Under the pieces are notes generated by a model. That model searched no databases and was not told the DNA's origin. It saw only the letters and a program-made list of their open reading frames with translations. A DNA stretch of 51,952 bases, from positions 1 to 51,952 of IMG/VR virus record IMGVR_UViG_3300025645_004784. One strand, given 5' to 3'. This document shows, one piece after another, positions 1-51,952 of the stretch (position 1 is the stretch's first letter; each line of letters begins with the position of its first letter). The stretch comes from a virus. The translations under genes and the position numbers were made by a program.

Positions 1-1
1 C

Positions 2-1525
2 GCTATAGAAGAACTCAAAAAGCTTATGAAACAAGCTCAAGAAGGCAATTTTGAAATTCAGCTAGAGCCTATTGTTGAAAAGATAGAAGAGTCTATTGAA
101 CAACCAAAAATTAGTCCGTTAGAAGAACTCAAAAATCTTCTAAGGGAAGCTGCACCTCATTATATACCTAAAGAAATAATTGAAGAAAATCTTGAAGCAG
201 AAGTAAAGAACTTATCCAGCACAGAAATTATACAGATGACTGCAAATTTGCTAAGTTCTAATAGATCTAGCGGCATATCTGAGAGTATTGAATCAGAAAG
301 ATGGAATGATCCACTCGTGCAACCTAATAAAGAGTTTGTTACTCTAAAGCAAATGAACGATCATTATAACTTGTTCTTGGGTCGTATTCAGCAACAGATG
401 CAGAGTATTGGCGGTAGTGGTGAAGTCAACTTTCGTTATCTAGATGATGTTAACCGCGCGAGAATGACTGCGAATAATGATAACTGGGTTTTAGAATATG
501 ATGCTGCTACTAAAAAGGTACAATTTACAAACGAAATTGGACCAATTGACAATATACGTTTTGATATTACTCATGATGCTAGATCACATGATCATGAAGT
601 TGGTAGTATATGTTGGGATTATTTAGATCAAACTTTAAACATCAAACATCCTGATGGTGTTACACAGCAAGTCGGCCAAGAACTATATGCGTTTGTAAGA
701 AATAGTACTGCAAATACTGTTGTAAATGGCACACCTGTTATGTTTGGAGGTTCTGAACCCGACGGTGGATCAGGTGCTAGATTACTTGTAACTCCTATGA
801 TAGCTAACGGATCTTTTCCTTCTTTATATGGTTTAGGTATCGCAACGCACGATTTAGGTTCTGGACAAGATGGTAGAATTACTGTTTGGGGTAAAGTTCG
901 CGAATTAAATACTTCTGATTGGGAAATTGGTGATATTCTATATGCTGATCCTGAGAACGATGGCCAGCTTACAAATGCTAAACCAACCGCTCCTAATAAT
1001 GTGATTCCATTTGCTGCTGTACTTAAGAAAGACGCTGTGGACGGTGAGCTTTTTGTCCGTCCAACTATTGAACAGCAAAAATATTATGGACGTTTTTCTA
1101 GAACAACAGCCCAAACTGCAAGCGACATCAATGAGGCGCAAGCAGTTCAATTTGACGAAACTAATATATCAAAAGGTGTTAGCTTTGGCGGAATTGATGA
1201 TACAGAAATATTAGTTGATGAATCTGGTTTTTATCTGTTCCAAGTTTCGGCACAGATTACAACCACGGCTAATAAAGGTATCGTATATTTCTGGTTTAGA
1301 AAAAATGGAACAGATGTTATCGGGTCAACAAGAGCTACAACTGTTACAAACGGCGACACATTTAGCATTTCAACAAACATATCATTACCTCTTTTACCAG
1401 ATGACTATGTAGAAATTATGTGGGCAACTACTAAGGCAGGAATATATCTAGCTGCTTTACCGGCATCCGCATTTGCTCCTGCCACGGTTTCTGTAACACT
1501 TAATGTTGTACAAACTCAGCTATAA
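2..1525 (+). CDS. Virion structural protein, 5'-partial
   Basis: The frame is open to the left edge of the window, so the true start is probably upstream; the first internal ATG is at 26. About 507 residues are visible. The first ~90 are charged and helical, with the segment IEELKKL echoed later as LEELKNLL. The middle is a beta-rich region containing GQELYAFVRNST and an acidic loop. The last ~140 residues (from about YYGRFSRTTAQT) look like a C1q/TNF-like jelly roll, a fold common at the tips of phage fibres and neck appendages. It is followed by a terminator, so it ends a late transcription unit. Probably a neck, whisker or short-fibre protein; exact role unknown. Confidence 0.6.
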   Translation, partial: AIEELKKLMKQAQEGNFEIQLEPIVEKIEESIEQPKISPLEELKNLLREAAPHYIPKEIIEENLEAEVKNLSSTEIIQMTANLLSSNRSSGISESIESERWNDPLVQPNKEFVTLKQMNDHYNLFLGRIQQQMQSIGGSGEVNFRYLDDVNRARMTANNDNWVLEYDAATKKVQFTNEIGPIDNIRFDITHDARSHDHEVGSICWDYLDQTLNIKHPDGVTQQVGQELYAFVRNSTANTVVNGTPVMFGGSEPDGGSGARLLVTPMIANGSFPSLYGLGIATHDLGSGQDGRITVWGKVRELNTSDWEIGDILYADPENDGQLTNAKPTAPNNVIPFAAVLKKDAVDGELFVRPTIEQQKYYGRFSRTTAQTASDINEAQAVQFDETNISKGVSFGGIDDTEILVDESGFYLFQVSAQITTTANKGIVYFWFRKNGTDVIGSTRATTVTNGDTFSISTNISLPLLPDDYVEIMWATTKAGIYLAALPASAFAPATVSVTLNVVQTQL

Positions 1526-1584
1526 TACATAAGTGACAAGATGTCACAGTTGCCTCTAATGAATAACAGCTATTCCAAAATATA

Positions 1585-1606
1585 CGACCTCTTTAGGTTG
1601 TTTTTT
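1585..1606 (+). terminator. Rho-independent terminator
   Basis: CGACCT and AGGTTG pair over 6 bp (one G-T) around the loop CTTT, followed directly by six T. It ends the transcription unit of the upstream virion gene. Confidence 0.75.
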
Positions 1607-1617
1607 AGCCTTTTCTT

Positions 1618-1625
1618 GATAAATA
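1618..1625 (+). promoter_or_regulatory. Possible T4-type late promoter (GATAAATA)
   Basis: GATAAATA differs from the T4 late consensus TATAAATA only at the first base. It lies just after a terminator and about 57 bases before the DUF1127 gene, the right place for a late start. The imperfect match keeps confidence low. Confidence 0.35.
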
Positions 1626-1681
1626 TAGTTGTAAATCGAATTCACGATTACAAATTATACGCATCAAGGAGATGACAAAAG

Positions 1682-1960
1682 ATGGCCCAAGCAGCACCAT
1701 TGAGCAAAATTTCAATGTTTATCAGTTCAATTACAATGTTAGTTACACAAATTAATAGTGTTATGAAATTACGAGCAGAACGCCGCCAAGCTTTTAGAGA
1801 GCTTAACGCGTTAACTAACTATGAATTAAGTGATATCGGTATTTGTCGCGCGCAAATCATGTCTGCAGTTTATGATTATGATAATTTTTATGCAGATTCT
1901 ATTCGTGATAAGCCTATGGAAGTAAATAAAAAATGTGCGAGGTCAAATATAACATGTTAG
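1682..1960 (+). CDS. DUF1127-family small protein
   Basis: A 92-residue protein with the DUF1127 (YjiS-like) core at about residues 34-60: RRQAFRELNALTNYELSDIG followed by ICRAQI, matching the family pattern of a basic helix, then L-x-x-L-x-D-x-E-L-x-D-I-G-I-x-R. DUF1127 proteins are abundant in Alphaproteobacteria, where some are reported to bind RNA and act in stress or phosphate responses. The start is chosen from the strong AAGGAGATGACAAAAG upstream. Its TAG overlaps the ATG of the next gene. The N-terminus (about residues 8-25) is hydrophobic. The extra ~30 C-terminal residues, ending in Cys-containing KKCARSNITC, are not part of the core. Role in the phage unknown; a host-like regulator is an inference. 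Confidence 0.75.
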   Translation: MAQAAPLSKISMFISSITMLVTQINSVMKLRAERRQAFRELNALTNYELSDIGICRAQIMSAVYDYDNFYADSIRDKPMEVNKKCARSNITC

Positions 1961-2151
1961 CACGTTTTTATCTAAGATTAGAAATTATTGGTTATAGTAG
2001 AGCAATTGGCGCTATGACTGGTAAGCAAGGTATTACTGTAGACCATATGAAATGTCTATACGACAGTCGCAAGCAGTCAAGAAATAAATTAGCACGACTT
2101 AAAGCCAAAGCTAAACAAGAACGCTTTGGAAAGGTGCTATCTAATGCTTAA
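1954..2151 (+). CDS. Small basic protein, unknown function
   Basis: 65 residues. The ATG at 1954 overlaps the preceding TAG (ATGTTAG), with a GAGGT 12 bases upstream; an in-frame ATG at 1933 lacks such a site. The N-terminal third (ARFYLRLEIIGYSRAIGAMTG) is amphipathic or hydrophobic. The C-terminal half is very basic (SRKQSRNKLARLKAKAKQER), so nucleic-acid or membrane binding is possible. Size, composition and position beside the DUF1127 gene suggest a related regulator, but I do not recognise the family. Confidence 0.6.
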   Translation: MLARFYLRLEIIGYSRAIGAMTGKQGITVDHMKCLYDSRKQSRNKLARLKAKAKQERFGKVLSNA

Positions 2152-2254
2152 ATATCTTTCTGATACAATAATCAGTGTAAAACTAGCACTAAAAGCTTCT
2201 CGACTAGCTTCAAATGGCCATATAGAAGAAGCAAAAGCATTAATGCTTAAATAG
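2144..2254 (+). CDS. 36-residue hypothetical protein
   Basis: A short frame starting MLKYLSDTIISVKLALKAS and ending EEAKALMLK. It overlaps the end of the previous gene by 8 bases (ATGCTTAA), with AAAGG about 11 bases upstream, so it reads as the third member of a translationally coupled trio. It is predicted to be mostly one amphipathic helix. It is short enough to be chance; the coupling and the terminator just downstream (2283-2309) are the support. Confidence 0.45.
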   Translation: MLKYLSDTIISVKLALKASRLASNGHIEEAKALMLK

Positions 2255-2270
2255 CAACTAGTTAAATTTA

Positions 2271-2278
2271 TATAAATA
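2271..2278 (+). promoter_or_regulatory. T4-type late promoter motif TATAAATA
   Basis: An exact TATAAATA, the T4 late-promoter -10-like element recognised by a gp55-type sigma. It lies 53 bases before the methyltransferase gene and 4 bases before a terminator hairpin, so initiation would fall in or next to the hairpin. That arrangement lets upstream transcripts stop and late transcripts start at one site. Confidence 0.6.
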
Positions 2279-2282
2279 ATTT

Positions 2283-2309
2283 GGTGAGCATTAGTGTTCA
2301 CCTTTTTTT
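2283..2309 (+). terminator. Rho-independent terminator
   Basis: GGTGAGCA pairs with TGTTCACC (8 bp, one G-T) around loop TTAG, followed by seven T. It ends the DUF1127 trio. Confidence 0.85.
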
Positions 2310-2330
2310 ATATTAAAAATAAGCGGAGAA

Positions 2331-2900
2331 ATGATTATGGGAAGAATACGAGATCGTGGAAATGATGGTGGTAATGTTTGGCGTTGGAATACTTTAGAAA
2401 GATTCGTAAAAGAAAATAACTGGACAAAGGGTGCTGAGCTTGGCATTCATGATGGTGCTAATTTTAAACATCTTATTAAGTCTTGCCCAGATTTGAATCT
2501 TATCGGTGTAGATCTATATGAATCACAACCAGATAATAATGGCCCAGAAAAATGGACTCCTGGAGAAAACGGGCATCCTTGGAGTCACAACAAATATCAC
2601 CAAGACTTGTTAGCTTTCTCTAGTAATTATCCAGGTCGTGCGATCGTTATTAAAGATTATACTACTGAAGCTGCTAAGAACATACCAGACGGAAGTTTAG
2701 ACTTCGTGTTTATTGACGCTGATCACGGCTATGAAGGTTGTTTAAGAGATATTAAAGCTTGGGAAAGTAAAGTCCGCCCAGGTGGTAGAGTTATAGGTCA
2801 TGATATTCATTTCCCAACAGTTAAACGTGCAGTCACAGAATACTTTGGTGAAAATTCCTGGAATGTTGAAGATGATTTCGTTTGGTGGATTCAGAAGTAA
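2331..2900 (+). CDS. Class I SAM-dependent methyltransferase (Methyltransf_24-like)
   Basis: 189 residues. The SAM-binding motif I is GAELGIHDGANFKHL (about residues 36-50), followed by the acidic end of strand 2 (LIGVDLYES), then FVFIDADHGYEGCLRDIKAW and VRPGGRVIGHDIH, which are the motifs of the Methyltransf_24 group that often methylates sugars. SAM binding is therefore well supported, but the substrate is not. It is the first gene of a run with two glycosyltransferases and a sulfotransferase, suggesting glycan methylation. The start follows GCGGAGAA; a second ATG two codons later is possible. Confidence 0.8.
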   Translation: MIMGRIRDRGNDGGNVWRWNTLERFVKENNWTKGAELGIHDGANFKHLIKSCPDLNLIGVDLYESQPDNNGPEKWTPGENGHPWSHNKYHQDLLAFSSNYPGRAIVIKDYTTEAAKNIPDGSLDFVFIDADHGYEGCLRDIKAWESKVRPGGRVIGHDIHFPTVKRAVTEYFGENSWNVEDDFVWWIQK

Positions 2901-2908
2901 GGTTTATT

Positions 2909-3559
2909 ATGAATATTGAGAAGAAACTAACTCAAATATGGATTGGTCCTAAACCGGCTCCGTTGCAATGGATGCATACATGGAGAGATAAACATCCGGA
3001 CTGGAACTATTCCATATTTACAGATGAAATGTTAAAATCGCGCAAATGGCATAACCAACATCTTATTGACGCTTATTATAGTATGGGCAAATGGCCCGGC
3101 GTATCTGATCTAATTAGATACGAACTTCTATACGAGCACGGCGGTTTTTGGCCTGAAGCTGATATGGTATGTTTAGAAAATACCAATGAGTTATTTACTG
3201 CACCTGAAGATCATGCATATTCTTGTTATGAGAACGAAAAGGGCAGACAGAATTTCATTCAACCAATTATGGCTTGTAATCCCGGCAACGAATTTGTTAA
3301 GCATGTTATTGATACATTGCACCAAGTTAAAGCTAACGAATTAAGCCGCGAACCTTTTAGGTCTACGGGTAATATGTTCCTCTCAAAACATGTACCAAAT
3401 TGGAGGCATAAGCTCAATGTTTGGCCATCTCATTACTTTATTCCATTGTTTTATATTGGTGGCGCAAAAAGATATGACGGACCTGATAAAGTTTATGCAG
3501 ATCATAAATGGGGTTCCACTGGTCATGCCAATAGTATAACATATGATAGGGGTGTATAA
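2909..3559 (+). CDS. Glycosyltransferase with DXD motif (GT32/capsular type)
   Basis: 216 residues from the ATG at 2909, which follows TAAGGT and lies just after the previous stop. The N-terminus KKLTQIWIGPKPAPLQW and the block SDLIRYELLYEHGGFWPEADMVCLE are typical of the Gly_transf_sug (GT32-like) family; EADMV is the metal and nucleotide-sugar binding DXD region with the first Asp replaced by Glu. The end overlaps the next gene by one base (TAATG). It probably transfers a sugar to host or virion glycan; donor and acceptor unknown. Confidence 0.75.
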   Translation: MNIEKKLTQIWIGPKPAPLQWMHTWRDKHPDWNYSIFTDEMLKSRKWHNQHLIDAYYSMGKWPGVSDLIRYELLYEHGGFWPEADMVCLENTNELFTAPEDHAYSCYENEKGRQNFIQPIMACNPGNEFVKHVIDTLHQVKANELSREPFRSTGNMFLSKHVPNWRHKLNVWPSHYFIPLFYIGGAKRYDGPDKVYADHKWGSTGHANSITYDRGV

Positions 3560-4221
3560 TGTACGTTTCTCATAGATACAAATTAATTTTTCTTCGTTCA
3601 CCAAAGACTGCGAGCAGTAGTTTATCTGAATTTTTCATTAAGAATATTCCAGATGGAAACGCGATTTATACTCCAGTAGAAGATTCTAACATACGCGGCA
3701 ATCTTGATGGCAATATTGTTAAAAAGTATAAGCGTGATTTTAAATACTATCATCTTACTATTGAAGATTTAATTAAAGAAAATATCGTAACAGAACATCA
3801 AGCTAGAACTTATAAAGTTATTTCTGTTTTAAGAGATCCAGTTGATAGACAAAAAAGCTTCTTTTATTTCTACGCAAAATGGAAAGCTAGAGGAAAGCCT
3901 ATTGATTTAGCTCTATATAAACGGTTAGCGCCTAATGGCACTTTCCGTGATGAACCAAACTCAAGTTTAATACAAGCAGACTTTTCTAAATTTGGAAATG
4001 ATTATATCGGAGAATATTGGTTATATGAAAATATAAATAAATGCATATCTGATTTAATGCAAGAATTAAGTTTAGTAATAACTCATCCATTACCGAATCA
4101 CAAAGCAAATTTCAGAAAGAATAAAGAAAATGAGATTGTATTTGATGCTCATTGCTTAGAACAACTAAAAACGGCGTTTAACAAAGATTTCGAATTATAT
4201 AATGAACTGAAAGGAATGTGA
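3559..4221 (+). CDS. Sulfotransferase-family protein
   Basis: 220 residues. The N-terminal KLIFLRSPKTASSSLSEFF is the 5'-phosphosulfate (PAPS) binding loop of sulfotransferases (usual form PKTAGTS), and VISVLRDPVDRQKSFFYFY is the 3'-phosphate binding motif (RDPxxR). Together these support transfer of sulfate from PAPS to an acceptor, most likely a carbohydrate, given the flanking glycosyltransferases. Start ATG is coupled to the upstream stop. The catalytic base is not obvious to me, and no PAPS-synthesis gene is in view, so the host would supply the donor. Confidence 0.75.
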   Translation: MYVSHRYKLIFLRSPKTASSSLSEFFIKNIPDGNAIYTPVEDSNIRGNLDGNIVKKYKRDFKYYHLTIEDLIKENIVTEHQARTYKVISVLRDPVDRQKSFFYFYAKWKARGKPIDLALYKRLAPNGTFRDEPNSSLIQADFSKFGNDYIGEYWLYENINKCISDLMQELSLVITHPLPNHKANFRKNKENEIVFDAHCLEQLKTAFNKDFELYNELKGM

Positions 4222-4222
4222 T

Positions 4223-4915
4223 ATGTTGGCAATTAAAGCTTATATTCTAAAAATTAATACTCCTGTTTCAAACGAGTATGCTAAAGTCTGCGCAGATTCT
4301 TGTGATAAAGTGGGAATGTCCTGGACTTATTTTAATGGCTTCCAAGACCAGACTGGTAGATCAGCATTTGGGCAACTTGGTATTAAGAATTTACCTACTG
4401 AACAGTATGCTCGTTTAGAAAAAACAACACAAGCACAAAAGGCTATGTGTGCAACTGCGGGTCACATAGCCATCTGGAAAGCCATCTCAGAAGGTCCAGA
4501 TGACGCTGCAGTGATACTTGAACACGATGCTGTAATGTTACACCCATTAACTATTGATGTACCAGATGGCCAGATATTGGTTCTTGGATACAAGGTTTTA
4601 GATCCATCTAAGTATGATCATAAGCAAGCAGGCCCTCCTAAAGAACTAATATCAATTCAGGGACATGAAGGCGCACATGCTTATGCTATTACACGTACTA
4701 CAGCTAAATTACTTATACAAGAAATAGAAGAAAAAAGTATTAGAAGCGCAATTGATAATGACTATTTTATTAGAGGACAACGTAGAACATCTGTTCCTTT
4801 ATCAATAGTATCTCCAACACCAGCGCTAGGATGGTTAAGAGAATCTACCATTTGGGGTAAATCTGCAAACAGAAACTACGATTTCATACCTTCTTTTCAT
4901 AAAAATTATAAATAA
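4223..4915 (+). CDS. Glycosyltransferase family 25-like protein
   Basis: 230 residues. MLAIKAYILKINTPVSNEYA, the GHIAIWKAISEG segment and AAVILEHDAVMLHPL follow the order seen in the GT25 (LPS biosynthesis) family: short N-terminal strand, the loop where donor binds, then an acidic E-x-D-A motif. A second region, GHEGAHAYAITRTTAKLLI, matches the family's 'G..aYliS..gA..Ll' block. Two bases separate it from the sulfotransferase stop, so the four-gene glycan cassette is one operon. Acceptor unknown. Confidence 0.75.
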   Translation: MLAIKAYILKINTPVSNEYAKVCADSCDKVGMSWTYFNGFQDQTGRSAFGQLGIKNLPTEQYARLEKTTQAQKAMCATAGHIAIWKAISEGPDDAAVILEHDAVMLHPLTIDVPDGQILVLGYKVLDPSKYDHKQAGPPKELISIQGHEGAHAYAITRTTAKLLIQEIEEKSIRSAIDNDYFIRGQRRTSVPLSIVSPTPALGWLRESTIWGKSANRNYDFIPSFHKNYK

Positions 4916-4953
4916 AGCAAAGTAATTGCATTAATAAATCTTAGGATAATAAA

Positions 4954-7023
4954 ATGGCTAAGCCAGATACAAACAAAAAAATTAAAGGCTTCAAAGAGTT
5001 TGATGCTAAAAAGTACATTGAATTAGAACCGACTTTAGAGGAAGCTGTAAAGTCTGGTACAGTAGTTATGACTTTTGGCAGAATGAATCCTATGACAACA
5101 GGCCATGAAAAGCTTGTAGAGAAAGTACTTAAAGAAGCTAAAAGCCGCAAAGCAGAACCTATGGTTTTCCTTTCTCATTCTTCTGGTGCTAAATCAAAAT
5201 CAGGCAAAGGCGCAGTTAATAAAGATCCGTTGTCATATGACGATAAGATTAAGTATGCTACCAAAGCGTTTGGGCCAGTAGTTAAAAAATCTCCTTTAAA
5301 GATATTAATGCTAATTGTAAAATCTCTTTCAGGTCAATATAAGAATTTAGTAATGGTTGCTGGTTCAGATCGCGTTGACGAATACAATGTGTTACTTAAC
5401 AAATATAACGGCAAAGACTATACTTTTGATTCTATTGAAGTTATCTCTGCTGGTCAAAGAGATGCCGATGGCGAAGGCGCCGCTGGTATGTCTGGTACTA
5501 AAATGCGTGAGTTTGCTACTGCAGGTGATGTTAAAAAATTCGCAGGTGGTTTACCAAAAGCCCTTAAATCGAGTGCGCAGGAAATTATGGATAAAGTAGC
5601 TAATGCAATAAATCCTTCAATGGACGAAGAAGTTGAAGTTTTAGACGAAGTACTAGATCGTATGCAAAGACGCAAGCGCGGTATTGCAATGAAAAAAGCT
5701 CGATTTAAAATTAAACGCGGTAGAGAAAAAGCTGCTAAAAGAACTGCTTCCCAAGAAGTATTGAAAAAGCGCGCAAAGAAAGCTGCTATTAATATCTTCA
5801 AAGCAAAGTTCGCTAAGAATAAACGTTATGCTGATCTCTCACCAGGTGAGAAAGAGGTAGTCGAGAAGCGCATTGCAAAGATTAATAAAAGTCGTATCGA
5901 ACAGATCGCTCGCAAGCTCCTACCAAAAGTTAAACAAAAAGAAAGAGAACGACGTAAGTCTATGATGTCTGGCGGATCTTCTAAGAACGAAAGCATTAAC
6001 GAAGCATCTATTAAAGACCAAAGAATTTTACAAAAACCGCACATGTTACTAGATAAAGATAATAAGCCAAAGGTTGACGGTCGCTTCCGCATGTTTAAGA
6101 AGAAATCTGTTAACGAAAGCGTTGAAGATCTTTCAGAAGAAGTAATTGAGTTGATGGAAGCAACTGAACATTTTAATGAAGTTTTAAAACCTTCTGACGA
6201 TATGGGCGTTTGGATTAAAGATTTTAAAGACTCTGATGCCCCACAGTTTAAAGATAAGTCAGACGAAAAGAAACGCAAAATGGCCATTGCTGCTAAGTTA
6301 GCTGCTGAAGCTACTATCCCCGATGGCAAGACTGCTATGACTGCCCGCGATCCATTAACAAAGAGTGACGCCAAAACTATGAAAAAATTACGTGATATGA
6401 TGTCTAAAGAAAAGAAGCCGGTGTCTCAGATGTCTCCTAAAGAAAAGGCTGATAATGACAAGAAGCGTAAAGAGTATAACGCGTACCAAAAGTCTAAGCG
6501 TAACGAAGAAGTATCTGAAATCGAAGAAGGTGGACTTTGGGCTAATATCCATGCTAAACGCAAGCGTATTAAGAATGGTTCTGGAGAATCAATGAAGAAG
6601 CCCGGATCCAAAGGTGCTCCAACAGATCAAGATTTTAAAGATGCATCTGAAAGTATTGATGAAGCTGGTTATAAAAGAACTGGTGCTGAAAGAGCACGGT
6701 TTGATTCATTTAAAAGAAAAGAAATGCAACACGAGCTAGGCCACGAAGATAAAGCTGCTAAACGTGACAAGGAAGCTCACCACGTTTACATCAATGGTAA
6801 AGTCTGGAAGAAAGACGGTAAGCCACTTAGTTTTAGTAGCAAAGCTGCAGCTAACAAGTCAGGTTCTACTATTGCTGCAAAAGATCCTAAGAAAGATGTT
6901 AGAATCGCTCATCACACCTATCATGCAAAAAACGGCGATAATCTAAAAGAAGAAGGTGGAGCTGGCGAAGAAGGCACACCTAGTCTATTAGCTAGATTGA
7001 AAAAAGATACTCCTAATGGATAA
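4954..7023 (+). CDS. Virion protein with N-terminal nucleotidyltransferase domain and predicted prohead-protease sites
   Basis: 689 residues. Residues ~35-210 form a cytidylyltransferase-like nucleotidyltransferase fold: TFGRMNPMTTGHEKLVEKV has the (H/T)xGH motif, MVFLSHSS follows, and MSGTKMREFA is the (I/M)SxTxxR motif. The rest is very rich in Lys/Arg/Glu with low complexity, resembling an internal head protein. Several sites fit the T4 gp21 prohead-protease pattern (I/L)-x-E before a small residue: LEE/A near residue 30, LDE/V, INE/A, LME/A, IEE/G and IDE/A. Start follows TAGGATAAT. The next two virion genes share these features. The substrate is unknown; an enzyme packaged with DNA is an inference. 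Confidence 0.65.
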   Translation: MAKPDTNKKIKGFKEFDAKKYIELEPTLEEAVKSGTVVMTFGRMNPMTTGHEKLVEKVLKEAKSRKAEPMVFLSHSSGAKSKSGKGAVNKDPLSYDDKIKYATKAFGPVVKKSPLKILMLIVKSLSGQYKNLVMVAGSDRVDEYNVLLNKYNGKDYTFDSIEVISAGQRDADGEGAAGMSGTKMREFATAGDVKKFAGGLPKALKSSAQEIMDKVANAINPSMDEEVEVLDEVLDRMQRRKRGIAMKKARFKIKRGREKAAKRTASQEVLKKRAKKAAINIFKAKFAKNKRYADLSPGEKEVVEKRIAKINKSRIEQIARKLLPKVKQKERERRKSMMSGGSSKNESINEASIKDQRILQKPHMLLDKDNKPKVDGRFRMFKKKSVNESVEDLSEEVIELMEATEHFNEVLKPSDDMGVWIKDFKDSDAPQFKDKSDEKKRKMAIAAKLAAEATIPDGKTAMTARDPLTKSDAKTMKKLRDMMSKEKKPVSQMSPKEKADNDKKRKEYNAYQKSKRNEEVSEIEEGGLWANIHAKRKRIKNGSGESMKKPGSKGAPTDQDFKDASESIDEAGYKRTGAERARFDSFKRKEMQHELGHEDKAAKRDKEAHHVYINGKVWKKDGKPLSFSSKAAANKSGSTIAAKDPKKDVRIAHHTYHAKNGDNLKEEGGAGEEGTPSLLARLKKDTPNG

Positions 7024-7024
7024 T

Positions 7025-8212
7025 ATGATAACTTTTAAAGAACATACACAATTAAATGAAGGTGTTAATGACCCGGCTATTTTTAAAGCTATTTTCTTAG
7101 CTGGTGGTCCTGGATCTGGTAAATCTTTTGTTGTAGGTAAAACTGCTTTGCAACCAATGGGGTTTAAATTAATTAATTCAGATACTGCATTTGAAGTTGC
7201 GTTAAAGAAAGCTGGTTTAACCGGCGATCCGGAAGATATTATTTCTCCGAAAGGACAAGAAGCTAGAACTAAAGCTAAAGCTATAACAAAGTTGCAGATG
7301 GAGCTTGCTCTTGCTGGCCGGCTTGGTTTAGTTATAGATGGTACCGGCAAAGATCTTAAAAAGATTATGCAACAAGCTGTAGCACTAAAAAAACTTGGCT
7401 ACGATGTTTCTATGATATTTGTTAATAGCGACGAAGATACTGCTCAATATAGAAATAAACTTAGATCAAGAACTGTGCCAGCTGCGTTGGTATCTAAGAT
7501 GTGGAAAGATGTTCAAAAGAATATTGGCGGATTCCAAGCGTTCTTCGGTAATAATTTTCATGTTATTGATAATTCAGAAGGTTCAGATTTTACTACCCAA
7601 ATTAATAACGTATACAAAAAAATTATGGTTTGGGCTAAGAAAACACCAAAGAATCCCGCAGTATCTAAATGGGTTAAAAGCCAAAAGAATCCTGCCAAAG
7701 ATTACGTATCTGAAAGCACAGAAGTTGAAGAAGGCTGGGCAGGTAAAGCAGTAGGTAAACTAGTATACAATAAAATGTATAAGCATGCTGCTAATATTTT
7801 ACAAGATGTGTGGGATCGTAAAAAATCTGAGAGTACTAGATTAAAACATGGTATAGAATATTACGCAGCTCAAATTGCAAAACAATACCAAGGTGTTGAT
7901 GCACGAGAACTTGCTAAAATGGTTACTGAAGCTAAAGATCCACGAATTGATAAGGCCGGTGTTTCTGGTTTTAATAAAGCTAAAAGAACACCGAGTCATC
8001 CAACAAAAAGCCACATCGTTGTAGCAAAAGACGGTAATAAGATTAAGACTATTCGGTTTGGTGAGCAAGGCGCTTCTACTGCTGGTGAACCTAAGAGTGG
8101 TGAATCAGATAAGATGAAAGCTAAACGGAAGTCTTTTAAAGCTCGACACGGTAAAAACATTGCCAAAGGTAAGATGTCGGCAGCATATTGGGCAGATAAA
8201 GAGAAGTGGTGA
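7025..8212 (+). CDS. P-loop kinase (zeta-toxin-like) with capsid-targeting leader
   Basis: 395 residues from the ATG at 7025; an in-frame ATG at 7016 overlaps the previous stop. I prefer 7025 because MITFKEHTQLNEG then aligns with the leader of the next virion gene and with the T4 internal-protein leader (MKTYQEFIAE, from memory). After it come AIFLAGGPGSGKSFVVGK (Walker A), INSDTAFEVALKKAG and LGLVIDGTGKDLKKI (Walker B-like), the layout of zeta-toxin/AAA_33 kinases. From about residue 210 the protein is basic and repetitive, with possible cleavage sites VEE/G and VTE/A. Probably a head-packaged protein; whether it phosphorylates anything is unknown. Confidence 0.65.
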   Translation: MITFKEHTQLNEGVNDPAIFKAIFLAGGPGSGKSFVVGKTALQPMGFKLINSDTAFEVALKKAGLTGDPEDIISPKGQEARTKAKAITKLQMELALAGRLGLVIDGTGKDLKKIMQQAVALKKLGYDVSMIFVNSDEDTAQYRNKLRSRTVPAALVSKMWKDVQKNIGGFQAFFGNNFHVIDNSEGSDFTTQINNVYKKIMVWAKKTPKNPAVSKWVKSQKNPAKDYVSESTEVEEGWAGKAVGKLVYNKMYKHAANILQDVWDRKKSESTRLKHGIEYYAAQIAKQYQGVDARELAKMVTEAKDPRIDKAGVSGFNKAKRTPSHPTKSHIVVAKDGNKIKTIRFGEQGASTAGEPKSGESDKMKAKRKSFKARHGKNIAKGKMSAAYWADKEKW

Positions 8213-8220
8213 TCGCTTTT

Positions 8221-8228
8221 TATAAATA
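8221..8228 (+). promoter_or_regulatory. T4-type late promoter motif TATAAATA
   Basis: An exact TATAAATA 7 bases after the kinase stop codon and 47 bases before the next virion gene, the expected place for a late transcription start. Confidence 0.6.
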
Positions 8229-8275
8229 TCACTAAATGGTTACATTACTAACAAAACAAAAAAAGGCCCGAATTA

Positions 8276-9220
8276 ATGAGAAGTTTTAAACGACATATCG
8301 ACGAAGCTGCTAGCATGGTTTGCCAAGACTGCGGTTGCGAACAAGGTAATCCTAAGCCAGGATGCGATTGTACTCACGACTCGACTAAACTCAATGCTTC
8401 TTGCTGGGTATCAAAAGAGTCATATTTAAAAGCTTCTAAGAAGCCAGTGAGTGAAGCGGTTGATAAGTCTAGCCCGGTTTACAAAGAATATCTTTTGCTA
8501 AAGAAAAAGTCCATAAAAGACTTACGTAAGTCACTTGACCAAAAAGGTCGTGGTGCTGTAGACTTAAAATCATACGATAAGCAAGGTGCTATTTCAGATC
8601 TTCTTCGTGGCCAATTTGGTAGTAAGAAAGTTGCTGCTGCAATGGGTGTTGCTGAAGCTTACGATCCTAAAGCTGTAGTTTCTCCAGAGCAAAAGAAAAA
8701 GAATATTGAAGCTGCTAAGAAGAAAAGCAAAAAAACTTTGCCTTGGCAGAAGAATTATGATGATAGAAAGCGTAAAGAGCCAGGAATGAATGAAGGCAAA
8801 ATGGCTGAACTTCAAGGCTATATCGATGATGGTAAATCGGCTGCTTGGATTGCTAAGAAGATTGGTTTCCCTCTTAAAGATGTTAAAGACTTTTTGAAGC
8901 AAAACAAGGCTTTTAGTGAATCTGAAATTAATAATATAACTGCCCAGTATATTAATGAGCACAATATTGCTTCACAAGATCTAGAAAACATGACTGAAGA
9001 CGAGCTCAACGAGCTGATCAGCGAAGCACTTCAAGAAGTTAGTTTAGCAGAAGCTGCTTATACGATCAAAGACGGTGAAGTACATATATCAAAAGCAAAC
9101 TTCCGTAAGATTCATAAAGATCTCAAAGACACCAAAAAGGGTGATGAGATGATGATGATTGATGGTGGTAAAAAAGGTTCCATAATGGTGCCTGTAGTAT
9201 TTGAAGAAACAAATAAATAA
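8276..9220 (+). CDS. Internal head-like protein with capsid-targeting leader and Cys-rich segment
   Basis: 314 residues, Lys/Glu rich. The first ten residues, MRSFKRHIDE, followed by AAS, match the T4 capsid-targeting leader in length and pattern, with a gp21-type site IDE/A exactly after residue 10. Further candidate sites are VSE/A, VAE/A, MNE/G, ISE/A and LAE/A. Residues ~15-45 are a Cys cluster (CQDCGCEQGNPKPGCDC, then NASCW) that could bind zinc. The C-terminal ~60 residues look like a small folded domain. It follows a TATAAATA late promoter. Likely packaged inside the capsid; role unknown. Confidence 0.6.
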   Translation: MRSFKRHIDEAASMVCQDCGCEQGNPKPGCDCTHDSTKLNASCWVSKESYLKASKKPVSEAVDKSSPVYKEYLLLKKKSIKDLRKSLDQKGRGAVDLKSYDKQGAISDLLRGQFGSKKVAAAMGVAEAYDPKAVVSPEQKKKNIEAAKKKSKKTLPWQKNYDDRKRKEPGMNEGKMAELQGYIDDGKSAAWIAKKIGFPLKDVKDFLKQNKAFSESEINNITAQYINEHNIASQDLENMTEDELNELISEALQEVSLAEAAYTIKDGEVHISKANFRKIHKDLKDTKKGDEMMMIDGGKKGSIMVPVVFEETNK

Positions 9221-9256
9221 CAATAAGAAAACATACATCTTTAAGGAGAATTACCA

Positions 9257-9724
9257 ATGGCACTATGGGGAAAAACAGACGAGCTAGCTTCCGTACCGAA
9301 ATGGTTGGAAACAGATGCTAATAACACAAACGCTTCAAACGATGCTGATAACGCAGTATTTGTTGACGTGACCGAAGCTGGTGTAGCTTCTAACCGTGCA
9401 AAGGGTCTTAAGACTCCAGGTTGGAATCTATATAGCAATGCTGGCGGCCGTCATCGTTCAGAAGTTCTTGTAGCAATGAAAGTATCTGCTGCAGATGCTG
9501 GTGATATTGGCGTGAATGGCGAAATTATTGCGTTTACCTCTGCGTTACCTGCAGTAACATACGTTATCAGATCACTAGGCGATGTTGTCTGGGAAACTTT
9601 TGACGCAGGCGGCGACAATTCACCATACGCAGTTGGAGATACATTTGTTATGAATAGCGAAACTGCTGTAGGTACAGGCACAGTTCAAGCGGCTGGCGAT
9701 GATTTAGTCGTAGCTGACGCTTAA
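9257..9724 (+). CDS. Virion structural protein, probable
   Basis: 155 residues with N-terminus MALWGKTDELASVPKWLETD and a Gly/Ala/Asp-rich beta body. From memory, a family with this MALWG..DEL...PK start is conserved in T4-like marine phages and found in virions. It has an excellent ribosome site (AAGGAGAATTACCA) and sits among head genes, which suggests high expression. No enzyme motif is seen. Could be a head decoration or minor structural protein. Confidence 0.6.
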   Translation: MALWGKTDELASVPKWLETDANNTNASNDADNAVFVDVTEAGVASNRAKGLKTPGWNLYSNAGGRHRSEVLVAMKVSAADAGDIGVNGEIIAFTSALPAVTYVIRSLGDVVWETFDAGGDNSPYAVGDTFVMNSETAVGTGTVQAAGDDLVVADA

Positions 9725-9739
9725 GAGATATAATATAAT

Positions 9740-10114
9740 ATGATATTAACAGAATCAACCTTTCTGTTGTTTGCGTCTAAACATTATGATAATCCTCAGT
9801 GCTCTGATATTGTAGAGTTTGAGGAAGATTTAAAGCGATTCCAGTACCTGCGCAAGCTTTTTGGCAGGTACAGACAAGATGCGGACCTTAAGGAAAGGTT
9901 GATTCTTAATCACTTGATTATTATATATAATGTGTTTGGGCCAGCAGCAACAAATATGCTGTTTATGAAACTTCACGAGTTTCATGATTGTCTAAAACCG
10001 TTTGTAGAATACTTAAATTATATGCCTCAGATTATTCAATATGACGATGTAACTTTAAGTACAGATAATATCGATGCAGACGCATCCATAGAAGAATTAC
10101 TCGAAGGAATATGA
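9740..10114 (+). CDS. Conserved T4-like marine phage protein, unknown function
   Basis: 124 residues. It is mostly helical with a striking RFQYLRKLFGRYRQDADLKERLILNHLIIIYNVFGP region and an acidic tail (DADASIEELLEGI). Similar short proteins are, as I recall, present in many cyanophage and pelagiphage genomes next to the following gene. It is spaced 3 bases from its downstream neighbour. No catalytic motif; a structural or assembly role is inferred from the late-gene context. Confidence 0.6.
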   Translation: MILTESTFLLFASKHYDNPQCSDIVEFEEDLKRFQYLRKLFGRYRQDADLKERLILNHLIIIYNVFGPAATNMLFMKLHEFHDCLKPFVEYLNYMPQIIQYDDVTLSTDNIDADASIEELLEGI

Positions 10115-10117
10115 CGC

Positions 10118-10684
10118 ATGATCGTCGATCTATTTTTAGTTTATCAATTTATCCGTAGGTTAGCTACTCCATTTATAAAATGGGATGCTTTCAAAGAAGG
10201 TGTAATTGATAAAGATGGAAAAGTATTAATAAAGAAAAAAGATCGTGATCCTATACAGAGAAAGGCTTTTGGTCTTTTTGATGTGATGGTTGCTAATCTT
10301 AAGAAGCTATTAGGAAAAATTCCTGGTGGTAGTTCTTCAATAGCTTCATATGCTGCAGCGTTATTCTTAATTAAAGAATACAAAGTCTTTACAGATGAAT
10401 CAATGCTTAATGAAGATATGACTGAAGAACAATTAGAAGAATCATTATCTATATTTAATGACCTATATGTCAATTATATCACACTTTCAGAAGCTGTCAA
10501 CAAGAATATTGATATTAATCCTGAATTAGACGAAGAACCTACTAATAACGTAAGTAGCGGTAATATTGCTGGTATGGATGCTGGTCATATGACTAAGAAG
10601 GGGCAAAAGAAATGGACCTCTTCTAATACTAAATCTAAGAAGAAAAGATTAAGAGACATAGTAAATATTGGAGATCTTAAATGA
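10118..10684 (+). CDS. Conserved T4-like marine phage protein, unknown function
   Basis: 188 residues. It starts MIVDLFLVYQFIRRLATPF, contains a helical core LFDVMVANLKKLLGKIPGG then SSSIASYAAALFLIKEY, and ends with a basic, Ser-rich tail. The combination resembles an uncharacterised family conserved in T4-like marine phages. AAGGA sits about 11 bases before the ATG. The gene overlaps the endolysin start by 4 bases (ATGA). Context suggests virion assembly. Confidence 0.6.
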   Translation: MIVDLFLVYQFIRRLATPFIKWDAFKEGVIDKDGKVLIKKKDRDPIQRKAFGLFDVMVANLKKLLGKIPGGSSSIASYAAALFLIKEYKVFTDESMLNEDMTEEQLEESLSIFNDLYVNYITLSEAVNKNIDINPELDEEPTNNVSSGNIAGMDAGHMTKKGQKKWTSSNTKSKKKRLRDIVNIGDLK

Positions 10685-11529
10685 TTACATTACAACAATT
10701 CAGTGCAATGATTCCGAAAAACAAGGATGCTGAAGCTTGGTTTGAAGCTGCTCTTCCTATGTTTGAGCAATATGAAATCAATACACCGAATCGAATTGCA
10801 GGTTTCATGGCACAATGCGCTCACGAGTCATTAGACTTTACTGCGTTAGAAGAAAATCTGAACTATAGCGAAAAAGCATTAAATTCTGTTTTTGGTCGTT
10901 ATTTTGGAAAAGGAAAGAGAAATGCTAAAGAATATGCTAGGAAACCTGAAAAGATTGCTAACTACGTATACCAAGACGAATTCAGATCTTCACGTGGCGC
11001 TCTTGGCAATACCAACGCCGGCGATGGCTGGTTGTTTCGCGGACGTGGCATTAAGCAACTTACAGGTCGAAATAATTATGCAGCATTTGGAAAGACAGTT
11101 GGAATTACAGCAGACGAAGCAGCAGAATACGTAGCAACACCTAAGGGTGCTATGGAGTCTGCGTGTTGGTTTTGGAAAACTAACAAACTAGCTCGTTTTG
11201 CTGATGCAGACGACAATCTAGGGTTGACAAAGGCTATTAACGGTGGTACAATAGGGTTAGAAGATCGTAACCGCCGGTATAAAGATGCTAAGGCTATTCT
11301 AGGTGGAAGTGATATTCCAGTAACAAAAGCTACAAGCGCAAGCAAGAGAACATTACGAAAAGGCATGAAAGGTGATGATGTTGCAGAAATGCAGAAGGCA
11401 CTCGGTATTGCATCAGATGGTGATTTTGGTTTCGGTACACTAACTAGTGTTAAGAAATGGCAGAATATCAATGGCTTAGTCGCAGACGGCATTGTTGGTC
11501 CAGCTACACAATCAAAGTTACTTGGTTAA
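10681..11529 (+). CDS. Endolysin: GH19 chitinase-like glycosidase with peptidoglycan-binding domain
   Basis: 282 residues. Residues ~30-200 are a glycoside hydrolase family 19 domain: RIAGFMAQCAHESLDFTALE carries the catalytic Glu after AH, and GDGWLFRGRGIKQLTGRNNY and the AINGG segment follow in family order. Residues ~220-282 are a PG_binding_1 domain (LRKGMKGDDVAEMQKALG, then GDFGFGTLTSVKKWQ and GIVGPATQSKLLG). Together they indicate a muramidase-type lysin that cleaves peptidoglycan at the end of infection. No signal peptide is present, so a holin is needed. Spanin and holin-like genes follow within 1.2 kb. The start follows TTGGAGATCTTAA. Confidence 0.9.
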   Translation: MITLQQFSAMIPKNKDAEAWFEAALPMFEQYEINTPNRIAGFMAQCAHESLDFTALEENLNYSEKALNSVFGRYFGKGKRNAKEYARKPEKIANYVYQDEFRSSRGALGNTNAGDGWLFRGRGIKQLTGRNNYAAFGKTVGITADEAAEYVATPKGAMESACWFWKTNKLARFADADDNLGLTKAINGGTIGLEDRNRRYKDAKAILGGSDIPVTKATSASKRTLRKGMKGDDVAEMQKALGIASDGDFGFGTLTSVKKWQNINGLVADGIVGPATQSKLLG

Positions 11530-11576
11530 TAAATAGTACTACATAAAACAAATTAATAATCCAAAAGGAGAGAAAC

Positions 11577-11807
11577 ATGTCTTTAGAGAAAATTGTTGCA
11601 GAAGCAATGGCAGGGCGTCCACTAGAAATGAAAGAAGCCTTTGCAGAAGAAATCGAGTCACGCATTCAAGATCGTCTTGAGGAAAAATACGTCGAAATCA
11701 TGGAAGCTAAAAAAGATGACATGGAAGACGAAGATGACATGGAAGATGAAGATGAAGAAGACGATGAAGACGATGAAGACGAAGACGAAGACGAAGATGA
11801 CAAGTAA
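11577..11807 (+). CDS. Acidic prohead core protein, gp67-like
   Basis: 76 residues. The N-terminal half is helical (MSLEKIVAEAMAGRPLEMKE) and the C-terminal ~30 residues are almost only Asp and Glu with a final Lys. T4 gp67 (PIP), a scaffold component cleaved by the prohead protease, has the same size and layout, including a short AEAMAAR-like stretch and an Asp/Glu tail. The assignment rests on this resemblance from memory. It has a very strong ribosome site (AAAGGAGAGAAAC). An AATAAATA motif near 11528 may be a variant late promoter. Confidence 0.5.
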   Translation: MSLEKIVAEAMAGRPLEMKEAFAEEIESRIQDRLEEKYVEIMEAKKDDMEDEDDMEDEDEEDDEDDEDEDEDEDDK

Positions 11808-11821
11808 GTCGTTTTAATCTT

Positions 11822-12343
11822 ATGCCTTCATTTTTATATGTCGGAATGATTCTCATGGTAGTAGCAGGCGGTGGCGCTTGGTACTACAAGTCTACTCAGG
11901 CTACTATCATGGAATTAACTGCTTACAATGCGCAATTAACTGCAAATGTAGAGCAGATAGAACAAGCCAATCAAAATAATATTAATACTATTGCTCAAAT
12001 GGAAACAAACTTTGAAAAACAGCGTGAAGATTTTCAAGCGTTGCAACAAAGTTACAGTTTAATCCGCGAACAAAATAATCAACTTCAAAACAGATTAGGT
12101 AAACACGATATTGGTGCATTAGCTGCAGCAAAACCTGCCTTAGTTGAAAGAGTTATTAACACGGCATCAAATAGAGCATTCAGATGCTTTGAGTTAGAAT
12201 CTGGTGCACCTTTAACAGACAATGAAAGGAGCGCTACGAATGGTAAAGCATTTAATAGTGAATGTCCTTGGATTTATGATGATTTTATCACTCGCGGCGT
12301 GCTCGTCGAATCCAGTACAGCCACCAGCGAAGATAGTAACTAA
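11822..12343 (+). CDS. Inner-membrane spanin (Rz-like)
   Basis: 173 residues. One N-terminal transmembrane segment (about residues 4-20, FLYVGMILMVVAGGGAW) is followed by a long periplasmic coiled coil (about 27-98, Gln/Asn/Glu rich) and a C-terminal globular part with two Cys. This is the layout of i-spanins. The diagnostic point is that a lipoprotein gene starts inside it in another frame, as in Rz/Rz1. With the partner it would fuse inner and outer membranes in the last lysis step. The ribosome site is weak. Confidence 0.75.
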   Translation: MPSFLYVGMILMVVAGGGAWYYKSTQATIMELTAYNAQLTANVEQIEQANQNNINTIAQMETNFEKQREDFQALQQSYSLIREQNNQLQNRLGKHDIGALAAAKPALVERVINTASNRAFRCFELESGAPLTDNERSATNGKAFNSECPWIYDDFITRGVLVESSTATSEDSN

Positions 12344-12596
12344 CACCGAATATGTCACACCACCCCAACCTATAGTAACACTACCAGATACTCTTGAACT
12401 AAAAGAGATAGAGTTTATTATTGTTACTCCTGAGAATATTGAAGAAGTACTCACAAATTTAAAAGACGATAAAGTTTTGTTTGCCTTAACTGCAAAAGGT
12501 TACGAGGATATTGCTTTGAATTTAAGCGATATTAGAGCATACATTCAGCAGCAAAACCAAGTAATTTTATTATATCGGAAAGTTTGGGATGAATAA
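12240..12596 (+). CDS. Outer-membrane lipoprotein spanin (Rz1-like)
   Basis: 118 residues. The start at 12240 is chosen because AAGGAG lies 9 bases upstream; an in-frame ATG at 12222 precedes that site. The N-terminus is a lipoprotein signal with lipobox LAAC (MILSLAACSSNP), so the mature protein begins at Cys 22. A Pro-rich stretch follows (NPVQPPAK, TPPQPIVTLP), common in o-spanins. The gene begins within the i-spanin in the +1-shifted frame and runs 253 bases past its end, an overlapped spanin pair. It is longer than lambda Rz1. Confidence 0.78.
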   Translation: MVKHLIVNVLGFMMILSLAACSSNPVQPPAKIVTNTEYVTPPQPIVTLPDTLELKEIEFIIVTPENIEEVLTNLKDDKVLFALTAKGYEDIALNLSDIRAYIQQQNQVILLYRKVWDE

Positions 12597-12633
12597 ATAA
12601 TAGCAGATAATAAATTAAAAGTATAAGCACATT

Positions 12634-12675
12634 AACCTTGTAGTATTTTATTAGCTAAAATCTGCAAGGTTTTTT
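12634..12675 (+). terminator. Rho-independent terminator after lysis genes
   Basis: AACCTTGTAG pairs with CTGCAAGGTT (one T-G), and inside it ATTTTA pairs with TAAAAT around TTAGC, giving a ~16-bp stem with a single bulged base. Six T overlap and follow the stem. Confidence 0.85.
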
Positions 12676-12695
12676 CGCTTTAAACGGAGAGTATC

Positions 12696-13190
12696 GTGAC
12701 TGACCAGAATAATAGTTTGCAAACGGATGTTGCACTAATTAAAAAAGACATTAAACAAGTCGAAAGATTTTTTGTAAAATTCGACAGCGCATTAAATTCA
12801 ATGACTGAGATTGCCACTCAAGTTGCTGTACAAGGTGAGATACTTAAAAACACAGTTGAAAAACTTGATGGCGTAGATGAAAGGATTGCTTTAAACAAGA
12901 AAGAAGATTTAAGTAACTATAACATTATCAATTCAAGACTTGAAGAGTATCGTAAATCCGCGTATGCAGATCACGAAAAGCTTGCAGCGGAAAGTAGACA
13001 AAATCGTAAAGAACGTAACGAAGAAATTATGACACAACTTGCTAAGATGAACGGCGCTTTAGAAGCAAGACTTGTTCGATTAGACGATCGTATTAAGTTG
13101 CTTGAGCAGTGGAAATGGTACATTATGGGCCTCGGCGCAACTGTTATTGTTATCGTAACTAATATCGAATGGAGTAAATTTTTAGGTTGA
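12696..13190 (+). CDS. Coiled-coil protein with C-terminal membrane anchor (holin/XhlA-like candidate)
   Basis: 164 residues with a GTG start after ACGGAGA. Residues 1-135 are hydrophilic and coiled-coil forming. The end is a basic/aromatic stretch (LEQWKWY) then a transmembrane segment (IMGLGATVIVIVTNI). XhlA-type hemolysin/holin proteins share this soluble coil plus C-terminal anchor, and the gene follows the endolysin and spanins. It is longer than XhlA, so a holin role is only a candidate. The TGA stop lies inside the -35 box of the next promoter. Confidence 0.55.
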   Translation: MTDQNNSLQTDVALIKKDIKQVERFFVKFDSALNSMTEIATQVAVQGEILKNTVEKLDGVDERIALNKKEDLSNYNIINSRLEEYRKSAYADHEKLAAESRQNRKERNEEIMTQLAKMNGALEARLVRLDDRIKLLEQWKWYIMGLGATVIVIVTNIEWSKFLG

Positions 13191-13215
13191 CACCTGATGC
13201 GTATTGGTGTATAAT
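13187..13215 (+). promoter_or_regulatory. Sigma70 promoter, perfect consensus
   Basis: TTGACA, 17-base spacer, TATAAT. The TGA of the upstream gene is inside the -35. Together with a second copy 63 bases on it drives the primase-DHFR-ThyA-NrdA run. Confidence 0.85.
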
Positions 13216-13249
13216 GTATCTATAACATTCTATATAATGTAATCATGTA

Positions 13250-13278
13250 TTGACATCATAGCATTTATGTGCTATAAT
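13250..13278 (+). promoter_or_regulatory. Second, tandem sigma70 promoter
   Basis: TTGACA, 17-base spacer, TATAAT, 36 bases before the primase ATG. Both tandem elements match consensus at all 12 positions, so this should be a very strong early promoter pair for the host polymerase. Confidence 0.85.
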
Positions 13279-13313
13279 GGTTTTATGTATTGAACTTGTG
13301 GACACTTTATAAT

Positions 13314-14327
13314 ATGGCAGAATTTATTGATATTCAATTTGCTCAGATGCTTTCTGGTCGTCTTGATCACTTCAAAATAAAACATACAAATCCTTACAAA
13401 ATCAACTTTCGTTGTCCTATCTGTGGCGATTCTCAAAAGAATCGTTCAAAGGCTCGTGGTTGGTTGTTAGAGCGTGATAACAAGTTCTCATATTACTGCC
13501 ACAATTGTGGTGCAAGCCATAGCTTCAATCACTTTCTTAAAACAGTTGACCCTCTATTATATAATGATTATATTGCTGAAAAGTTTGTAGCAAACACAAC
13601 TGTTAGAGATACCAAGAAAGAACAGCCAGTTGAGCAATTTAAAACTAGAGCTCCTGTGTTCAGTAAAGATCCCCTCAAAAAACTCAAAAAGATTAGTCAG
13701 TTAGCATACGATCATCCTATAAAGAAGTATATTAATAAACGAATGATACCTACTAATCATCACTATCGCTTATTCTATGCTCGTCACTTTATGACATGGA
13801 TTAACGAGATTATTCCAAACAAGTTTGATCCAGCAAAAATCGGCAAAGATGAACCAAGATTAGTAATACCTTTCTTAGATGAAAACGGTAAAGTCTTTGG
13901 TGTGTCTGCGCGTGGTTTTAATCCTAAGGGAATCAGATATATAACTATTATGTTTGATGAAAGACCAAAGATCTTTGGTCTAGATAAAGTTAACTTAGAT
14001 CATCCGTATTATATCGTTGAAGGTGCTATCGATAGTATGTTCCTTGAAAATGCTATCTCTATGAATGGCGCTGAAGGCAACGGCAACTCTGCAAATGAAA
14101 ACGCAATTTATGTGTTTGATTCAGAACCCCGCAACAAAGAAATACACAAGCGTATGGAAAAAGTAATAAAGAATGGTTACAAAATTTGTATATGGCCTGA
14201 GAACCTACCAGGTAAAGATATTAACGAACTGCACTTGGCTGGATTAAATGTAGAAAAGCTAATTGAAGACCACGTATATCAAGGCTTGCAGGCAGAATTA
14301 AAATTTACATCATGGAGAAAAACTTGA
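13314..14327 (+). CDS. DNA primase, T4 gp61-like
   Basis: 337 residues. An N-terminal zinc-binding domain (about residues 30-72) has CPICGDS and then YYCHNCGASH, the CHC2-type template-recognition finger. A TOPRIM-like part follows with YYIVEGAIDSMFLENAISM (conserved Glu) and NAIYVFDSEPRN (acidic metal site). It makes RNA primers for lagging-strand synthesis. I chose ATG 13314; a TTG 24 bases upstream lies at the likely transcription start and is unlikely. Ribosome site is weak. It overlaps DHFR by 16 bases. Confidence 0.85.
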   Translation: MAEFIDIQFAQMLSGRLDHFKIKHTNPYKINFRCPICGDSQKNRSKARGWLLERDNKFSYYCHNCGASHSFNHFLKTVDPLLYNDYIAEKFVANTTVRDTKKEQPVEQFKTRAPVFSKDPLKKLKKISQLAYDHPIKKYINKRMIPTNHHYRLFYARHFMTWINEIIPNKFDPAKIGKDEPRLVIPFLDENGKVFGVSARGFNPKGIRYITIMFDERPKIFGLDKVNLDHPYYIVEGAIDSMFLENAISMNGAEGNGNSANENAIYVFDSEPRNKEIHKRMEKVIKNGYKICIWPENLPGKDINELHLAGLNVEKLIEDHVYQGLQAELKFTSWRKT

Positions 14328-14809
14328 TTAGAGCTATATTAGCACATGACGCAAACTGGGGAATTGGTAAAAACGGTGATTTACCTTGGCCAAAAAATAA
14401 CGAAGATTTAAAATGGTTTAAAGAAACTACATCTGGCGATGTAGTAATTATGGGCCGTAATACTTGGGATAGTCTACCGTTTAAACCTCTGCCTAATAGA
14501 ACTAATGTTATTGTAACAACACAAGACATTAAAGGCGCGCTAGGTAATATTGTGGTAGATATGAGAAGTTTGTTAAAGATCCTGCCGCAAATAAAATTTG
14601 CAAATAAAGATATTTGGGTTATTGGCGGCGCTCAATTAGTTGAAGGGATGATGCCTTATATTGACGAACTCTGGCTGAATAACGTTCAAGGTGATTATAA
14701 CTGCGATACTTTCCTGCCAAAAGAACAAATCACGGAGCAATTTTCTGCCGCATCTTGGGAAGTAAAAAGCTTTGGAACAATCACAAAATGGATTAAAAAC
14801 GATGTATGA
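14312..14809 (+). CDS. folA: Dihydrofolate reductase
   Basis: 165 residues. Family landmarks in order: ILAHDANWGIGKNGDLPWP (folate/NADPH site, with the acidic residue region following), DVVIMGRNTWDSLPFKPLPN (MGRxTWxSLP..PLP), and IWVIGGAQLVEGMMPYIDELWL (second nucleotide-binding glycine pair). It regenerates tetrahydrofolate consumed by the adjacent thymidylate synthase, as in T4. The start could also be TTG 14324, which sits 5 bases after GGAGA and overlaps the primase TGA; I keep the ATG. Confidence 0.93.
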   Translation: MEKNLIRAILAHDANWGIGKNGDLPWPKNNEDLKWFKETTSGDVVIMGRNTWDSLPFKPLPNRTNVIVTTQDIKGALGNIVVDMRSLLKILPQIKFANKDIWVIGGAQLVEGMMPYIDELWLNNVQGDYNCDTFLPKEQITEQFSAASWEVKSFGTITKWIKNDV

Positions 14810-15671
14810 TTACGAAAGATTACTACGTGTTATTATGGAGTCAGGCGAAGATGTAAATGACCGTACCGGAACTGGTACACGTTCTATTTTTGGTCATCAA
14901 ATGCGGTTTGACTTGAGAGAAGGATTTCCTGCTGTAACTACAAAGAAGCTTGCATGGAAATCTGTTGTCGGAGAGCTATTGTGGTTCCTCGAAGGTAGTA
15001 CTGATGAACGCAGATTAGCTGAGCTTACATATGGTAAACATCGGTCTGTGCTTGAAGATAAAAAAACTATTTGGACTGACAATGCTGATAACCAAGGTGT
15101 TGCATTAGGATATCCAAATAACCGGTTCTATAAAGAACTTGGTCCAGTCTACGGTGCTCAATGGCGTGACTTTAATGGACAAGGATTTGATCAAATTGAG
15201 TGGCTTATTAATGAAATTAAATCAAACCCAGATAGCAGACGACTAATCCTTAATGCATGGAATCCTAATCAGATAGATAAAATGGCGCTTCCGCCGTGTC
15301 ACGTTATGTCTCAATTTAGAGTATACAGCGGAAAGTTAAGTTGCCAGATGTACCAAAGAAGTGCAGATGTATTTCTTGGTGTACCATTTAATATTGCATC
15401 ATATGCTCTCCTTACACATATTATTGCACGCGAGTGTGGTTTAGAAGTAGGCGAGTTAGTCCATACTATTGGAGATGCTCATATTTACAGTAACCATTTT
15501 GATCAAGTAAACGAGCAATTATCGCGTACTAGCTTTGCGGCACCAACATTAAACATTGATGAATCATTTGAACTTTTATTTATTAATGAATATACTAATG
15601 ATACAGTTAGTAAATTTACATTGACAAATTATCTTCACCATGATACAATTAAAGCTAAGATGGCAATATAA
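14802..15671 (+). CDS. thyA: Thymidylate synthase
   Basis: 289 residues. DRTGTGTRSIFGHQMRFDL (folate and phosphate-binding Arg), the ELLWFLEGSTD segment, GPVYGAQWRDF, and MALPPCHVMSQFRV with the catalytic Cys are all present, followed by QRSADVFLGVPFNIASYALL and HIYSNHFDQV. It converts dUMP to dTMP with methylene-THF. ATG 14802 overlaps the DHFR stop (ATGTATGA), so the pair is translationally coupled. Length is normal for the family. Confidence 0.96.
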   Translation: MYDYERLLRVIMESGEDVNDRTGTGTRSIFGHQMRFDLREGFPAVTTKKLAWKSVVGELLWFLEGSTDERRLAELTYGKHRSVLEDKKTIWTDNADNQGVALGYPNNRFYKELGPVYGAQWRDFNGQGFDQIEWLINEIKSNPDSRRLILNAWNPNQIDKMALPPCHVMSQFRVYSGKLSCQMYQRSADVFLGVPFNIASYALLTHIIARECGLEVGELVHTIGDAHIYSNHFDQVNEQLSRTSFAAPTLNIDESFELLFINEYTNDTVSKFTLTNYLHHDTIKAKMAI

Positions 15672-15674
15672 ATA
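15667..15674 (+). promoter_or_regulatory. TATAAATA motif overlapping the thyA stop
   Basis: Exact late-promoter motif 42 bases before nrdA. Ribonucleotide reductase is not usually a late gene, and the motif is short in an AT-rich genome, so it may be chance or allow late top-up transcription. Confidence 0.3.
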
Positions 15675-15715
15675 ATGAACCAGATCAAGATCGATTATAT
15701 TATAAAGGAAGAAGC

Positions 15716-18013
15716 ATGATTCAAGTTACCAAACGAGATGGTCTAAAAGAACCATTGAACGTTGAAAAGCTTCACAAAGTGGTTTTCCACGCATGTGAAG
15801 GTATTACCGGCGTTAGCCCAAGCGAAGTTGAAATTAGTAGTCAGATTCAGTTTTATAACGGTATGAAAACTTCTGAAATCCAAGAGACTCTAATTAAAGC
15901 TGCAGCTGATCTTATTAATGAAGACACGCCAAACTATCAATTTGTTGGTGGCCGTCTAATTAACTACGCGTTGCGTAAAGAAGTATATGATGGATACGAA
16001 CCAATTCATGTCCTCGAGTTAGTAAAGAAAAATATTCAACGTGGCTTTTATGATCAAGAACTCATTTCATATTATACTGAAGAAGAGTGGGATAAGATCA
16101 ATGGTTTCATTAAGCATGACCGTGACGAAAGTCTAACTTATGTAGCAATGGAACAACTACGTGGTAAGTATCTTGTGCAGAACCGTGTTACTGGCGAGAT
16201 ATTTGAAACACCTCAAATGTGTTATATTCTTATTGCATCTGTATTGTTTCATAAGTACCCAGAAGAAACTAGACTGCAATACGTAAAGGATTATTACGAT
16301 GCTATTTCTCTACACGACATTAGCTTGCCAACTCCTGTTATGGCCGGTGTTCGTACGCCACAACGTCAGTTCAGTAGTTGTGTTCTCATTGAAACTGGCG
16401 ATTCTCTTGACAGCATTAGCGCTACTGCATCTGCCGTTGTAAAATATGTAAGTCAAAAAGCTGGTATTGGTATTGGCGCAGGGTCAATTCGTGCAGTTGG
16501 TACTCCTATTCGTAAAGGTGACGCATATCATACCGGTGTTATTCCTTTCTATAAGCACTTCCAAACAGCGATTAAATCATGTTCGCAAGGTGGTGTTCGT
16601 GGTGGAGCTGGTACAATTTATTATCCTATTTGGCATTATGAAGCAGAAGATCTTCTTGTACTAAAAAACAACAAAGGTACTGAAGATAACCGCGTTCGTC
16701 ATATGGATTATGGTGTACAGTTTAATAAGTTGATGTACGAGCGTCTAATTACTGGTGGCGATATCACATTGTTTTCACCAAGCGATGTTCCAGGCCTATA
16801 CGACGCGTTCTATGCAGATCAAGATAAGTTCCGTGAACTGTATGAAAAAGCAGAACGTAATACAAAGCTACGTAAGAAAACACTCAAGGCTGCAGCGTTG
16901 TTTAGTTCGTTTATGGATGAGCGTAAAAACACTGGTCGTATCTATCTGCAGAACGTAGATAATGCAAACGATCATGGTTCATTCCTGCCTGATCTTGCTC
17001 CTATTCGTCAAAGTAACTTGTGCGCAGAAATTACATTGCCAACTAAGCCTTTGAATGATATTAACGATCCTGAAGGTGAAATTAGTCTATGTACTCTTTC
17101 TGCTATTAACTGGGGTAACGTTAAATCACCAGCTGATTTTGAAAAAGCATGTACACTAGCAGTTCGTGGATTAGATGCTTTGCTAAGTTACCAGAATTAT
17201 CCAGTTCTTGCTGCACAACTGTCTACAGAGAAGCGTAGACCTATCGGAGTGGGCATTATTAACTTTGCTTATTGGATGGCAAAGCATGACCTAAGCTATC
17301 AGGATATCACTCCAGAGGGCTTAGAGTTGATTGATGAGTACGCTGAATCATGGTCTTATTATCTTATTAAAGCTTCAGCTGATCTAGCTATTGAGCAAGG
17401 CAATATCTCAGGTGCTTCTGAAACTAAATATGGCCAAGGCATTACACCTAATCAAACATATAAGAAAGATCTTGACGAGTTGGTCAAGCATAAAGAACGT
17501 ATGGATTGGAAAGGCCTTCGCAAGCAACTGAAAGAAACGGGTATTCGTAACTCTACTCTTATGGCTCTGATGCCTTCTGAAACCTCTGCACAGGTCGCTA
17601 ACGCTACTAATGGTATTGAACCACCCCGTAGTCTTATAAGTGTCAAGCAGAGTAAGCACGGAGTTCTCAAGCAGGTTGTACCTGAATACCGTCGTCTTAA
17701 AAATAAATATGATTTATTGTGGGATCAAAAGTCTCCTGAAGGTTACTTAAAGATTATGGCAGTATTGCAGAAGTATATCGATCAAGGTATCTCAGTTAAT
17801 ACGAGCTATAATCCAGTATTCTTTGAAGATGAAAAGATTCCAATGAGCGTTCTATTACAGCATTTGTTAATGTTTTATAAGTACGGCGGAAAGCAATTGT
17901 ATTACTTTAATACATTCGATGGTCAAGGTGAAATTGATACTGATAAAATGACTGAAGAGCAATTAGCTCTAGGCGAATTAGATGACGAAGATTGCGAGTC
18001 GTGCACAATTTAA
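15716..18013 (+). CDS. nrdA: Ribonucleoside-diphosphate reductase alpha subunit, class Ia
   Basis: 765 residues, full length. The N-terminal ATP-cone region starts IQVTKRDGLKEPLNVEKLHK. Catalytic core motifs include RQFSSCVLIETGDSLDSIS (first active-site Cys), RQSNLCAEITLP (radical-site Cys), SLCTLSAINW and the NSTLMALMPSETSAQVANAT loop. The C-terminus DDEDCESCTI supplies the redox-active Cys pair that glutaredoxin re-reduces. It makes dNDPs with NrdB, whose own promoter follows. No intein or split is seen, unlike some T4-like phages. Ribosome site AAAGGAAGAAGC. Confidence 0.97.
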   Translation: MIQVTKRDGLKEPLNVEKLHKVVFHACEGITGVSPSEVEISSQIQFYNGMKTSEIQETLIKAAADLINEDTPNYQFVGGRLINYALRKEVYDGYEPIHVLELVKKNIQRGFYDQELISYYTEEEWDKINGFIKHDRDESLTYVAMEQLRGKYLVQNRVTGEIFETPQMCYILIASVLFHKYPEETRLQYVKDYYDAISLHDISLPTPVMAGVRTPQRQFSSCVLIETGDSLDSISATASAVVKYVSQKAGIGIGAGSIRAVGTPIRKGDAYHTGVIPFYKHFQTAIKSCSQGGVRGGAGTIYYPIWHYEAEDLLVLKNNKGTEDNRVRHMDYGVQFNKLMYERLITGGDITLFSPSDVPGLYDAFYADQDKFRELYEKAERNTKLRKKTLKAAALFSSFMDERKNTGRIYLQNVDNANDHGSFLPDLAPIRQSNLCAEITLPTKPLNDINDPEGEISLCTLSAINWGNVKSPADFEKACTLAVRGLDALLSYQNYPVLAAQLSTEKRRPIGVGIINFAYWMAKHDLSYQDITPEGLELIDEYAESWSYYLIKASADLAIEQGNISGASETKYGQGITPNQTYKKDLDELVKHKERMDWKGLRKQLKETGIRNSTLMALMPSETSAQVANATNGIEPPRSLISVKQSKHGVLKQVVPEYRRLKNKYDLLWDQKSPEGYLKIMAVLQKYIDQGISVNTSYNPVFFEDEKIPMSVLLQHLLMFYKYGGKQLYYFNTFDGQGEIDTDKMTEEQLALGELDDEDCESCTI

Positions 18014-18016
18014 AGG

Positions 18017-18045
18017 TTGACATTATCACCTAATAGTGTTAAAAT
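18017..18045 (+). promoter_or_regulatory. Sigma70 promoter for nrdB-ALAS unit
   Basis: TTGACA, 17-base spacer, TAAAAT (11/12 consensus), starting 4 bases after the nrdA stop and 35 bases before nrdB. Confidence 0.8.
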
Positions 18046-18079
18046 AAAAAAGAACAAGAAATTACACAAGGAAATTTAG

Positions 18080-19207
18080 ATGAGCGTTTTTGATGTCCAA
18101 AACCGCGTTGACCATACCTCAGTTGCTTCCTTTTTGGATCCAACTGGGGGACCAACAATTCAGCGTTATGACACACTCAAGTATAAGCAGTTTGATCAAC
18201 TTACCGATAAACAGCTTGGATTCTTTTGGCGGCCAGAAGAAGTAGATATCTACCAAGATGCAAAAGATTTTAAAGCTCTTACTGAGCATGAACAACACAT
18301 CTTTACTTCAAATCTGAAGCGACAAATTCTTCTAGATAGTGTACAAGGTCGAGCACCAGCAGAAAGCTTTGGATCTATTGTTTCATTGCCCGAACTTGAA
18401 AACTGGATTATCACTTGGACATTCTCCGAGACGATCCATAGTCGTTCTTACACTCATATCATTCGTAACATCTATTCAAATCCATCTAAGATTTTTGATG
18501 AGATGCTGGATGTTAAAGAGATTGCAGATTGTGCTGGGTCTATCTCAGGTTACTATGACGCTCTTATTGAGATGGCTGGCTACTATAACCTATTGGGTGT
18601 TGGTACACATACAGTTAACGGCAAAAAAGTAGTAGTTGATCTATATCAATTAAAGAAACTTTTGTATCTTTGCTTGATGAGTGTTAATATTCTTGAAGGT
18701 GTTCGTTTTTATGTTTCGTTTGCATGCTCTTGGGCATTTGCAGAATTGAAGAAGATGGAGGGTAATGCTAAAATCATTAAGCTTATTGCTCGTGATGAAA
18801 ACCTCCACCTTGCTTCTACTCAAATGATGCTTAAGTTGCTTAAACAAGAAGATAAAGACTTTGTAAAGATTGAAGAAGAAACACGCGAAGAATGTACTCA
18901 AATGTTTGTTGATGCAGTAGATCAAGAAAAACAGTGGGCAAAATATCTATTCAAAGATGGATCTATGATTGGTTTGAATACAGAGTTGCTTTCACAATAT
19001 ATCGAGTTCATTGCAACTCGTCGTATGACTAATGTAAAACTCACTTCACCTTATAGTATTAAAAGTAATCCGCTGCCTTGGACCCAAAAATGGATCTCTG
19101 GTGCTGATGTTCAAGTGGCTCCACAAGAAACAGAAATTACTTCTTATGTTCAAGGTGGCACAAAACAAGATGTATCATCTGATACATTCAAGGGGTTCTC
19201 ACTGTAA
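18080..19207 (+). CDS. nrdB: Ribonucleoside-diphosphate reductase beta subunit, class Ia
   Basis: 375 residues. The di-iron ligands appear in order: the Asp/Glu of the [11 protein letters not shown] region, then [18 protein letters not shown] (E..H), then [15 protein letters not shown] (E..H). The radical Tyr lies in the first helix-pair region. It houses the tyrosyl radical that drives NrdA. The TAATG overlap couples it to the ALAS gene, so an iron enzyme and the first heme-pathway enzyme are made from one message. Confidence 0.95.
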
Positions 19208-20397
19208 TGTATGAAGAATATTTTGAACAAACAATAAAAGATTTTTGCGTAGATGGTCGTTATAGAGTATTCAATGATATTCTTAGAGAACGTGGATCTT
19301 TCCCAGAAGCTATATGGTATGGTAAATATGCGCCAAAGAACATTGTTAATTGGTGTTCAAACGATTATCTTGGTATGGGCCAAAACGAATATGTAGTAAG
19401 CGCCATGCATACAGCATTAGATCAATCTGGTTCTGGTTCTGGCGGTACTCGAAATATTGGTGGAACATCACAGTATCACGTAACACTAGAACGAGAACTT
19501 GCTAGTTTACATTCTAAGCCTGCATCGTTACTTTTCACAAGTGCTTATGTTGCTAACGAATGGTCTCTTATTGCGTTGAGCAAAATTATTCCAAATATTT
19601 GTTTTATTTCTGACAGTAAAAATCATGCTTCGTTGATTGTTGGTATGTCGCATAGTCGGGCTACTAAAAAGATTTTTAAACATAATAATCTAGATGATTT
19701 AGAAGCACAACTCAAAGCCGCAGTAAAGGCAAAACACATTCCTTGTATTGTATTTGAGTCTGTTTATTCTATGGATGGTGATATTAGTCCGATGGAAGCT
19801 ATCTGTGATCTTGCAGATAAATATGACGCAATTACTTATATTGATGAAGTCCACGCTGTTGGTCTATACGGTGAACAAGGTGCGGGTTGGTGCGAAAAGT
19901 TAGGTTTAACAGATAGGATTGATATTATCAATGGTACACTCGGCAAAGCATTCGGGGTACAAGGTGGCTATATTGTCGGTAACACTAATATCATTGACTC
20001 TATTAGGTGTGTTGCTAGCGGGTTTATATTCACGACATCAACAAGCCCAGTCATTTGTGCCGGAGCCTTGGCATCTATCAGATATCTCCGTGATCATCCT
20101 CAACTAAGAGATAAGCACCAAGAACGAACTACAAAACTAAAAGAAATGCTAGCTGAAGCTGGTATACCAATACACAAAACCGCATGTACACACATAGTAC
20201 CAGTAATGGTTAATGACGCGTTTAAGTGCAAAACTGCAAGTGATCGTCTTTTAAATGAATACGGTATATATATTCAGGCAATCAATGCGCCAACCGTAGA
20301 AGCAGGTACAGAAAGATTAAGAATAGCACCTACGCCGTTTCATGATGATATTATGATGATACAGCTTGTTGAAGCATTAAAAGAGGTATTGAAATGA
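19207..20397 (+). CDS. hemA: 5-Aminolevulinate synthase (Shemin pathway)
   Basis: 396 residues, full length. Condenses glycine and succinyl-CoA to 5-aminolevulinate, the first step of tetrapyrrole synthesis in Alphaproteobacteria. It follows Rhodobacter HemA block for block: GRYRVF near the N-terminus, [67 protein letters not shown], and [18 protein letters not shown] with the PLP-binding Lys 247. The GRYR and SGSGGTRNI(G/S)GT blocks favour ALAS over its relatives BioF and KBL. It ends [12 protein letters not shown] like the host enzyme. Coupled to nrdB upstream and DUF454 downstream. Confidence 0.95.
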
Positions 20398-20447
20398 ATC
20401 AACTTCAAAATGCATATTTTGCTAGATTTAAACAAAAGGAAATTATT

Positions 20448-20867
20448 ATGAATAAAATTAAAAGAGCGTTTTGGTTTACACTAGGAATTATCTTGGTAGG
20501 AGTAGCTTATCTTGGAGTCATTCTTCCAGGCTTACCTTGGAGTACTCCAATTCTTGGGGCAACGTTTTGCTTTGCAAAATCAAGTCCAAGATTCCACGCT
20601 TGGATTATGAATCACCCGCGATTTGGTCCATTCATTAAAGAGTGGAGTAAATATCGAGTGTATCCAACTCCAGCAAAGTATCTAATGGTTGCGGTAATGT
20701 CTACATCACTTGTGGTCTTTTTCCTTACTCTTGCAAACGTAAAAGCTACCATTTATATGGCTATTACTTTTGCGTTAATTATCGTTTGGGCTACTCGCTA
20801 TCCTGGTTCAAAAGCAGAAGCTGAACGAAGAATCGATGCTGGTGAAAAGATTGGTTGGCTAAAGTAA
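20448..20867 (+). CDS. DUF454 (YbaN-like) small membrane protein
   Basis: 139 residues from ATG 20448. RAFWFTLGIILVGVAYLGVI, LPGLPWSTPILGATFCFAKS and SPRFHAWIMNHPRFGPFIKE are the DUF454 signature, and two more hydrophobic segments follow (about 85-125), giving three or four membrane helices. Start choice: 20448 has AAAAGGAAA upstream and coincides with the usual family start. An in-frame ATG at 20394 overlaps the ALAS stop (ATGA) and would add 18 residues. Function of the family is unknown to me; being locked behind ALAS suggests a link to tetrapyrroles, which is inference. Confidence 0.8.
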   Translation: MNKIKRAFWFTLGIILVGVAYLGVILPGLPWSTPILGATFCFAKSSPRFHAWIMNHPRFGPFIKEWSKYRVYPTPAKYLMVAVMSTSLVVFFLTLANVKATIYMAITFALIIVWATRYPGSKAEAERRIDAGEKIGWLK

Positions 20868-20882
20868 ATAAATAAACTCAAC

Positions 20883-20903
20883 AACCCTTCGATGTGGAGG
20901 GTT
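20883..20903 (+). terminator. Hairpin, probable terminator of the nrdB-ALAS unit
   Basis: AACCCTTC pairs with GGAGGGTT (8 bp, one T-G) around GATGT, followed by only a short T run (TTTAT). It lies right after the DUF454 stop. Confidence 0.55.
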
Positions 20904-20942
20904 TATAAACACTTACACAATGTTATTGATGACGGAGATATA

Positions 20943-21968
20943 ATGGCTAAGAAAATCCTAATTACCGGTGGCGGTGGTTTCATTGCACACCATCTGATCA
21001 ACCAAGTACTCAAAAGAACTGATTGGGAAATTGTTACTGTAGATCGATTAGATTACAGCGGCAACCTCAATCGTTTGCATGATCTTCTTCAAGAAAGAAC
21101 CCCAGAAGAACGTAAGCGTCTTCGTACTATTTTCCACGATCTAAAAGCAGAATTCAATCCAATGCTTGTTGCAGATATCGGCGACGTTGATATTGTTGCA
21201 CACTTAGCAGCTGGATCACACGTTGATAGGTCAATTGACTTTCCAATGGAATTTGTAATGGATAACGTTGTTGGTACATGTAACATTTTAGAATTTGCAC
21301 GTAAGCAACCAAACTTAGAACGTTTCCTATATTTCTCAACTGACGAAGTATTTGGTCCTGCGCCAGAAGGTGTTAACTACGACGAGTACGATCGTTACAA
21401 TTCTACCAATCCTTATTCTGCTTCTAAAGCAGGCGCAGAAGAACTTTGCGTAGCATATCAAAATACATATAATATGCCTATCTATATTACGCATACAATG
21501 AATGTGTTTGGTGAACGTCAACATCCTGAGAAGTTTATTCCTATGACTATCCGTAATGTACGTGATGGTGGTATGGTAACAATTCACTCTGATGAGACTA
21601 AAACAATCGCTGGTTCACGTCATTATATTCACGCTGAAGATGTTGCAGACGCCACTTTGTTCTTGCTTGAGCACGAAGGTACACTAAATGTTACAAATAA
21701 CAATGGCGTTAAGTGTCCTAAGTTTAACATCTGCGGTGCTACTGAGTTATCTAACTTAGAGTTAGCACAAATGATTGCTGATGCACAAGGTAAAGAATTA
21801 AAGTATCAAATGCAAGATTTCCATTCTTCACGTCCGGGTCACGATCTACGATATGCTCTTAGTGGTGAACGTATGAAACAAATGGGATGGGAGCCAACTG
21901 CTGTACAACAACGTATTGCTGAAGTAGTTAAATGGACATTAGAAAATAGAAGGTGGTTAGACATATGA
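20943..21968 (+). CDS. NAD-dependent sugar-nucleotide epimerase/dehydratase (dTDP-glucose 4,6-dehydratase-like)
   Basis: 341 residues. An extended short-chain dehydrogenase: ILITGGGGFIAHHLINQVL (NAD-binding GxxGxxI), HLAAGSHVDRSIDFP, FLYFSTDEVFGPAPEG (the TDE motif typical of RmlB), and NPYSASKAGAEELC with the YxxxK catalytic pair. RmlB makes dTDP-4-keto-6-deoxyglucose. TDEVFG, HVDRSI and the YSASKAG block point to the RmlB group, but the sugar is not proven. ATG 20943 follows GGAGATATA; an upstream in-frame codon at 20892 falls inside the terminator. ATGA overlap with the next gene. Confidence 0.88.
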   Translation: MAKKILITGGGGFIAHHLINQVLKRTDWEIVTVDRLDYSGNLNRLHDLLQERTPEERKRLRTIFHDLKAEFNPMLVADIGDVDIVAHLAAGSHVDRSIDFPMEFVMDNVVGTCNILEFARKQPNLERFLYFSTDEVFGPAPEGVNYDEYDRYNSTNPYSASKAGAEELCVAYQNTYNMPIYITHTMNVFGERQHPEKFIPMTIRNVRDGGMVTIHSDETKTIAGSRHYIHAEDVADATLFLLEHEGTLNVTNNNGVKCPKFNICGATELSNLELAQMIADAQGKELKYQMQDFHSSRPGHDLRYALSGERMKQMGWEPTAVQQRIAEVVKWTLENRRWLDI

Positions 21969-22552
21969 ATATGAAAGATTTTGAAAGAATCATTGAAAAA
22001 GAATACCAAGACGAATTGAATAATCCGTCTGATATTAATGAACATGTGCATGACTTGCTCACACTAGCCTTAGACTGCACACATGTTACTGAGTTTGGTA
22101 GTAGGTTTGGTTCTAGTACAAAGGCCTTTCTGAAGGCTCCTGTGACCCTTAGAGCATACGATCTGGAAATTCATAATCCTCTTATGAACCTATTTAAAAT
22201 GGCTCGTAAGGTCGGTAAAGATGTAGAATATGAAAAGGGTAATACTCTTAGTCTTCTTATTGAACCAACTGATATGATCTTTATTGATACTTGGCATTCA
22301 CAAAGGCAATTACGTGATGAACTAAAGCTTCACGGTAATGCTGCCCGCAAGTATCTTGCTTTCCATGATACACACACTTATGGTGTACGTGATGAACAAG
22401 CAGATTGGGCTAAAAATCCCGATCGTAAAGCTATGGCTGGTCAAGGATTACTTCCAGCGATTATTGATTTTGTAATTGCAAATCCTCATTGGAAGTTCAG
22501 GACGCATAAGACAAATAATAATGGATTAACTGTTTTGGAAAGAAGAGGCTAA
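21965..22552 (+). CDS. Methyltransferase-like protein (Methyltransf_24/CmcI-like)
   Basis: 195 residues from the ATG overlapping the previous TGA; GAAGGTGG lies upstream, and an in-frame ATG two codons later is possible. THVTEFGSRFGSSTKAFLKA is a SAM-binding motif I, then LRAYDLE (acidic strand 2), DMIFIDTWHSQRQLRDEL and KYLAFHDTHTYG, which resemble the CmcI/cephalosporin hydroxylase-like methyltransferase group. It sits between a sugar-nucleotide enzyme and a GT17-sulfotransferase fusion, so a sugar or glycolipid substrate is likely. Activity not provable from sequence. Confidence 0.7.
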   Translation: MNMKDFERIIEKEYQDELNNPSDINEHVHDLLTLALDCTHVTEFGSRFGSSTKAFLKAPVTLRAYDLEIHNPLMNLFKMARKVGKDVEYEKGNTLSLLIEPTDMIFIDTWHSQRQLRDELKLHGNAARKYLAFHDTHTYGVRDEQADWAKNPDRKAMAGQGLLPAIIDFVIANPHWKFRTHKTNNNGLTVLERRG

Positions 22553-22553
22553 T

Positions 22554-24143
22554 ATGCAAGTTGTAGATTGTTTTCCTTGGTTTGCTCCCTACGGAGAAGA
22601 ACTACTTTATCTGCGTGTAAATCTGTTAAAAGACCACGTAGATAAATTCATTATTGTTGAATCAAATAAGACTCATGCTGGTCATCCCGTGGAACGAAAG
22701 TTCCCGGAGGTGGCTCGCAAGCTTGGTCTGCCTATAGAAAAGATTATCTATATTGAACATGATATTCCTGAGACCGAAGATCTGGAAATTCTAGATATAG
22801 ATCGAAGGAATGCTGGTAATAACGCTAGTAATAAAGATTCGCTACTAGCGCGTGTTCGTGAACGTTTACAAAAAGACGCTGTGATGATGGCATTGCGAGA
22901 TTTTGAAAAGCGCGATGTGTTTATTTACGGTGATGCTGATGAAATCATTGATCCAAAACATATTAAGTGGTTAGCAAAACAAGCTCACAATCATCCTAAT
23001 ATTATTGTTAAAGTTCCATTAGTATATCTTCAAGGTAGAGCTGATTTACGAATCCATCATAAAGATGGCCGGGCCGTTATTTGGAAGCGAGCTATGTTTA
23101 TAGCTACCAAAGAGCAAATTCAGCATTGCAAAATCAGTAACATTCGTTGCGGCAATATTAATATACCAATTCGGTTTCCAACTCAAGACGGTATTGTGCA
23201 AGAAGATATGGGTTGGCATTTTGCTTGGATGGGCAGCAATGCTCAACGTCAAACAAAGGCAGAATCTTTTGCTCATGCTTTTGATAGCTTTAAATGGCAT
23301 ACTGAAGGCGGTTACGCAGACTATAAGCAATTCGTAGATACTACAGAACCTGTTGAAGGTAACATTGCTCCTGATAGTAATGAAGATCATATTCTTAAAA
23401 GATATCCACATGATAGTCTTCCTAAACTAATTTTCGAATCTCCTTTAGTTAAAGAGTTCTTATTACCAGAAGTTAAGCTTGATTCAAATCACGTGTTTAA
23501 TGATTGCAATTGTTATTGGTGCCAAAAATTAGAATGGCCTTTATTATATGACCTAGAAAATAATCATGAGAAGCTTTGGTTTGAAGTTCCACGCAGTTGT
23601 TCTGTAACCATTAAAGAAAGCTTTCCATCGCGTATTCAAGTAATGCGTGATACTAGATTGTATAACCGTTTCGTTGAAGAAAAGAAAAAGCCTATCATGA
23701 TATTTACAGATCCAATCGATCGATTCATTTCGTTGATTAATGTGTACCTTACTGATAAGCAACGTTACTCTGACTACGGTAAAGACATCTTTAGTACCTT
23801 TGACAAAGATATAACTCAGCTGACAAAGCAAGAAAAGATTGATTTGTTTTTTGCTAATCTTAATAAGATTACGTCTGGGCACCAGGTCCATCACTTCCAT
23901 CCACAATGCCGGTTTGTTGATACTGAAAGCTTTGAGGATATAGAAGTTGTACGTCGTGAAGATGTTAATAAGTACTTTGGTATAGATCAAATGCATAATG
24001 TAACTAAGAAAGACATTACTGCTGCAGATTTTTCTGAAGAACAAATTGACTTCATTGAGAGAGCATACGTTAGCGATTACGCATTCTTAGAAAAATATGG
24101 TGTGAAAAATGGCAAAGCTAAAAGTAAACGAAAGAACAGTTGA
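22554..24143 (+). CDS. Fusion: GT17-like glycosyltransferase plus sulfotransferase-like domain
   Basis: 529 residues. Residues ~1-280 resemble glycosyltransferase family 17: VVDCFPWFAPYGEELLYLRV, DKFIIVESNKTHAGHPVERK, and FIYGDADEIIDPKHIKWLA containing the DAD metal motif. A short Cys-rich linker (DCNCYWCQKLEWP) follows at ~325. Residues ~335-520 look like a Sulfotransfer_2-type domain: WFEVPRSCSVTIKESF occupies the PAPS-loop position, MIFTDPIDRFISLINVYL has the RDP..R-like motif (here TDPIDR), and VHHFHPQCRFVD follows. One polypeptide might add and sulfate a sugar. The first Arg of the RDP motif is Thr, so sulfotransferase activity is less sure. Confidence 0.7.
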   Translation: MQVVDCFPWFAPYGEELLYLRVNLLKDHVDKFIIVESNKTHAGHPVERKFPEVARKLGLPIEKIIYIEHDIPETEDLEILDIDRRNAGNNASNKDSLLARVRERLQKDAVMMALRDFEKRDVFIYGDADEIIDPKHIKWLAKQAHNHPNIIVKVPLVYLQGRADLRIHHKDGRAVIWKRAMFIATKEQIQHCKISNIRCGNINIPIRFPTQDGIVQEDMGWHFAWMGSNAQRQTKAESFAHAFDSFKWHTEGGYADYKQFVDTTEPVEGNIAPDSNEDHILKRYPHDSLPKLIFESPLVKEFLLPEVKLDSNHVFNDCNCYWCQKLEWPLLYDLENNHEKLWFEVPRSCSVTIKESFPSRIQVMRDTRLYNRFVEEKKKPIMIFTDPIDRFISLINVYLTDKQRYSDYGKDIFSTFDKDITQLTKQEKIDLFFANLNKITSGHQVHHFHPQCRFVDTESFEDIEVVRREDVNKYFGIDQMHNVTKKDITAADFSEEQIDFIERAYVSDYAFLEKYGVKNGKAKSKRKNS

Positions 24144-24348
24144 AGCTCTTCAGCTAGAAATCGATCATCATAAGAAAGAGAAAGCTTATGTCCTCAGAGA
24201 GAACGATTCTCTGAGGGCTGATCGCATGATGCTCCTTGAGATGCTTTCTGACTTAACTGAAAACGAAAGTTACTGGGCAGAAGATGTAGCAACAAAAACT
24301 ACAGTTTGGCGTCTAAAAAACTTGCTAAATAACCTAAAAAGTAGTTGA
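24109..24348 (+). CDS. Small coiled-coil protein, unknown function
   Basis: 79 residues, overlapping the preceding gene by 35 bases. It is almost entirely helical and charged (LQLEIDHHKKEKAYVLREND) with heptad-like spacing. The TGA stop is inside the -35 box of the next promoter. No family recognised. Confidence 0.55.
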   Translation: MAKLKVNERTVEALQLEIDHHKKEKAYVLRENDSLRADRMMLLEMLSDLTENESYWAEDVATKTTVWRLKNLLNNLKSS

Positions 24349-24373
24349 CATTATTCCTTAACTAACTTATAAT
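24345..24373 (+). promoter_or_regulatory. Sigma70 promoter for the wall hydrolase-hemE-hemF-hemC unit
   Basis: TTGACA, 17-base spacer, TATAAT, a perfect consensus. The upstream TGA lies in the -35. Its -10 region (AACTAACTTATAATA) and leader (TATAAGAAATGAGGAAG at 24379-24395) recur exactly at 41770-41890. Confidence 0.88.
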
Positions 24374-24399
24374 ATTATTATAAGAAATGAGGAAGATAC

Positions 24400-24909
24400 A
24401 TGTTGATTAATATACTCAGTACTATCCTAACCGGTACTATGATTATTGGTACCGCGTTTACTCCAATTTACGCAAATCAAGCTATGCGCACTACGCAATT
24501 TGTGCAAGCAAATGAAGCTGAGGCTCAATGCTTAGCTCTTAATGTTTATTACGAAGCTCGTAGTAGTAATTTAGCAGATAAAGCTGGTGTTGCGGATGTA
24601 GTTTTAAATCGTGTAGCAGACCGCCGTTACCCTGATACGATCTGCGACGTAGTACAAGACGGTTATAAGTCAGGCCGAAAAGATTGTCAATTTTCTTGGT
24701 ATTGCGATGGAAAGCCGGATGTACCTGTAGATTTAGACCGCTGGTTTGAAGCTCAGACCGTAGCATATAATATGATCGAGTTTAAAGAATATCGAGGTAT
24801 TTCTGAAGGTGCAACACATTATCATGCAACATATGTAAATCCATTCTGGGCATCTTCTTTGCGCATGGTTGGTCGCATTGGTGAGCATATTTACTACCGT
24901 TGGGAATAG
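24400..24909 (+). CDS. Secreted cell-wall hydrolase (SleB/Hydrolase_2-like)
   Basis: 169 residues. The first ~25 are a signal sequence (LSTILTGTMIIGTAFTPIYA) with a probable cleavage site after YANQA. The rest is a Hydrolase_2 (SleB/CwlJ) domain: ALNVYYEARSSNLADKAGVA with the catalytic Glu, VVLNRVADRRYPDTICDVV, CQFSWYCDG and GATHYHATYVNPFW. It would act on peptidoglycan in the periplasm without a holin. It is the first gene of the hemE unit under a strong early-type promoter, unusual for a wall hydrolase and in addition to the GH19 lysin. Start follows GAGGAAGATAC. Confidence 0.85.
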   Translation: MLINILSTILTGTMIIGTAFTPIYANQAMRTTQFVQANEAEAQCLALNVYYEARSSNLADKAGVADVVLNRVADRRYPDTICDVVQDGYKSGRKDCQFSWYCDGKPDVPVDLDRWFEAQTVAYNMIEFKEYRGISEGATHYHATYVNPFWASSLRMVGRIGEHIYYRWE

Positions 24910-24921
24910 AGGAAGTTAGAA

Positions 24922-25902
24922 ATGGACGCAAATAAATTTACTAATGCTGTTAATCGAGTAGAGCAGTCGTGTCCTCCTATTTGGATGATGAGACAAGCTG
25001 GTCGTTATCAGCCTTCGTATATGGAAATAAAAGAATCATACAACTTTGAGCAGATGTGTAAACTACCACAGATCGCTTCTAAAGTTGCTATGTTGCCAAT
25101 TAATGATTTTGACTTTGATGCTGCTATATTGTTTAGTGACATTCTTTGGCATGTCGAAGGGCTAGGACTTCCTTTGAAGTTTGATCCAGCCCCTAAGTTT
25201 GAGTTTCATCTTAACGAAGATAATTGGCAAAACCATACTGATGTTGAAAAGGCAATGGATCATCTAGACTTTCAACAAACAGCTATGGCTACTACTCGAG
25301 ATATACTACCAGATCATAAGAGTCTAATTGGATTTGTTGGTGGTCCTTGGAGTGTATTGAATTATGCTCTTGGTGGTAATAAAGTAAGCAATGATTTTAA
25401 GACTACATATCTTACAGAAGTTATTATTCCATTAATGGTTAAAAGTATTAGAGCACAGAAAGTAGCAGGCGCTGATGTCGTAATGATTTTCGATAGTGGT
25501 CTAAGTAATATAAGTAAAGCATATTACGAAAATACATATCTACCAATGCTTGAGCAACTTGCATTGATTGGTAACGTTGGTTATTATTCACGTGATTTAC
25601 CAAAAGGCTCTTTGCCGAAAGTAAAGAAAATGAATTTTGCTGGCATCGGTATTGATTCTACTGAAGATTTAGCTAAAACATTACAGACACATAAGAATGG
25701 TTTTGTTCAAGGTAACTTCAATGAACAGCATATGTTACTAGAAAATAAACTGTATCATTACGAATTAGATAAGTGGCTTGATAGTTTAGATGGAGTTGAT
25801 ACTACTGGTTGGATATGCGGACTCGGTCACGGTATTCATAAGACTACTCCTACTCGTAATATTACATATTTTATTGATACCGTAAGGAATAGATTTGATT
25901 AG
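24922..25902 (+). CDS. hemE: Uroporphyrinogen III decarboxylase
   Basis: 326 residues, slightly shorter than the usual ~345-350. Removes four carboxyl groups from uroporphyrinogen III to give coproporphyrinogen III. The family signature PPIWMMRQAGRYQPSY is at residues 18-33, with substrate Arg 24 and Arg 28. AAILFSDILWHVEGLGLPL holds the catalytic Asp 73. GFVGGPWSVLNYALGG has the substrate Tyr region, and GWICGLGHGIHKTTPTRN gives the C-terminal conserved His. All core residues I can check are kept, so activity is plausible. The start follows GAGGAAGTTAGAA, 12 bases after the wall hydrolase stop. Confidence 0.95.
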   Translation: MDANKFTNAVNRVEQSCPPIWMMRQAGRYQPSYMEIKESYNFEQMCKLPQIASKVAMLPINDFDFDAAILFSDILWHVEGLGLPLKFDPAPKFEFHLNEDNWQNHTDVEKAMDHLDFQQTAMATTRDILPDHKSLIGFVGGPWSVLNYALGGNKVSNDFKTTYLTEVIIPLMVKSIRAQKVAGADVVMIFDSGLSNISKAYYENTYLPMLEQLALIGNVGYYSRDLPKGSLPKVKKMNFAGIGIDSTEDLAKTLQTHKNGFVQGNFNEQHMLLENKLYHYELDKWLDSLDGVDTTGWICGLGHGIHKTTPTRNITYFIDTVRNRFD

Positions 25903-26248
25903 TTATAGCACAAATTGGATGGGTCCTGTTTCTACTCGTTGGTATGAGGAAAGGGACATACCGTTTGTATTGAAGAAAACATCAGGGAAGATATTACCAG
26001 TAGTAGAGTATAAAGACTTTTTAGAAAGCTATTCTTGTGGTCGTATCGACATCTATGGACTAGATGATGATACATACTGGTGCGGCAAATCAGAATATGG
26101 TGTTGCTCCTATGCGTACAGAAGACTGGAATGCCTTTGGTGATTGGTTGGACAATATAGAAGATGAAAGTCTGATTACATATGAAGAACTGATACGTCAA
26201 TTCGAAGAACACTATGGCAACAAGATAAGGTGGATTGATAATGTTTAA
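25895..26248 (+). CDS. Conserved marine phage protein, unknown function
   Basis: 117 residues, TTG start with AAGGA 7 bases upstream, overlapping hemE by 8 bases; ATG 25919 is an alternative. It starts ISYSTNWMGPVSTRWYEER and contains SCGRIDIYG and APMRTEDWNAFGDWLD. I recall relatives standing alone in T4-like marine phages, so it is probably a generic phage gene caught between hemE and hemF, not a tetrapyrrole enzyme. It is too short and unlike HemD. Confidence 0.7.
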   Translation: MISYSTNWMGPVSTRWYEERDIPFVLKKTSGKILPVVEYKDFLESYSCGRIDIYGLDDDTYWCGKSEYGVAPMRTEDWNAFGDWLDNIEDESLITYEELIRQFEEHYGNKIRWIDNV

Positions 26249-27026
26249 TGAATACGCTAAGTGGTTTAAAACCCTCCAAGATGAAATTTGTAGTACTATA
26301 GAAGATATAGATAGCAAAATGGAAAGCCACGAGCCCACGGGAAAAGAAGGCTGGACACAACGGCATATGACTTTGCGTGGTGATGTGTTTGAGAAAGCAA
26401 CTGTAAACTTCTCTAAGATTGAATCTGAATTTGATCCTTCGTTTGCACACGAAATTCCAGGTACTGAAGAGCACAATAGATATCAGGCTACTGGCATCAG
26501 CGTTGTTCTTCATCCTTGGAACCCGCATGCTCCTGCAATGCATTTTAATACACGTTACTTAAAAACAAGCACTAAAGAATGGTTTGGTGGTGGCATGGAT
26601 GTTACTCCTTGTATGCCATTCAATAAAGAATCATACCATAACGAATTGAAAGATATGTGTAATGGATACGATTCAGAGTATTATTCTGATTTTAGTAAAG
26701 CGTGTGATAAGTATTTCTATTTGCCACATCGTAAAGAAACGCGTGGCGTAGGCGGTCTGTTTTTTGAATACCACGATCCAAAGGATATGAGCTTTGATTT
26801 TGTAAAAGATGTTGGTAATACATTTAATGATTTAATACGATCTATTGTTACTCCTACGTTAGAGATGAATTACTCTCAAGCAGATAGAGAAATGTTAGAA
26901 ATTAAACGTGGACGATATGTTGAGTTTAATCTATTATATGATAGAGGAACTCGTTTTGGTTTTAAAACAGGAGGTAACATGGATGCGATTCTAATGAGTC
27001 TTCCACCAACGGTGAGATGGTCATGA
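26241..27026 (+). CDS. hemF: Oxygen-dependent coproporphyrinogen III oxidase
   Basis: 261 residues (E. coli HemF ~299). Converts coproporphyrinogen III to protoporphyrinogen IX using O2. Family blocks in order: NPHAPAMHFNTRYL with the conserved His, WFGGGMDVTPCMPF, FYLPHRKETRGVGGLFFEY, GRYVEFNLLYDRGTRFGF, and the end MDAILMSLPPTVRW. ATG 26241 is 7 bases after AAGGTGG and overlaps the previous gene by 8 bases; the in-frame TTG 26235 is less likely. Use of the aerobic enzyme fits an oxygen-respiring host. Couples to hemC through ATGA. Confidence 0.95.
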   Translation: MFNEYAKWFKTLQDEICSTIEDIDSKMESHEPTGKEGWTQRHMTLRGDVFEKATVNFSKIESEFDPSFAHEIPGTEEHNRYQATGISVVLHPWNPHAPAMHFNTRYLKTSTKEWFGGGMDVTPCMPFNKESYHNELKDMCNGYDSEYYSDFSKACDKYFYLPHRKETRGVGGLFFEYHDPKDMSFDFVKDVGNTFNDLIRSIVTPTLEMNYSQADREMLEIKRGRYVEFNLLYDRGTRFGFKTGGNMDAILMSLPPTVRWS

Positions 27027-27787
27027 TGATTAGAGTAGGAGTTCGAGGTAGTGACTTAGCATTAGCATATGCTAAACGAGCCTGTAATGACTTACGTTCT
27101 TGTAACATAGTATCGTGTGATACTGAAATAGTTGTTATTAAAACATTAGGCGATTTAAACCCCGATGTACCGGTGAGTGAGATTGGTGGTAAAGGTGTAT
27201 TTTGTAGTGCATTAGAATTAGCTTTAGTCAATAATGAAATTGATGTTGCTGTGCATAGTCTAAAAGATATGCCTGGAGATTGGGAACATCCTGATCTAGA
27301 AATTACATCAACACTAAAACGCAATAGCCCATACGATGTAATCATTGGAAAAGTTTTTGACGGTTTTACGTTAGGTACGAGCAGTCCTAGACGCAAAGCT
27401 CAATTAGAAGAATTGTACGCTGGCTACAATGTAAAGATCAAACATATTAGAGGAAACATAGATACTCGTTTAGCGAAGCTTGACGCTGGCGAATATGATG
27501 CTATTGTATTAGCAGAAGCTGGCCTACGCGCTCTTAAAGTTGTTAGATCATATTCTGTGCTACCTATTATTCCAGCAGTTGGTCAAGGTACTATAGCTTT
27601 ACAATGCAGGAAATCAGATCTTGATACTATTGCTATTGTGAAGCTAACTGATCATGATTTAACTCATCGGCAATCTAATTTAGAAAGAGCATTGCTTAAA
27701 GGTGTTATGGGTGATTGTAGTACGTCGATTGCTGCACATGCTGAAGGCGACAATCCAATTAGCATGAGTACAGTTTTCTACAAATAA
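27023..27787 (+). CDS. hemC: Hydroxymethylbilane synthase (porphobilinogen deaminase), C-terminally short
   Basis: 254 residues against ~310 for the family. Polymerises four porphobilinogens to hydroxymethylbilane. Present: IRVGVRGSDLALAYAKRA, EIGGKGVFCSALELAL, VAVHSLKDMPGDW with the catalytic Asp, FTLGTSSPRRKAQLEEL, HIRGNIDTRLAKLDAGEYDA and LAEAGLRAL. The dipyrromethane-binding Cys is Cys 232, in GDCSTS instead of the usual GGC. Only 22 residues follow it (about 70 in E. coli), so domain 3 is cut short. The stop is 3 bases before a promoter. ATG 27023 overlaps the hemF TGA and sits 6 bases from GGTGAG. Confidence 0.92.
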   Translation: MMIRVGVRGSDLALAYAKRACNDLRSCNIVSCDTEIVVIKTLGDLNPDVPVSEIGGKGVFCSALELALVNNEIDVAVHSLKDMPGDWEHPDLEITSTLKRNSPYDVIIGKVFDGFTLGTSSPRRKAQLEELYAGYNVKIKHIRGNIDTRLAKLDAGEYDAIVLAEAGLRALKVVRSYSVLPIIPAVGQGTIALQCRKSDLDTIAIVKLTDHDLTHRQSNLERALLKGVMGDCSTSIAAHAEGDNPISMSTVFYK

Positions 27788-27790
27788 ATG

Positions 27791-27819
27791 TTGACAGCTT
27801 AACAATTGTGTGATATATT
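27791..27819 (+). promoter_or_regulatory. Sigma70 promoter
   Basis: TTGACA, 17-base spacer, TATATT (11/12), 3 bases after the hemC stop. It supports ATG 27857 as the start of the next gene. Confidence 0.8.
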
Positions 27820-27856
27820 AATACTTAATAACGACTTACATAAAGGAAAACATGCT

Positions 27857-28042
27857 ATGAGCAAAGACGAAAACCTTTTCTGGGATTTACTCGACGAAGA
27901 ATCATCAACTTTATATGTAGATAATGACATGTGTTATATTGAAGATGGTGAGACTGAAGAAACTCATTCATTCGATTTTAGTCCTGAGCGTTTGGTATTT
28001 TTATTCGCGGACAAAATGGGAATTACAGCAGAAAGTGTCTAA
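27857..28042 (+). CDS. Small acidic protein, unknown function
   Basis: 61 residues. ATG 27857 follows AAAGGAAAACATGCT. Very rich in Asp/Glu (ENLFWDLLDEE, IEDGETEE). It is the first gene after a strong promoter; small acidic early proteins of phages often bind host proteins, but nothing specific is recognised. TAATG overlap with the next gene. Confidence 0.6.
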   Translation: MSKDENLFWDLLDEESSTLYVDNDMCYIEDGETEETHSFDFSPERLVFLFADKMGITAESV

Positions 28043-28266
28043 TGATAGAAATTACTGAAAAAGAATTCAAGCAATTCGAATTACTAAAAAAGATATTTGT
28101 TCATGTTAGTCCTGAGAAATTTGCAGATGTTTTCTTTATCTGCGGGGAAGGTGGGAGTAAAGACGAAATGGGTTTACCTGAATACATCACGGTTTGCCCA
28201 GCGTACGGCTTAGATGGCCACGCGACATATAAAAAACATAATGATTACTCAGCACCAAGCTGGTAA
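28042..28266 (+). CDS. Small protein, unknown function
   Basis: 74 residues starting MIEITEKEFKQFELLKKIF, with Cys/Gly motif FFICGEGG and the tail GLDGHATYKKHNDYSAPSW. Translationally coupled to the preceding acidic gene. No family recognised. Confidence 0.6.
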   Translation: MIEITEKEFKQFELLKKIFVHVSPEKFADVFFICGEGGSKDEMGLPEYITVCPAYGLDGHATYKKHNDYSAPSW

Positions 28267-28284
28267 CGCAAGGAGAAATATTAA

Positions 28285-28905
28285 GTGACTAAATCTAAGC
28301 AGATAGATATTATGGATATGTTTAAACCACCAGTAAGTCAAAACCATAGGATTATTACAAAACAAGCAGTAAACATTCACGAGTTTTATTTAAGCGGAGA
28401 GATTGAATCATCGGAAGATTATATCGAATGGTTTGATACTATTCGTAGTGCAAATCAAAACGATATTTTAAAATTCTATATTAATTCACCAGGCGGTGAT
28501 CTTTTCACAGCTATCCAATTTATGCGAGTACTAAAAGAGAGTGAAGGTACTATTTCAGTATCAGTAGAAGGTGCTTGTATGAGTGCTGCTACTTTAATCT
28601 TCTTGCAAGGCCATCAGTTTGAAGTATCACCTCACTCGATGTTTATGTTCCACAACTATTCGAGTGGTGTAGTGGGTAAAGGCGGTGAAATGTATGATCG
28701 TCTAGCACACGAAAAAGACTGGTCTGAAAAGCTTCTTCGAGATGTATATTCAGATTTCTTAACTGAAAAAGAAATTACATCTATTCTAAACAGCAAAGAT
28801 ATCTGGATGGACGGTGATGAAGTTGTTAAGCGTCTGAGAAAGAAAGTAAAAGCTATGGAAAAAGCCCAAGCTAAATTAGAAAAAGAAGAAACCGAAGAAG
28901 AATAA
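28285..28905 (+). CDS. ClpP-like serine protease
   Basis: 206 residues, GTG start after AAGGAGAAATATTAA. A ClpP/crotonase fold: FYINSPGGDLFTAIQFMRVL (oxyanion Gly-Gly), VEGACMSAATLIFLQ with the nucleophile Ser, SPHSMFMFHNYSSG with the His, and KDIWMDGDEV giving a candidate Asp. Related genes occur in T4-like marine phages. It may act on phage or host proteins, or in capsid processing, but this late-head location is not seen: it lies among early-promoter genes. The last ~25 residues are a charged Lys/Glu tail. Confidence 0.85.
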   Translation: MTKSKQIDIMDMFKPPVSQNHRIITKQAVNIHEFYLSGEIESSEDYIEWFDTIRSANQNDILKFYINSPGGDLFTAIQFMRVLKESEGTISVSVEGACMSAATLIFLQGHQFEVSPHSMFMFHNYSSGVVGKGGEMYDRLAHEKDWSEKLLRDVYSDFLTEKEITSILNSKDIWMDGDEVVKRLRKKVKAMEKAQAKLEKEETEEE

Positions 28906-28908
28906 AGG

Positions 28909-28937
28909 TTGACACCGTCTTATTTTCGTGATATAAT
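28909..28937 (+). promoter_or_regulatory. Sigma70 promoter, perfect consensus
   Basis: TTGACA, 17-base spacer, TATAAT, starting 3 bases after the ClpP stop (TAAAGGTTGACA, the same junction as at 18012). Confidence 0.85.
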
Positions 28938-28975
28938 GATTATAAATTAATAGAAAACAGAAAGGTAATATATTA

Positions 28976-29386
28976 ATGGATATTAAGCATCCAACATTAT
29001 TCGATAAAGATAGAGTAATTGAAATATACGAAAAGAAAGACGGTGTTCCAATCAAGTACGTATGTACTACTGATCTACGGAGTAGTGATGTTCCTGCAGA
29101 TATTTTCTATAGGGACTCACCTCACCCAGAGTTTGGCAATCGCTATTTTGGCTTATTTCGCCATCCAATTGATCAGCATCTTTTGATCACAAATGCTGAT
29201 ATGGTAGAGGATTTTGAATTTGGGATGATTAAGGATAGTGACAACAACTGGTACTATTCTTCTTCACATCATGATTGTATCTTTATTGAAGATAAAATGA
29301 TTGATGGTGGCCGCCAATATATTCGCTCTACTGGCCTTGATAGTACATTTAAAATTGTTAACGGAGAATTTGTAAATGCAGAATAA
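28976..29386 (+). CDS. Hypothetical protein
   Basis: 136 residues, ATG after AAAGGTAATATATTA. Mixed alpha/beta composition with FGNRYFGLFRHPIDQHLLI and NWYYSSSHHDCIFIE. First of several small coupled genes; overlaps the next by 11 bases. No family recognised. Confidence 0.65.
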   Translation: MDIKHPTLFDKDRVIEIYEKKDGVPIKYVCTTDLRSSDVPADIFYRDSPHPEFGNRYFGLFRHPIDQHLLITNADMVEDFEFGMIKDSDNNWYYSSSHHDCIFIEDKMIDGGRQYIRSTGLDSTFKIVNGEFVNAE

Positions 29387-29711
29387 AGATGAACGATTTG
29401 TAGTAGTTACAACTGTTAGTCAATTCAGACAACGATACGCGATTCCCGTAAGTAAGCTACAAAAGAGTAACTTAGAAATAGATATCACTAATGATACTGC
29501 AAAACAAATAGAGTGGGCTGAAGACTCTGTTTCTATGGAACAAGTAAAAGAATTCTCTCAACACTGGTTAGGTGAATCTATTATAGATTCATTTATTCTT
29601 GATGAAGAGCGTGTTCTAAATCTCTTTGATAAAGATAATGATTACTTGAAAACATGGTCAGTTGAACAAAAAATGGAATACATCCATAAGTGGGAAGAAA
29701 AAAATGTCTGA
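29376..29711 (+). CDS. Hypothetical protein
   Basis: 111 residues. RFVVVTTVSQFRQRYAIPVS at the N-terminus and many acidic and aromatic residues later (QHWLGESIIDSFILDEE, KTWSVEQKMEYIHKWEEK). The start follows ACGGAGAATTTGTAA. Overlaps both neighbours. I recall similar short proteins in cyanophages, without function. Confidence 0.65.
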   Translation: MQNKDERFVVVTTVSQFRQRYAIPVSKLQKSNLEIDITNDTAKQIEWAEDSVSMEQVKEFSQHWLGESIIDSFILDEERVLNLFDKDNDYLKTWSVEQKMEYIHKWEEKNV

Positions 29712-30030
29712 GTATAGTCCACACAAATGGGTCGTTTTAAAATTTAAAGGCGATGACCCGCATTACCGAGTTCTTGGTAGTTGGTCTGGTGGGTATCTTG
29801 ACGGTGATTCTTGGCGAATGAATAGCGGTATTACAAGTGTAAATGAGGATGAGCAAGACTATCATTTCTTTGGTTCTAGTGGTTCGTGCTACATTTGCAA
29901 TAAAGAGTCTTATGGGATGATACTCTATACCTCGGCTGTTTATGAGGATTTCAAAGAAGAGCACGGCGATAATATAGAATTAATGCCACAAGATACAGAT
30001 TGGAAAACAATAGACTGGATTATAAGCTAA
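29704..30030 (+). CDS. Hypothetical protein
   Basis: 108 residues from ATG 29704, which overlaps the previous stop (ATGTCTGA); GGGAAGAAAAA lies upstream. HKWVVLKFKGDDPHYRVLGS, then GGYLDGDSWRMNSGI, and a CYICNKESYGM segment. Looks like a small beta-rich phage protein; unknown function. TAATG overlap with the sugar dehydrogenase. Confidence 0.65.
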   Translation: MSEYSPHKWVVLKFKGDDPHYRVLGSWSGGYLDGDSWRMNSGITSVNEDEQDYHFFGSSGSCYICNKESYGMILYTSAVYEDFKEEHGDNIELMPQDTDWKTIDWIIS

Positions 30031-30776
30031 TGAGAGTAATGATATATGGGTATGGTTTTGTAGGCAAAGCACATGCGCATGTTCTCAAAAGTAAACACAT
30101 TGTTTATATTCGTGATATAGCTAAGGGCTTTGATAATGTGAATCGCCCCGATGCGGCAATCATTGCTGTGTCTACTCCAATAGGCAAAGATGGTAGTTGT
30201 GATATGTCTAATGTTTACGATTGCATTGGGCAGATTGCTTCTTCCACTCCTATACTAATCAAATCTACTATCAGTCTTGAGGGATGGCGAGAAATTAAAA
30301 CTCGGTGGCCTGAAAAAACAATATCATTTTCACCTGAATATTTGCGCGCAGCTCGTGCCCAAGATGATTTCAAAAATCAAGATGAAATACAAATTGGCGG
30401 TGGAGATGAATCTTTCTGGATAAACCTACTCGGAACAGTATTACCTCTTGTAAGATTTGATATTGCAGAAGCTGAAGAGTTAATTTTAGCTAAATACATT
30501 CGTAACAGCTTTTTAGCTCTTAAGGTTGCATTCTTTAATCAAGCATATGACCTTTGTGAAAAAGCCGGTGTAGAACATACAGCAGTATCACACTATGTTA
30601 GTATGGATGATCGTATTGGCGATGGTCATACATATGTAACTGAAGAGCGTGGCTTTGGCGGTCATTGCTTTCCAAAAGATACTTCTGCATTGGTAGCATC
30701 TGCTAAAGTGCTTGGTTACGATTTTAGTATTTTAAAAGAAGCAATTGAATATAATGATAGGATTAGAACAAAATGA
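30030..30776 (+). CDS. UDP-glucose/GDP-mannose dehydrogenase-family protein
   Basis: 248 residues, about 60% of a normal family member. Rossmann start VMIYGYGFVGKAHAHVL, middle SPEYLRAA and AKYIRNSFLALKVAFFNQ with the conserved Lys/Asn, and GFGGHCFPKDTSAL with the catalytic Cys (GGxCxPKD). The NAD domain and the central helical domain are present; the C-terminal UDP-binding domain is missing. Oxidation of a sugar nucleotide to a uronate is the family reaction; whether the short form works is unclear. ATG 30030 is chosen from the TAATG overlap. Next gene is a cytidylyltransferase. Confidence 0.82.
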   Translation: MRVMIYGYGFVGKAHAHVLKSKHIVYIRDIAKGFDNVNRPDAAIIAVSTPIGKDGSCDMSNVYDCIGQIASSTPILIKSTISLEGWREIKTRWPEKTISFSPEYLRAARAQDDFKNQDEIQIGGGDESFWINLLGTVLPLVRFDIAEAEELILAKYIRNSFLALKVAFFNQAYDLCEKAGVEHTAVSHYVSMDDRIGDGHTYVTEERGFGGHCFPKDTSALVASAKVLGYDFSILKEAIEYNDRIRTK

Positions 30777-31195
30777 AATATGGTATAACTTTTAGTACAT
30801 TTGATTTGTTGCATGCTGGTCATGTACAGATGCTTAGAGAAGCTAAAGAACAGTGTGACTATTTAATATGCGGCTTGCAAATGGATCCTTCTGAAGACCG
30901 TCCAGAGAAGAATGCACCAGTTCAAACAGTTGTAGAACGATATACCCAATTAAAAGGTATTCGTTATGTAGACGAAATTATTCCCTATTCTAGTGAAAAA
31001 GATGTTGAAGATATATTGACAATGTATCATATTGATGTTAGAATATTAGGAGAGGAGTATAAAGAAAAGGATTTTACAGGAAAAGATATTTGTAAAAAGC
31101 GTGGTATCTTGCTGTATTTCAATAAACGTGAACATCGCTTTTCATCTTCTGACTTACGTAAACGTGTAGCAGAACATCAAAGAGATAGTATATAA
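30773..31195 (+). CDS. Cytidylyltransferase (glycerol-3-phosphate cytidylyltransferase/TagD-like)
   Basis: 140 residues, standard length. ITFSTFDLLHAGHVQMLREA holds the HxGH nucleotide site, VQTVVERYTQLKGIRYVDE matches TagD, and HRFSSSDLRKRV is the (I/F)SSSxLR motif. It would make a CDP-activated alcohol or sugar from CTP. ATGA overlap with the dehydrogenase suggests joint work on a nucleotide-activated glycan precursor. Confidence 0.85.
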   Translation: MKYGITFSTFDLLHAGHVQMLREAKEQCDYLICGLQMDPSEDRPEKNAPVQTVVERYTQLKGIRYVDEIIPYSSEKDVEDILTMYHIDVRILGEEYKEKDFTGKDICKKRGILLYFNKREHRFSSSDLRKRVAEHQRDSI

Positions 31196-31410
31196 TGAGT
31201 GATCTAAAATTTACAACAGCTGGTGACTATATGAGTGATACCGATAAAGCAATGATTGAGCAGTTAAGGAACTGGTCAAAAGAGAATGCTCGATTAGAAC
31301 AAATTGCAAATCGACTTGAAGCATTGGTTGAAAAATCTGCCCGGCACGAAGTATTGTTAGAAAAGATGGAAAAATATTCTACACAAATGTCGCTCATGGA
31401 ATCAAAATGA
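31195..31410 (+). CDS. Small coiled-coil protein
   Basis: 71 residues. TAATG overlap upstream. From residue ~17 on it is a single amphipathic helix (EQLRNWSKENARLEQIANRL then EALVEKSARHEVLLEKMEKY), so a dimeric coiled coil is likely. Function unknown. Confidence 0.6.
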   Translation: MSDLKFTTAGDYMSDTDKAMIEQLRNWSKENARLEQIANRLEALVEKSARHEVLLEKMEKYSTQMSLMESK

Positions 31411-31601
31411 TGGAATACATGTGGGCACTTTTCGTAATAACCTTTCCCTTAGAAGAGCTACCTGAGTACGCTCATTATACAAGTATTGGTATTTACGAAT
31501 CGCGGGTAGCTTGCGAACAAGATAAAAATTCGTTCGAGAATTTTGAATATTATTTAGATTCGATCGGCGGATATGTTGAGTGTATAAAGGTAGACGGATG
31601 A
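31407..31601 (+). CDS. Small protein, unknown function
   Basis: 64 residues, coupled to both neighbours by ATGA overlaps. The N-terminus is hydrophobic (MEYMWALFVITFPLEELPEY), and two Cys follow. Possibly membrane-associated. No family recognised. Confidence 0.55.
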   Translation: MMEYMWALFVITFPLEELPEYAHYTSIGIYESRVACEQDKNSFENFEYYLDSIGGYVECIKVDG

Positions 31602-32302
31602 CAAAATTCATATTTGATGTAGATGGAACTCTTACACCAAGCCGAGGCCAGATTGATCTGGGATTCAAGGCTTGGTTTAATATCTTCTGTATGAAGAACG
31701 ACGTTTACCTTGTTACTGGTAGTGACAAAGAAAAGACCGTCGAGCAAATTGGCGAAGATACTTATAACCTATGCAAAATTGCATATCAGTGTTCTGGTAA
31801 TGAAGTTTGGGCGGGTGACGTTCAAATAAGTTCAAATAAGTGGATATTGCCAGAAAACGCGCATGAATGGTTATCTGTTAAGCTAACTGAAAGTGATTTT
31901 AACATTCGCACAGGATTGCATTTTGAGCATCGTTCTGGCATGATCAATTTTAGTGTTGTTGGGCGAAATGCTAATAAAGAGCAACGAGCGACCTATGTAA
32001 CATATGAAGGTACTATTAGTGAACGTTACAATATTGCTACAGAGTTTAATATATTATTTCCAAGCTTACAAGCAACTGTAGGCGGCGATACTGGAATTGA
32101 TATTGCTCCTCGCGGATTTGACAAAAGTCAAATACTAAAAGATTTTGAAGAAACCGCTACGATACATTTTTACGGCGATGCAATGTTTGAAGGCGGCAAT
32201 GATAAACCTTTAGCAGACATGTTACGCAAAAGGCAGTTGGGATTTTCTCACCAAGTTAGAGGATGGGAAGATACTTGGGAAAAACTTAAGGAAATTACAT
32301 GA
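31598..32302 (+). CDS. HAD-type phosphomannomutase (eukaryotic PMM-like)
   Basis: 234 residues. FIFDVDGTLTPSRGQID is the HAD motif I (nucleophile Asp and second Asp), YLVTGSDKEKTVEQIG motif II, CSGNEVW, RSGMINFSVVGRNANKEQR (cap-domain substrate block), GGDTGIDIAPRGFDKSQIL and FYGDAMFEGGNDKPLA motif IV. These follow human PMM2 and yeast Sec53 block for block rather than the bacterial ManB/AlgC fold. It interconverts mannose-6-P and mannose-1-P, feeding GDP-mannose. ATG 31598 overlaps the previous TGA. Fits the nearby glycan genes. Confidence 0.88.
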   Translation: MTKFIFDVDGTLTPSRGQIDLGFKAWFNIFCMKNDVYLVTGSDKEKTVEQIGEDTYNLCKIAYQCSGNEVWAGDVQISSNKWILPENAHEWLSVKLTESDFNIRTGLHFEHRSGMINFSVVGRNANKEQRATYVTYEGTISERYNIATEFNILFPSLQATVGGDTGIDIAPRGFDKSQILKDFEETATIHFYGDAMFEGGNDKPLADMLRKRQLGFSHQVRGWEDTWEKLKEIT

Positions 32303-32862
32303 AAGTAAACATTGGCAAATATCCTACTAGATTAATATGCAACTTGCATACTAATTATATGAAAGAGAAATATGACGGTATTACTCTAGAGAACGTCGAT
32401 CATATGGACCACGTAATTGAAGCGTTTGAAGATATGATACAATCTTTCTATAACATATTTAACTGGCTGTGGTTCGATAGACGTGTTCAGAAAGTAAGTA
32501 TTAGAATTGATGAACACGATACTTGGAGCATGGATGCTACTCTCGCGCAAATTATTTTGCCAATGTTAAAGCAACTACAAGCAACTAAACACGGCTCACC
32601 TTTAGTAGATAATATAGATGTACCTGAAGAATTGCACAGTACTAATGTAAAGAATGAATGGGGCTCAGATGATAACGTACACAATCGTTGGGACTGGGTT
32701 ATGACAGAAATTATTTGGACATTTGAACATAAATGTCGTGATAGTTGGCAATCAGACTTCTATTACAACAAGTGGGATATGGAAGGTCAGAAAGCTCATC
32801 AGGCCCGAATGAATAACGGCTTTAGATTATTTGGTAAATACTATGAAGGCCTTTGGGATTAA
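32299..32862 (+). CDS. Conserved T4-like marine phage protein, unknown function
   Basis: 187 residues, Trp- and His-rich. SMDATLAQIILPMLKQLQAT then KHGSPLVDNIDVPEEL and NRWDWVMTEIIWTFEHKCRD form the blocks I recall from a family widespread in cyanophages and other T4-like marine phages. Coupled by ATGA to the phosphomannomutase. No catalytic motif known. Confidence 0.7.
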   Translation: MKVNIGKYPTRLICNLHTNYMKEKYDGITLENVDHMDHVIEAFEDMIQSFYNIFNWLWFDRRVQKVSIRIDEHDTWSMDATLAQIILPMLKQLQATKHGSPLVDNIDVPEELHSTNVKNEWGSDDNVHNRWDWVMTEIIWTFEHKCRDSWQSDFYYNKWDMEGQKAHQARMNNGFRLFGKYYEGLWD

Positions 32863-32888
32863 TGAACAACACAAATTAGGATAACATA

Positions 32889-33134
32889 ATGTTTACGATT
32901 GAAATGGACTGGGACGAAACAGCAATAACAATTCTGGATACGTCTGCACAGCACGAAGATCTGCAAGTTATTATGTACGACGATGTAGTTTATATAAGAC
33001 AATGGGAAGATGATATTGGTCGTCATAACTATATAATAGTAACTCCTGAAATGATGCTAGCTTTACAAACCTCTTTTAAGCTTCCAGTTGGAGCATATAA
33101 CATAACAGACACGCGAACAGGAGAAAAACAATGA
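32889..33134 (+). CDS. Small acidic protein, unknown function
   Basis: 81 residues, beta-rich, acidic (MDWDETAITILDTSAQHEDL, VYIRQWEDDIGRHNYIIV). ATG follows AGGATAACATA. Overlaps the glutaredoxin start by 4 bases. No family recognised. Confidence 0.6.
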   Translation: MFTIEMDWDETAITILDTSAQHEDLQVIMYDDVVYIRQWEDDIGRHNYIIVTPEMMLALQTSFKLPVGAYNITDTRTGEKQ

Positions 33135-33388
33135 TCACTATTTACGGAAAAGCTAGTTGCGGTTTTTGTACGAAAGCTAAAGCTTTTGCAGACCAGCGTA
33201 AATTGAATTACGAGTACAAAGATGTTGGTATCAGCAAGGATACTTTATTCGAGTTAATGGATAGAGCTCCTATTAAAGTAAAATCTGTTCCACAAATTTT
33301 TATCGGAAAAGATTACATCGGCGGCTATAACGAGTTTACCAGATATGTTGAAGAAACTGGCTATAATGGCACTGGCGAAACATTGTAA
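33131..33388 (+). CDS. nrdC: Glutaredoxin
   Basis: 85 residues. ITIYGKASCGFCTKAKAFA holds the redox CGFC pair; VKSVPQIFIGKDYIGGYNEF has the cis-Pro loop (SVPQIF) and glutathione-site GGY. It should re-reduce the C-terminal Cys pair of NrdA, as T4 NrdC does. The active site CGFC differs from the usual CPYC. Coupled to the preceding gene; a promoter follows. Confidence 0.92.
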   Translation: MITIYGKASCGFCTKAKAFADQRKLNYEYKDVGISKDTLFELMDRAPIKVKSVPQIFIGKDYIGGYNEFTRYVEETGYNGTGETL

Positions 33389-33395
33389 AAAGTAG

Positions 33396-33423
33396 TTGAC
33401 ATTTGTTCTAGATATGTTATAAT
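33396..33423 (+). promoter_or_regulatory. Sigma70 promoter
   Basis: TTGACA, 16-base spacer, TATAAT, 33 bases before the next gene. Perfect boxes with a spacer one base short. Confidence 0.82.
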
Positions 33424-33455
33424 GGCTACATAAGATGAAAAGGTGAGGATACAAA

Positions 33456-33878
33456 ATGTCGATGCATATGATACACGGTGTACAAGTACACGGCAAGTCT
33501 AAGTCAAAACCTAAGAAGTTAGATATGGCTAAGGTTGAATTAGAGTGGCGCAGGTACAATAAGGATCTCCGCCGCAATAATATGCATCGATTCCAATTCG
33601 AAACATTACAAGGTTACGTTGGATATATAACCGGTAAAACGCCAAAGGTAAAAAAGGAATTTAAAGAATATGAAGCGCCAAAATCGTATGTCTGCGACTC
33701 AAAGAAATATCCAAGCCTCAAGACGTCGGACGTCATACCAGAGTCTTGCGCTAGAAGAGAAACTACCCAATACACAGGATCTCTCATTGTCGGAATCGCA
33801 ACAATGCACAAATCAAACGCAGTTCCCGTTATGCGAGGAACCGACCAAGCAGAAGAAATATCAAGAATGAGTAGCTAA
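33456..33878 (+). CDS. Conserved T4-like marine phage protein, unknown function
   Basis: 140 residues. Basic N-terminus (GVQVHGKSKSKPKKLDMAKV), middle PKSYVCDSKKYPSLKTSDVI and a C-terminal block GSLIVGIATMHKSNAVPVMR followed by AEEISRMSS. The HKSNAVPV block is one I recall from many cyanophages, next to replication genes. It is just upstream of the ligase. The start follows AGGTGAGG. Confidence 0.7.
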   Translation: MSMHMIHGVQVHGKSKSKPKKLDMAKVELEWRRYNKDLRRNNMHRFQFETLQGYVGYITGKTPKVKKEFKEYEAPKSYVCDSKKYPSLKTSDVIPESCARRETTQYTGSLIVGIATMHKSNAVPVMRGTDQAEEISRMSS

Positions 33879-33900
33879 ATTATGATTAAAGGAAAAACAC

Positions 33901-35046
33901 ATGAGTGAATTGATTATGGACATTGTTGCAGGAACAAGTCCGTTGTATAAACGCGACTCTAAAGGTGGTGTTCGTACTTGGCGTGCTGAAGTTGCTGTTA
34001 GCAGTGCTAGTTACTTTTGGCGTGCTATTAGTGGTTTGGAAGATGGCAAACAGGTTGAGTCTGGTTGGAAGATCGTCGAGCAAAAGAATATCGGCAAAGC
34101 TAATGAAACATCCTTAGAAGATCAGGCTATTGCAGAGATGATGGCTGACTTCAATAAAAAAGCTGAGCGCGGTTACTTTAGGCTAAAAGCTGATATTGAT
34201 AAGTTCGATAAGATTAAACCAATGCTTGCTTCTAAGCACGAAGATGCTAAATATGATTTTGAAAAGAATATCTATTATTCTCAACCAAAGCTAGATGGCA
34301 TTCGTTGTATTGCTCGGCGTAATGGTCTGTGGTCTCGTTCTGGTAAAGAAATTGTTGCAGTTCCCCATATCGCAGAAGAACTTCGAGTATTTTTCGAAAA
34401 GTACCCAGATGCCATTCTTGATGGTGAACTATACAACCATGATCTTCGTGATGACTTCAACAAGATTACTTCGTTGGTTCGTAAAACTAAGCCAACTCCT
34501 GAAGATTTTGAAGAAGCAAAGGCTTTAGTAGAATATCACGTCTATGATATGATTGTTGCGCCAGATGACGCTGTACTCTTCATTGATCGTTGGCAATGGT
34601 TCTATATTCAAGGATTTGATCGGTGTGTTAAGGTTGTGAAAACTGATGCTATTGGCGACATTGAAAACATGGATATCGTATATGGCAAGTATCTAGAAGC
34701 TGGTTTTGAAGGTCAGATGATTCGTAAAGATGATGTCTACCAACAGAACAAACGTTCTAAATTCCTTATTAAAAGAAAAGAATTCCTCACCGCTGAATAT
34801 GATGTTCTTCGTGTTGAAGAAGGAAAAGGTAATTGGGCAGGTCATATTAAACGATTTGCTCTACAGACTGAAAACGGACAAGAGTTTGGTGCTGGAGTAC
34901 GCGGCAATCAAGCAGTATTAAGCGCTCTTTTTGAGAGTAAAGAAACACCTACATGGTGCACATTACGCTACTTTGCACCAACACCCGATGGCATACCACG
35001 CTTCCCAGTAGTTATTGACTGGGGTACCGGAAAACGTGAAGACTAA
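33901..35046 (+). CDS. ATP-dependent DNA ligase
   Basis: 381 residues. Catalytic Lys in YYSQPKLDGIRCIARR (motif I, KLDGIR); DAILDGELYNHDL (motif III/IIIa), VYDMIV, FEGQMIRKDDVY (motif IV) and FLIKRKEF (motif V, KxK) follow in order. An OB-fold domain ends the protein. Residues ~1-85 (LYKRDSKGGVRTWRAEV to GKANETSLEDQA) resemble a WGR-like nucleic-acid binding domain often attached to such proteins. Seals nicks in replication and repair. Start follows AAAGGAAAAACAC. Confidence 0.92.
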   Translation: MSELIMDIVAGTSPLYKRDSKGGVRTWRAEVAVSSASYFWRAISGLEDGKQVESGWKIVEQKNIGKANETSLEDQAIAEMMADFNKKAERGYFRLKADIDKFDKIKPMLASKHEDAKYDFEKNIYYSQPKLDGIRCIARRNGLWSRSGKEIVAVPHIAEELRVFFEKYPDAILDGELYNHDLRDDFNKITSLVRKTKPTPEDFEEAKALVEYHVYDMIVAPDDAVLFIDRWQWFYIQGFDRCVKVVKTDAIGDIENMDIVYGKYLEAGFEGQMIRKDDVYQQNKRSKFLIKRKEFLTAEYDVLRVEEGKGNWAGHIKRFALQTENGQEFGAGVRGNQAVLSALFESKETPTWCTLRYFAPTPDGIPRFPVVIDWGTGKRED

Positions 35047-35056
35047 CAAGGAAAAC

Positions 35057-36199
35057 ATGATGGACTTACGCATTAAGAATATTCTTAAAAACGAAACTCT
35101 GCGGCAAGAATTAACTTTAGAGCTTATTGCAAGTGAAAATTTTGCAAGTCGTGCTGTAATGGATTTAGCTGGTAGTGTATTTACTAACAAATACGCAGAA
35201 GGTTATCCAGGTAGGCGTTACTATAACGGTTGTGAAAACATGGATGATATTGAACAACTAGCAATTGACCAGCTTAAAGAAATGTACGGTGTAAATTTTG
35301 CTAACGTACAACCTCATTCTGGAGCTAATTGTAACACTGCGGTTTACCAAGCCTTTTTAAAGCCAGGCGATCGTATTCTAGGTATGGATTTAGCAAGTGG
35401 TGGTCACTTATCCCACGGTGCACCAGTTAATATTTCTGGTAAGATTTATGAATCGCATTCATATGGTGTAGATGAAAATGGCTTTCTAGATTATGACGCT
35501 ATTATGGCTGCGGCGCATTATAGCCAGCCAAAGATGATAGTTGCTGGCGCTAGTGCTTATCCTCGCCAGATTGATTGGAAAAAGTTCCGTGAAATTGCAG
35601 ATGCGGTTGGTGCATTACTTCTAGTAGACATGGCTCACTACTCAGGTTTAATAGTTGGTGGAGCATATGACAATCCTTGTGACTATGCAGATATTGTAAC
35701 CAGCACGACACACAAGACACTCAGAGGCCCCCGAGGCGGCTTTATTCTGTGGAATGATGAATCATACACACGTAAGATTAATAGCGCCATATTCCCAGGT
35801 ACACAGGGTGGTCCCTTGATGAACATCATTGCTGCAAAAGCACAAGCATTCATTGAAGCAAGTACACCAGAATTCAAAGAATACGCTGCTCAAGTAGTTA
35901 TTAATGCTAAAGCAATGTGTGAAGTTTTCGAAGAGCGGGGCTTCCCAGTTCAAACAGGTGGTACTGATTCACATATTATCTTAATGGATTTGAGTAAGAA
36001 AGAATTGTCTGGTCGTGCAGCTGCTGATTTACTCGAAGAACACGGAATTACTGTTAATAAAAATGGTGTTCCTAACGATCCTCGAACATTCGTTGAAACA
36101 AGTGGAATTCGGCTTGGTACAGCAGCAGAAACTACACGAGGGCACGACGCAGCATGGTTTGCAGCTTTAGCTCATAACATTGCAGATATTCTAGAGTAA
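35057..36199 (+). CDS. glyA: Serine hydroxymethyltransferase
   Basis: 380 residues, about 40 shorter than typical bacterial enzymes. Landmarks: LTLELIASENFASRAVMDLA, GYPGRRYYNGCENMDDIEQL, FANVQPHSGANCNTAVYQAF, DMAHYSGLIVGG, DIVTSTTHKTLRGPRGGFIL with the PLP Lys, and the end GIRLGTAAETTRG. It converts serine and THF to glycine and methylene-THF, which feeds ThyA and supplies glycine, a substrate of ALAS. ATG 35057 (or 35060) follows AAGGAAAAC, 10 bases after the ligase. The missing length seems to be in loops and the C-terminus. Confidence 0.94.
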   Translation: MMDLRIKNILKNETLRQELTLELIASENFASRAVMDLAGSVFTNKYAEGYPGRRYYNGCENMDDIEQLAIDQLKEMYGVNFANVQPHSGANCNTAVYQAFLKPGDRILGMDLASGGHLSHGAPVNISGKIYESHSYGVDENGFLDYDAIMAAAHYSQPKMIVAGASAYPRQIDWKKFREIADAVGALLLVDMAHYSGLIVGGAYDNPCDYADIVTSTTHKTLRGPRGGFILWNDESYTRKINSAIFPGTQGGPLMNIIAAKAQAFIEASTPEFKEYAAQVVINAKAMCEVFEERGFPVQTGGTDSHIILMDLSKKELSGRAAADLLEEHGITVNKNGVPNDPRTFVETSGIRLGTAAETTRGHDAAWFAALAHNIADILE

Positions 36200-36207
36200 G
36201 GAGACCT

Positions 36208-36390
36208 ATGCCAACATATGCATACAAGTGTGATGAATGTAATCACCAATTTGAAAAAATGCAGAAAATGAGTGACCAACCGTTAAAGCTCTGCCCATCT
36301 TGTAATAATGAGAAACTAAAGAAAATTATTACAACTTCTGGCGGTTTTGCTTTGAAAGGCAAAGGCTGGTTTAAGAGCGGCGGATACTAG
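36208..36390 (+). CDS. FmdB-family zinc-ribbon protein
   Basis: 60 residues. MPTYAYKCDECNHQFEKMQK then LCPSCNNEKLKKII gives the two CxxC knuckles of the FmdB/CxxC_CXXC_SSSS family, followed by FALKGKGWFKSGGY, the usual tail. Possibly a regulatory or zinc protein; function in phages unknown. Strong ribosome site (AAGGAGACCT) and 8 bases after glyA. Confidence 0.85.
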   Translation: MPTYAYKCDECNHQFEKMQKMSDQPLKLCPSCNNEKLKKIITTSGGFALKGKGWFKSGGY

Positions 36391-36413
36391 GCTACATACC
36401 ATAAATACCCTTA

Positions 36414-36434
36414 CTATTACAATGGTGGGGTATT
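36414..36434 (+). promoter_or_regulatory. Hairpin with CATAAATA motif before the GIY-YIG gene
   Basis: AATACCC pairs perfectly with GGGTATT across a 7-base loop, with no T run. CATAAATA, a near match to the late-promoter motif, overlaps its 5' arm (36410-36417), and the 3' arm lies directly before the next ATG, where it could hide the ribosome site. Either a regulated start or a weak terminator. Confidence 0.35.
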
Positions 36435-36436
36435 AA

Positions 36437-36886
36437 ATGTGGCTTTATAAAGGTGAAGAATTCACTTCTGAGATGATTGAAAATTGGGTTGGTTTTGTTT
36501 ATTTGATTACAGATAAATCTAATGGTATGAAATACGTTGGCAAAAAGCTGCTTACTTCAGTACGAAAGCTACCACCGCTCAAAGGCAAAACAAGAAGAAG
36601 GACCGTAATTAAAGAAACCGATTGGAAGAAATATTACGGTTCTTCTGAAGCTGTTAAGTTAATGATTGAGGAAAAGGGCGTAGATAACTTCCATCGAGAA
36701 ATATTATATCTGTGTACTTCAAAAGGACAACTTGGATATTTAGAAGCTAAGTATCAGTTTGTAAACGATGTTCTTCTTAGGGATGATTACTACAACGGAA
36801 TTATACAATGCAAGATCCACAGGAATCATGCCAAGAGTCTCATAGGTATGGATATTGATATGAAAGAAAGTGAAAATAAAGGTTGA
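36437..36886 (+). CDS. GIY-YIG-like putative endonuclease (SegE-type)
   Basis: 149 residues. WVGFVYLITDKSNGMKYVGK is the GIY-YIG analogue (here VYL...YVG), then SVRKLPPLKGKTRRR, DWKKYYGSSEAVKLMIEE, FHREILYLCTSKGQLGYLEA with a conserved Glu, and DDYYNGIIQCKIHRNH. This arrangement matches the SegE-like group common in T-even and marine phages, some of which act as free-standing homing endonucleases. Cutting activity is unproven. The ribosome site is GGTGGGG. Its TGA is inside the -35 of the next promoter. Confidence 0.7.
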   Translation: MWLYKGEEFTSEMIENWVGFVYLITDKSNGMKYVGKKLLTSVRKLPPLKGKTRRRTVIKETDWKKYYGSSEAVKLMIEEKGVDNFHREILYLCTSKGQLGYLEAKYQFVNDVLLRDDYYNGIIQCKIHRNHAKSLIGMDIDMKESENKG

Positions 36887-36911
36887 CATATGCTTTCTAA
36901 TAGACTATAAT
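36883..36911 (+). promoter_or_regulatory. Sigma70 promoter, perfect consensus
   Basis: TTGACA, 17-base spacer, TATAAT. The stop codon of the upstream gene forms part of the -35. Drives the small gene, MetK and dNMP kinase. Confidence 0.85.
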
Positions 36912-36949
36912 GGTTATATAAATTAAATAGAAACTTGGAGAATAACCTA

Positions 36950-37186
36950 ATGAATGTAACTCGCAAAAGTGTTCTTACCGGAAAAACCCGCACACGTATC
37001 ATTTCAGTCAACCCTGAAGATCTTGCGCTATATGAGTCTGGATCTATCTCAATGGCAGAAGCAATGCCGTATCTTAATTCACAAGATCGTGAGTTTATCA
37101 TGGTCGGTATTACTAACAGAGAATGGAAAAACGCGTTCTCAACTGAGTTAGCCGCGATTATTAACGATAAATTTGAGGCAATGTAA
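36950..37186 (+). CDS. Small protein, unknown function
   Basis: 78 residues from ATG 36950 after GGAGAATAACCTA; an in-frame codon at 36935 precedes that site. Begins with basic NVTRKSVLTGKTRTRIISV, then ALYESGSISMAEAMPYLNSQ and DREFIMVGITNREWKNAF. Short acidic/aromatic C-terminal helix. No family recognised; sits 3 bases before metK, from the same promoter. Confidence 0.6.
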   Translation: MNVTRKSVLTGKTRTRIISVNPEDLALYESGSISMAEAMPYLNSQDREFIMVGITNREWKNAFSTELAAIINDKFEAM

Positions 37187-37189
37187 TTT

Positions 37190-38287
37190 ATGGTTCGTGA
37201 TAATTATGTTTTTACAAGCGAAAGTGTTAGTGACGGTCATCCTGATAAAGTTGCAGATCAAATTTCAGATGCACTAGTTGATGCTGGTTTAAAAGCTGGT
37301 GATGAAACAACTCGAGTTGCTATTGAAACTCTAGTAACTACTAATATGGTAACTGTCGCTGGCGAAGTAAAAAACTTCAACGTAACGCGAGATGAAGTTG
37401 CTGAAATTATTCGTGGTGTGGTTAAAAATATTGGTTACGAGCAAGATGGGTTCCATTGGGATAAATTAAAAATCTACAACGAAATCCATTCTCAAAGTGC
37501 TGATATTGCTCTAGGCACAGACAACTTTGGTGCAGGTGATCAGGGCATCATGTTTGGATATGCTTGCAATGATAACGATGCTTATCTACCAGCACCTATC
37601 TATTTTGCTCACGAGATTTTAAAAGATCTAAGAGCTGAAAGAGAAATCACAGGTATTCTAGGCCCAGATGCTAAAGCACAAGTAAGTGTTGAATATGAAG
37701 GCGGCCGAGTTAAACGTATTGATCAAATTGTTATTAGTACTCAGCATGCAGAAGGTTGTATAGAATCGGCGCGTGACTTATGTAAGCAATCGGCAATGAA
37801 TGTACTTAGAGACTTGATTGATGAAAATACTGTATGGCATCTTAACCCTACTGGTAATTTTGTCATTGGTGGACCTGATGGTGATGCTGGTGTTACTGGA
37901 CGAAAAATCATTGTGGACACCTATGGGGGTTTTGCTCCTCATGGTGGTGGTGCTTTTAGTGGCAAAGACCCGACTAAAGTAGATCGAAGCGCAGCTTATA
38001 TGGCACGCTGGTTAGCAAAGAATGTAGTAGCAGACGAAATGGCTGATTGGTGCCAAATCCAATTAAGCTATGCTATTGGCATTAAAGAACCAACGAGTAT
38101 CTATGTAGAATCAAATGGCCACAACCGTTCAATACAAAAATTTATTGAAGAAAACATTGATTTAACTCCGTACGGTATCATAAAAAGATTTGACATGTTC
38201 AACTTTTCAAGTTATAATAGTAACTGTACATACGGACACTTTGGCAATAAAGACGTTCCTTGGGAACAAATAGGCTGGAATTTATGA
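37190..38287 (+). CDS. metK: S-adenosylmethionine synthetase
   Basis: 365 residues (bacterial MetK ~384). FTSESVSDGHPDKVADQISD (methionine/ATP site), IGYEQDGFHWD, QSADIALG, FGAGDQGIMFGYACND (signature 1), NPTGNFVIGGPDGDAGVTGR, and GGGAFSGKDPTKVDRSAAY (signature 2 P-loop) are all intact. Makes SAM from methionine and ATP. Phage-encoded methyltransferases at 2.3 and 22 kb would use the product. ATGA overlap with dNMP kinase. No DNA methylase is in this window. Confidence 0.95.
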   Translation: MVRDNYVFTSESVSDGHPDKVADQISDALVDAGLKAGDETTRVAIETLVTTNMVTVAGEVKNFNVTRDEVAEIIRGVVKNIGYEQDGFHWDKLKIYNEIHSQSADIALGTDNFGAGDQGIMFGYACNDNDAYLPAPIYFAHEILKDLRAEREITGILGPDAKAQVSVEYEGGRVKRIDQIVISTQHAEGCIESARDLCKQSAMNVLRDLIDENTVWHLNPTGNFVIGGPDGDAGVTGRKIIVDTYGGFAPHGGGAFSGKDPTKVDRSAAYMARWLAKNVVADEMADWCQIQLSYAIGIKEPTSIYVESNGHNRSIQKFIEENIDLTPYGIIKRFDMFNFSSYNSNCTYGHFGNKDVPWEQIGWNL

Positions 38288-38892
38288 TAATTTTATTTAA
38301 TGGGCCGCCAGGATCAGGCAAAGATCACGCAGCTGATTATTGTAAAAAATACGGTTTCAAACATCTATCGTTTAAGTATCAGTTGTTTAAAGAAACAATC
38401 AAGTACTTCAATGTAGAAGAGAAGTGGTTTATGGATGGTTACAATGACCGTTCTCAGAAAGAAGTAAAGACCTCAGAGCTTGGCAACATGTCTCGTCGCG
38501 AAGCTATGATTTACGTTTCAGAAGAAAAGATCAAACCTCGTATGGGATTAGATTACTTCGGTAAATTAGTAGCAAACGAGATCGATTTTGAAATAGACTA
38601 CTGCATTTCAGATGGTGGCTTTATAGATGAGTTAATCCCAGTAGTTGAAAAAGTCGGTAACGATAACTTCATCTTAGTACAACTTACGCGTGACGGCTGT
38701 GATTTTTCATCAGACTCTCGTAGGTATTTTGATGGAAATGTTATACAAGAATACACACTTGGAAGTGAGACTGAAATAGAAAATAAGTATGTGTTGCCTC
38801 ATAAGTTTAATGTAAGCACATATAGAGTCCATAACAATGGAAGTGTTGCAGAGTTTGAAGAAGCGCTGGAAGACATCTTGTCTTATATTTGA
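38284..38892 (+). CDS. Deoxynucleoside monophosphate kinase (T4 gp1-like)
   Basis: 202 residues from ATG 38284. IILFNGPPGSGKDHAADYCK is the Walker A loop with the GSGKD form typical of phage dNMP kinases. HLSFKYQLFKETIKYF, REAMIYVSEEKIKP, DYCISDGGFIDELIPV (Walker B-like) and a basic lid with FSSDSRRYF follow. It phosphorylates dNMPs for the phage dNTP pool with NrdAB, ThyA and DHFR. Specificity (dGMP, dTMP, hm-dCMP) cannot be read from sequence. Confidence 0.85.
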   Translation: MIILFNGPPGSGKDHAADYCKKYGFKHLSFKYQLFKETIKYFNVEEKWFMDGYNDRSQKEVKTSELGNMSRREAMIYVSEEKIKPRMGLDYFGKLVANEIDFEIDYCISDGGFIDELIPVVEKVGNDNFILVQLTRDGCDFSSDSRRYFDGNVIQEYTLGSETEIENKYVLPHKFNVSTYRVHNNGSVAEFEEALEDILSYI

Positions 38893-38898
38893 AAACAA

Positions 38899-38906
38899 TA
38901 TAAATA
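38899..38906 (+). promoter_or_regulatory. T4-type late promoter motif TATAAATA
   Basis: Exact TATAAATA, 7 bases after the kinase stop and 32 bases before the next gene. Confidence 0.5.
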
Positions 38907-38930
38907 TTAATGTGAATTAGGAGCTATACT

Positions 38931-39203
38931 ATGATGAATCAAGAAGAAATTAAAAAAGCACTACAAGAAGGCGTTTGTACTGTTACGTTTACGAAAGTAA
39001 ATGGCGACGAGCGTGTTATGTCCTGCACTACTAAAGAAGATCTTCTTCCTGCAAAACCTGCGCAAGCAGTAGGAGCTGAAGAACCTGTCGAAACAAAAAC
39101 CAAAAAACCAAATCCAGATGTCCACGCTGTATATGACGTTAAAGCTGAAGGCTGGCGCTCATTTCGTTGGGATTCATTAAAAGATTTTGGGATGGAGCAA
39201 TAG
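38931..39203 (+). CDS. WYL_2 (DUF2693)-like Sm-fold small protein
   Basis: 90 residues. KKALQEGVCTVTFTKVNGDE then RVMSCTTKEDLLP, a low-complexity Pro/Lys/Glu linker (residues ~40-62), and VYDVKAEGWRSFRWDSLKDF match the DUF2693/WYL_2 group of small phage proteins with an SH3/Sm-like barrel. T4-like phages commonly encode one; function unknown, nucleic-acid binding suspected. Start ATGATG follows TAGGAGCTATACT. Confidence 0.75.
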   Translation: MMNQEEIKKALQEGVCTVTFTKVNGDERVMSCTTKEDLLPAKPAQAVGAEEPVETKTKKPNPDVHAVYDVKAEGWRSFRWDSLKDFGMEQ

Positions 39204-39207
39204 TTAA

Positions 39208-40164
39208 ATGAGTATGATATACAAGGGTGATGTTGTAGAAACCGATCTATCTAAAAATTCTAACGGTGGCACTGAAATGATGCGCCAGCGTCTATTAGAT
39301 AATGTCAGTAAAGAATTACTAGAAGGTTTTGCAATCCACTTTTCCCGCCCAAGGGAAATCCCAAGTGATGTAAAGAATATTATGTACTGCCATGATTTGG
39401 CTGAAGATCCAGAGAACGCAGTATTGATGGATGACGGCTGGAAAATTTTTGATCAGCTCGTTTTCGTAACAGCTTGGCAACGTGATCAGTACATTGCTTA
39501 CTTCAAAATTCCGTATTCTAAGTGTACTGTTATTCCAAATGCTATTGAAAAGCGTTATGAAGCAGAAGAAAAGAATACTGAAACTATTCGATTCATCTAC
39601 CATACTACTCCACACCGTGGTCTAGAACTCTTGATACCAGTGTTTGATGCTCTGTCTAAAGAATATCCAAATATTCATCTTGATGTATATTCGTCCTTTG
39701 CTGTTTATGGATGGCCACAGCGCGATGAGCCGTACAACGAGTTGTTTAAACAGATCCACGAGCATCCTAATATGACTTATCATGGTTCAGTTCCCAATGA
39801 ACAAGTTCTTGAAGCTTTGGATAAAGCACACGTTTTCTTGTATCCAAACATCTGGAAAGAGACATCGTGTATTGCTTTGATTGAAGCTATCAGAAGTGGT
39901 GTGATTTGTATTCATCCTAATTATGGTGCTTTGTCAGAAACATCAGCAAATGCTACTATTATGTATGATTACAACGAAGATCCAGCTAAGCATGCAAATC
40001 TTGCTTATGCTATCGGTAAGAGTGTGTTAGAGCATCAAAAGAACGATCCTATGTTTATCAATCGATTTACACGATCTGATCGTTTTGGGCTTGTTCCTAA
40101 TGATATTAATACCTTCGGTAACCTTTGGACTAAGCTTCTTAGACATCAATCCGTAATCGAATAA
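39208..40164 (+). CDS. Glycosyltransferase family 4-like (group 1)
   Basis: 318 residues. Short GT-B protein: NSNGGTEMMRQRLLDN at the N-terminus, FVTAWQRDQYIAYF and KCTVIPNAIEKRYE, RFIYHTTPHRGLELLIPVFD starting the donor domain, NMTYHGSVPNEQVLEALDKA, and FLYPNIWKETSCIALIEAIR, the E-x7-E nucleotide-sugar motif. Acceptor unknown: phage DNA, virion or host glycan. It lies between a DUF2693 gene and replication genes, away from the other glycan genes. Confidence 0.82.
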   Translation: MSMIYKGDVVETDLSKNSNGGTEMMRQRLLDNVSKELLEGFAIHFSRPREIPSDVKNIMYCHDLAEDPENAVLMDDGWKIFDQLVFVTAWQRDQYIAYFKIPYSKCTVIPNAIEKRYEAEEKNTETIRFIYHTTPHRGLELLIPVFDALSKEYPNIHLDVYSSFAVYGWPQRDEPYNELFKQIHEHPNMTYHGSVPNEQVLEALDKAHVFLYPNIWKETSCIALIEAIRSGVICIHPNYGALSETSANATIMYDYNEDPAKHANLAYAIGKSVLEHQKNDPMFINRFTRSDRFGLVPNDINTFGNLWTKLLRHQSVIE

Positions 40165-40173
40165 AAAAAAGAG

Positions 40174-40202
40174 TTGACATTTCAATCTACATGGACTATA
40201 AT
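40174..40202 (+). promoter_or_regulatory. Sigma70 promoter, perfect consensus
   Basis: TTGACA, 17-base spacer, TATAAT, 9 bases after the glycosyltransferase stop, 36 bases before the RNase H gene. Confidence 0.87.
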
Positions 40203-40237
40203 AGACATGTAGATTAAATTAAAATGAGAAATAAATT

Positions 40238-41098
40238 ATGGCTATCTTAGTAGATTACAATCAAGTTATCCTAGCTTCGCTATTTGCAAGCATAGGCAAT
40301 CACACAGATGTGGCGGCGGATGAAAATATCATCCGTCACATGTTCCTCAATTCAATTCGTTCAAACCGCAAAAAGTTTAGCAAAGAATATGGTGAAATTG
40401 TTATTTGTGCAGACGGTAAAAATACCTGGCGCAAAGAAGCATATCCTTATTACAAGGCTAACCGTAAAGCTGGTCGAGATAAGTCAGGTATGGACTGGGG
40501 TGCGTTGTTTCAAATTATGAGTAATGTTCGTGAAGAAGTTGCTGAGTTCTTTCCGTACAAAGTAATCCATATTGACCGCTGTGAAGCTGATGATATCATC
40601 GGTACAGTAATTCACGAGCATGGTTCTGAACTGAATATTGGCTCAGAAAAATTCCTTGTTCTTTCTGCCGATAAAGACTTTATTCAACTACAAAAATATG
40701 CAAACGTAGATCAATATGACCCTATTCGCAAGCGGTGGCTTCGTGATGATCGTCCTGAACAATACTTAGAAGAGCATATCCTTAAGGGTGATACTGGTGA
40801 TGGTGTACCAAACATCTTGTCTCCAGATAATTGCTTAGCTATTGGCGAACGTCAAAAAGCAATGACTCAAAAGCGTTTAGCATTGTATAAGCAAGGCCCT
40901 GAAGCTATGGACGAAGAAACTCTTCGCAGATTTCATCGCAACAAAATGATGATTGACCTTACTCAGATTCCACAGAAGTATCAAGATCAAATTTTAGAAG
41001 AATACAATCAAGAAAAAACAGTTGGTCGTGGACAGCTATTTAACTACTTTGTTAATAAAAAGCTAAAACACCTAATTACAGATATACAGGACTTTTAA
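40238..41098 (+). CDS. RNase H / 5'-3' exonuclease (T4 Rnh, FEN family)
   Basis: 286 residues. Metal-binding acidic residues occur in the right order: ILVDYNQVILASL (first Asp), EIVICADGKNTWRKEAYPYY then KANRKAGRD, HIDRCEADDIIGTVI (EADD core) and FLVLSADKDFIQLQKYAN (second core D.D), ending the catalytic part with GDTGDGVPNILSPDN, the helix-hairpin-helix region. It removes RNA primers from Okazaki fragments. Works with the primase and ligase elsewhere in the window. Ribosome site is modest (ATGAGAAATAAATT). Confidence 0.92.
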   Translation: MAILVDYNQVILASLFASIGNHTDVAADENIIRHMFLNSIRSNRKKFSKEYGEIVICADGKNTWRKEAYPYYKANRKAGRDKSGMDWGALFQIMSNVREEVAEFFPYKVIHIDRCEADDIIGTVIHEHGSELNIGSEKFLVLSADKDFIQLQKYANVDQYDPIRKRWLRDDRPEQYLEEHILKGDTGDGVPNILSPDNCLAIGERQKAMTQKRLALYKQGPEAMDEETLRRFHRNKMMIDLTQIPQKYQDQILEEYNQEKTVGRGQLFNYFVNKKLKHLITDIQDF

Positions 41099-41100
41099 AA

Positions 41101-41526
41101 ATGGCAGTAAAAATTTCTATCTCAGAAATTATCAGTGGAGCAGCTTCTAAGAAGACAACTGAAGAAAAAGTTGATTTTCTTAGAAGTAACGATACACCAG
41201 CTCTTAGAGCTGTGCTAAAATATACATATGATAATAATATTGAATTTTTGATTCCAAACACTCCTCCACCTTGGAATAAGAATGAATTTGAAGACGAAGC
41301 AAAAGCTCTTCTATATCGAGAAGCTCGTCGGCTTAAGATATTCATTAAAGGTGGTGGGTATGATACCTTGAATCAAATCAAACGTGAAACACTGTTTATA
41401 AACCTTCTAGAAGATGTCGATAATGATGACGCAGAAACACTCTGCCAAATGATTACAAAGAAGCCATTCAAAGGGCTGACTAAAAAGACAATTCAAGAAG
41501 CATTTGCTGACTTAATCGAAGAGTAA
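41101..41526 (+). CDS. Conserved T4-like phage protein (DUF6433-like)
   Basis: 141 residues. ISISEIISGAASKKTTEEKV, FLRSNDTPALRAVLKYTYDN, LIPNTPPPWNKNEFEDEAKA and EALCQ-type helix (DDAETLCQMITKKPFKGLTK) then IQEAFADLIEE. I recall this helical family as conserved beside rnh in T4-like marine phages. Two bases separate it from RNase H, so a replication role is likely but unproven. Confidence 0.7.
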   Translation: MAVKISISEIISGAASKKTTEEKVDFLRSNDTPALRAVLKYTYDNNIEFLIPNTPPPWNKNEFEDEAKALLYREARRLKIFIKGGGYDTLNQIKRETLFINLLEDVDNDDAETLCQMITKKPFKGLTKKTIQEAFADLIEE

Positions 41527-41539
41527 AAAGGTACTTAAC

Positions 41540-41716
41540 ATGAGTAATAACCGCATCAAAAAATTCCGCGAAGCTTGGGAAGACGATGAGTGGGGATCAG
41601 ATGATCAACGATCCAAAGGCAAAGAGAAGAAGAAACGTGATCGCAAGGCTGAACGCGATCGCAAGTTTTCTGACCGGTGGTATGATGATGACATGAACAT
41701 TAAGAACAAACAGTAG
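41540..41716 (+). CDS. 58-residue highly charged protein
   Basis: A short frame: MSNNRIKKFREAWEDDEWGS, a very basic middle (KEKKKRDRKAERDRK) and FSDRWYDDDMNIKNKQ. Preceded by AAAAGGTACTTAAC, 13 bases after the previous stop, same strand. The strongly biased composition and clean frame up to the inverted repeat suggest a real gene; it could bind nucleic acid. No family recognised. Confidence 0.65.
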   Translation: MSNNRIKKFREAWEDDEWGSDDQRSKGKEKKKRDRKAERDRKFSDRWYDDDMNIKNKQ

Positions 41717-41724
41717 TGTTATCA

Positions 41725-41767
41725 AATAAGATGTTCTTATAACAAAATGATCTAAGAACATCTTATT
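41725..41767 (+). repeat. Perfect 15-bp inverted repeat before a promoter
   Basis: AATAAGATGTTCTTA and its exact complement TAAGAACATCTTATT, separated by 13 bases. No T run follows, and the right arm ends 5 bases before a TTGACA box. It could be an operator, a factor-dependent terminator, or the stem of a mobile promoter cassette. The region 41717-41922 (206 bases) holds this repeat, two promoters and no clear gene. Confidence 0.85.
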
Positions 41768-41772
41768 AACTG

Positions 41773-41801
41773 TTGACACCATAGTCCTTTTTTGATATAA
41801 T
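41773..41801 (+). promoter_or_regulatory. Sigma70 promoter with leader but no gene
   Basis: TTGACA, 17-base spacer, TATAAT. The leader TATAAGAAATGAGGAAG (41805-41821) is identical to that before the wall hydrolase gene, but the bases after it are TAAGATAG and no proper reading frame follows. Confidence 0.82.
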
Positions 41802-41848
41802 AGATATAAGAAATGAGGAAGTAAGATAGTAAAAAAACATGTAATTAA

Positions 41849-41926
41849 ATGAAAATAACTGTTGACATTACTATCAAACTAACTTATAATAGCTATATAA
41901 ACAAACATAAAGGTGCTATATTATGA
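41849..41926 (+). CDS. Possible 25-residue leader frame through a promoter
   Basis: ATG to TGA frame beginning MKITVDITIKLTYNSYINKH. It runs across the promoter at 41862-41890 and overlaps the next ATG (ATGA), as real coupled genes here do. No good ribosome site, so it may well be chance. Confidence 0.2.
   Translation: MKITVDITIKLTYNSYINKHKGAIL
41862..41890 (+). promoter_or_regulatory. Sigma70 promoter, perfect consensus
   Basis: TTGACA, 17-base spacer, TATAAT, 33 bases before ATG 41923. Shares AACTAACTTATAATA exactly with the promoter at 24345. Confidence 0.87.
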
Positions 41927-42291
41927 CTAAATTCGTAAAATTTGACAAAGCTACTCTTAAATCACTTCGCGCTGAAATGCAGGAAGTAATGAACAAGTAC
42001 GCTGTTAAAGCAAATCTTGAAATTGAAGTCGGAAATATGAGCTTCTCAAGTGCAGAAGTTTCTATCAAACTAAACGCTAAAGTTAAAGACGCTGTTACTC
42101 TGACAGACAGAAACTTTAACTTCCAGGCGCTATCTATTGGTATTACCAACTTTAAGAATGCTAAAGGCGACCAGCTGGTTAAGTACAACAGCCGCTCTTA
42201 CAAGTACCCTTTCGTTTACTCAAAAGCAGACGGCAAAATGTACAAGTGCACCGCCGCTCAAGCACAACGTTTGTTTGCTGAGACTGAATAA
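41923..42291 (+). CDS. Hypothetical protein under strong tandem promoters
   Basis: 122 residues, ATG after AAAGGTGCTATATT. Basic helix start (VKFDKATLKSLRAEMQEVM), central beta region (ANLEIEVGNMSFSSAEVSIK) and a Tyr/Lys-rich end (YNSRSYKYPFVYSKADGKMY). Two promoters upstream and a terminator downstream make it a single-gene unit with high expected expression, probably a small DNA- or RNA-binding protein. No family recognised. Confidence 0.7.
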   Translation: MTKFVKFDKATLKSLRAEMQEVMNKYAVKANLEIEVGNMSFSSAEVSIKLNAKVKDAVTLTDRNFNFQALSIGITNFKNAKGDQLVKYNSRSYKYPFVYSKADGKMYKCTAAQAQRLFAETE

Positions 42292-42297
42292 GTTATA

Positions 42298-42327
42298 AGG
42301 AGGCTGTTAATTCAGTCTCCTTTTTTT
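42298..42327 (+). terminator. Rho-independent terminator
   Basis: AGGAGGCTG pairs with CAGTCTCCT (9 bp, one G-T) around TTAATT, then seven T. Confidence 0.9.
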
Positions 42328-42358
42328 ATAGATATGAAATGAGAAGAAAGAGTAAAAT

Positions 42359-42943
42359 ATGAATATTAGTGAAAAAGTTATCTTAGTTGATGTTGACGGT
42401 GTACTTCTGGATTGGCTCTATGCCTTTACGCAATGGATGGAACGTCACAACTATGTTGAGATTGAAGGTGGTGAAGACGAGTACGACATCGGTGTACGTT
42501 ACAATTTGCCTAAGAATGAAAAAGATCGTATCGTTCGCATGTTTAATGAATCAGCTGGTATTCGTAAACTACCTCCTTTGCGTGATGCAATTAAATACGT
42601 CCGCAAACTGCACGAAGAACAAGGTTATGTTTTCCGTGTGATTAGTTCTTTAAGCTTAGATACATACGCTGGACACCTCCGTACTAAGAATCTAATTGAA
42701 ATGTTTGGTCCAACTGTATTCGAAAGCTATGTGTACTTAGATACTGGTGCTGATAAAGACGAAGCATTAGAAAAATACCGCGGTACAGGATGTTTTTGGA
42801 TTGAAGATAAACCAGAGAATGCTGAGCTTGGCGCCAGCCTCGGCTTAGAATCAATCATTGTAGATCACCCCTTTAATAGAGAATGTCAAGTACGACGAGC
42901 TTCCAACTGGAAAGAAATTTATGAAATAATTACCGGTTTTTAG
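42359..42943 (+). CDS. 5'-Nucleotidase-like HAD hydrolase (NT5C family)
   Basis: 194 residues. VILVDVDGVLLDWLYAFTQW is the HAD DxDxV motif, VFRVISSLSLDTYAGHLRTK gives the motif II Ser, and CFWIEDKPENAELGASLGLE the motif IV acidic pair. The NT5C group dephosphorylates (deoxy)nucleoside monophosphates, so it may salvage host nucleotides or adjust dNMP pools. Start follows GAGAAGAAAGAGTAAAAT. Substrate not provable. Confidence 0.75.
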   Translation: MNISEKVILVDVDGVLLDWLYAFTQWMERHNYVEIEGGEDEYDIGVRYNLPKNEKDRIVRMFNESAGIRKLPPLRDAIKYVRKLHEEQGYVFRVISSLSLDTYAGHLRTKNLIEMFGPTVFESYVYLDTGADKDEALEKYRGTGCFWIEDKPENAELGASLGLESIIVDHPFNRECQVRRASNWKEIYEIITGF

Positions 42944-42963
42944 CAATTCTAAGGCTTCATGAT

Positions 42964-42971
42964 TATAAATA
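42964..42971 (+). promoter_or_regulatory. T4-type late promoter motif TATAAATA
   Basis: Exact TATAAATA, 21 bases after the nucleotidase stop and 34 bases before a terminator hairpin, the same promoter-plus-terminator layout as at 2271. Confidence 0.55.
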
Positions 42972-43004
42972 TAATTATGCAAGCTTAACATATGAAACAT
43001 GTTT

Positions 43005-43039
43005 AAGCCAGCCTGCATTATTATAGGTTGGCTTTTTTT
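43005..43039 (+). terminator. Rho-independent terminator
   Basis: AAGCCAGCCT pairs with AGGTTGGCTT (10 bp, one G-T) around a 10-base loop, followed by a T run to 43039. Confidence 0.88.
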
Positions 43040-43063
43040 ATATATTATTACATAGGAGAATGT

Positions 43064-43330
43064 ATGCCCCTTTATACATTTACAGATACTACAGACATTA
43101 ACAAAGAGCGCTTTGAAATCTCAATGCGCATCGCAGAGCTCGATGAATACAAGCTTGCAAACCCCCAAATGAAACAACTAATTGTAAGCGCACCATCTAT
43201 TGGTGACGCTCACCGTCTTGGGCTTAAAAAGCCTGATGACGGTTTTCGTGATGTCCTCAGAAACGTAAAAGAGCACCATCCTGGTTCACGGCAAAAGGAC
43301 GGCGCTAAAAATACCATCAACACTTGGTGA
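43064..43330 (+). CDS. Conserved T4-like marine phage protein (FmdB-like N-terminus, no zinc Cys)
   Basis: 88 residues. MPLYTFTDTTDINKERFEIS, ELDEYKLANPQMKQLIVSAP, then GFRDVLRNVKEHHPGSRQKD follow a family I recall as nearly universal in T4-like marine phages, sometimes called FmdB-like although the CxxC knuckles are absent here. ATG 43064 follows TAGGAGAATGT. It precedes phoH. Function unknown. Confidence 0.7.
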   Translation: MPLYTFTDTTDINKERFEISMRIAELDEYKLANPQMKQLIVSAPSIGDAHRLGLKKPDDGFRDVLRNVKEHHPGSRQKDGAKNTINTW

Positions 43331-43350
43331 GTTTACCAAAGGAGAGTTCA

Positions 43351-44106
43351 ATGGCAGCTAAGCAGCGTAGGTTATCTCTAAGAGAAAAGCAACGACAAGA
43401 GAGAGATCAAGAGCACATGGTCACAATTCTAAATAATAATTTTGGAATGCGTGAAATACGTCCAATGACCAACACCCAGTCTGATATGTTTGACTCATAC
43501 AAAGAAGGATACAATATCGCAGCCGTAGGATCGGCCGGTACCGGAAAAACAATGTGCGCCATGTATTTAGCACTTAACGATGTATTAAAGAAAGGGGGAT
43601 ACGAAAAAGTTATTATAGTTAGATCCGCTGTTCAAACCCGTGAACAAGGATTTATGCCAGGTAGCAAAGCAGAAAAAGAAGCTTTGTATAGTGTTCCTTA
43701 TTCTGACATCGTAAACGACTTATTTAGTCGTAAAGATGCGTATAAGATTTTAGAAGGCAAGGGCATGATTGAGTTTATGACATCCTCATTTGTGCGAGGA
43801 TTAACTTTCGATAATGCAATTATTATTGTAGACGAATGCCAATCAATGACTTATCATGAATTAGATACTATTATTACGCGTGTGGGAGAAGGCTCAAAAA
43901 TAGTATTTTGCGGAGATACAAGACAGAACGATCTAGAAATTTCTCGAAACCGATCAGACGTATCTGGTCTTGTAGAATTCTTAAACGTAATTAGTAGAAT
44001 TAAATCTTTTGAAACGATTAAATTCACTTCAGCTGATATCGTAAGGTCAGGACTCGTGAAAGAATATATATTAGCAAAAGAGCGACACGAACAACTCGCT
44101 GCTTAA
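43351..44106 (+). CDS. phoH: PhoH-like ATPase
   Basis: 251 residues. After a basic N-terminal helix, IAAVGSAGTGKTMCAMYLAL is Walker A, VIIVRSAVQTREQGFMPGSK the PhoH block, NAIIIVDECQSMTYHELDTI Walker B, and KIVFCGDTRQNDL sensor I. PhoH-like proteins are common in marine phages and often called phosphate-stress genes; some are RNA-linked ATPases. ATG 43351 follows AAAGGAGAGTTCA; in-frame codons upstream lack a ribosome site. Confidence 0.93.
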   Translation: MAAKQRRLSLREKQRQERDQEHMVTILNNNFGMREIRPMTNTQSDMFDSYKEGYNIAAVGSAGTGKTMCAMYLALNDVLKKGGYEKVIIVRSAVQTREQGFMPGSKAEKEALYSVPYSDIVNDLFSRKDAYKILEGKGMIEFMTSSFVRGLTFDNAIIIVDECQSMTYHELDTIITRVGEGSKIVFCGDTRQNDLEISRNRSDVSGLVEFLNVISRIKSFETIKFTSADIVRSGLVKEYILAKERHEQLAA

Positions 44107-44121
44107 GTTAGTAATATATTG

Positions 44122-44143
44122 AGGATGCCCTTCGGGGCATTCT
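44122..44143 (+). terminator. Hairpin with TTCG loop
   Basis: AGGATGCCC pairs with GGGCATTCT (one G-T) around TTCG, a very stable stem after phoH. The following bases (TACTTTA) are only weakly T-rich. Confidence 0.75.
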
Positions 44144-44163
44144 TACTTTAAGGAGAAAGAAAA

Positions 44164-44454
44164 ATGCCAGCAGTTTGCAGAGCCGGTTTAGATAAACATA
44201 TAGGACACGCAAGACCAAAAGATCCATTTCATCAAACACCATATGTTGGAAGTCAAACTAAAGTAAATGCAGAAGGTGGAGCTATTATTATAGATGGCGA
44301 CAAAGCTGCATGTGGAGATCCTGTTCTTGGGTTTTCAGATAAAGTAACCGTAGGCGGTAAAGGTGTTCATCGAGTTGGCGACGCTACTGGCGGCCACAGC
44401 GGATGGGTTCCAAACGCAGCAGCTACCGGTTCAATAAAAGTAACGGCCGGATAA
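44164..44454 (+). CDS. PAAR-domain spike tip protein
   Basis: 96 residues. MPAVCRAGLDKHIGHARPKD, GSQTKVNAEGGAIIIDGDKA, CGDPVLGFSDKVTVGGKGVH and VGDATGGHSGWVPN are the repeated PAAR hairpins with the His/Cys metal ligands. PAAR proteins cap the central tail spike and pierce the outer membrane. Excellent ribosome site (AAGGAGAAAGAAAA). First gene of the tail-tip/fibre run. Confidence 0.88.
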   Translation: MPAVCRAGLDKHIGHARPKDPFHQTPYVGSQTKVNAEGGAIIIDGDKAACGDPVLGFSDKVTVGGKGVHRVGDATGGHSGWVPNAAATGSIKVTAG

Positions 44455-44455
44455 G

Positions 44456-44836
44456 ATGGCCAACCCAGATTACGCAACGTTATTAGCTTTAATAGCAGCG
44501 GAAACAGATCCAGTTGTTATAGCACAATTGGAAGCACAGTGTTACGTATTCAACGAGATTCTCACAGAAGCTGAAAAAGAGCTTTTTGAATACGCTGCAT
44601 TCGATTACATAGAAAACAATCCAGGATATGTAGATGGATTTGTGAATCCAGGTCTATACGTTCTAGCAGATTACGTTGTAGATGGTTATATAAATATAGT
44701 GGAAGCAAACGTTGGTTTATACATGGATGCAGATTACGCGGTAAGCGGATATGTAGAACTGTCTGACAGCAACACAACAAGCGGATATAGTTCATACGTT
44801 GGAATTTATTTCAGCGATAACGGGGAAAGAACGTAA
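44456..44836 (+). CDS. Tail-associated hypothetical protein
   Basis: 126 residues between the PAAR tip and the tail fibre. Helical acidic start (DYATLLALIAAETDPVVIAQ), then a repeat-like Tyr/Val/Asp part in which LYVLADYVVDGYINIVEANV and LYMDADYAVSGYVELSDSN share the pattern LY..ADY.V.GY. It overlaps the fibre ATG by one base. Probably a baseplate or fibre-attachment protein; family unknown. Confidence 0.6.
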   Translation: MANPDYATLLALIAAETDPVVIAQLEAQCYVFNEILTEAEKELFEYAAFDYIENNPGYVDGFVNPGLYVLADYVVDGYINIVEANVGLYMDADYAVSGYVELSDSNTTSGYSSYVGIYFSDNGERT

Positions 44837-47800
44837 TGGCGATTACAAAAAGAAGTGACAAAGGTTCGGCCTTAACATATAACGAGATGGACGATAACTT
44901 TGATGCTATCGCCCCTCGAACAAGCGCAACCGGATCTATTCAAATTCCGGCTGGCGATACAGCTAGCAGAGACGGTGCGCCCGTGGCTGGCTATTTTAGA
45001 TATAACACAAGTACTAACGCGTTTGAAGGTTACCAAAACGGTGCATGGCAAGGTATTGGCGGTGTAGGCAGTGGTGACGTAAATCAAAGTGCATTTAGCT
45101 ATGTAACAGTAGCAGGCCAAACAACAGTTTCAGCTGATACAGCAACAGATACGTTAGAAATTATCGCAGGTACTAACGTAACAATAACAACAAATGCTAC
45201 TAATGATAGCATTACTATTAACTCTTCAGGCACCGGTGATCAAGATTTTGCTTACTCAAGTCTAACAGGTGTACCATCTAGTTTTCCTCCAAGTGCGCAT
45301 AATCAAGCATGGTCTACTATTACTGCAACTCCAACAACACTTGCTGGATACGGTATTACTGATGGTGCCACTGGTGTTCAAGGATTGCAAGGTGTTGAAG
45401 GCCCGGAAGGATTACAAGGTAGCGACGGCGATCTCGGTGCACAAGGTGCAAACGGAATTGGTATCAGTGGCCAGCAGGGCGTACAAGGTATACAAGGTGA
45501 GTGGGTTGGTGTCCTTGGGCCGCAGGGCGTACAAGGCGACACAGGAGCAGGGACGCAAGGTATAACTGGCGCAACTGGGTTCGGCGTTCAAGGTTTCCAA
45601 GGCACGGATGGTACTCAAGGTACACTAGGCACATCTGGAGATCCTGGCGATCTCGGTGCGCAAGGTATACAAGGTGCCGCCGGATCTGTTCAAGGTCTGC
45701 AAGGTACTCAAGGTGATACAGGACCAATAGGCAACGATGGCGAAGGCTTCCAAGGTACTCAAGGCCTTCAGGGCGCACAAAGTACTCAAGGTATACAAGG
45801 TGGCGACGGTCCAGCTGGATTTGGTTTGCAGGGTATTCAAGGTATTCAGGGTGATCTTGGGCCAGAAGGGCCAGCAGGCGTTGGTTTACAAGGTATTCAA
45901 GGCCCAGTAGGTATTCAGGGTGTTCAAGGTACTGATGGTGACATTGGAACACAAGGTGTTCAAGGTTTAGTTGGTCCAGCTTCTGATATTCAAGGTGCAC
46001 AAGGAGCTACTGGCGTAGGTGACACTGGTGCTCAAGGCTTCCAAGGTATTCAGGGTGTTGGTCAAACTGGTACTGATGGTAGTCAAGGTGCTCAAGGTCT
46101 GCAAGGTTCACAAGGCACTCAAGGCACTCAGGGGTTAGTAGGCATCGGAGAAGCGGGTACCCAAGGTACAGCTGGCGAAGACGGAGCTCAAGGTATATCT
46201 GGTATTGAAGGCGTAGGTCTGCAAGGCTTCCAAGGTACTCAAGGTGTTCAAGGTTTTACAGGCACTGGTATTCAAGGTGTTCAAGGTCTTCAATCAATAC
46301 AAGGTCTTCAAGGCGACGAAGGTTTCCAAGGTAACTTTGGTCCACAAGGTACAACTGGTTTAGGAACAGCTGGTATCCAAGGTACACAAGGTACTTTTGG
46401 TCTGCAAGGCACTCAAAGTGTTCAGGGTTTAATAGGACCTGTTGGCGCCCAAGGTGCACAGGGCACAATTGGTATTCAAGGCTTCACCGGTATTCAAGGT
46501 CTTCAATCAATACAAGGTCTTCAAGGAATAGATAACGGTCTTTCATATGCTAGTTTTTCTGCTGTAAATGCAGTACCAGCCGGCGAAGGAACTCTTGGAT
46601 ACAATAATACTACTGGAGTATTCGAGTATACTCCGGCGATTTTAGGTACAGCTGCAGCGGTTGATGTTGGTGTTACAACAGGTACAATTCCATTAGCTGA
46701 AGATGTAGTTCTTATTGACGCGAATAACAATGTAAGTATAACTGGTGATGTATCGCTTGGAGATAATAACAAACTTATCTTTGGTGATGGCAGTGACCTA
46801 CAGATTTATCATGATGGTAATAACAGTATTATTTCTGATGGCGGCGTAGGCGATCTTTTAATTAACGCCGATAACATACAACTACGTGACACCGCTGGCA
46901 ATCCATATCTCTTAGGTAATACTGGCGCTGAAACTCGTTTGTATTATAATGGCGGCACAAAACTCGCTACTAGCAACACAGGCATTGATGTAACGGGTAC
47001 TGTGACGGCTGATGGGTTGGTTGTTGATGGAGGTGCTCTTGTTCGGTCAGGCAATACATTGACTTTAAACCGAACAGATAATGCTACTGGCGGTGAAGTG
47101 TCCTATGTTGCGGGTACAGGGTTCATCTTAAATGATGTAAACGGCGACGGGACGAGCTTTAATGTAGGCACGGCAAATAGAATGCGCATAGACACCGCGG
47201 GCAATGTCGGGATTGGTACTGACACTCCGTCTGGTCTAGCAAAAACACTAAACATTGACGGGGGTTTGGCAGGGTCGTCTATTGCACTGGATGGTGGGGA
47301 TAACTTTTCAGTTTTTTACACTGGTGCAACTGCTGATGATCCGACATCTGTATTTAGCAACACAGGTTTTAAATTTGCTACTGCAACTGCAAAAGACGCA
47401 ACGGGTTTTTCAGAGAAGATGCGCCTCGACAGCTCGGGCAACTTACTCGTTGGCAAGACTGCACCCGATGCAGCTGTTGCGGGTAGTGAGTTAAAATCAG
47501 ATGGTACCGCTGTATTTTCCAGATCCTCCACATCCCCCACTATGTATGTTTCTACGCTAGGGTCAGATGGCGACCTTATCTCATTCCGAAAAGATAGCGT
47601 AACCGTTGGCAGTATTGGTAGTGCAGCGAACGGTACTGAGGTTTACCTGACAGGTGCAGGCGCTAATACTAGTGGTATATTTTGCTCTAATGGTAACGCT
47701 TTGCTATCCATGAAGGCAGGAGTGCTTGCAAACGGTACGCAAGACCTAGGATCGAGTAGTTATAAGTTCAAAGACCTCTACCTCTCCGATGGCGCATACG

Positions 47801-48159
47801 CATCCTTCATTGCAGGGCAAGGGGACGCCAACACCAGCATCAACTTCCCCGGTTCAGATGTAATCACCTTTAATAACGGTGGATTGGAAGCTATGCGTAT
47901 TGACGCTGCTGGCAATGTCGAGATTTCTACCGGAGATGTGTTACCTGGAACCAGCACTCAAGACTTAGGTAGCGTTACTAGTCCTTGGCAGAACGTCTAC
48001 ACACAGGATTTAGTACTTTCTAACGAATCACGAGCTGAAGGTAACTCTGTTGATGGAACTAAGGGTAACTGGACAATTCAAGAAGGCGAAGAGCACTTGT
48101 ACATCATAAACAATAAGAATGGTAAGAAGTATAAATTTGCACTTGAGGAGATCATGTAA
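44836..48159 (+). CDS. Tail fibre with collagen-like repeats
   Basis: 1107 residues. Residues 1-60 ([20 protein letters not shown]) are a virion-attachment domain often seen in marine phage fibres. Residues ~178-565 are G-x-Q collagen-like repeats. After that come repeated [13 protein letters not shown] and [20 protein letters not shown] modules, then [13 protein letters not shown] and [13 protein letters not shown] beta modules, and a C-terminal trimer-like tail ending [20 protein letters not shown]. It probably forms the trimeric distal fibre that binds the host. From about 47,000 the DNA is more GC-rich than upstream. No S74 chaperone domain. Confidence 0.85.
45367..46530 (+). repeat. Collagen-like coding repeats with a 34-base exact duplication
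   Basis: Dozens of degenerate CAAGGT-based 9-base units encode GxQ/QGx triplets. A 34-base segment at 46280-46313 recurs exactly at 46493-46526, 213 bases (71 codons) later, so the frame is kept. Such repeats expand and contract by recombination and change fibre length. Confidence 0.9.
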
Positions 48160-50375
48160 TGGCTATCAAAAATACCGCAGTTGATGTAACGATTGCCGTA
48201 ACAGCAGTCGATACGTTTGTATACGACACTCGAAAGGATTCGGACGGTGGTGCGTGGCGTAAGCGTACTCAGCACACATCTTGGTATAATGAGACGTTAA
48301 ACACCGCTACTCGTGGATCACGCAAAGAGTTTCCCACCGTTGCTGTGATTGTTGCAGAGAGTGGTACGTTGACTATTTATGACGGTGATGATCCTTCAAT
48401 GCCGATGTGGATGGTGTTTAACGGCTTTGATGCAGCTTGGGCAGGCCCCATGTTAGTCCTGTTTAATAGCAATAGACCCGCTGAAGCTACGTCTGCGTTG
48501 AATGGTATTGTGTGCTTAGGCAATATATCAGGTAACGACAGTGAATCTGGTCTGTTCGCTATATCTTTCTTAAAAGATTCGACGATTAGGTATGCTTCTT
48601 ATGGGCCCCAGCAAAGAATTCAAACCATTGCAGACAGGGATGTAATAACGCCTAACCAAGCTTACAATGGGGCGTACACTATTGTGAATGGGTCGGTACA
48701 CGACATAGCCATGACCGTCCTGCCCAACGCACCAATAGACTCTGCCACCGGACTACCTGTGCCTACTATTGCGCTTGCTACTAATGGCGGCGTAAGTGTG
48801 ATTAAAGACGATGGTAGTGTTCACAGCTTGTCTGGTGGCGCAATTGAGACTATTTCAATTAACGACAGACACGAGTTTATTACTACCCCTACGAATTATA
48901 GTGACACAATGTTGATAAAGCCGCTTTCTACAAGCGATGCTAATTTAGACTGGAATACAGGTTTGCGGGGCTATAGTAACAACCCCGCCACATCTTTGTA
49001 CCCATTTTTGTCATATAGACAGTCAAACACTGTAGCGACCCCCGAAGGATTTACCTTCTCTAGAAACATAGGGGATGATGGTGGTGTGACCTTGATGAGT
49101 GAAGACTTCACAAATGCAAGGAAGTCTTTACAAGCTGTTATAACCTCAGACTACAACACAGGCTATATGGTCGGTGACACCAAGTTAGCTACCCTTTCGG
49201 ATACTGATGCGACTGATGTTGTTGGTACGAATTTAATTGCTACTAGCACATTGGATAGCACAGACAGACTAGCTTCACACACATACACCAGCGGCTCTGC
49301 TACGTTTAGTCTGACGGAAGATTCCAATGCTGGCACAGCCGCTGGCTATGTGTGGATATTGTTTAATGTTCCGCTGGGCAAGAGTTATGCCGTTAGTATC
49401 CAGTGTGATACGGCATTCACTCCTGACGGCGAAACACGATTAGTTAGTGTCACTACGGGCGTAGATGTGTTCCCAGGACAAGGAACAACCGATCTTAGAA
49501 CCTTAACATTTGATCATAATAATGCCAATGCTGGAGTTATTTTGTATGGCAGCCCCGTTGCAGGTTCAACCGTTACATACACACTTTCTATCTCAGAAGC
49601 GGAAGCAGACCGCAGTGTTAACGGCAACGGTCTCCAAGTATTCGGCACAATCACTAAGACTCCGGTAGCAACGGGTGCTGACCTTGTGGGGTATAGTGGG
49701 TTTAGTGGTAGTAACTACCTTGAGCAGCCTTATAACTCTGACTTGGACTTTGGTGGCACGGATTCATTCAGTGTATCGTTCTGGGCTAAGAAGACTGGTA
49801 ATGCGGAAGGCTATGTAATGGATCGCTCTGCTGGTGACGGTACAAGTAGATTGGGTATATATTTTATAAGCCAGACAGGTTTATCAATATATACACCCGA
49901 CAGCCAAATATCAGTATCAGAGACACCTGCTAATGCTTGGTTTCAATGCACAGCAACCCGCTCTGGTGGCATACTATCCTGCTTCGTTAACGGTGTACTA
50001 AAAGGAACAGTAGCTAACGCACAGGACTTGACTATTGGCTCACCCTTAGTGCTGGGTGTAAGATTCAATATCACTGATCACTTAACAGACGGCTCACTAG
50101 CCCTCTTTCGAATCTCAGCAACAGCCCCAACCGCCGAACAGATAGCCAAGATCTACAACGACGAGAAGCCTCTCTTCCAAGAGAATGCTCAAGCAACTCT
50201 GTATGGCACCTCAGACGCTGTAACAGCACTCGCATATGACGATGACACTGAGCTGCTACACGCAGGCACCTCATCAGGTCGAAGTGTATTCCAAGGCTTA
50301 CGTAGAGTTGATAACACAACCGATGCGGTCACTACGTCGATCAGCGCATCTAACTCAATAATAGTAGAGGAATAA
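48159..50375 (+). CDS. Tail fibre/adhesin with LamG-like domain
   Basis: 738 residues. The N-terminal ~150 residues (FVYDTRKDSDGGAWRKRTQH, TSWYNETL) and a central part with SGNDSESGLFAISFLKDS are beta-rich. Residues ~500-690 form a concanavalin/LamG-type jelly roll: GTDSFSVSFWAKKTGNAEGY, ISVSETPANAWFQCTATRSG, LSCFVNGVLKGTVANAQDL. Those domains bind glycans. ATG overlaps the fibre's TAA (TAATG). More GC-rich than the bulk of the window, suggesting exchange from another phage. Confidence 0.75.
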   Translation: MAIKNTAVDVTIAVTAVDTFVYDTRKDSDGGAWRKRTQHTSWYNETLNTATRGSRKEFPTVAVIVAESGTLTIYDGDDPSMPMWMVFNGFDAAWAGPMLVLFNSNRPAEATSALNGIVCLGNISGNDSESGLFAISFLKDSTIRYASYGPQQRIQTIADRDVITPNQAYNGAYTIVNGSVHDIAMTVLPNAPIDSATGLPVPTIALATNGGVSVIKDDGSVHSLSGGAIETISINDRHEFITTPTNYSDTMLIKPLSTSDANLDWNTGLRGYSNNPATSLYPFLSYRQSNTVATPEGFTFSRNIGDDGGVTLMSEDFTNARKSLQAVITSDYNTGYMVGDTKLATLSDTDATDVVGTNLIATSTLDSTDRLASHTYTSGSATFSLTEDSNAGTAAGYVWILFNVPLGKSYAVSIQCDTAFTPDGETRLVSVTTGVDVFPGQGTTDLRTLTFDHNNANAGVILYGSPVAGSTVTYTLSISEAEADRSVNGNGLQVFGTITKTPVATGADLVGYSGFSGSNYLEQPYNSDLDFGGTDSFSVSFWAKKTGNAEGYVMDRSAGDGTSRLGIYFISQTGLSIYTPDSQISVSETPANAWFQCTATRSGGILSCFVNGVLKGTVANAQDLTIGSPLVLGVRFNITDHLTDGSLALFRISATAPTAEQIAKIYNDEKPLFQENAQATLYGTSDAVTALAYDDDTELLHAGTSSGRSVFQGLRRVDNTTDAVTTSISASNSIIVEE

Positions 50376-50378
50376 AAC

Positions 50379-51341
50379 ATGACAGTTAAAATTACAAGGC
50401 CCTCTATTAACATTAGAGAAACGCTAGATCAACTAAACAAGCCAAGTGGTATCGCAGGTAATGCGATGCTACGGGCTGAGACACCACAGGAGCAGTTTAA
50501 CCTGATTGGTGCTGGGCGTAAGAATCTGCTTATTAATGGTGGATTTGATGTTTGGCAGAGGGGGACTAGCTTTACACCAACTGGCGTAGATTACATGGCA
50601 GACCGTTGGTTTATGGGTGGTGGAGATTATGCTTGCACGGTAACAAAACAAGCGTCAACTCTCCCTGATGGTAGTGAAGTTAATACTATGCTTATTAGCT
50701 ATACGGCAACAGGTACAAACGCCGTAGACCCGTACCAAGGAATTGAGGATTATAAAGTATTATCCGGCAAAACAATCGCTATATCTTGCTGGGTTAGGAC
50801 TAATATCTCAGGACTAAAGTTTAGGCAGTATTCAACTGCAAATTTTGGTAGTGATGCAGTGCCGGACGGTCAGTGGAACAAGCTGGTAACCACTGTGACA
50901 CTGGGTGCCGTTACAAGCACAAACAAAGTAGCTAATAGTTCGTTCTTTGGATTGGTGTCAGGTGGTGCCATAGTTACAAAATTTGGTGACTACCTTGAGA
51001 TGACTCAATTTCAGCTAGAACTAGGCTCAGTAGCCACCCCATTCGAGCACAGATTGTACGGCGAAGAGTTGGCTTTGTGTCAGCGGTATTATCAAACAAT
51101 AAATATTAATGTTCAGGGGTATCCGGGAGCTGGTGGTTATTTTCAAGCAGATATACAATTTCCTACTCAGATGCGCTCTACACCTACTACTACTAATATC
51201 ACTTCTGGGGGTCAATCAAACATAAGCTCTACAGGTGTTCACAATTTAGACAATAGAGGCTGTAGAGTTGAATGCCAAGCCACTAACGCTGGAAGAGCTT
51301 ATCATTTAGGTGCTAACTTAACTTTAGACGCAGAACTCTAA
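50379..51341 (+). CDS. Tail fibre receptor-binding protein, probable
   Basis: 320 residues. KNLLINGGFDVWQRGTSFTP is a motif common at the start of carbohydrate-binding modules in phage tail fibres, followed by YMADRWFMGGGDYACTVTKQ, a jelly-roll body (ISCWVRTNISGLKFRQYSTA) and FQLELGSVATPFEHRLYGEE, the usual module end. Possibly a separately encoded tip of the preceding protein. Start follows TAGAGGAATAAAAC. Confidence 0.75.
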   Translation: MTVKITRPSINIRETLDQLNKPSGIAGNAMLRAETPQEQFNLIGAGRKNLLINGGFDVWQRGTSFTPTGVDYMADRWFMGGGDYACTVTKQASTLPDGSEVNTMLISYTATGTNAVDPYQGIEDYKVLSGKTIAISCWVRTNISGLKFRQYSTANFGSDAVPDGQWNKLVTTVTLGAVTSTNKVANSSFFGLVSGGAIVTKFGDYLEMTQFQLELGSVATPFEHRLYGEELALCQRYYQTININVQGYPGAGGYFQADIQFPTQMRSTPTTTNITSGGQSNISSTGVHNLDNRGCRVECQATNAGRAYHLGANLTLDAEL

Positions 51342-51354
51342 CAGGGGAATTACA

Positions 51355-51952
51355 TGAATAACGAAAGTAACACAGCATGGATAATCTCCTGCAAGACGGA
51401 AGGGTCTAACTGGCTAGTCAACGGCAATCTGTCAGTACCCAACGACCCAGCTAACCGTCATTACCAAGAAATCCTAGACTGGATTAACGCTGGCAACCTA
51501 CCAGAAGGCCCGGACGTTGTTGAGCCGGACTACGTAGCTCTACGCACAGGGGTAGACGGTTACGCTTCCACGGGTGATCAGCTTGGTATGATCGCTGACG
51601 GAATACAGGCAGCCCATGTAGAGGACGTTAAAACACGCTTTCCTAAGACTATTACCGGTGGAACGACTATTGGTAATGTTCCGCAGGATGTACTTGACGC
51701 TGCCGCTGCTAAGCTCTTCAGTCAGCAAACCTCCGCATACGCAACTGCCAAGGCACGTTTGGCTCAGTACCTGTTGTCCGCGGGACGTTCCCGAGTAGTC
51801 GAAAGCCAGCCTACAGGCGAGCAGGTCTATAACGAAGAAACTTTCGACGTAGAAGATGTGATGGCTGACGTTATCACTCAGACAGCCGTTGAGCCTTTAG
51901 CGGCTACAGTTGAGGTCACTACTTACGACCCTAACGATCCAGAAGCTGGGCC
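51355..51952 (+). CDS. Tail protein, 3'-partial
   Basis: 199 codons visible, open at the right edge. Begins MNNESNTAWIISCKTEGSNW, then a short Asn/Pro-rich section and PDYVALRTGVDGYASTGDQL then GMIADGIQAAHVEDVKTRFP, a stretch typical of small tail-fibre assembly or Ig-like companion proteins encoded after fibres. AGGGGAATTAC precedes the ATG. Codon use is the most C/G-ending of the window. Identity uncertain. Confidence 0.6.

Follow-up and report, generated by a model that had tools for sequence, protein, structure and literature searches.

The closest described systems are proteins packaged into phage heads. In T4, the internal proteins carry short leaders (MKTFKEF...ITE^A in IPI, MKTYQEFIAE^A in IPII and IPIII; ^ marks the cut), and Alt is an enzyme cargo delivered with the DNA (PMC9026906). 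The ejection proteins of SPN3US and phiKZ are head cargo matured by the prohead protease, and several motif sites in their long propeptides are cut (PMC10052503). P1 packages DarA/Hdf and DdrB as proteolysed head proteins, of which DarA is antirestriction (PMC5512222). Polyvalent proteins, finally, are multidomain, phage-encoded and predicted to be packaged and injected, and they mix enzymatic with small domains (PMC5512222, Iyer et al. 2017).

We analysed a 52-kb fragment of a marine T4-superfamily phage, hereafter the window, i.e., the whole stretch of 51,952 nucleotides. Three neighbouring genes on its + strand are named here by their start positions. Primase and nrdA/B, i.e., replication and nucleotide genes, lie near them; genes for an S77 protease and the capsid are absent within the 52 kb. 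The features are as follows.

4954..7023, +, gene 4954 (gene 1), 689 aa, an NTase-fold enzyme leading into a series of small basic modules
5041..5043, +, predicted cut site E30 (PTLEE^AVKS), directly before the NTase domain, in an AF2 low-confidence linker (25-32)
5044..5619, +, adenylyl/cytidylyltransferase-like domain, about residues 31-222, with FGRMNPxTxGHEKL and MSGTKMR
5647..5649, +, predicted cut site E232 (EVLDE^VLD), coinciding with a homology breakpoint, beside low pLDDT at 223-231
5650..6003, +, basic helical module, residues 233-350, ending SINE^A350; breakpoints 223-233 and 336-350, low pLDDT 343-363
6529..6663, +, phrog_16028 module (1e-19), residues 526-570, bounded by EIEE^G525 and SIDE^A570; breakpoints 522-524 and 570-571
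7016/7025..8212, +, gene 7025 (gene 2), 398/395 aa from ATG codons at 7016 and 7025; leader, P-loop kinase and two small modules
7025..7060, +, capsid-targeting-like leader MITFKEHTQLNE^G, from leader comparison and trained score
7061..7687, +, P-loop kinase domain, about residues 13-221, with GGPGSGKS; AAA_33 2e-9, Zeta_toxin 1e-6
7733..7930, +, middle module, residues 237-302, bounded by VSE^S230/VEE^G236 and VTE^A302; breakpoints 229-243 and 300-302, low pLDDT 226-247
7931..8209, +, C-terminal phrog_7595 module, residues 303-395, encoded as a free-standing gene by many phages
8276..9220, +, gene 8276 (gene 3), 314 aa, comprising five or more small modules
8276..8305, +, capsid-targeting-like leader MRSFKRHIDE^A, from leader match and trained score
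8306..8455, +, Cys-rich module (CQDCGCEQGNPKPGCDC), ending PVSE^A60; matches Melnitz residues 164-197
8456..8656, +, module 61-127 (VDKSSPVYKEYLLLKK...), between VSE^A60 and VAE^A127; breakpoints 54.5/61.5 and 123.5/129.5
8657..9052, +, modules 128-173 and 174-259, with MNE^G173, ISE^A250, LQE^V254 and LAE^A259; breakpoints 170.5/175.5, 252.5 and 261.5
9053..9217, +, C-terminal module 260-314 (AAYTIKDGEVHISKANFRKIHKDLKD...), present too in L124, L137, L134 and L139
9257..9724, +, head protein phrog_613, adjoining gene 8276; its homologue 136 of S-SZBM1 is found in virions

With a probability of roughly two in three, we propose that the three genes encode head-packaged cargo like the T4 internal proteins and Alt, cut by the protease and made in polyprotein form. 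T4 IPI, IPII, IPIII and Alt resemble these genes in leader length and pattern and in cutting after [LIF]xE. T4 cargo, however, consists of single proteins, whereas the genes here chain enzymes to many small modules, each joint having a likely site, and different phages permute and fuse these modules. The sites at the joints of modular enzymes suggest cargo polyproteins instead of simple internal proteins. The initial annotation had favoured the simple form; its leaders (on two of the genes), site excess and packaging were supported, but it had missed the modular enzymes and the sites at their joints. We found no description in the literature of a polyprotein form of T4-type head cargo.

The other systems differ in further ways. 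In SPN3US and phiKZ all identified cuts but one trim N-terminal propeptides from one mature protein, whereas cuts here would free several mature modules. The likeness to DarA/Hdf and DdrB is one of proteolysed head cargo; no domain relationship was seen. Polyvalent proteins resemble the three genes in being multidomain predicted cargo of enzymes and small domains, but Pfam, PHROGs and NCBIfam scans of the three genes returned none of their hallmark domains (MPTase, ArdC-N, DdrB-like ParB, PBECR etc.). Moreover, polyvalent processing has been proposed mostly for a built-in metallopeptidase (PMC5512222), whereas a separate S77 prohead protease would act here. Family scans of the three genes likewise returned neither an IP nor an Alt family, but NTase, kinase and small-module families instead. 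Cyanophage T4-GC190 (S-SM1, S-SZBM1) shares the NTase family, the leader and synteny with the head protein, primase and nrdA/B; such T4-GC190/NMNAT-like forms have about 360-390 aa, compared with 689 aa and extra modules in gene 4954. Weak matches to SmpB (gene 8276) and HIT (gene 4954) were below cut-off and were rejected. An acidic 76-aa ORF (11577-11807) was considered as a T4 gp67-like core protein and dropped, as homology could not be demonstrated.

Gene 4954 matches phrog_3041 'cytidyltransferase' (4e-61) and phrog_395 (3e-30), and the TxGH and (I/M)SxTxxR-type motifs that mark the NTase superfamily are near-invariant. Pfam PF01467 scored 14.3 bits on the domain, under the 21-bit cut-off, and sequence comparison with the PDB gave no match; a search with the predicted Rossmann-like fold did better, with PPAT and NaMN/NMN adenylyltransferases nearest. 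On these sequence and model data we assign the domain to the NTase (CTP_transf_like/adenylyltransferase) superfamily. The domain of gene 7025 exceeded the family thresholds for AAA_33 (38.3 bits vs 27) and Zeta_toxin (28.5 vs 22.3). Here, too, the fold search, with PSTK (phosphoseryl-tRNA kinase), polynucleotide kinase and zeta toxin nearest, outdid sequence comparison with the PDB, which gave weak adenylate kinase matches alone. Motifs and predicted fold thus identify it as a P-loop kinase of the AAA_33/zeta/polynucleotide-kinase group. [LIVMF]xE^G precedes the kinase domain in all 44 of 44 non-redundant members, whether free-standing or inside fusions of about 850-1300 aa.

The leaders of genes 7025 and 8276 are as short as those of the T4 class (about 10-20 aa), end in a prohead-protease site and ranked first and second among the 70 ORFs of the window (scores 18.3 and 12.4). 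The score was trained on other phages and its null expects about 0 above 8; one unrelated ORF reached 8.7. It outperformed a strict regular expression, which we discarded as a whole-genome detector because it was weak (3 hits among the 70 window ORFs, 3-4 per set elsewhere). The initial annotation had ascribed T4-like leaders and Lys/Glu richness to all three proteins. The leaders are indeed present on genes 7025 and 8276, but gene 4954 starts without one, and its first site (E30) follows a Lys-rich 30-residue head. Combined K+E content is raised to 25, 19 and 24% in genes 4954, 7025 and 8276, respectively, vs 14% elsewhere; gene 7025 is, however, Lys-rich and not Glu-rich.

The leader is common to unrelated domains, i.e., the free-standing kinase, the NTase, the phrog_7595 module and gene-8276-like proteins as well as T4 IPI-III, and in related phages the same leader heads unrelated genes. 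Free-standing phrog_7595 genes carry it in contigs of the S77-protease lineage; in six podo/siphophages, all devoid of the S77 protease, they do not. S77 is encoded by all six annotated relatives and by 8 of 20 relative contigs, most of the remaining ones being fragments. The T4 gp23 cut site FLTE^A aligns with ILTE^T of S-SM1 and FLGE^I of HTVC008M, and S-SZBM1 gp23 has ILTE^A. We count against the cargo reading that several leaders carry E, K, D or R at P1', that gene 4954 starts without a leader and that the 52-kb fragment encodes no S77 protease.

Motif counts against shuffled sequences bore out the predicted enrichment: the three genes together hold 12 [IL]xE[AGSV] sites vs 3.1 expected (p ≤ 0.0005). 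Gene 4954 contributes 7 (1.6 in shuffles, p 0.001), namely the expected TLEE^A at residue 30 and six more where at least five had been announced, and gene 8276 contributes 4 (0.8, p 0.007). Gene 7025 alone showed no significant excess of this form (1 vs 0.7), but had 4 [LIVM]xE[AGS] sites vs 1.0 (p 0.014). In the window genes the reversed motif was at chance and the xK control weakly raised. Part of the excess is generic, since other window proteins show a mild one too (32 vs 20). Family-wide, 282 motifs were counted vs 139±11 in shuffles, with Leu enriched threefold at P3 before E^[AGS].

Of the 17 internal sites in the window proteins, 16 are no more than 3 residues away from a homology breakpoint (6.5 expected, p 2e-4), and [non-hydrophobic]xE and [LIVM]xK were at chance there. 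Family-wide, the reversed motif was also raised 1.8-fold at module starts; this wider test is not fully specific, and we therefore rely on the window-protein test with its controls. [LIVMF]xE is in excess in exposed linkers, as expected of S77 substrates: in the predicted structures, 7 of 12 sites fall in low-pLDDT linkers (3.0 expected, p 0.013). Site E61 of gene 4954 sits inside a confident NTase-fold helix and is probably not cut.

Packaging, as had been predicted, is supported because purified virions of other phages contain homologues both of gene 4954 and of the head gene next to gene 8276. According to published proteomics, S-SM1 virions contain T4-GC190 (SSM1_190), and S-SZBM1 virions contain S-SZBM1_140 and its neighbours 139 and 136. 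SSM1_190 has the leader MKKFSAFLNE^A and 42% identity to gene 4954 over the NTase domain; S-SZBM1_140 is an NTase homologue with the leader MRFRQFIIE^A. NMNAT/cytidylyltransferase-like proteins are also reported for S-CREM2, S-SCSM1 and S-CBWM1 virions; the S-SCSM1 authors regard such enzymes as possible carry-over after CsCl purification. The detections that we found cover homologues of gene 4954 and the adjacent head gene only, not of genes 7025 and 8276. The available text of the cyanophage virion-protein papers mentions neither a leader nor protease sites.

Gene 8276 and the tails of genes 4954 and 7025 might instead be accessory proteins of the prohead core or scaffold, as T4 gp22 and gp67 are, cut at many sites into peptides that mostly leave the head, with the enzymes alone, or nothing, being delivered. 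T4 gp22 is indeed broken into small fragments (PMC9026906). It also carries ten [LIVMF]xE[AGSV] sites, and the modules here are small, basic and K/E rich. We nevertheless hold this to be unlikely: the pieces between sites are conserved, permuted and separately encoded modules, which degradation products need not be, catalytic motifs are kept in the enzyme domains, and the neighbouring modular protein S-SZBM1_139 is reported from mature virions. Somewhat more doubtful still is that only the leader and pre-enzyme sites are cut and the internal [LIV]xE runs are unused Glu-rich fusion linkers. Linkers are generally E-rich, such sequences would be left over from the former leaders of fused genes, and the 1.8-fold rise of the reversed motif at module boundaries family-wide fits as well; yet in the window proteins the hydrophobic-P3 form alone is concentrated at breakpoints, Leu is preferred at P3, and sites persist though their neighbours vary.

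It is very improbable, in our view, that the proteins are not packaged at all and act in the cytoplasm in nucleotide or RNA metabolism, their conserved N-terminal helix resembling T4 leaders by chance or for another role. In the NTase family, roughly one protein in five (13 of 63) starts straight at the domain, without any leader, and primase and nrdA/B lie nearby, but against this stand the published virion homologues, the adjoining head gene and the missing leader in the six S77-less phages.

In the cargo-polyprotein reading, the leader (M-x-x-F-K-x-[FHY]...[LIVMF]-x-E^) would dock the protein in the prohead core in the style of T4 internal proteins, and a T4 gp21-type (S77) prohead protease would cleave after [LIVMF]xE, taking off the leader. 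Cuts at internal sites would divide the chains into NTase, P-loop kinase and several small, mostly basic modules, which would remain within the DNA-filled head and enter the cell together with the DNA. The two enzymes may act there on nucleotides, nucleic-acid ends or NAD/CoA-type cofactors before phage gene expression. As a likely cut site lies at nearly every joint, the bacterium may receive several proteins from a single gene. The chances appear evenly balanced for a more general scheme, in which cargo polyproteins combine a portable leader with a protease site per joint, modules and enzymes are added, shuffled and fused, and the capsid protease frees them in the head for delivery. The paired adenylyltransferase-like and kinase domains could then, e.g., mend nucleic-acid ends or, alternatively, restore NAD-type cofactors against host defence.

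If true, a T4-style head-targeting leader would explain why the core cyanophage 'cytidylyltransferase', until now regarded either as an auxiliary metabolic gene or as a virion protein lacking an explanation, is present in virions. The T4 capsid-targeting signal would extend beyond coliphages to marine T4-superfamily phages, a simple sequence rule would list their head cargo, and many small delivered proteins would be predicted within large 'hypothetical' genes.

The modules also rearrange: their order in gene 8276 is permuted in one relative (L017), and sites are retained while the neighbouring modules vary.

The three open reading frames of the initial annotation are present in the window, and their products, here called cargo proteins, are modular enzymes, which that annotation had overlooked:

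4954-7023, + strand: gene 4954 (689 aa), nucleotidyltransferase (NTase) domain, basic helical module, then the phrog_16028 module and others
7016/7025-8212, + strand: gene 7025 (398/395 aa), P-loop kinase, middle module, then the phrog_7595 module
8276-9220, + strand: gene 8276 (314 aa), small modules found in relatives in different orders

The gene 4954 NTase domain matches phrog_3041 at 4e-61, its TxGH and SxxxxR motifs are invariant or near-invariant, and its closest folds are PPAT and the NaMN/NMN adenylyltransferases. The gene 7025 kinase was matched by AAA_33 (2e-9) and Zeta_toxin (1e-6), both exceeding the cut-off, and is closest in fold to phosphoseryl-tRNA kinase, bacterial polynucleotide kinase and zeta toxin. 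The phrog_7595 module is a separate gene in many podo- and siphophages. As an example of reordering, at the related locus L017 the 'KMKELQDYIDQGKS' module precedes the 'VDKSSPVYKEYL' module, i.e., opposite to gene 8276. NTase and kinase are fused within single proteins of ~850-1300 aa in other contigs, and in Atu_ph07 the kinase lies behind a different N-terminal domain, itself headed by MKWNDLNE^A (^, predicted cut point). A speculative reading of the adenylyltransferase-kinase pairing is chemistry on cofactors (NAD, CoA) or on nucleic-acid ends.

T4-like leaders had been claimed for all three proteins. Genes 7025 (MITFKEHTQLNE^G) and 8276 (MRSFKRHIDE^A) bear this out: in the T4 record, IPI starts MKTFKEF...ITE^A and IPII and IPIII start MKTYQEFIAE^A, and a leader score trained on other phages' leaders ranked the two genes highest among 70 window ORFs. 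The score also placed the three IP genes of T4 and two NTase-cluster genes of S-SM1 at the top, two controls that are partly circular, since the score had been trained with the T4 leaders and SSM1_190 among its examples. Gene 4954 has the proposed site near residue 30 (TLEE^A30), preceded by a Lys-rich head, but no T4-like leader at its own start. In its relatives this site is conserved as [LI]xE^A immediately before the NTase domain; 13 of 63 NTase proteins, about one fifth as counted from the list, start directly at the domain. All 44 non-redundant kinase members have [LIVMF]xE^G ahead of the kinase domain, and what lies upstream is a leader in some and a very different module in others. On its own this pattern might be intrinsic to the domain, but leaders of the same kind also head the NTase, the phrog_7595 module and gene-8276-like proteins.

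Sites are also in excess over shuffled sequences: the three cargo proteins contain 12 [IL]xE[AGSV] motifs (3.1 expected) and 17 [LIVM]xE[AGS] motifs (4.8 expected). Part of this excess is generic, because the remaining window proteins also slightly exceed expectation (32 vs 20). Among 76 non-redundant family members the motif occurs 282 times (139±11 expected), and P3 Leu is enriched 3-fold before E^[AGS]. Site placement is a stronger test than site count. With homology breakpoints derived from BLAST alignments to relatives, 16 of 17 internal sites lay at most three residues from a breakpoint (6.5 expected; p 2e-4, the test floor). Controls were at chance level, both for the motif without hydrophobic P3 (12/24, 9.4 expected) and for [LIVM]xK (7/17, 6.6 expected). 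In AlphaFold models, 7 of 12 sites fell within segments of pLDDT <50 (3.0 expected, p 0.013).

By analogy with T4 (PMC9026906), we infer that the leader would most likely load the cargo protein into the prohead core, where the T4 gp21-type prohead protease S77 would cut after [LIVMF]xE at leader and module joints; the pieces would stay in the filled head and be ejected together with the DNA. The phrog_7595 module offers a natural control. Free-standing phrog_7595 genes in T4-like contigs start with leaders, e.g., MKSFKTFAEE, MLKFKEFITE and MKTFKQLKEELYE; in six podo/siphophages (CRP-1, P12053L, KBS-S-2A, D274, S-CBS2 and SIO1, its start uncertain) the protein starts at the module, and none of the six has an S77 protease. 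S77 was found in 6/6 annotated cargo-gene relatives (HTVC008M, Melnitz, Atu_ph07, phiM12, DLP6, S-SM1) and in 8/20 relative contigs, most of the remainder being fragments. An [LI]xE rule is plausible in these phages, since the T4 gp23 capsid site FLTE^A aligns to ILTE^T (S-SM1) and FLGE^I (HTVC008M), and ILTE^A is present in S-SZBM1 gp23.

In published proteomics, purified S-SM1 virions contain the 'citidylyltransferase' T4-GC190 (Sullivan et al. 2010, PMC3037559), and S-SZBM1 virions contain the cytidylyltransferase S-SZBM1_140, its neighbour 139 and head protein 136 (PMC9146016). T4-GC190 is SSM1_190, which starts MKKFSAFLNE^A and shares 42% identity with the gene 4954 domain; S-SZBM1_140 starts MRFRQFIIE^A (31% identity to gene 4954 across the domain), and 136 matches the window head gene 9257. 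NMNAT/cytidylyltransferase-like proteins, likened by published description, are likewise reported from S-CREM2, S-SCSM1 and S-CBWM1 virions (PMC10665884, PMC9602691), with the S-SCSM1 authors cautioning that such enzymes may be carry-over.

The cargo proteins would work like T4 IPI-III and Alt without belonging to them, because family scans found no homology of their mature parts to either. Hallmark domains of polyvalent proteins (PMC5512222) did not turn up in scans against Pfam, PHROGs and NCBIfam. Searches of open-access literature, which leaves out most subscription papers, gave no account of head cargo made as polyproteins, nor one of head-targeting leaders in marine T4-like phages; earlier accounts may exist.

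Gene order in this 51,952-base virus record (cargo genes, head protein, DUF7207 gene, (lysis genes), primase, DHFR, thymidylate synthase, nrdA, nrdB) resembles phiM12, S-SM1 and S-SZBM1, and marks it as a T4-superfamily phage. Methyltransferase-like, glycosyltransferase and sulfotransferase-like genes lie directly upstream of the cargo genes (2331-4915). A 76-aa ORF (11577-11807), whose product has VAE^A and IME^A sites and a tail that is long and acidic, is like T4 gp67, a prohead core protein, in length and composition; a family search gave no match supporting this identity. The 1107-aa protein at 44836-48159, with a long collagen-like GxQG repeat, is probably a fibre.

Atu_ph07 carries four related genes in tandem (L168, 208-5608), all with leader-like starts (MRWEQLTE^S, MKWNDLNE^A), the last fused to the kinase. 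Their first domain was unrecognised by Pfam; a 'YRGM' motif in each is suggestive of ADP-ribosyltransferases. Neighbour genes in Melnitz (L167, 620-2945; MQGFKTFLSE^A), HTVC008M (L165, 3191-5474; MLSFTGYSNLSE^A) and DLP6 (L170, 2179-3414; MMKFTQFLAE^S) also bear leaders and are possibly further head cargo; one is DUF6267, with a ligase-reminiscent KYDGAPSI/KWDGAPAI motif.

Four heme-pathway genes lie on this single phage fragment (19207-27787):

start 19207: 5-aminolevulinate synthase (TIGR01821, 1.7e-167)
start 24922: hemE
start 26235: hemF
start 27017: hemC

Phage alaS is already published, in a paper where hemC and hemF go unmentioned (PMC11480375). HemF relatives occur at 39 viral loci, mostly at 58-100% identity, and the contigs of two related loci (L083, L088) carry cargo genes alongside them. 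Isolate-phage records gave only distant matches, mostly in bacterial-looking records.

Follow-up and report, generated by a model that had tools for sequence, protein, structure and literature searches.

A recurring set of heme-pathway genes in T4-superfamily phages

Introduction

Parts of the gene set described here are already published: phage 5-aminolevulinate synthase (ALAS) together with hemO/pcyX (PMC11480375), and HemF with HemC, the latter in one sentence (PMC7029224). The closest known system is the viral alaS with a hemO–pcyA/X cassette (PMC11480375, 2024), described there as an aquatic phage ALAS that has lost its heme-inhibition residues, as the ALAS genes considered here have; the same source demonstrated 5-aminolevulinate (5-ALA) formation by a phage ALAS other than ours and called it enigmatic that heme oxygenase and bilin reductase accompany phage ALAS. 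A sequence-only reading of the present DNA had mentioned viral ALAS genes as reported from aquatic phages, in line with that study. The main text of PMC11480375 contains no mention of hemF, hemC, coproporphyrinogen or DUF454, and uroporphyrinogen occurs solely in a pathway legend. For pelagimyophage PMP-MAVG-4 (PMC7029224, 2020), coproporphyrinogen oxidase and porphobilinogen deaminase are named alongside GMP reductase; the main text leaves HemE, HemB and ALAS unnamed, and its sections 7 and 10 present no cassette, tree or residues. The pelagipodophage ferrochelatase (PMC9599517, 2022) is likewise a heme enzyme of marine phages, but it belongs to podoviruses and to a different step, one found in 0/50 of the records considered here. 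Viral alaS and/or ahbD are listed among environmental genes (PMC13390420, PMC9301287), and PMC9004378 returned no match to heme terms.

The bacterial counterpart is a cluster of hem genes on the chromosomes of marine Alphaproteobacteria (L151 and L160, and partly L176), in which ALAS, HemC and HemE lie close together as in the phage set, with HemF also present in L151 and L160. Unlike the viral stretch analysed here, this cluster includes ferrochelatase and a HemJ-family gene, and its HemC is approximately 500 amino acids long, a length that suggests a HemC–HemD fusion (Pfam matched the HemC part only), whereas phage HemC groups with the unfused type of Alphaproteobacteria.

The heme-pathway region

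The window, that is, the whole stretch analysed, comprises 51,952 nt (positions 1–51,952 of IMG/VR record IMGVR_UViG_3300025645_004784) and is a fragment of a viral genome. The four tetrapyrrole genes that the sequence-only reading had placed at 19207–27787 were all recovered there as intact open reading frames (4/4) with supporting family scores, within the following layout.

15716..19207, + strand: nrdA and nrdB, open reading frames named by homology within this and previous phage genomes; context immediately 5' of ALAS
19207..20397, + strand: ALAS, 5-aminolevulinate synthase, 396 aa; first base overlaps the final base of nrdB; TIGR01821
20394..20867, + strand: DUF454 membrane protein, 157 aa, start codon uncertain; PF04304, 94 bits
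24922..25902, + strand: HemE, uroporphyrinogen decarboxylase, 326 aa; PF01208, residues and tree
25895..26248, + strand: open reading frame of unknown function, 117 aa, between HemE and HemF and overlapping both; phrog_18736
26235..27026, + strand: HemF, oxygen-dependent coproporphyrinogen III oxidase, 263 aa; TTG start, or ATG two codons later; NF003727
27017..27787, + strand: HemC, hydroxymethylbilane synthase, 256 aa; third domain shortened and the R176 equivalent lost; TIGR00212

Because ALAS and HemE are separated by approximately 4.5 kb that holds sugar-modification and other genes, we regard this as one region with two gene groups rather than a single operon. The 117-aa frame between HemE and HemF is present in some relatives and missing in others, and nrdA/nrdB remain adjacent to ALAS in close relatives. 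Replication genes bear out the earlier assignment to a T4-like phage: the gp61-type primase is 44% identical to cyanomyophage gp61, RNaseH is 47% identical to that of Sinorhizobium phage phiM12, and an ATP-dependent DNA ligase is also encoded; in the cyanomyophage records under the primase matches, primase and nrdA are annotated as neighbours. The motif TATAAATA, which we take to be T4 late-promoter-like, occurs eight times in the window, with one copy at 15667 upstream of nrdA, but this is no excess over chance (mean 6.0; 29/100 shuffles as high). Neither Rfam matches nor tRNAs were found in the window.

Compared with the published hemO–pcyA/X cassette (PMC11480375), the window adds HemE, HemF and HemC; it yielded no heme oxygenase match with PF01126, and phage heme oxygenase and bilin reductase used as tblastn queries found no match in this fragment.

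Identity of the enzymes

By score and active-site residues, the first gene of the set is a 5-aminolevulinate synthase. It reaches 557 bits against the TIGR01821 equivalog model (cut-off 338.6), its closest relatives of solved structure are ALAS enzymes, and the PLP lysine K247 (as read earlier), D213 and H216 are kept in 86/86 aligned phage copies, a count that excludes a 108-aa ALAS fragment (L044) and, like those of 45, 41 and 39 below, includes some rows that are identical copies of one phage. The position equivalent to His342 holds His in 0/86 phage copies and a Cys lies within the final 12 residues in 3/86; this lack of inhibition-linked residues supports the earlier proposal that the phage may bypass host control at this normally heme-inhibited step. 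Separately, contigs 3300002144 and 3300002131 appear to be one phage.

HemF scores 310 bits against NF003727 (cut-off 297), keeps H44, H93, H103, H135 and H165 in 39/39 phage copies, and displays legibly both the HAPAMH and the WFGGG blocks noted before. HemE scores 199 bits against Pfam URO-D (PF01208; gathering score 23.9) and falls short of the naming threshold of TIGR01464 (196 bits, cut-off 303). We keep the name because of its active-site residues and its position in the tree, and because the HemE inside the bacterial hem cluster L160 likewise stays under that threshold (231 bits). R24, R28, D73, Y148, S192 and H303 (the active-site Arg, Arg, Asp, Tyr, Ser/Thr and His, positions to which we assign a catalytic role) are present in 41/41 phage copies, with a 36-aa fragment (L018) left out; the first three had been picked out beforehand and hold up in the alignment.

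HemC is a member of its family by fold and score, yet its activity is in doubt. It reaches 236 bits against TIGR00212 (cut-off 164) and only 90 bits against the short HemC model NF002202 (cut-off 251), and an AlphaFold2 model, with a confidently predicted fold, matches solved HemC structures. The Arg equivalent to E. coli R176 is found in 0/45 phage copies, which have Ala, Thr or Glu instead, as against 30/30 bacterial ones, and from the cofactor Cys to the C-terminus the window protein has 23 residues compared with 65–77 in six unfused bacterial HemC proteins. In E. coli, R176H is described as impairing the steps from ES to ES2 and from ES2 to ES3 (PMC3945110). Such losses, together with the shortened third domain and the occurrence of HemC alone in 54/106 contigs (in the portion of each contig examined), could mean that some of these enzymes, HemC foremost, have been altered to make another product or to bind intermediates instead of carrying out the standard reaction. 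We consider this rather unlikely, given that the catalytic D84 of VHSLKD is kept in 45/45 copies and the cofactor Cys234 in all 44 copies long enough to include the site, that six further catalytic residues are kept too, that the fold is confidently that of HemC, that dN/dS is 0.09–0.14 and that HemE and HemF accompany the gene. The sequence-only reading was thus right about the Asp of VHSLKD and misplaced the cofactor Cys at 232 (it is residue 234 counted from 27017); its description of the active sites as recognisable stands for the catalytic residues and fails for HemC at the R176-equivalent Arg.

Recurrence in viral genomes

The hem gene set is established in T4-superfamily phages and is not an accident of assembly. 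HemE, HemF, HemC or HemB occurs in 106 distinct viral contigs (loci from the same contig were merged by contig name), at least two of them together in 51/106, and the combination of ALAS, HemE, HemF and HemC is found in 11 contigs in addition to the window. That the segment is bacterial DNA wrongly joined to a phage contig, which the earlier reading had named among the results that would overturn it, might be suspected because the genes are housekeeping enzymes and because matches in deposited phages resemble bacterial contamination by their record names. This can be practically dismissed: contigs of other samples are 97–100% identical across the window hem genes, other viral contigs carry the same genes beside the same neighbours, in the same or shuffled order, at 46–93% identity, and together these exclude both chance and misassembly, while also supplying the synteny among phages that had been expected of a genuine module. 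Moreover, phage clades are separate from the bacterial sequences used, and in one locus (L034) T4-type topoisomerase II, SbcCD-like and DNA polymerase genes adjoin the cassette.

Among 50,697 deposited phage records, tblastn with the four queries matched 12, 3, 10 and 21 records, each below 60% identity; we set these matches aside as bacterial contamination, and for ALAS as mostly BioF/Kbl relatives, judging from the record names. PHROGs gave no match for ALAS, HemE, HemF or HemC at an E value of 0.001.

In trees, some of whose sequences have long branches or an unusual composition, HemE, HemF and HemC have alphaproteobacterial nearest relatives, as anticipated. Phage HemF and phage HemC each form one clade, HemC grouping with unfused alphaproteobacterial HemC, and phage HemE forms one clade plus a second, independent capture that adjoins HemF–HemC. 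It groups with bacterial HemE from chromosomal hem clusters, its sister being the HemE of L151 and L160. A PS1-clade contig in a single-cell genome (L176), whose HemE is 53% identical across residues 5–190, was rejected as a phage fragment because a bacterial hem cluster is aboard, and hence gives no host link. Values of dN/dS from 0.05 to 0.30 in 23/23 pairs (hem genes and DUF454) indicate purifying selection; many pairs are close to saturation in dS, and for the cell-wall hydrolase dS is undefined.

A membrane-protein gene beside ALAS

DUF454 lies on the same strand as ALAS and at most 2 kb from it in 75/86 ALAS loci, several of the remainder being cut by the contig end, and it is located 3' of ALAS in 61/62 loci with more than 5 kb of downstream sequence. 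Neither this gene nor the alteration of HemC figured in the earlier reading. A DUF454 match is present in 84/289 Alphaproteobacteria, and tblastn found none of the window hem genes near bacterial DUF454 in the 30 flanks examined, which makes the link of DUF454 with heme outside phages weak. The closest bacterial copy (L368) adjoins a HemY_N gene, the sole such case seen, with other flank genes inspected in few of the 30. In phages, we propose a membrane role for DUF454 in support of ALAS or of heme, and the pairing would hint at the function of the family.

Discussion

We suggest, with a probability of roughly 0.6, that the T4-superfamily phages carrying this set, whose hosts are most likely Alphaproteobacteria, use it to increase heme-pathway flux in the cells they infect. 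In the scheme that the gene content points to, an ALAS without heme-inhibition residues would commit glycine and succinyl-CoA to 5-aminolevulinate; porphobilinogen would come from host HemB, or from phage HemB in a sister lineage (HemB is encoded in 12/50 relative records); phage HemC would polymerise porphobilinogen and host HemD would close the ring; and phage HemE and HemF would take the product as far as protoporphyrinogen, beyond the point where siroheme and B12 branch off. Heme would then be completed by an oxidase of the host (or by phage HemJ, encoded in 2/43 relative records) and by host ferrochelatase, and would supply respiratory enzymes during the shutdown of host gene expression. 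Weighing against such a heme-boosting role, ALAS and HemE/F/C often do not appear in the same record (ALAS is present in 8/44 HemC/E/F records, and HemC in 1/30 large ALAS records), so that a fixed pathway unit is not established. The losses in HemC, the lack of ferrochelatase and HemD matches in 50 records, and the lack of heme oxygenase and bilin reductase matches in the window count against it as well.

The window itself is missing HemB, HemD and ferrochelatase, as stated in the earlier reading, and of protoporphyrinogen oxidases the HemJ type. HemD was matched in 0/50 records by a model that detected it in 12/14 control genomes; the sequence of HemD is poorly conserved, so this result could hide a divergent HemD. 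Ferrochelatase was likewise found in none of the 50, and this, with a deregulated ALAS and later enzymes as far as HemF, would also fit a flood of porphyrin beyond the capacity of the host, acting through photosensitisers or iron binding rather than through heme. That outcome seems quite improbable, since HemJ and heme oxygenase in relatives point beyond protoporphyrin and harming the host ahead of progeny formation would presumably be costly. The module could instead feed bacteriochlorophyll precursors, an end product that the earlier reading had allowed, in aerobic phototrophic hosts (for example, some Rhodobacterales): the steps to protoporphyrin are common to both products, and one phage lineage acquired its HemE from a source similar to Roseovarius (75% identity), and phototrophs occur in that group. 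We judge this unlikely as well, because relatives encode heme oxygenase (11/43 records) and bilin reductase, enzymes that use heme, and their presence favours heme, then bilin, as the end product.

In those relatives, the heme raised by the proposed phage pathway would feed bilin synthesis. As in the published cassette (PMC11480375), ALAS is tied to heme oxygenase/bilin reductase in some of the present contigs, and one contig of 107 kb carries ALAS, HemB, HemC, HemE and HemF with heme oxygenase and bilin reductase. A bolder possibility, which we offer tentatively and at less than even odds, is that T4-superfamily phages jointly encode almost every step leading from glycine and succinyl-CoA by way of heme to bilin (ALAS, HemB, HemC, HemE, HemF, HemJ, heme oxygenase and bilin reductase). 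In this view, DUF454 would be a membrane partner dedicated to ALAS, the phage-specific HemC would have been rebuilt (without R176 and with a short third domain) for different handling of the chain, and HemD and ferrochelatase would be left to the host.

A natural HemC without the Arg thought necessary for chain growth would be a useful probe of the enzyme. Heme enzymes in some of the same genomes offer a testable reason for the enigmatic company of ALAS with heme oxygenase and bilin reductase, namely that the phage would be supplying a pigment pathway of its own, and would show a housekeeping pathway that viruses of marine bacteria have acquired and retained stepwise. The recurring heme set, sometimes reaching bilin, suggests that these viruses steer pigment metabolism in their host cells.

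Gene content and organization of the window phage

All four ORFs that the sequence-only reading had assigned to ALAS, HemE, HemF and HemC in this 51,952-base IMG/VR virus record proved intact (19207-27787, plus strand), and its observation stands on a larger scale than first described, as the gene set recurs in other T4-superfamily phages. The window ALAS (557 bits on TIGR01821), HemF (310 bits on NF003727) and HemC (236 bits on TIGR00212) exceed the curated cut-offs; HemE scores 199 bits on PF01208 and 196 bits on TIGR01464, below the cut-off of 303, a shortfall that we read as lineage divergence because a bacterial HemE from a chromosomal hem cluster of marine Alphaproteobacteria (L160) likewise falls short (231 bits). 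Judged by its replication genes (that is, a primase with 44% identity to cyanomyophage gp61 and an RNaseH with 47% identity to Sinorhizobium phage phiM12), the phage is assigned to the T4 superfamily. The region is organized as follows.

ALAS: first base of the ORF is the last base of nrdB; stop overlaps the DUF454 start
DUF454 membrane ORF: start overlapped by the ALAS stop
Stretch of about 4.5 kb after DUF454: epimerase, glycosyltransferase and cell-wall hydrolase genes
HemE, a 117-aa ORF, HemF and HemC, in that order after this stretch: successive overlaps

Given the overlapping ORFs and the roughly 4.5 kb between the sets, the region comprises two coupled groups, nrdAB-ALAS-DUF454 and HemE-orf-HemF-HemC. 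Just 3' of the latter lies a ClpP-like protease gene (phrog_1827; 28285-28905) that is retained in close relatives, and positions 44836-48159 encode a probable fibre protein of 1107 aa that bears collagen-like repeats (PF01391). Genes for dihydrofolate reductase, thymidylate synthase, serine hydroxymethyltransferase (SHMT) and S-adenosylmethionine synthetase occupy 14312-18013, 35015-36199 and 37190-38287. The SHMT reaction yields glycine, the substrate of ALAS, and dTMP synthesis might therefore feed ALAS through this glycine.

Recurrence in viral contigs

Viral contigs scanned with single proteins yielded 16 HemE, 39 HemF and 6 HemC loci; the best 80 of 588 matches were used from the ALAS scan and the best 80 of 196 from the HemC profile scan. 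Among the matches listed, those in the fetched stretches with 25% identity or more over 60 residues and E no higher than 1e-8 were merged by contig, giving 106 contigs other than the window that carry HemE, HemF, HemC or HemB; three of these are the window's own phage from other samples. This search, which had been proposed as a check, found at least two of the four genes in 51 of the 106. The arrangements among these listed matches are HemC alone (54/106), HemE-HemF-HemC (16/106), HemF-HemC-HemE-HemB (12/106), HemE-HemC (12/106), HemF-HemC-HemE (4/106), HemF-HemC (3/106) and others (5/106). ALAS, HemE, HemF and HemC occur together in at least 11 contigs besides the window: eight of the merged set (one is the window's own phage, two resemble one phage and one has its ALAS cut by the stretch end) and three further viral records (G037, G044 and G504). 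Counting against a fixed unit, ALAS was detected in 8 of 44 HemC/E/F records, and one of the 30 large ALAS records has HemC; these absences are weak because most records are short and no completeness estimate accompanies any of them.

The window had been noted to lack HemB, HemD and ferrochelatase; across 50 viral records HemB was recovered (12/50), and neither HemD nor ferrochelatase was detected (0/50 each). In 43 records, partly the same as these 50, HemJ occurs in 2 and heme oxygenase in 11, three of the latter being ALAS contigs without HemC; scans with HemB and HemJ queries gave 13 and 12 viral loci, respectively. The 107-kb record G044 carries ALAS, HemB, HemC, HemE, HemF, heme oxygenase and bilin reductase, and viral record G006 carries HemE, HemF, HemC, HemJ, heme oxygenase and bilin reductase, with no ALAS found within its 57 kb. 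Pfam confirmed the last two enzymes in both records and HemJ in G006; HemB, HemJ and bilin reductase score above Pfam and below NCBIfam cut-offs, and no NCBIfam match was found for the G006 heme oxygenase. Heme oxygenase and bilin reductase were both matched by tblastn in G022, G023, G025, G029 and G500.

Several relatives encode a 319-aa membrane protein near hem or HemJ genes (L417 3273-4232; L055 15592-16551) with no match among deposited phages; the L417 copy shows weak likeness to phosphate transporters (PF01384, below cut-off), and no Pfam match was found for the L055 copy.

Origin and selection

In the HemF and HemC trees, one branch sets the phage rows apart from all others (18 rows, support 100/100, and 20 rows, 100/99, respectively); in the HemE tree a single clade (100/99) unites 16 of the 17 phage rows. 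Nearest relatives in alphaproteobacterial genomes, named beforehand as supporting evidence, were indeed found: the sisters of the main HemE clade come from two marine Alphaproteobacteria whose chromosomes carry a hem cluster (96/91), and phage HemC groups with unfused alphaproteobacterial HemC (99/96). HemF is matched in 290 of 385 Alphaproteobacteria, the best-scoring at 51% identity (at most 52% among matches listed). As HemE and HemC have different bacterial neighbours, the cassette seems to combine genes of more than one origin.

The seventeenth HemE row (L034, a locus with T4-type topoisomerase II, SbcCD-like and DNA polymerase genes) nests among Rhodobacterales HemE (100/100), with 75% identity to Roseovarius HemE and 97% to the L035 copy, and both copies precede phage-type HemF-HemC. 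With such a Rhodobacterales-type source ahead of phage HemF-HemC, the HemE step was acquired on two or more occasions, a repetition that speaks for selection on its function. All 23 computed pairs of hem genes and DUF454 have dN/dS of 0.05-0.30 (the highest, 0.297, at a dS of only 0.10); nrdA and nrdB, for comparison, have 0.03-0.07. In viral contig L264 a HemE-like match (10049-10924) lies some 1 kb beyond HemC, with an identity of only 30%, and may mark a further capture of a HemE gene.

Conserved and altered enzymes

Across the phage proteins of the retrieved contigs, with duplicates from a single phage counted too, catalytic residues are invariant in ALAS (K247, D213, H216; 86/86), HemE (R24, R28, D73, Y148, S192, H303; 41/41) and HemF (H44, H93, H103, H135, H165; 39/39). 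Residue 340 of ALAS aligns with His342 of R. capsulatus ALAS (2bwn; manual count), and His is found there in 0/86 phage proteins (70 Lys, 13 Arg, 3 Leu); the final 12 residues include a Cys in 3/86 and a CP dipeptide in 0/86. In lacking the His342 equivalent and rarely having a C-terminal Cys, these proteins agree with the viral ALAS of PMC11480375, many of which are reported to be without His342 and/or Cys400.

Phage HemC retains R10, K83, D84, R125, R126, R145 and R151 (45/45) and the cofactor cysteine (44/44 proteins long enough to include it). At the position of R176 (E. coli numbering), the alignment has Arg in 0/45 phage proteins (Ala 39, Thr 4, Glu 2) and in 30/30 bacterial relatives; R176H harms the E. 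coli enzyme, affecting the ES to ES2 and ES2 to ES3 steps (PMC3945110). Phage HemC is also shortened: the window protein has 23 residues from the cofactor Cys to its end and the L029 and L055 proteins have 50, against 65-77 for six unfused alphaproteobacterial HemC among those listed. The AlphaFold2 model of the window protein (pLDDT 89.4, pTM 0.86) retrieves only porphobilinogen deaminases at Foldseek ranks 1-32 (TM-score by query length 0.79-0.86), and dN/dS is 0.09-0.14 (five pairs). We take phage HemC to be an altered, putatively active enzyme.

Of the neighbours tested, DUF454 is the most consistently present: it lies downstream of ALAS at 61 of the 62 loci whose sequence extends over 5 kb further 3' (epimerase, 38/62; glycosyltransferase, 39/62); primase lies upstream in 53 of 66. 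The DUF454 residues that are identical in at least 95% of 76 phage copies include C59, H68 and H74. The closest bacterial DUF454 found (L368, 42%) adjoins a HemY_N gene, with a succinate dehydrogenase subunit gene nearby, and the window's hem genes occur in 0/30 flanks of bacterial DUF454. DUF454 is reported to be up-regulated when Avibacterium is iron-restricted (PMC7970244), and to share neighbourhoods of one secretion-system cluster with heme oxygenase (PMC12282271). The link to heme outside phages is weak; we propose that DUF454 may act at the membrane together with ALAS or heme.

Relation to known phage genes

Viral ALAS in aquatic phages, mentioned in the sequence-only reading, is in print: PMC11480375 (2024) describes phage ALAS, both by itself and accompanied by heme oxygenase and bilin reductase, and shows that one such ALAS works. 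One sentence of PMC7029224 (2020) names coproporphyrinogen oxidase and porphobilinogen deaminase for a pelagimyophage genome, and ferrochelatases are reported from pelagipodophages (PMC9599517). In the literature searched we found no report of the HemE-HemF-HemC(-HemB) cassette with ALAS, of the DUF454-ALAS pairing or of the HemC change (R176 equivalent lost), which is not proof of their being unpublished.

G044 carries CsgG and curlin-repeat genes by Pfam (L419 1540-3307); similar-looking curli-type ORFs, judged by eye, occur in L420, L421 and L423. As a section of PMC7029224 treats the pelagimyophage curli operon, the G044 genes hint, by analogy, at SAR11-type hosts for this lineage only.

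What stands is a heme-directed gene set that recurs among T4-superfamily phages and extends the phage tetrapyrrole genes already known; the proposed mechanism rests on gene content and evolution.
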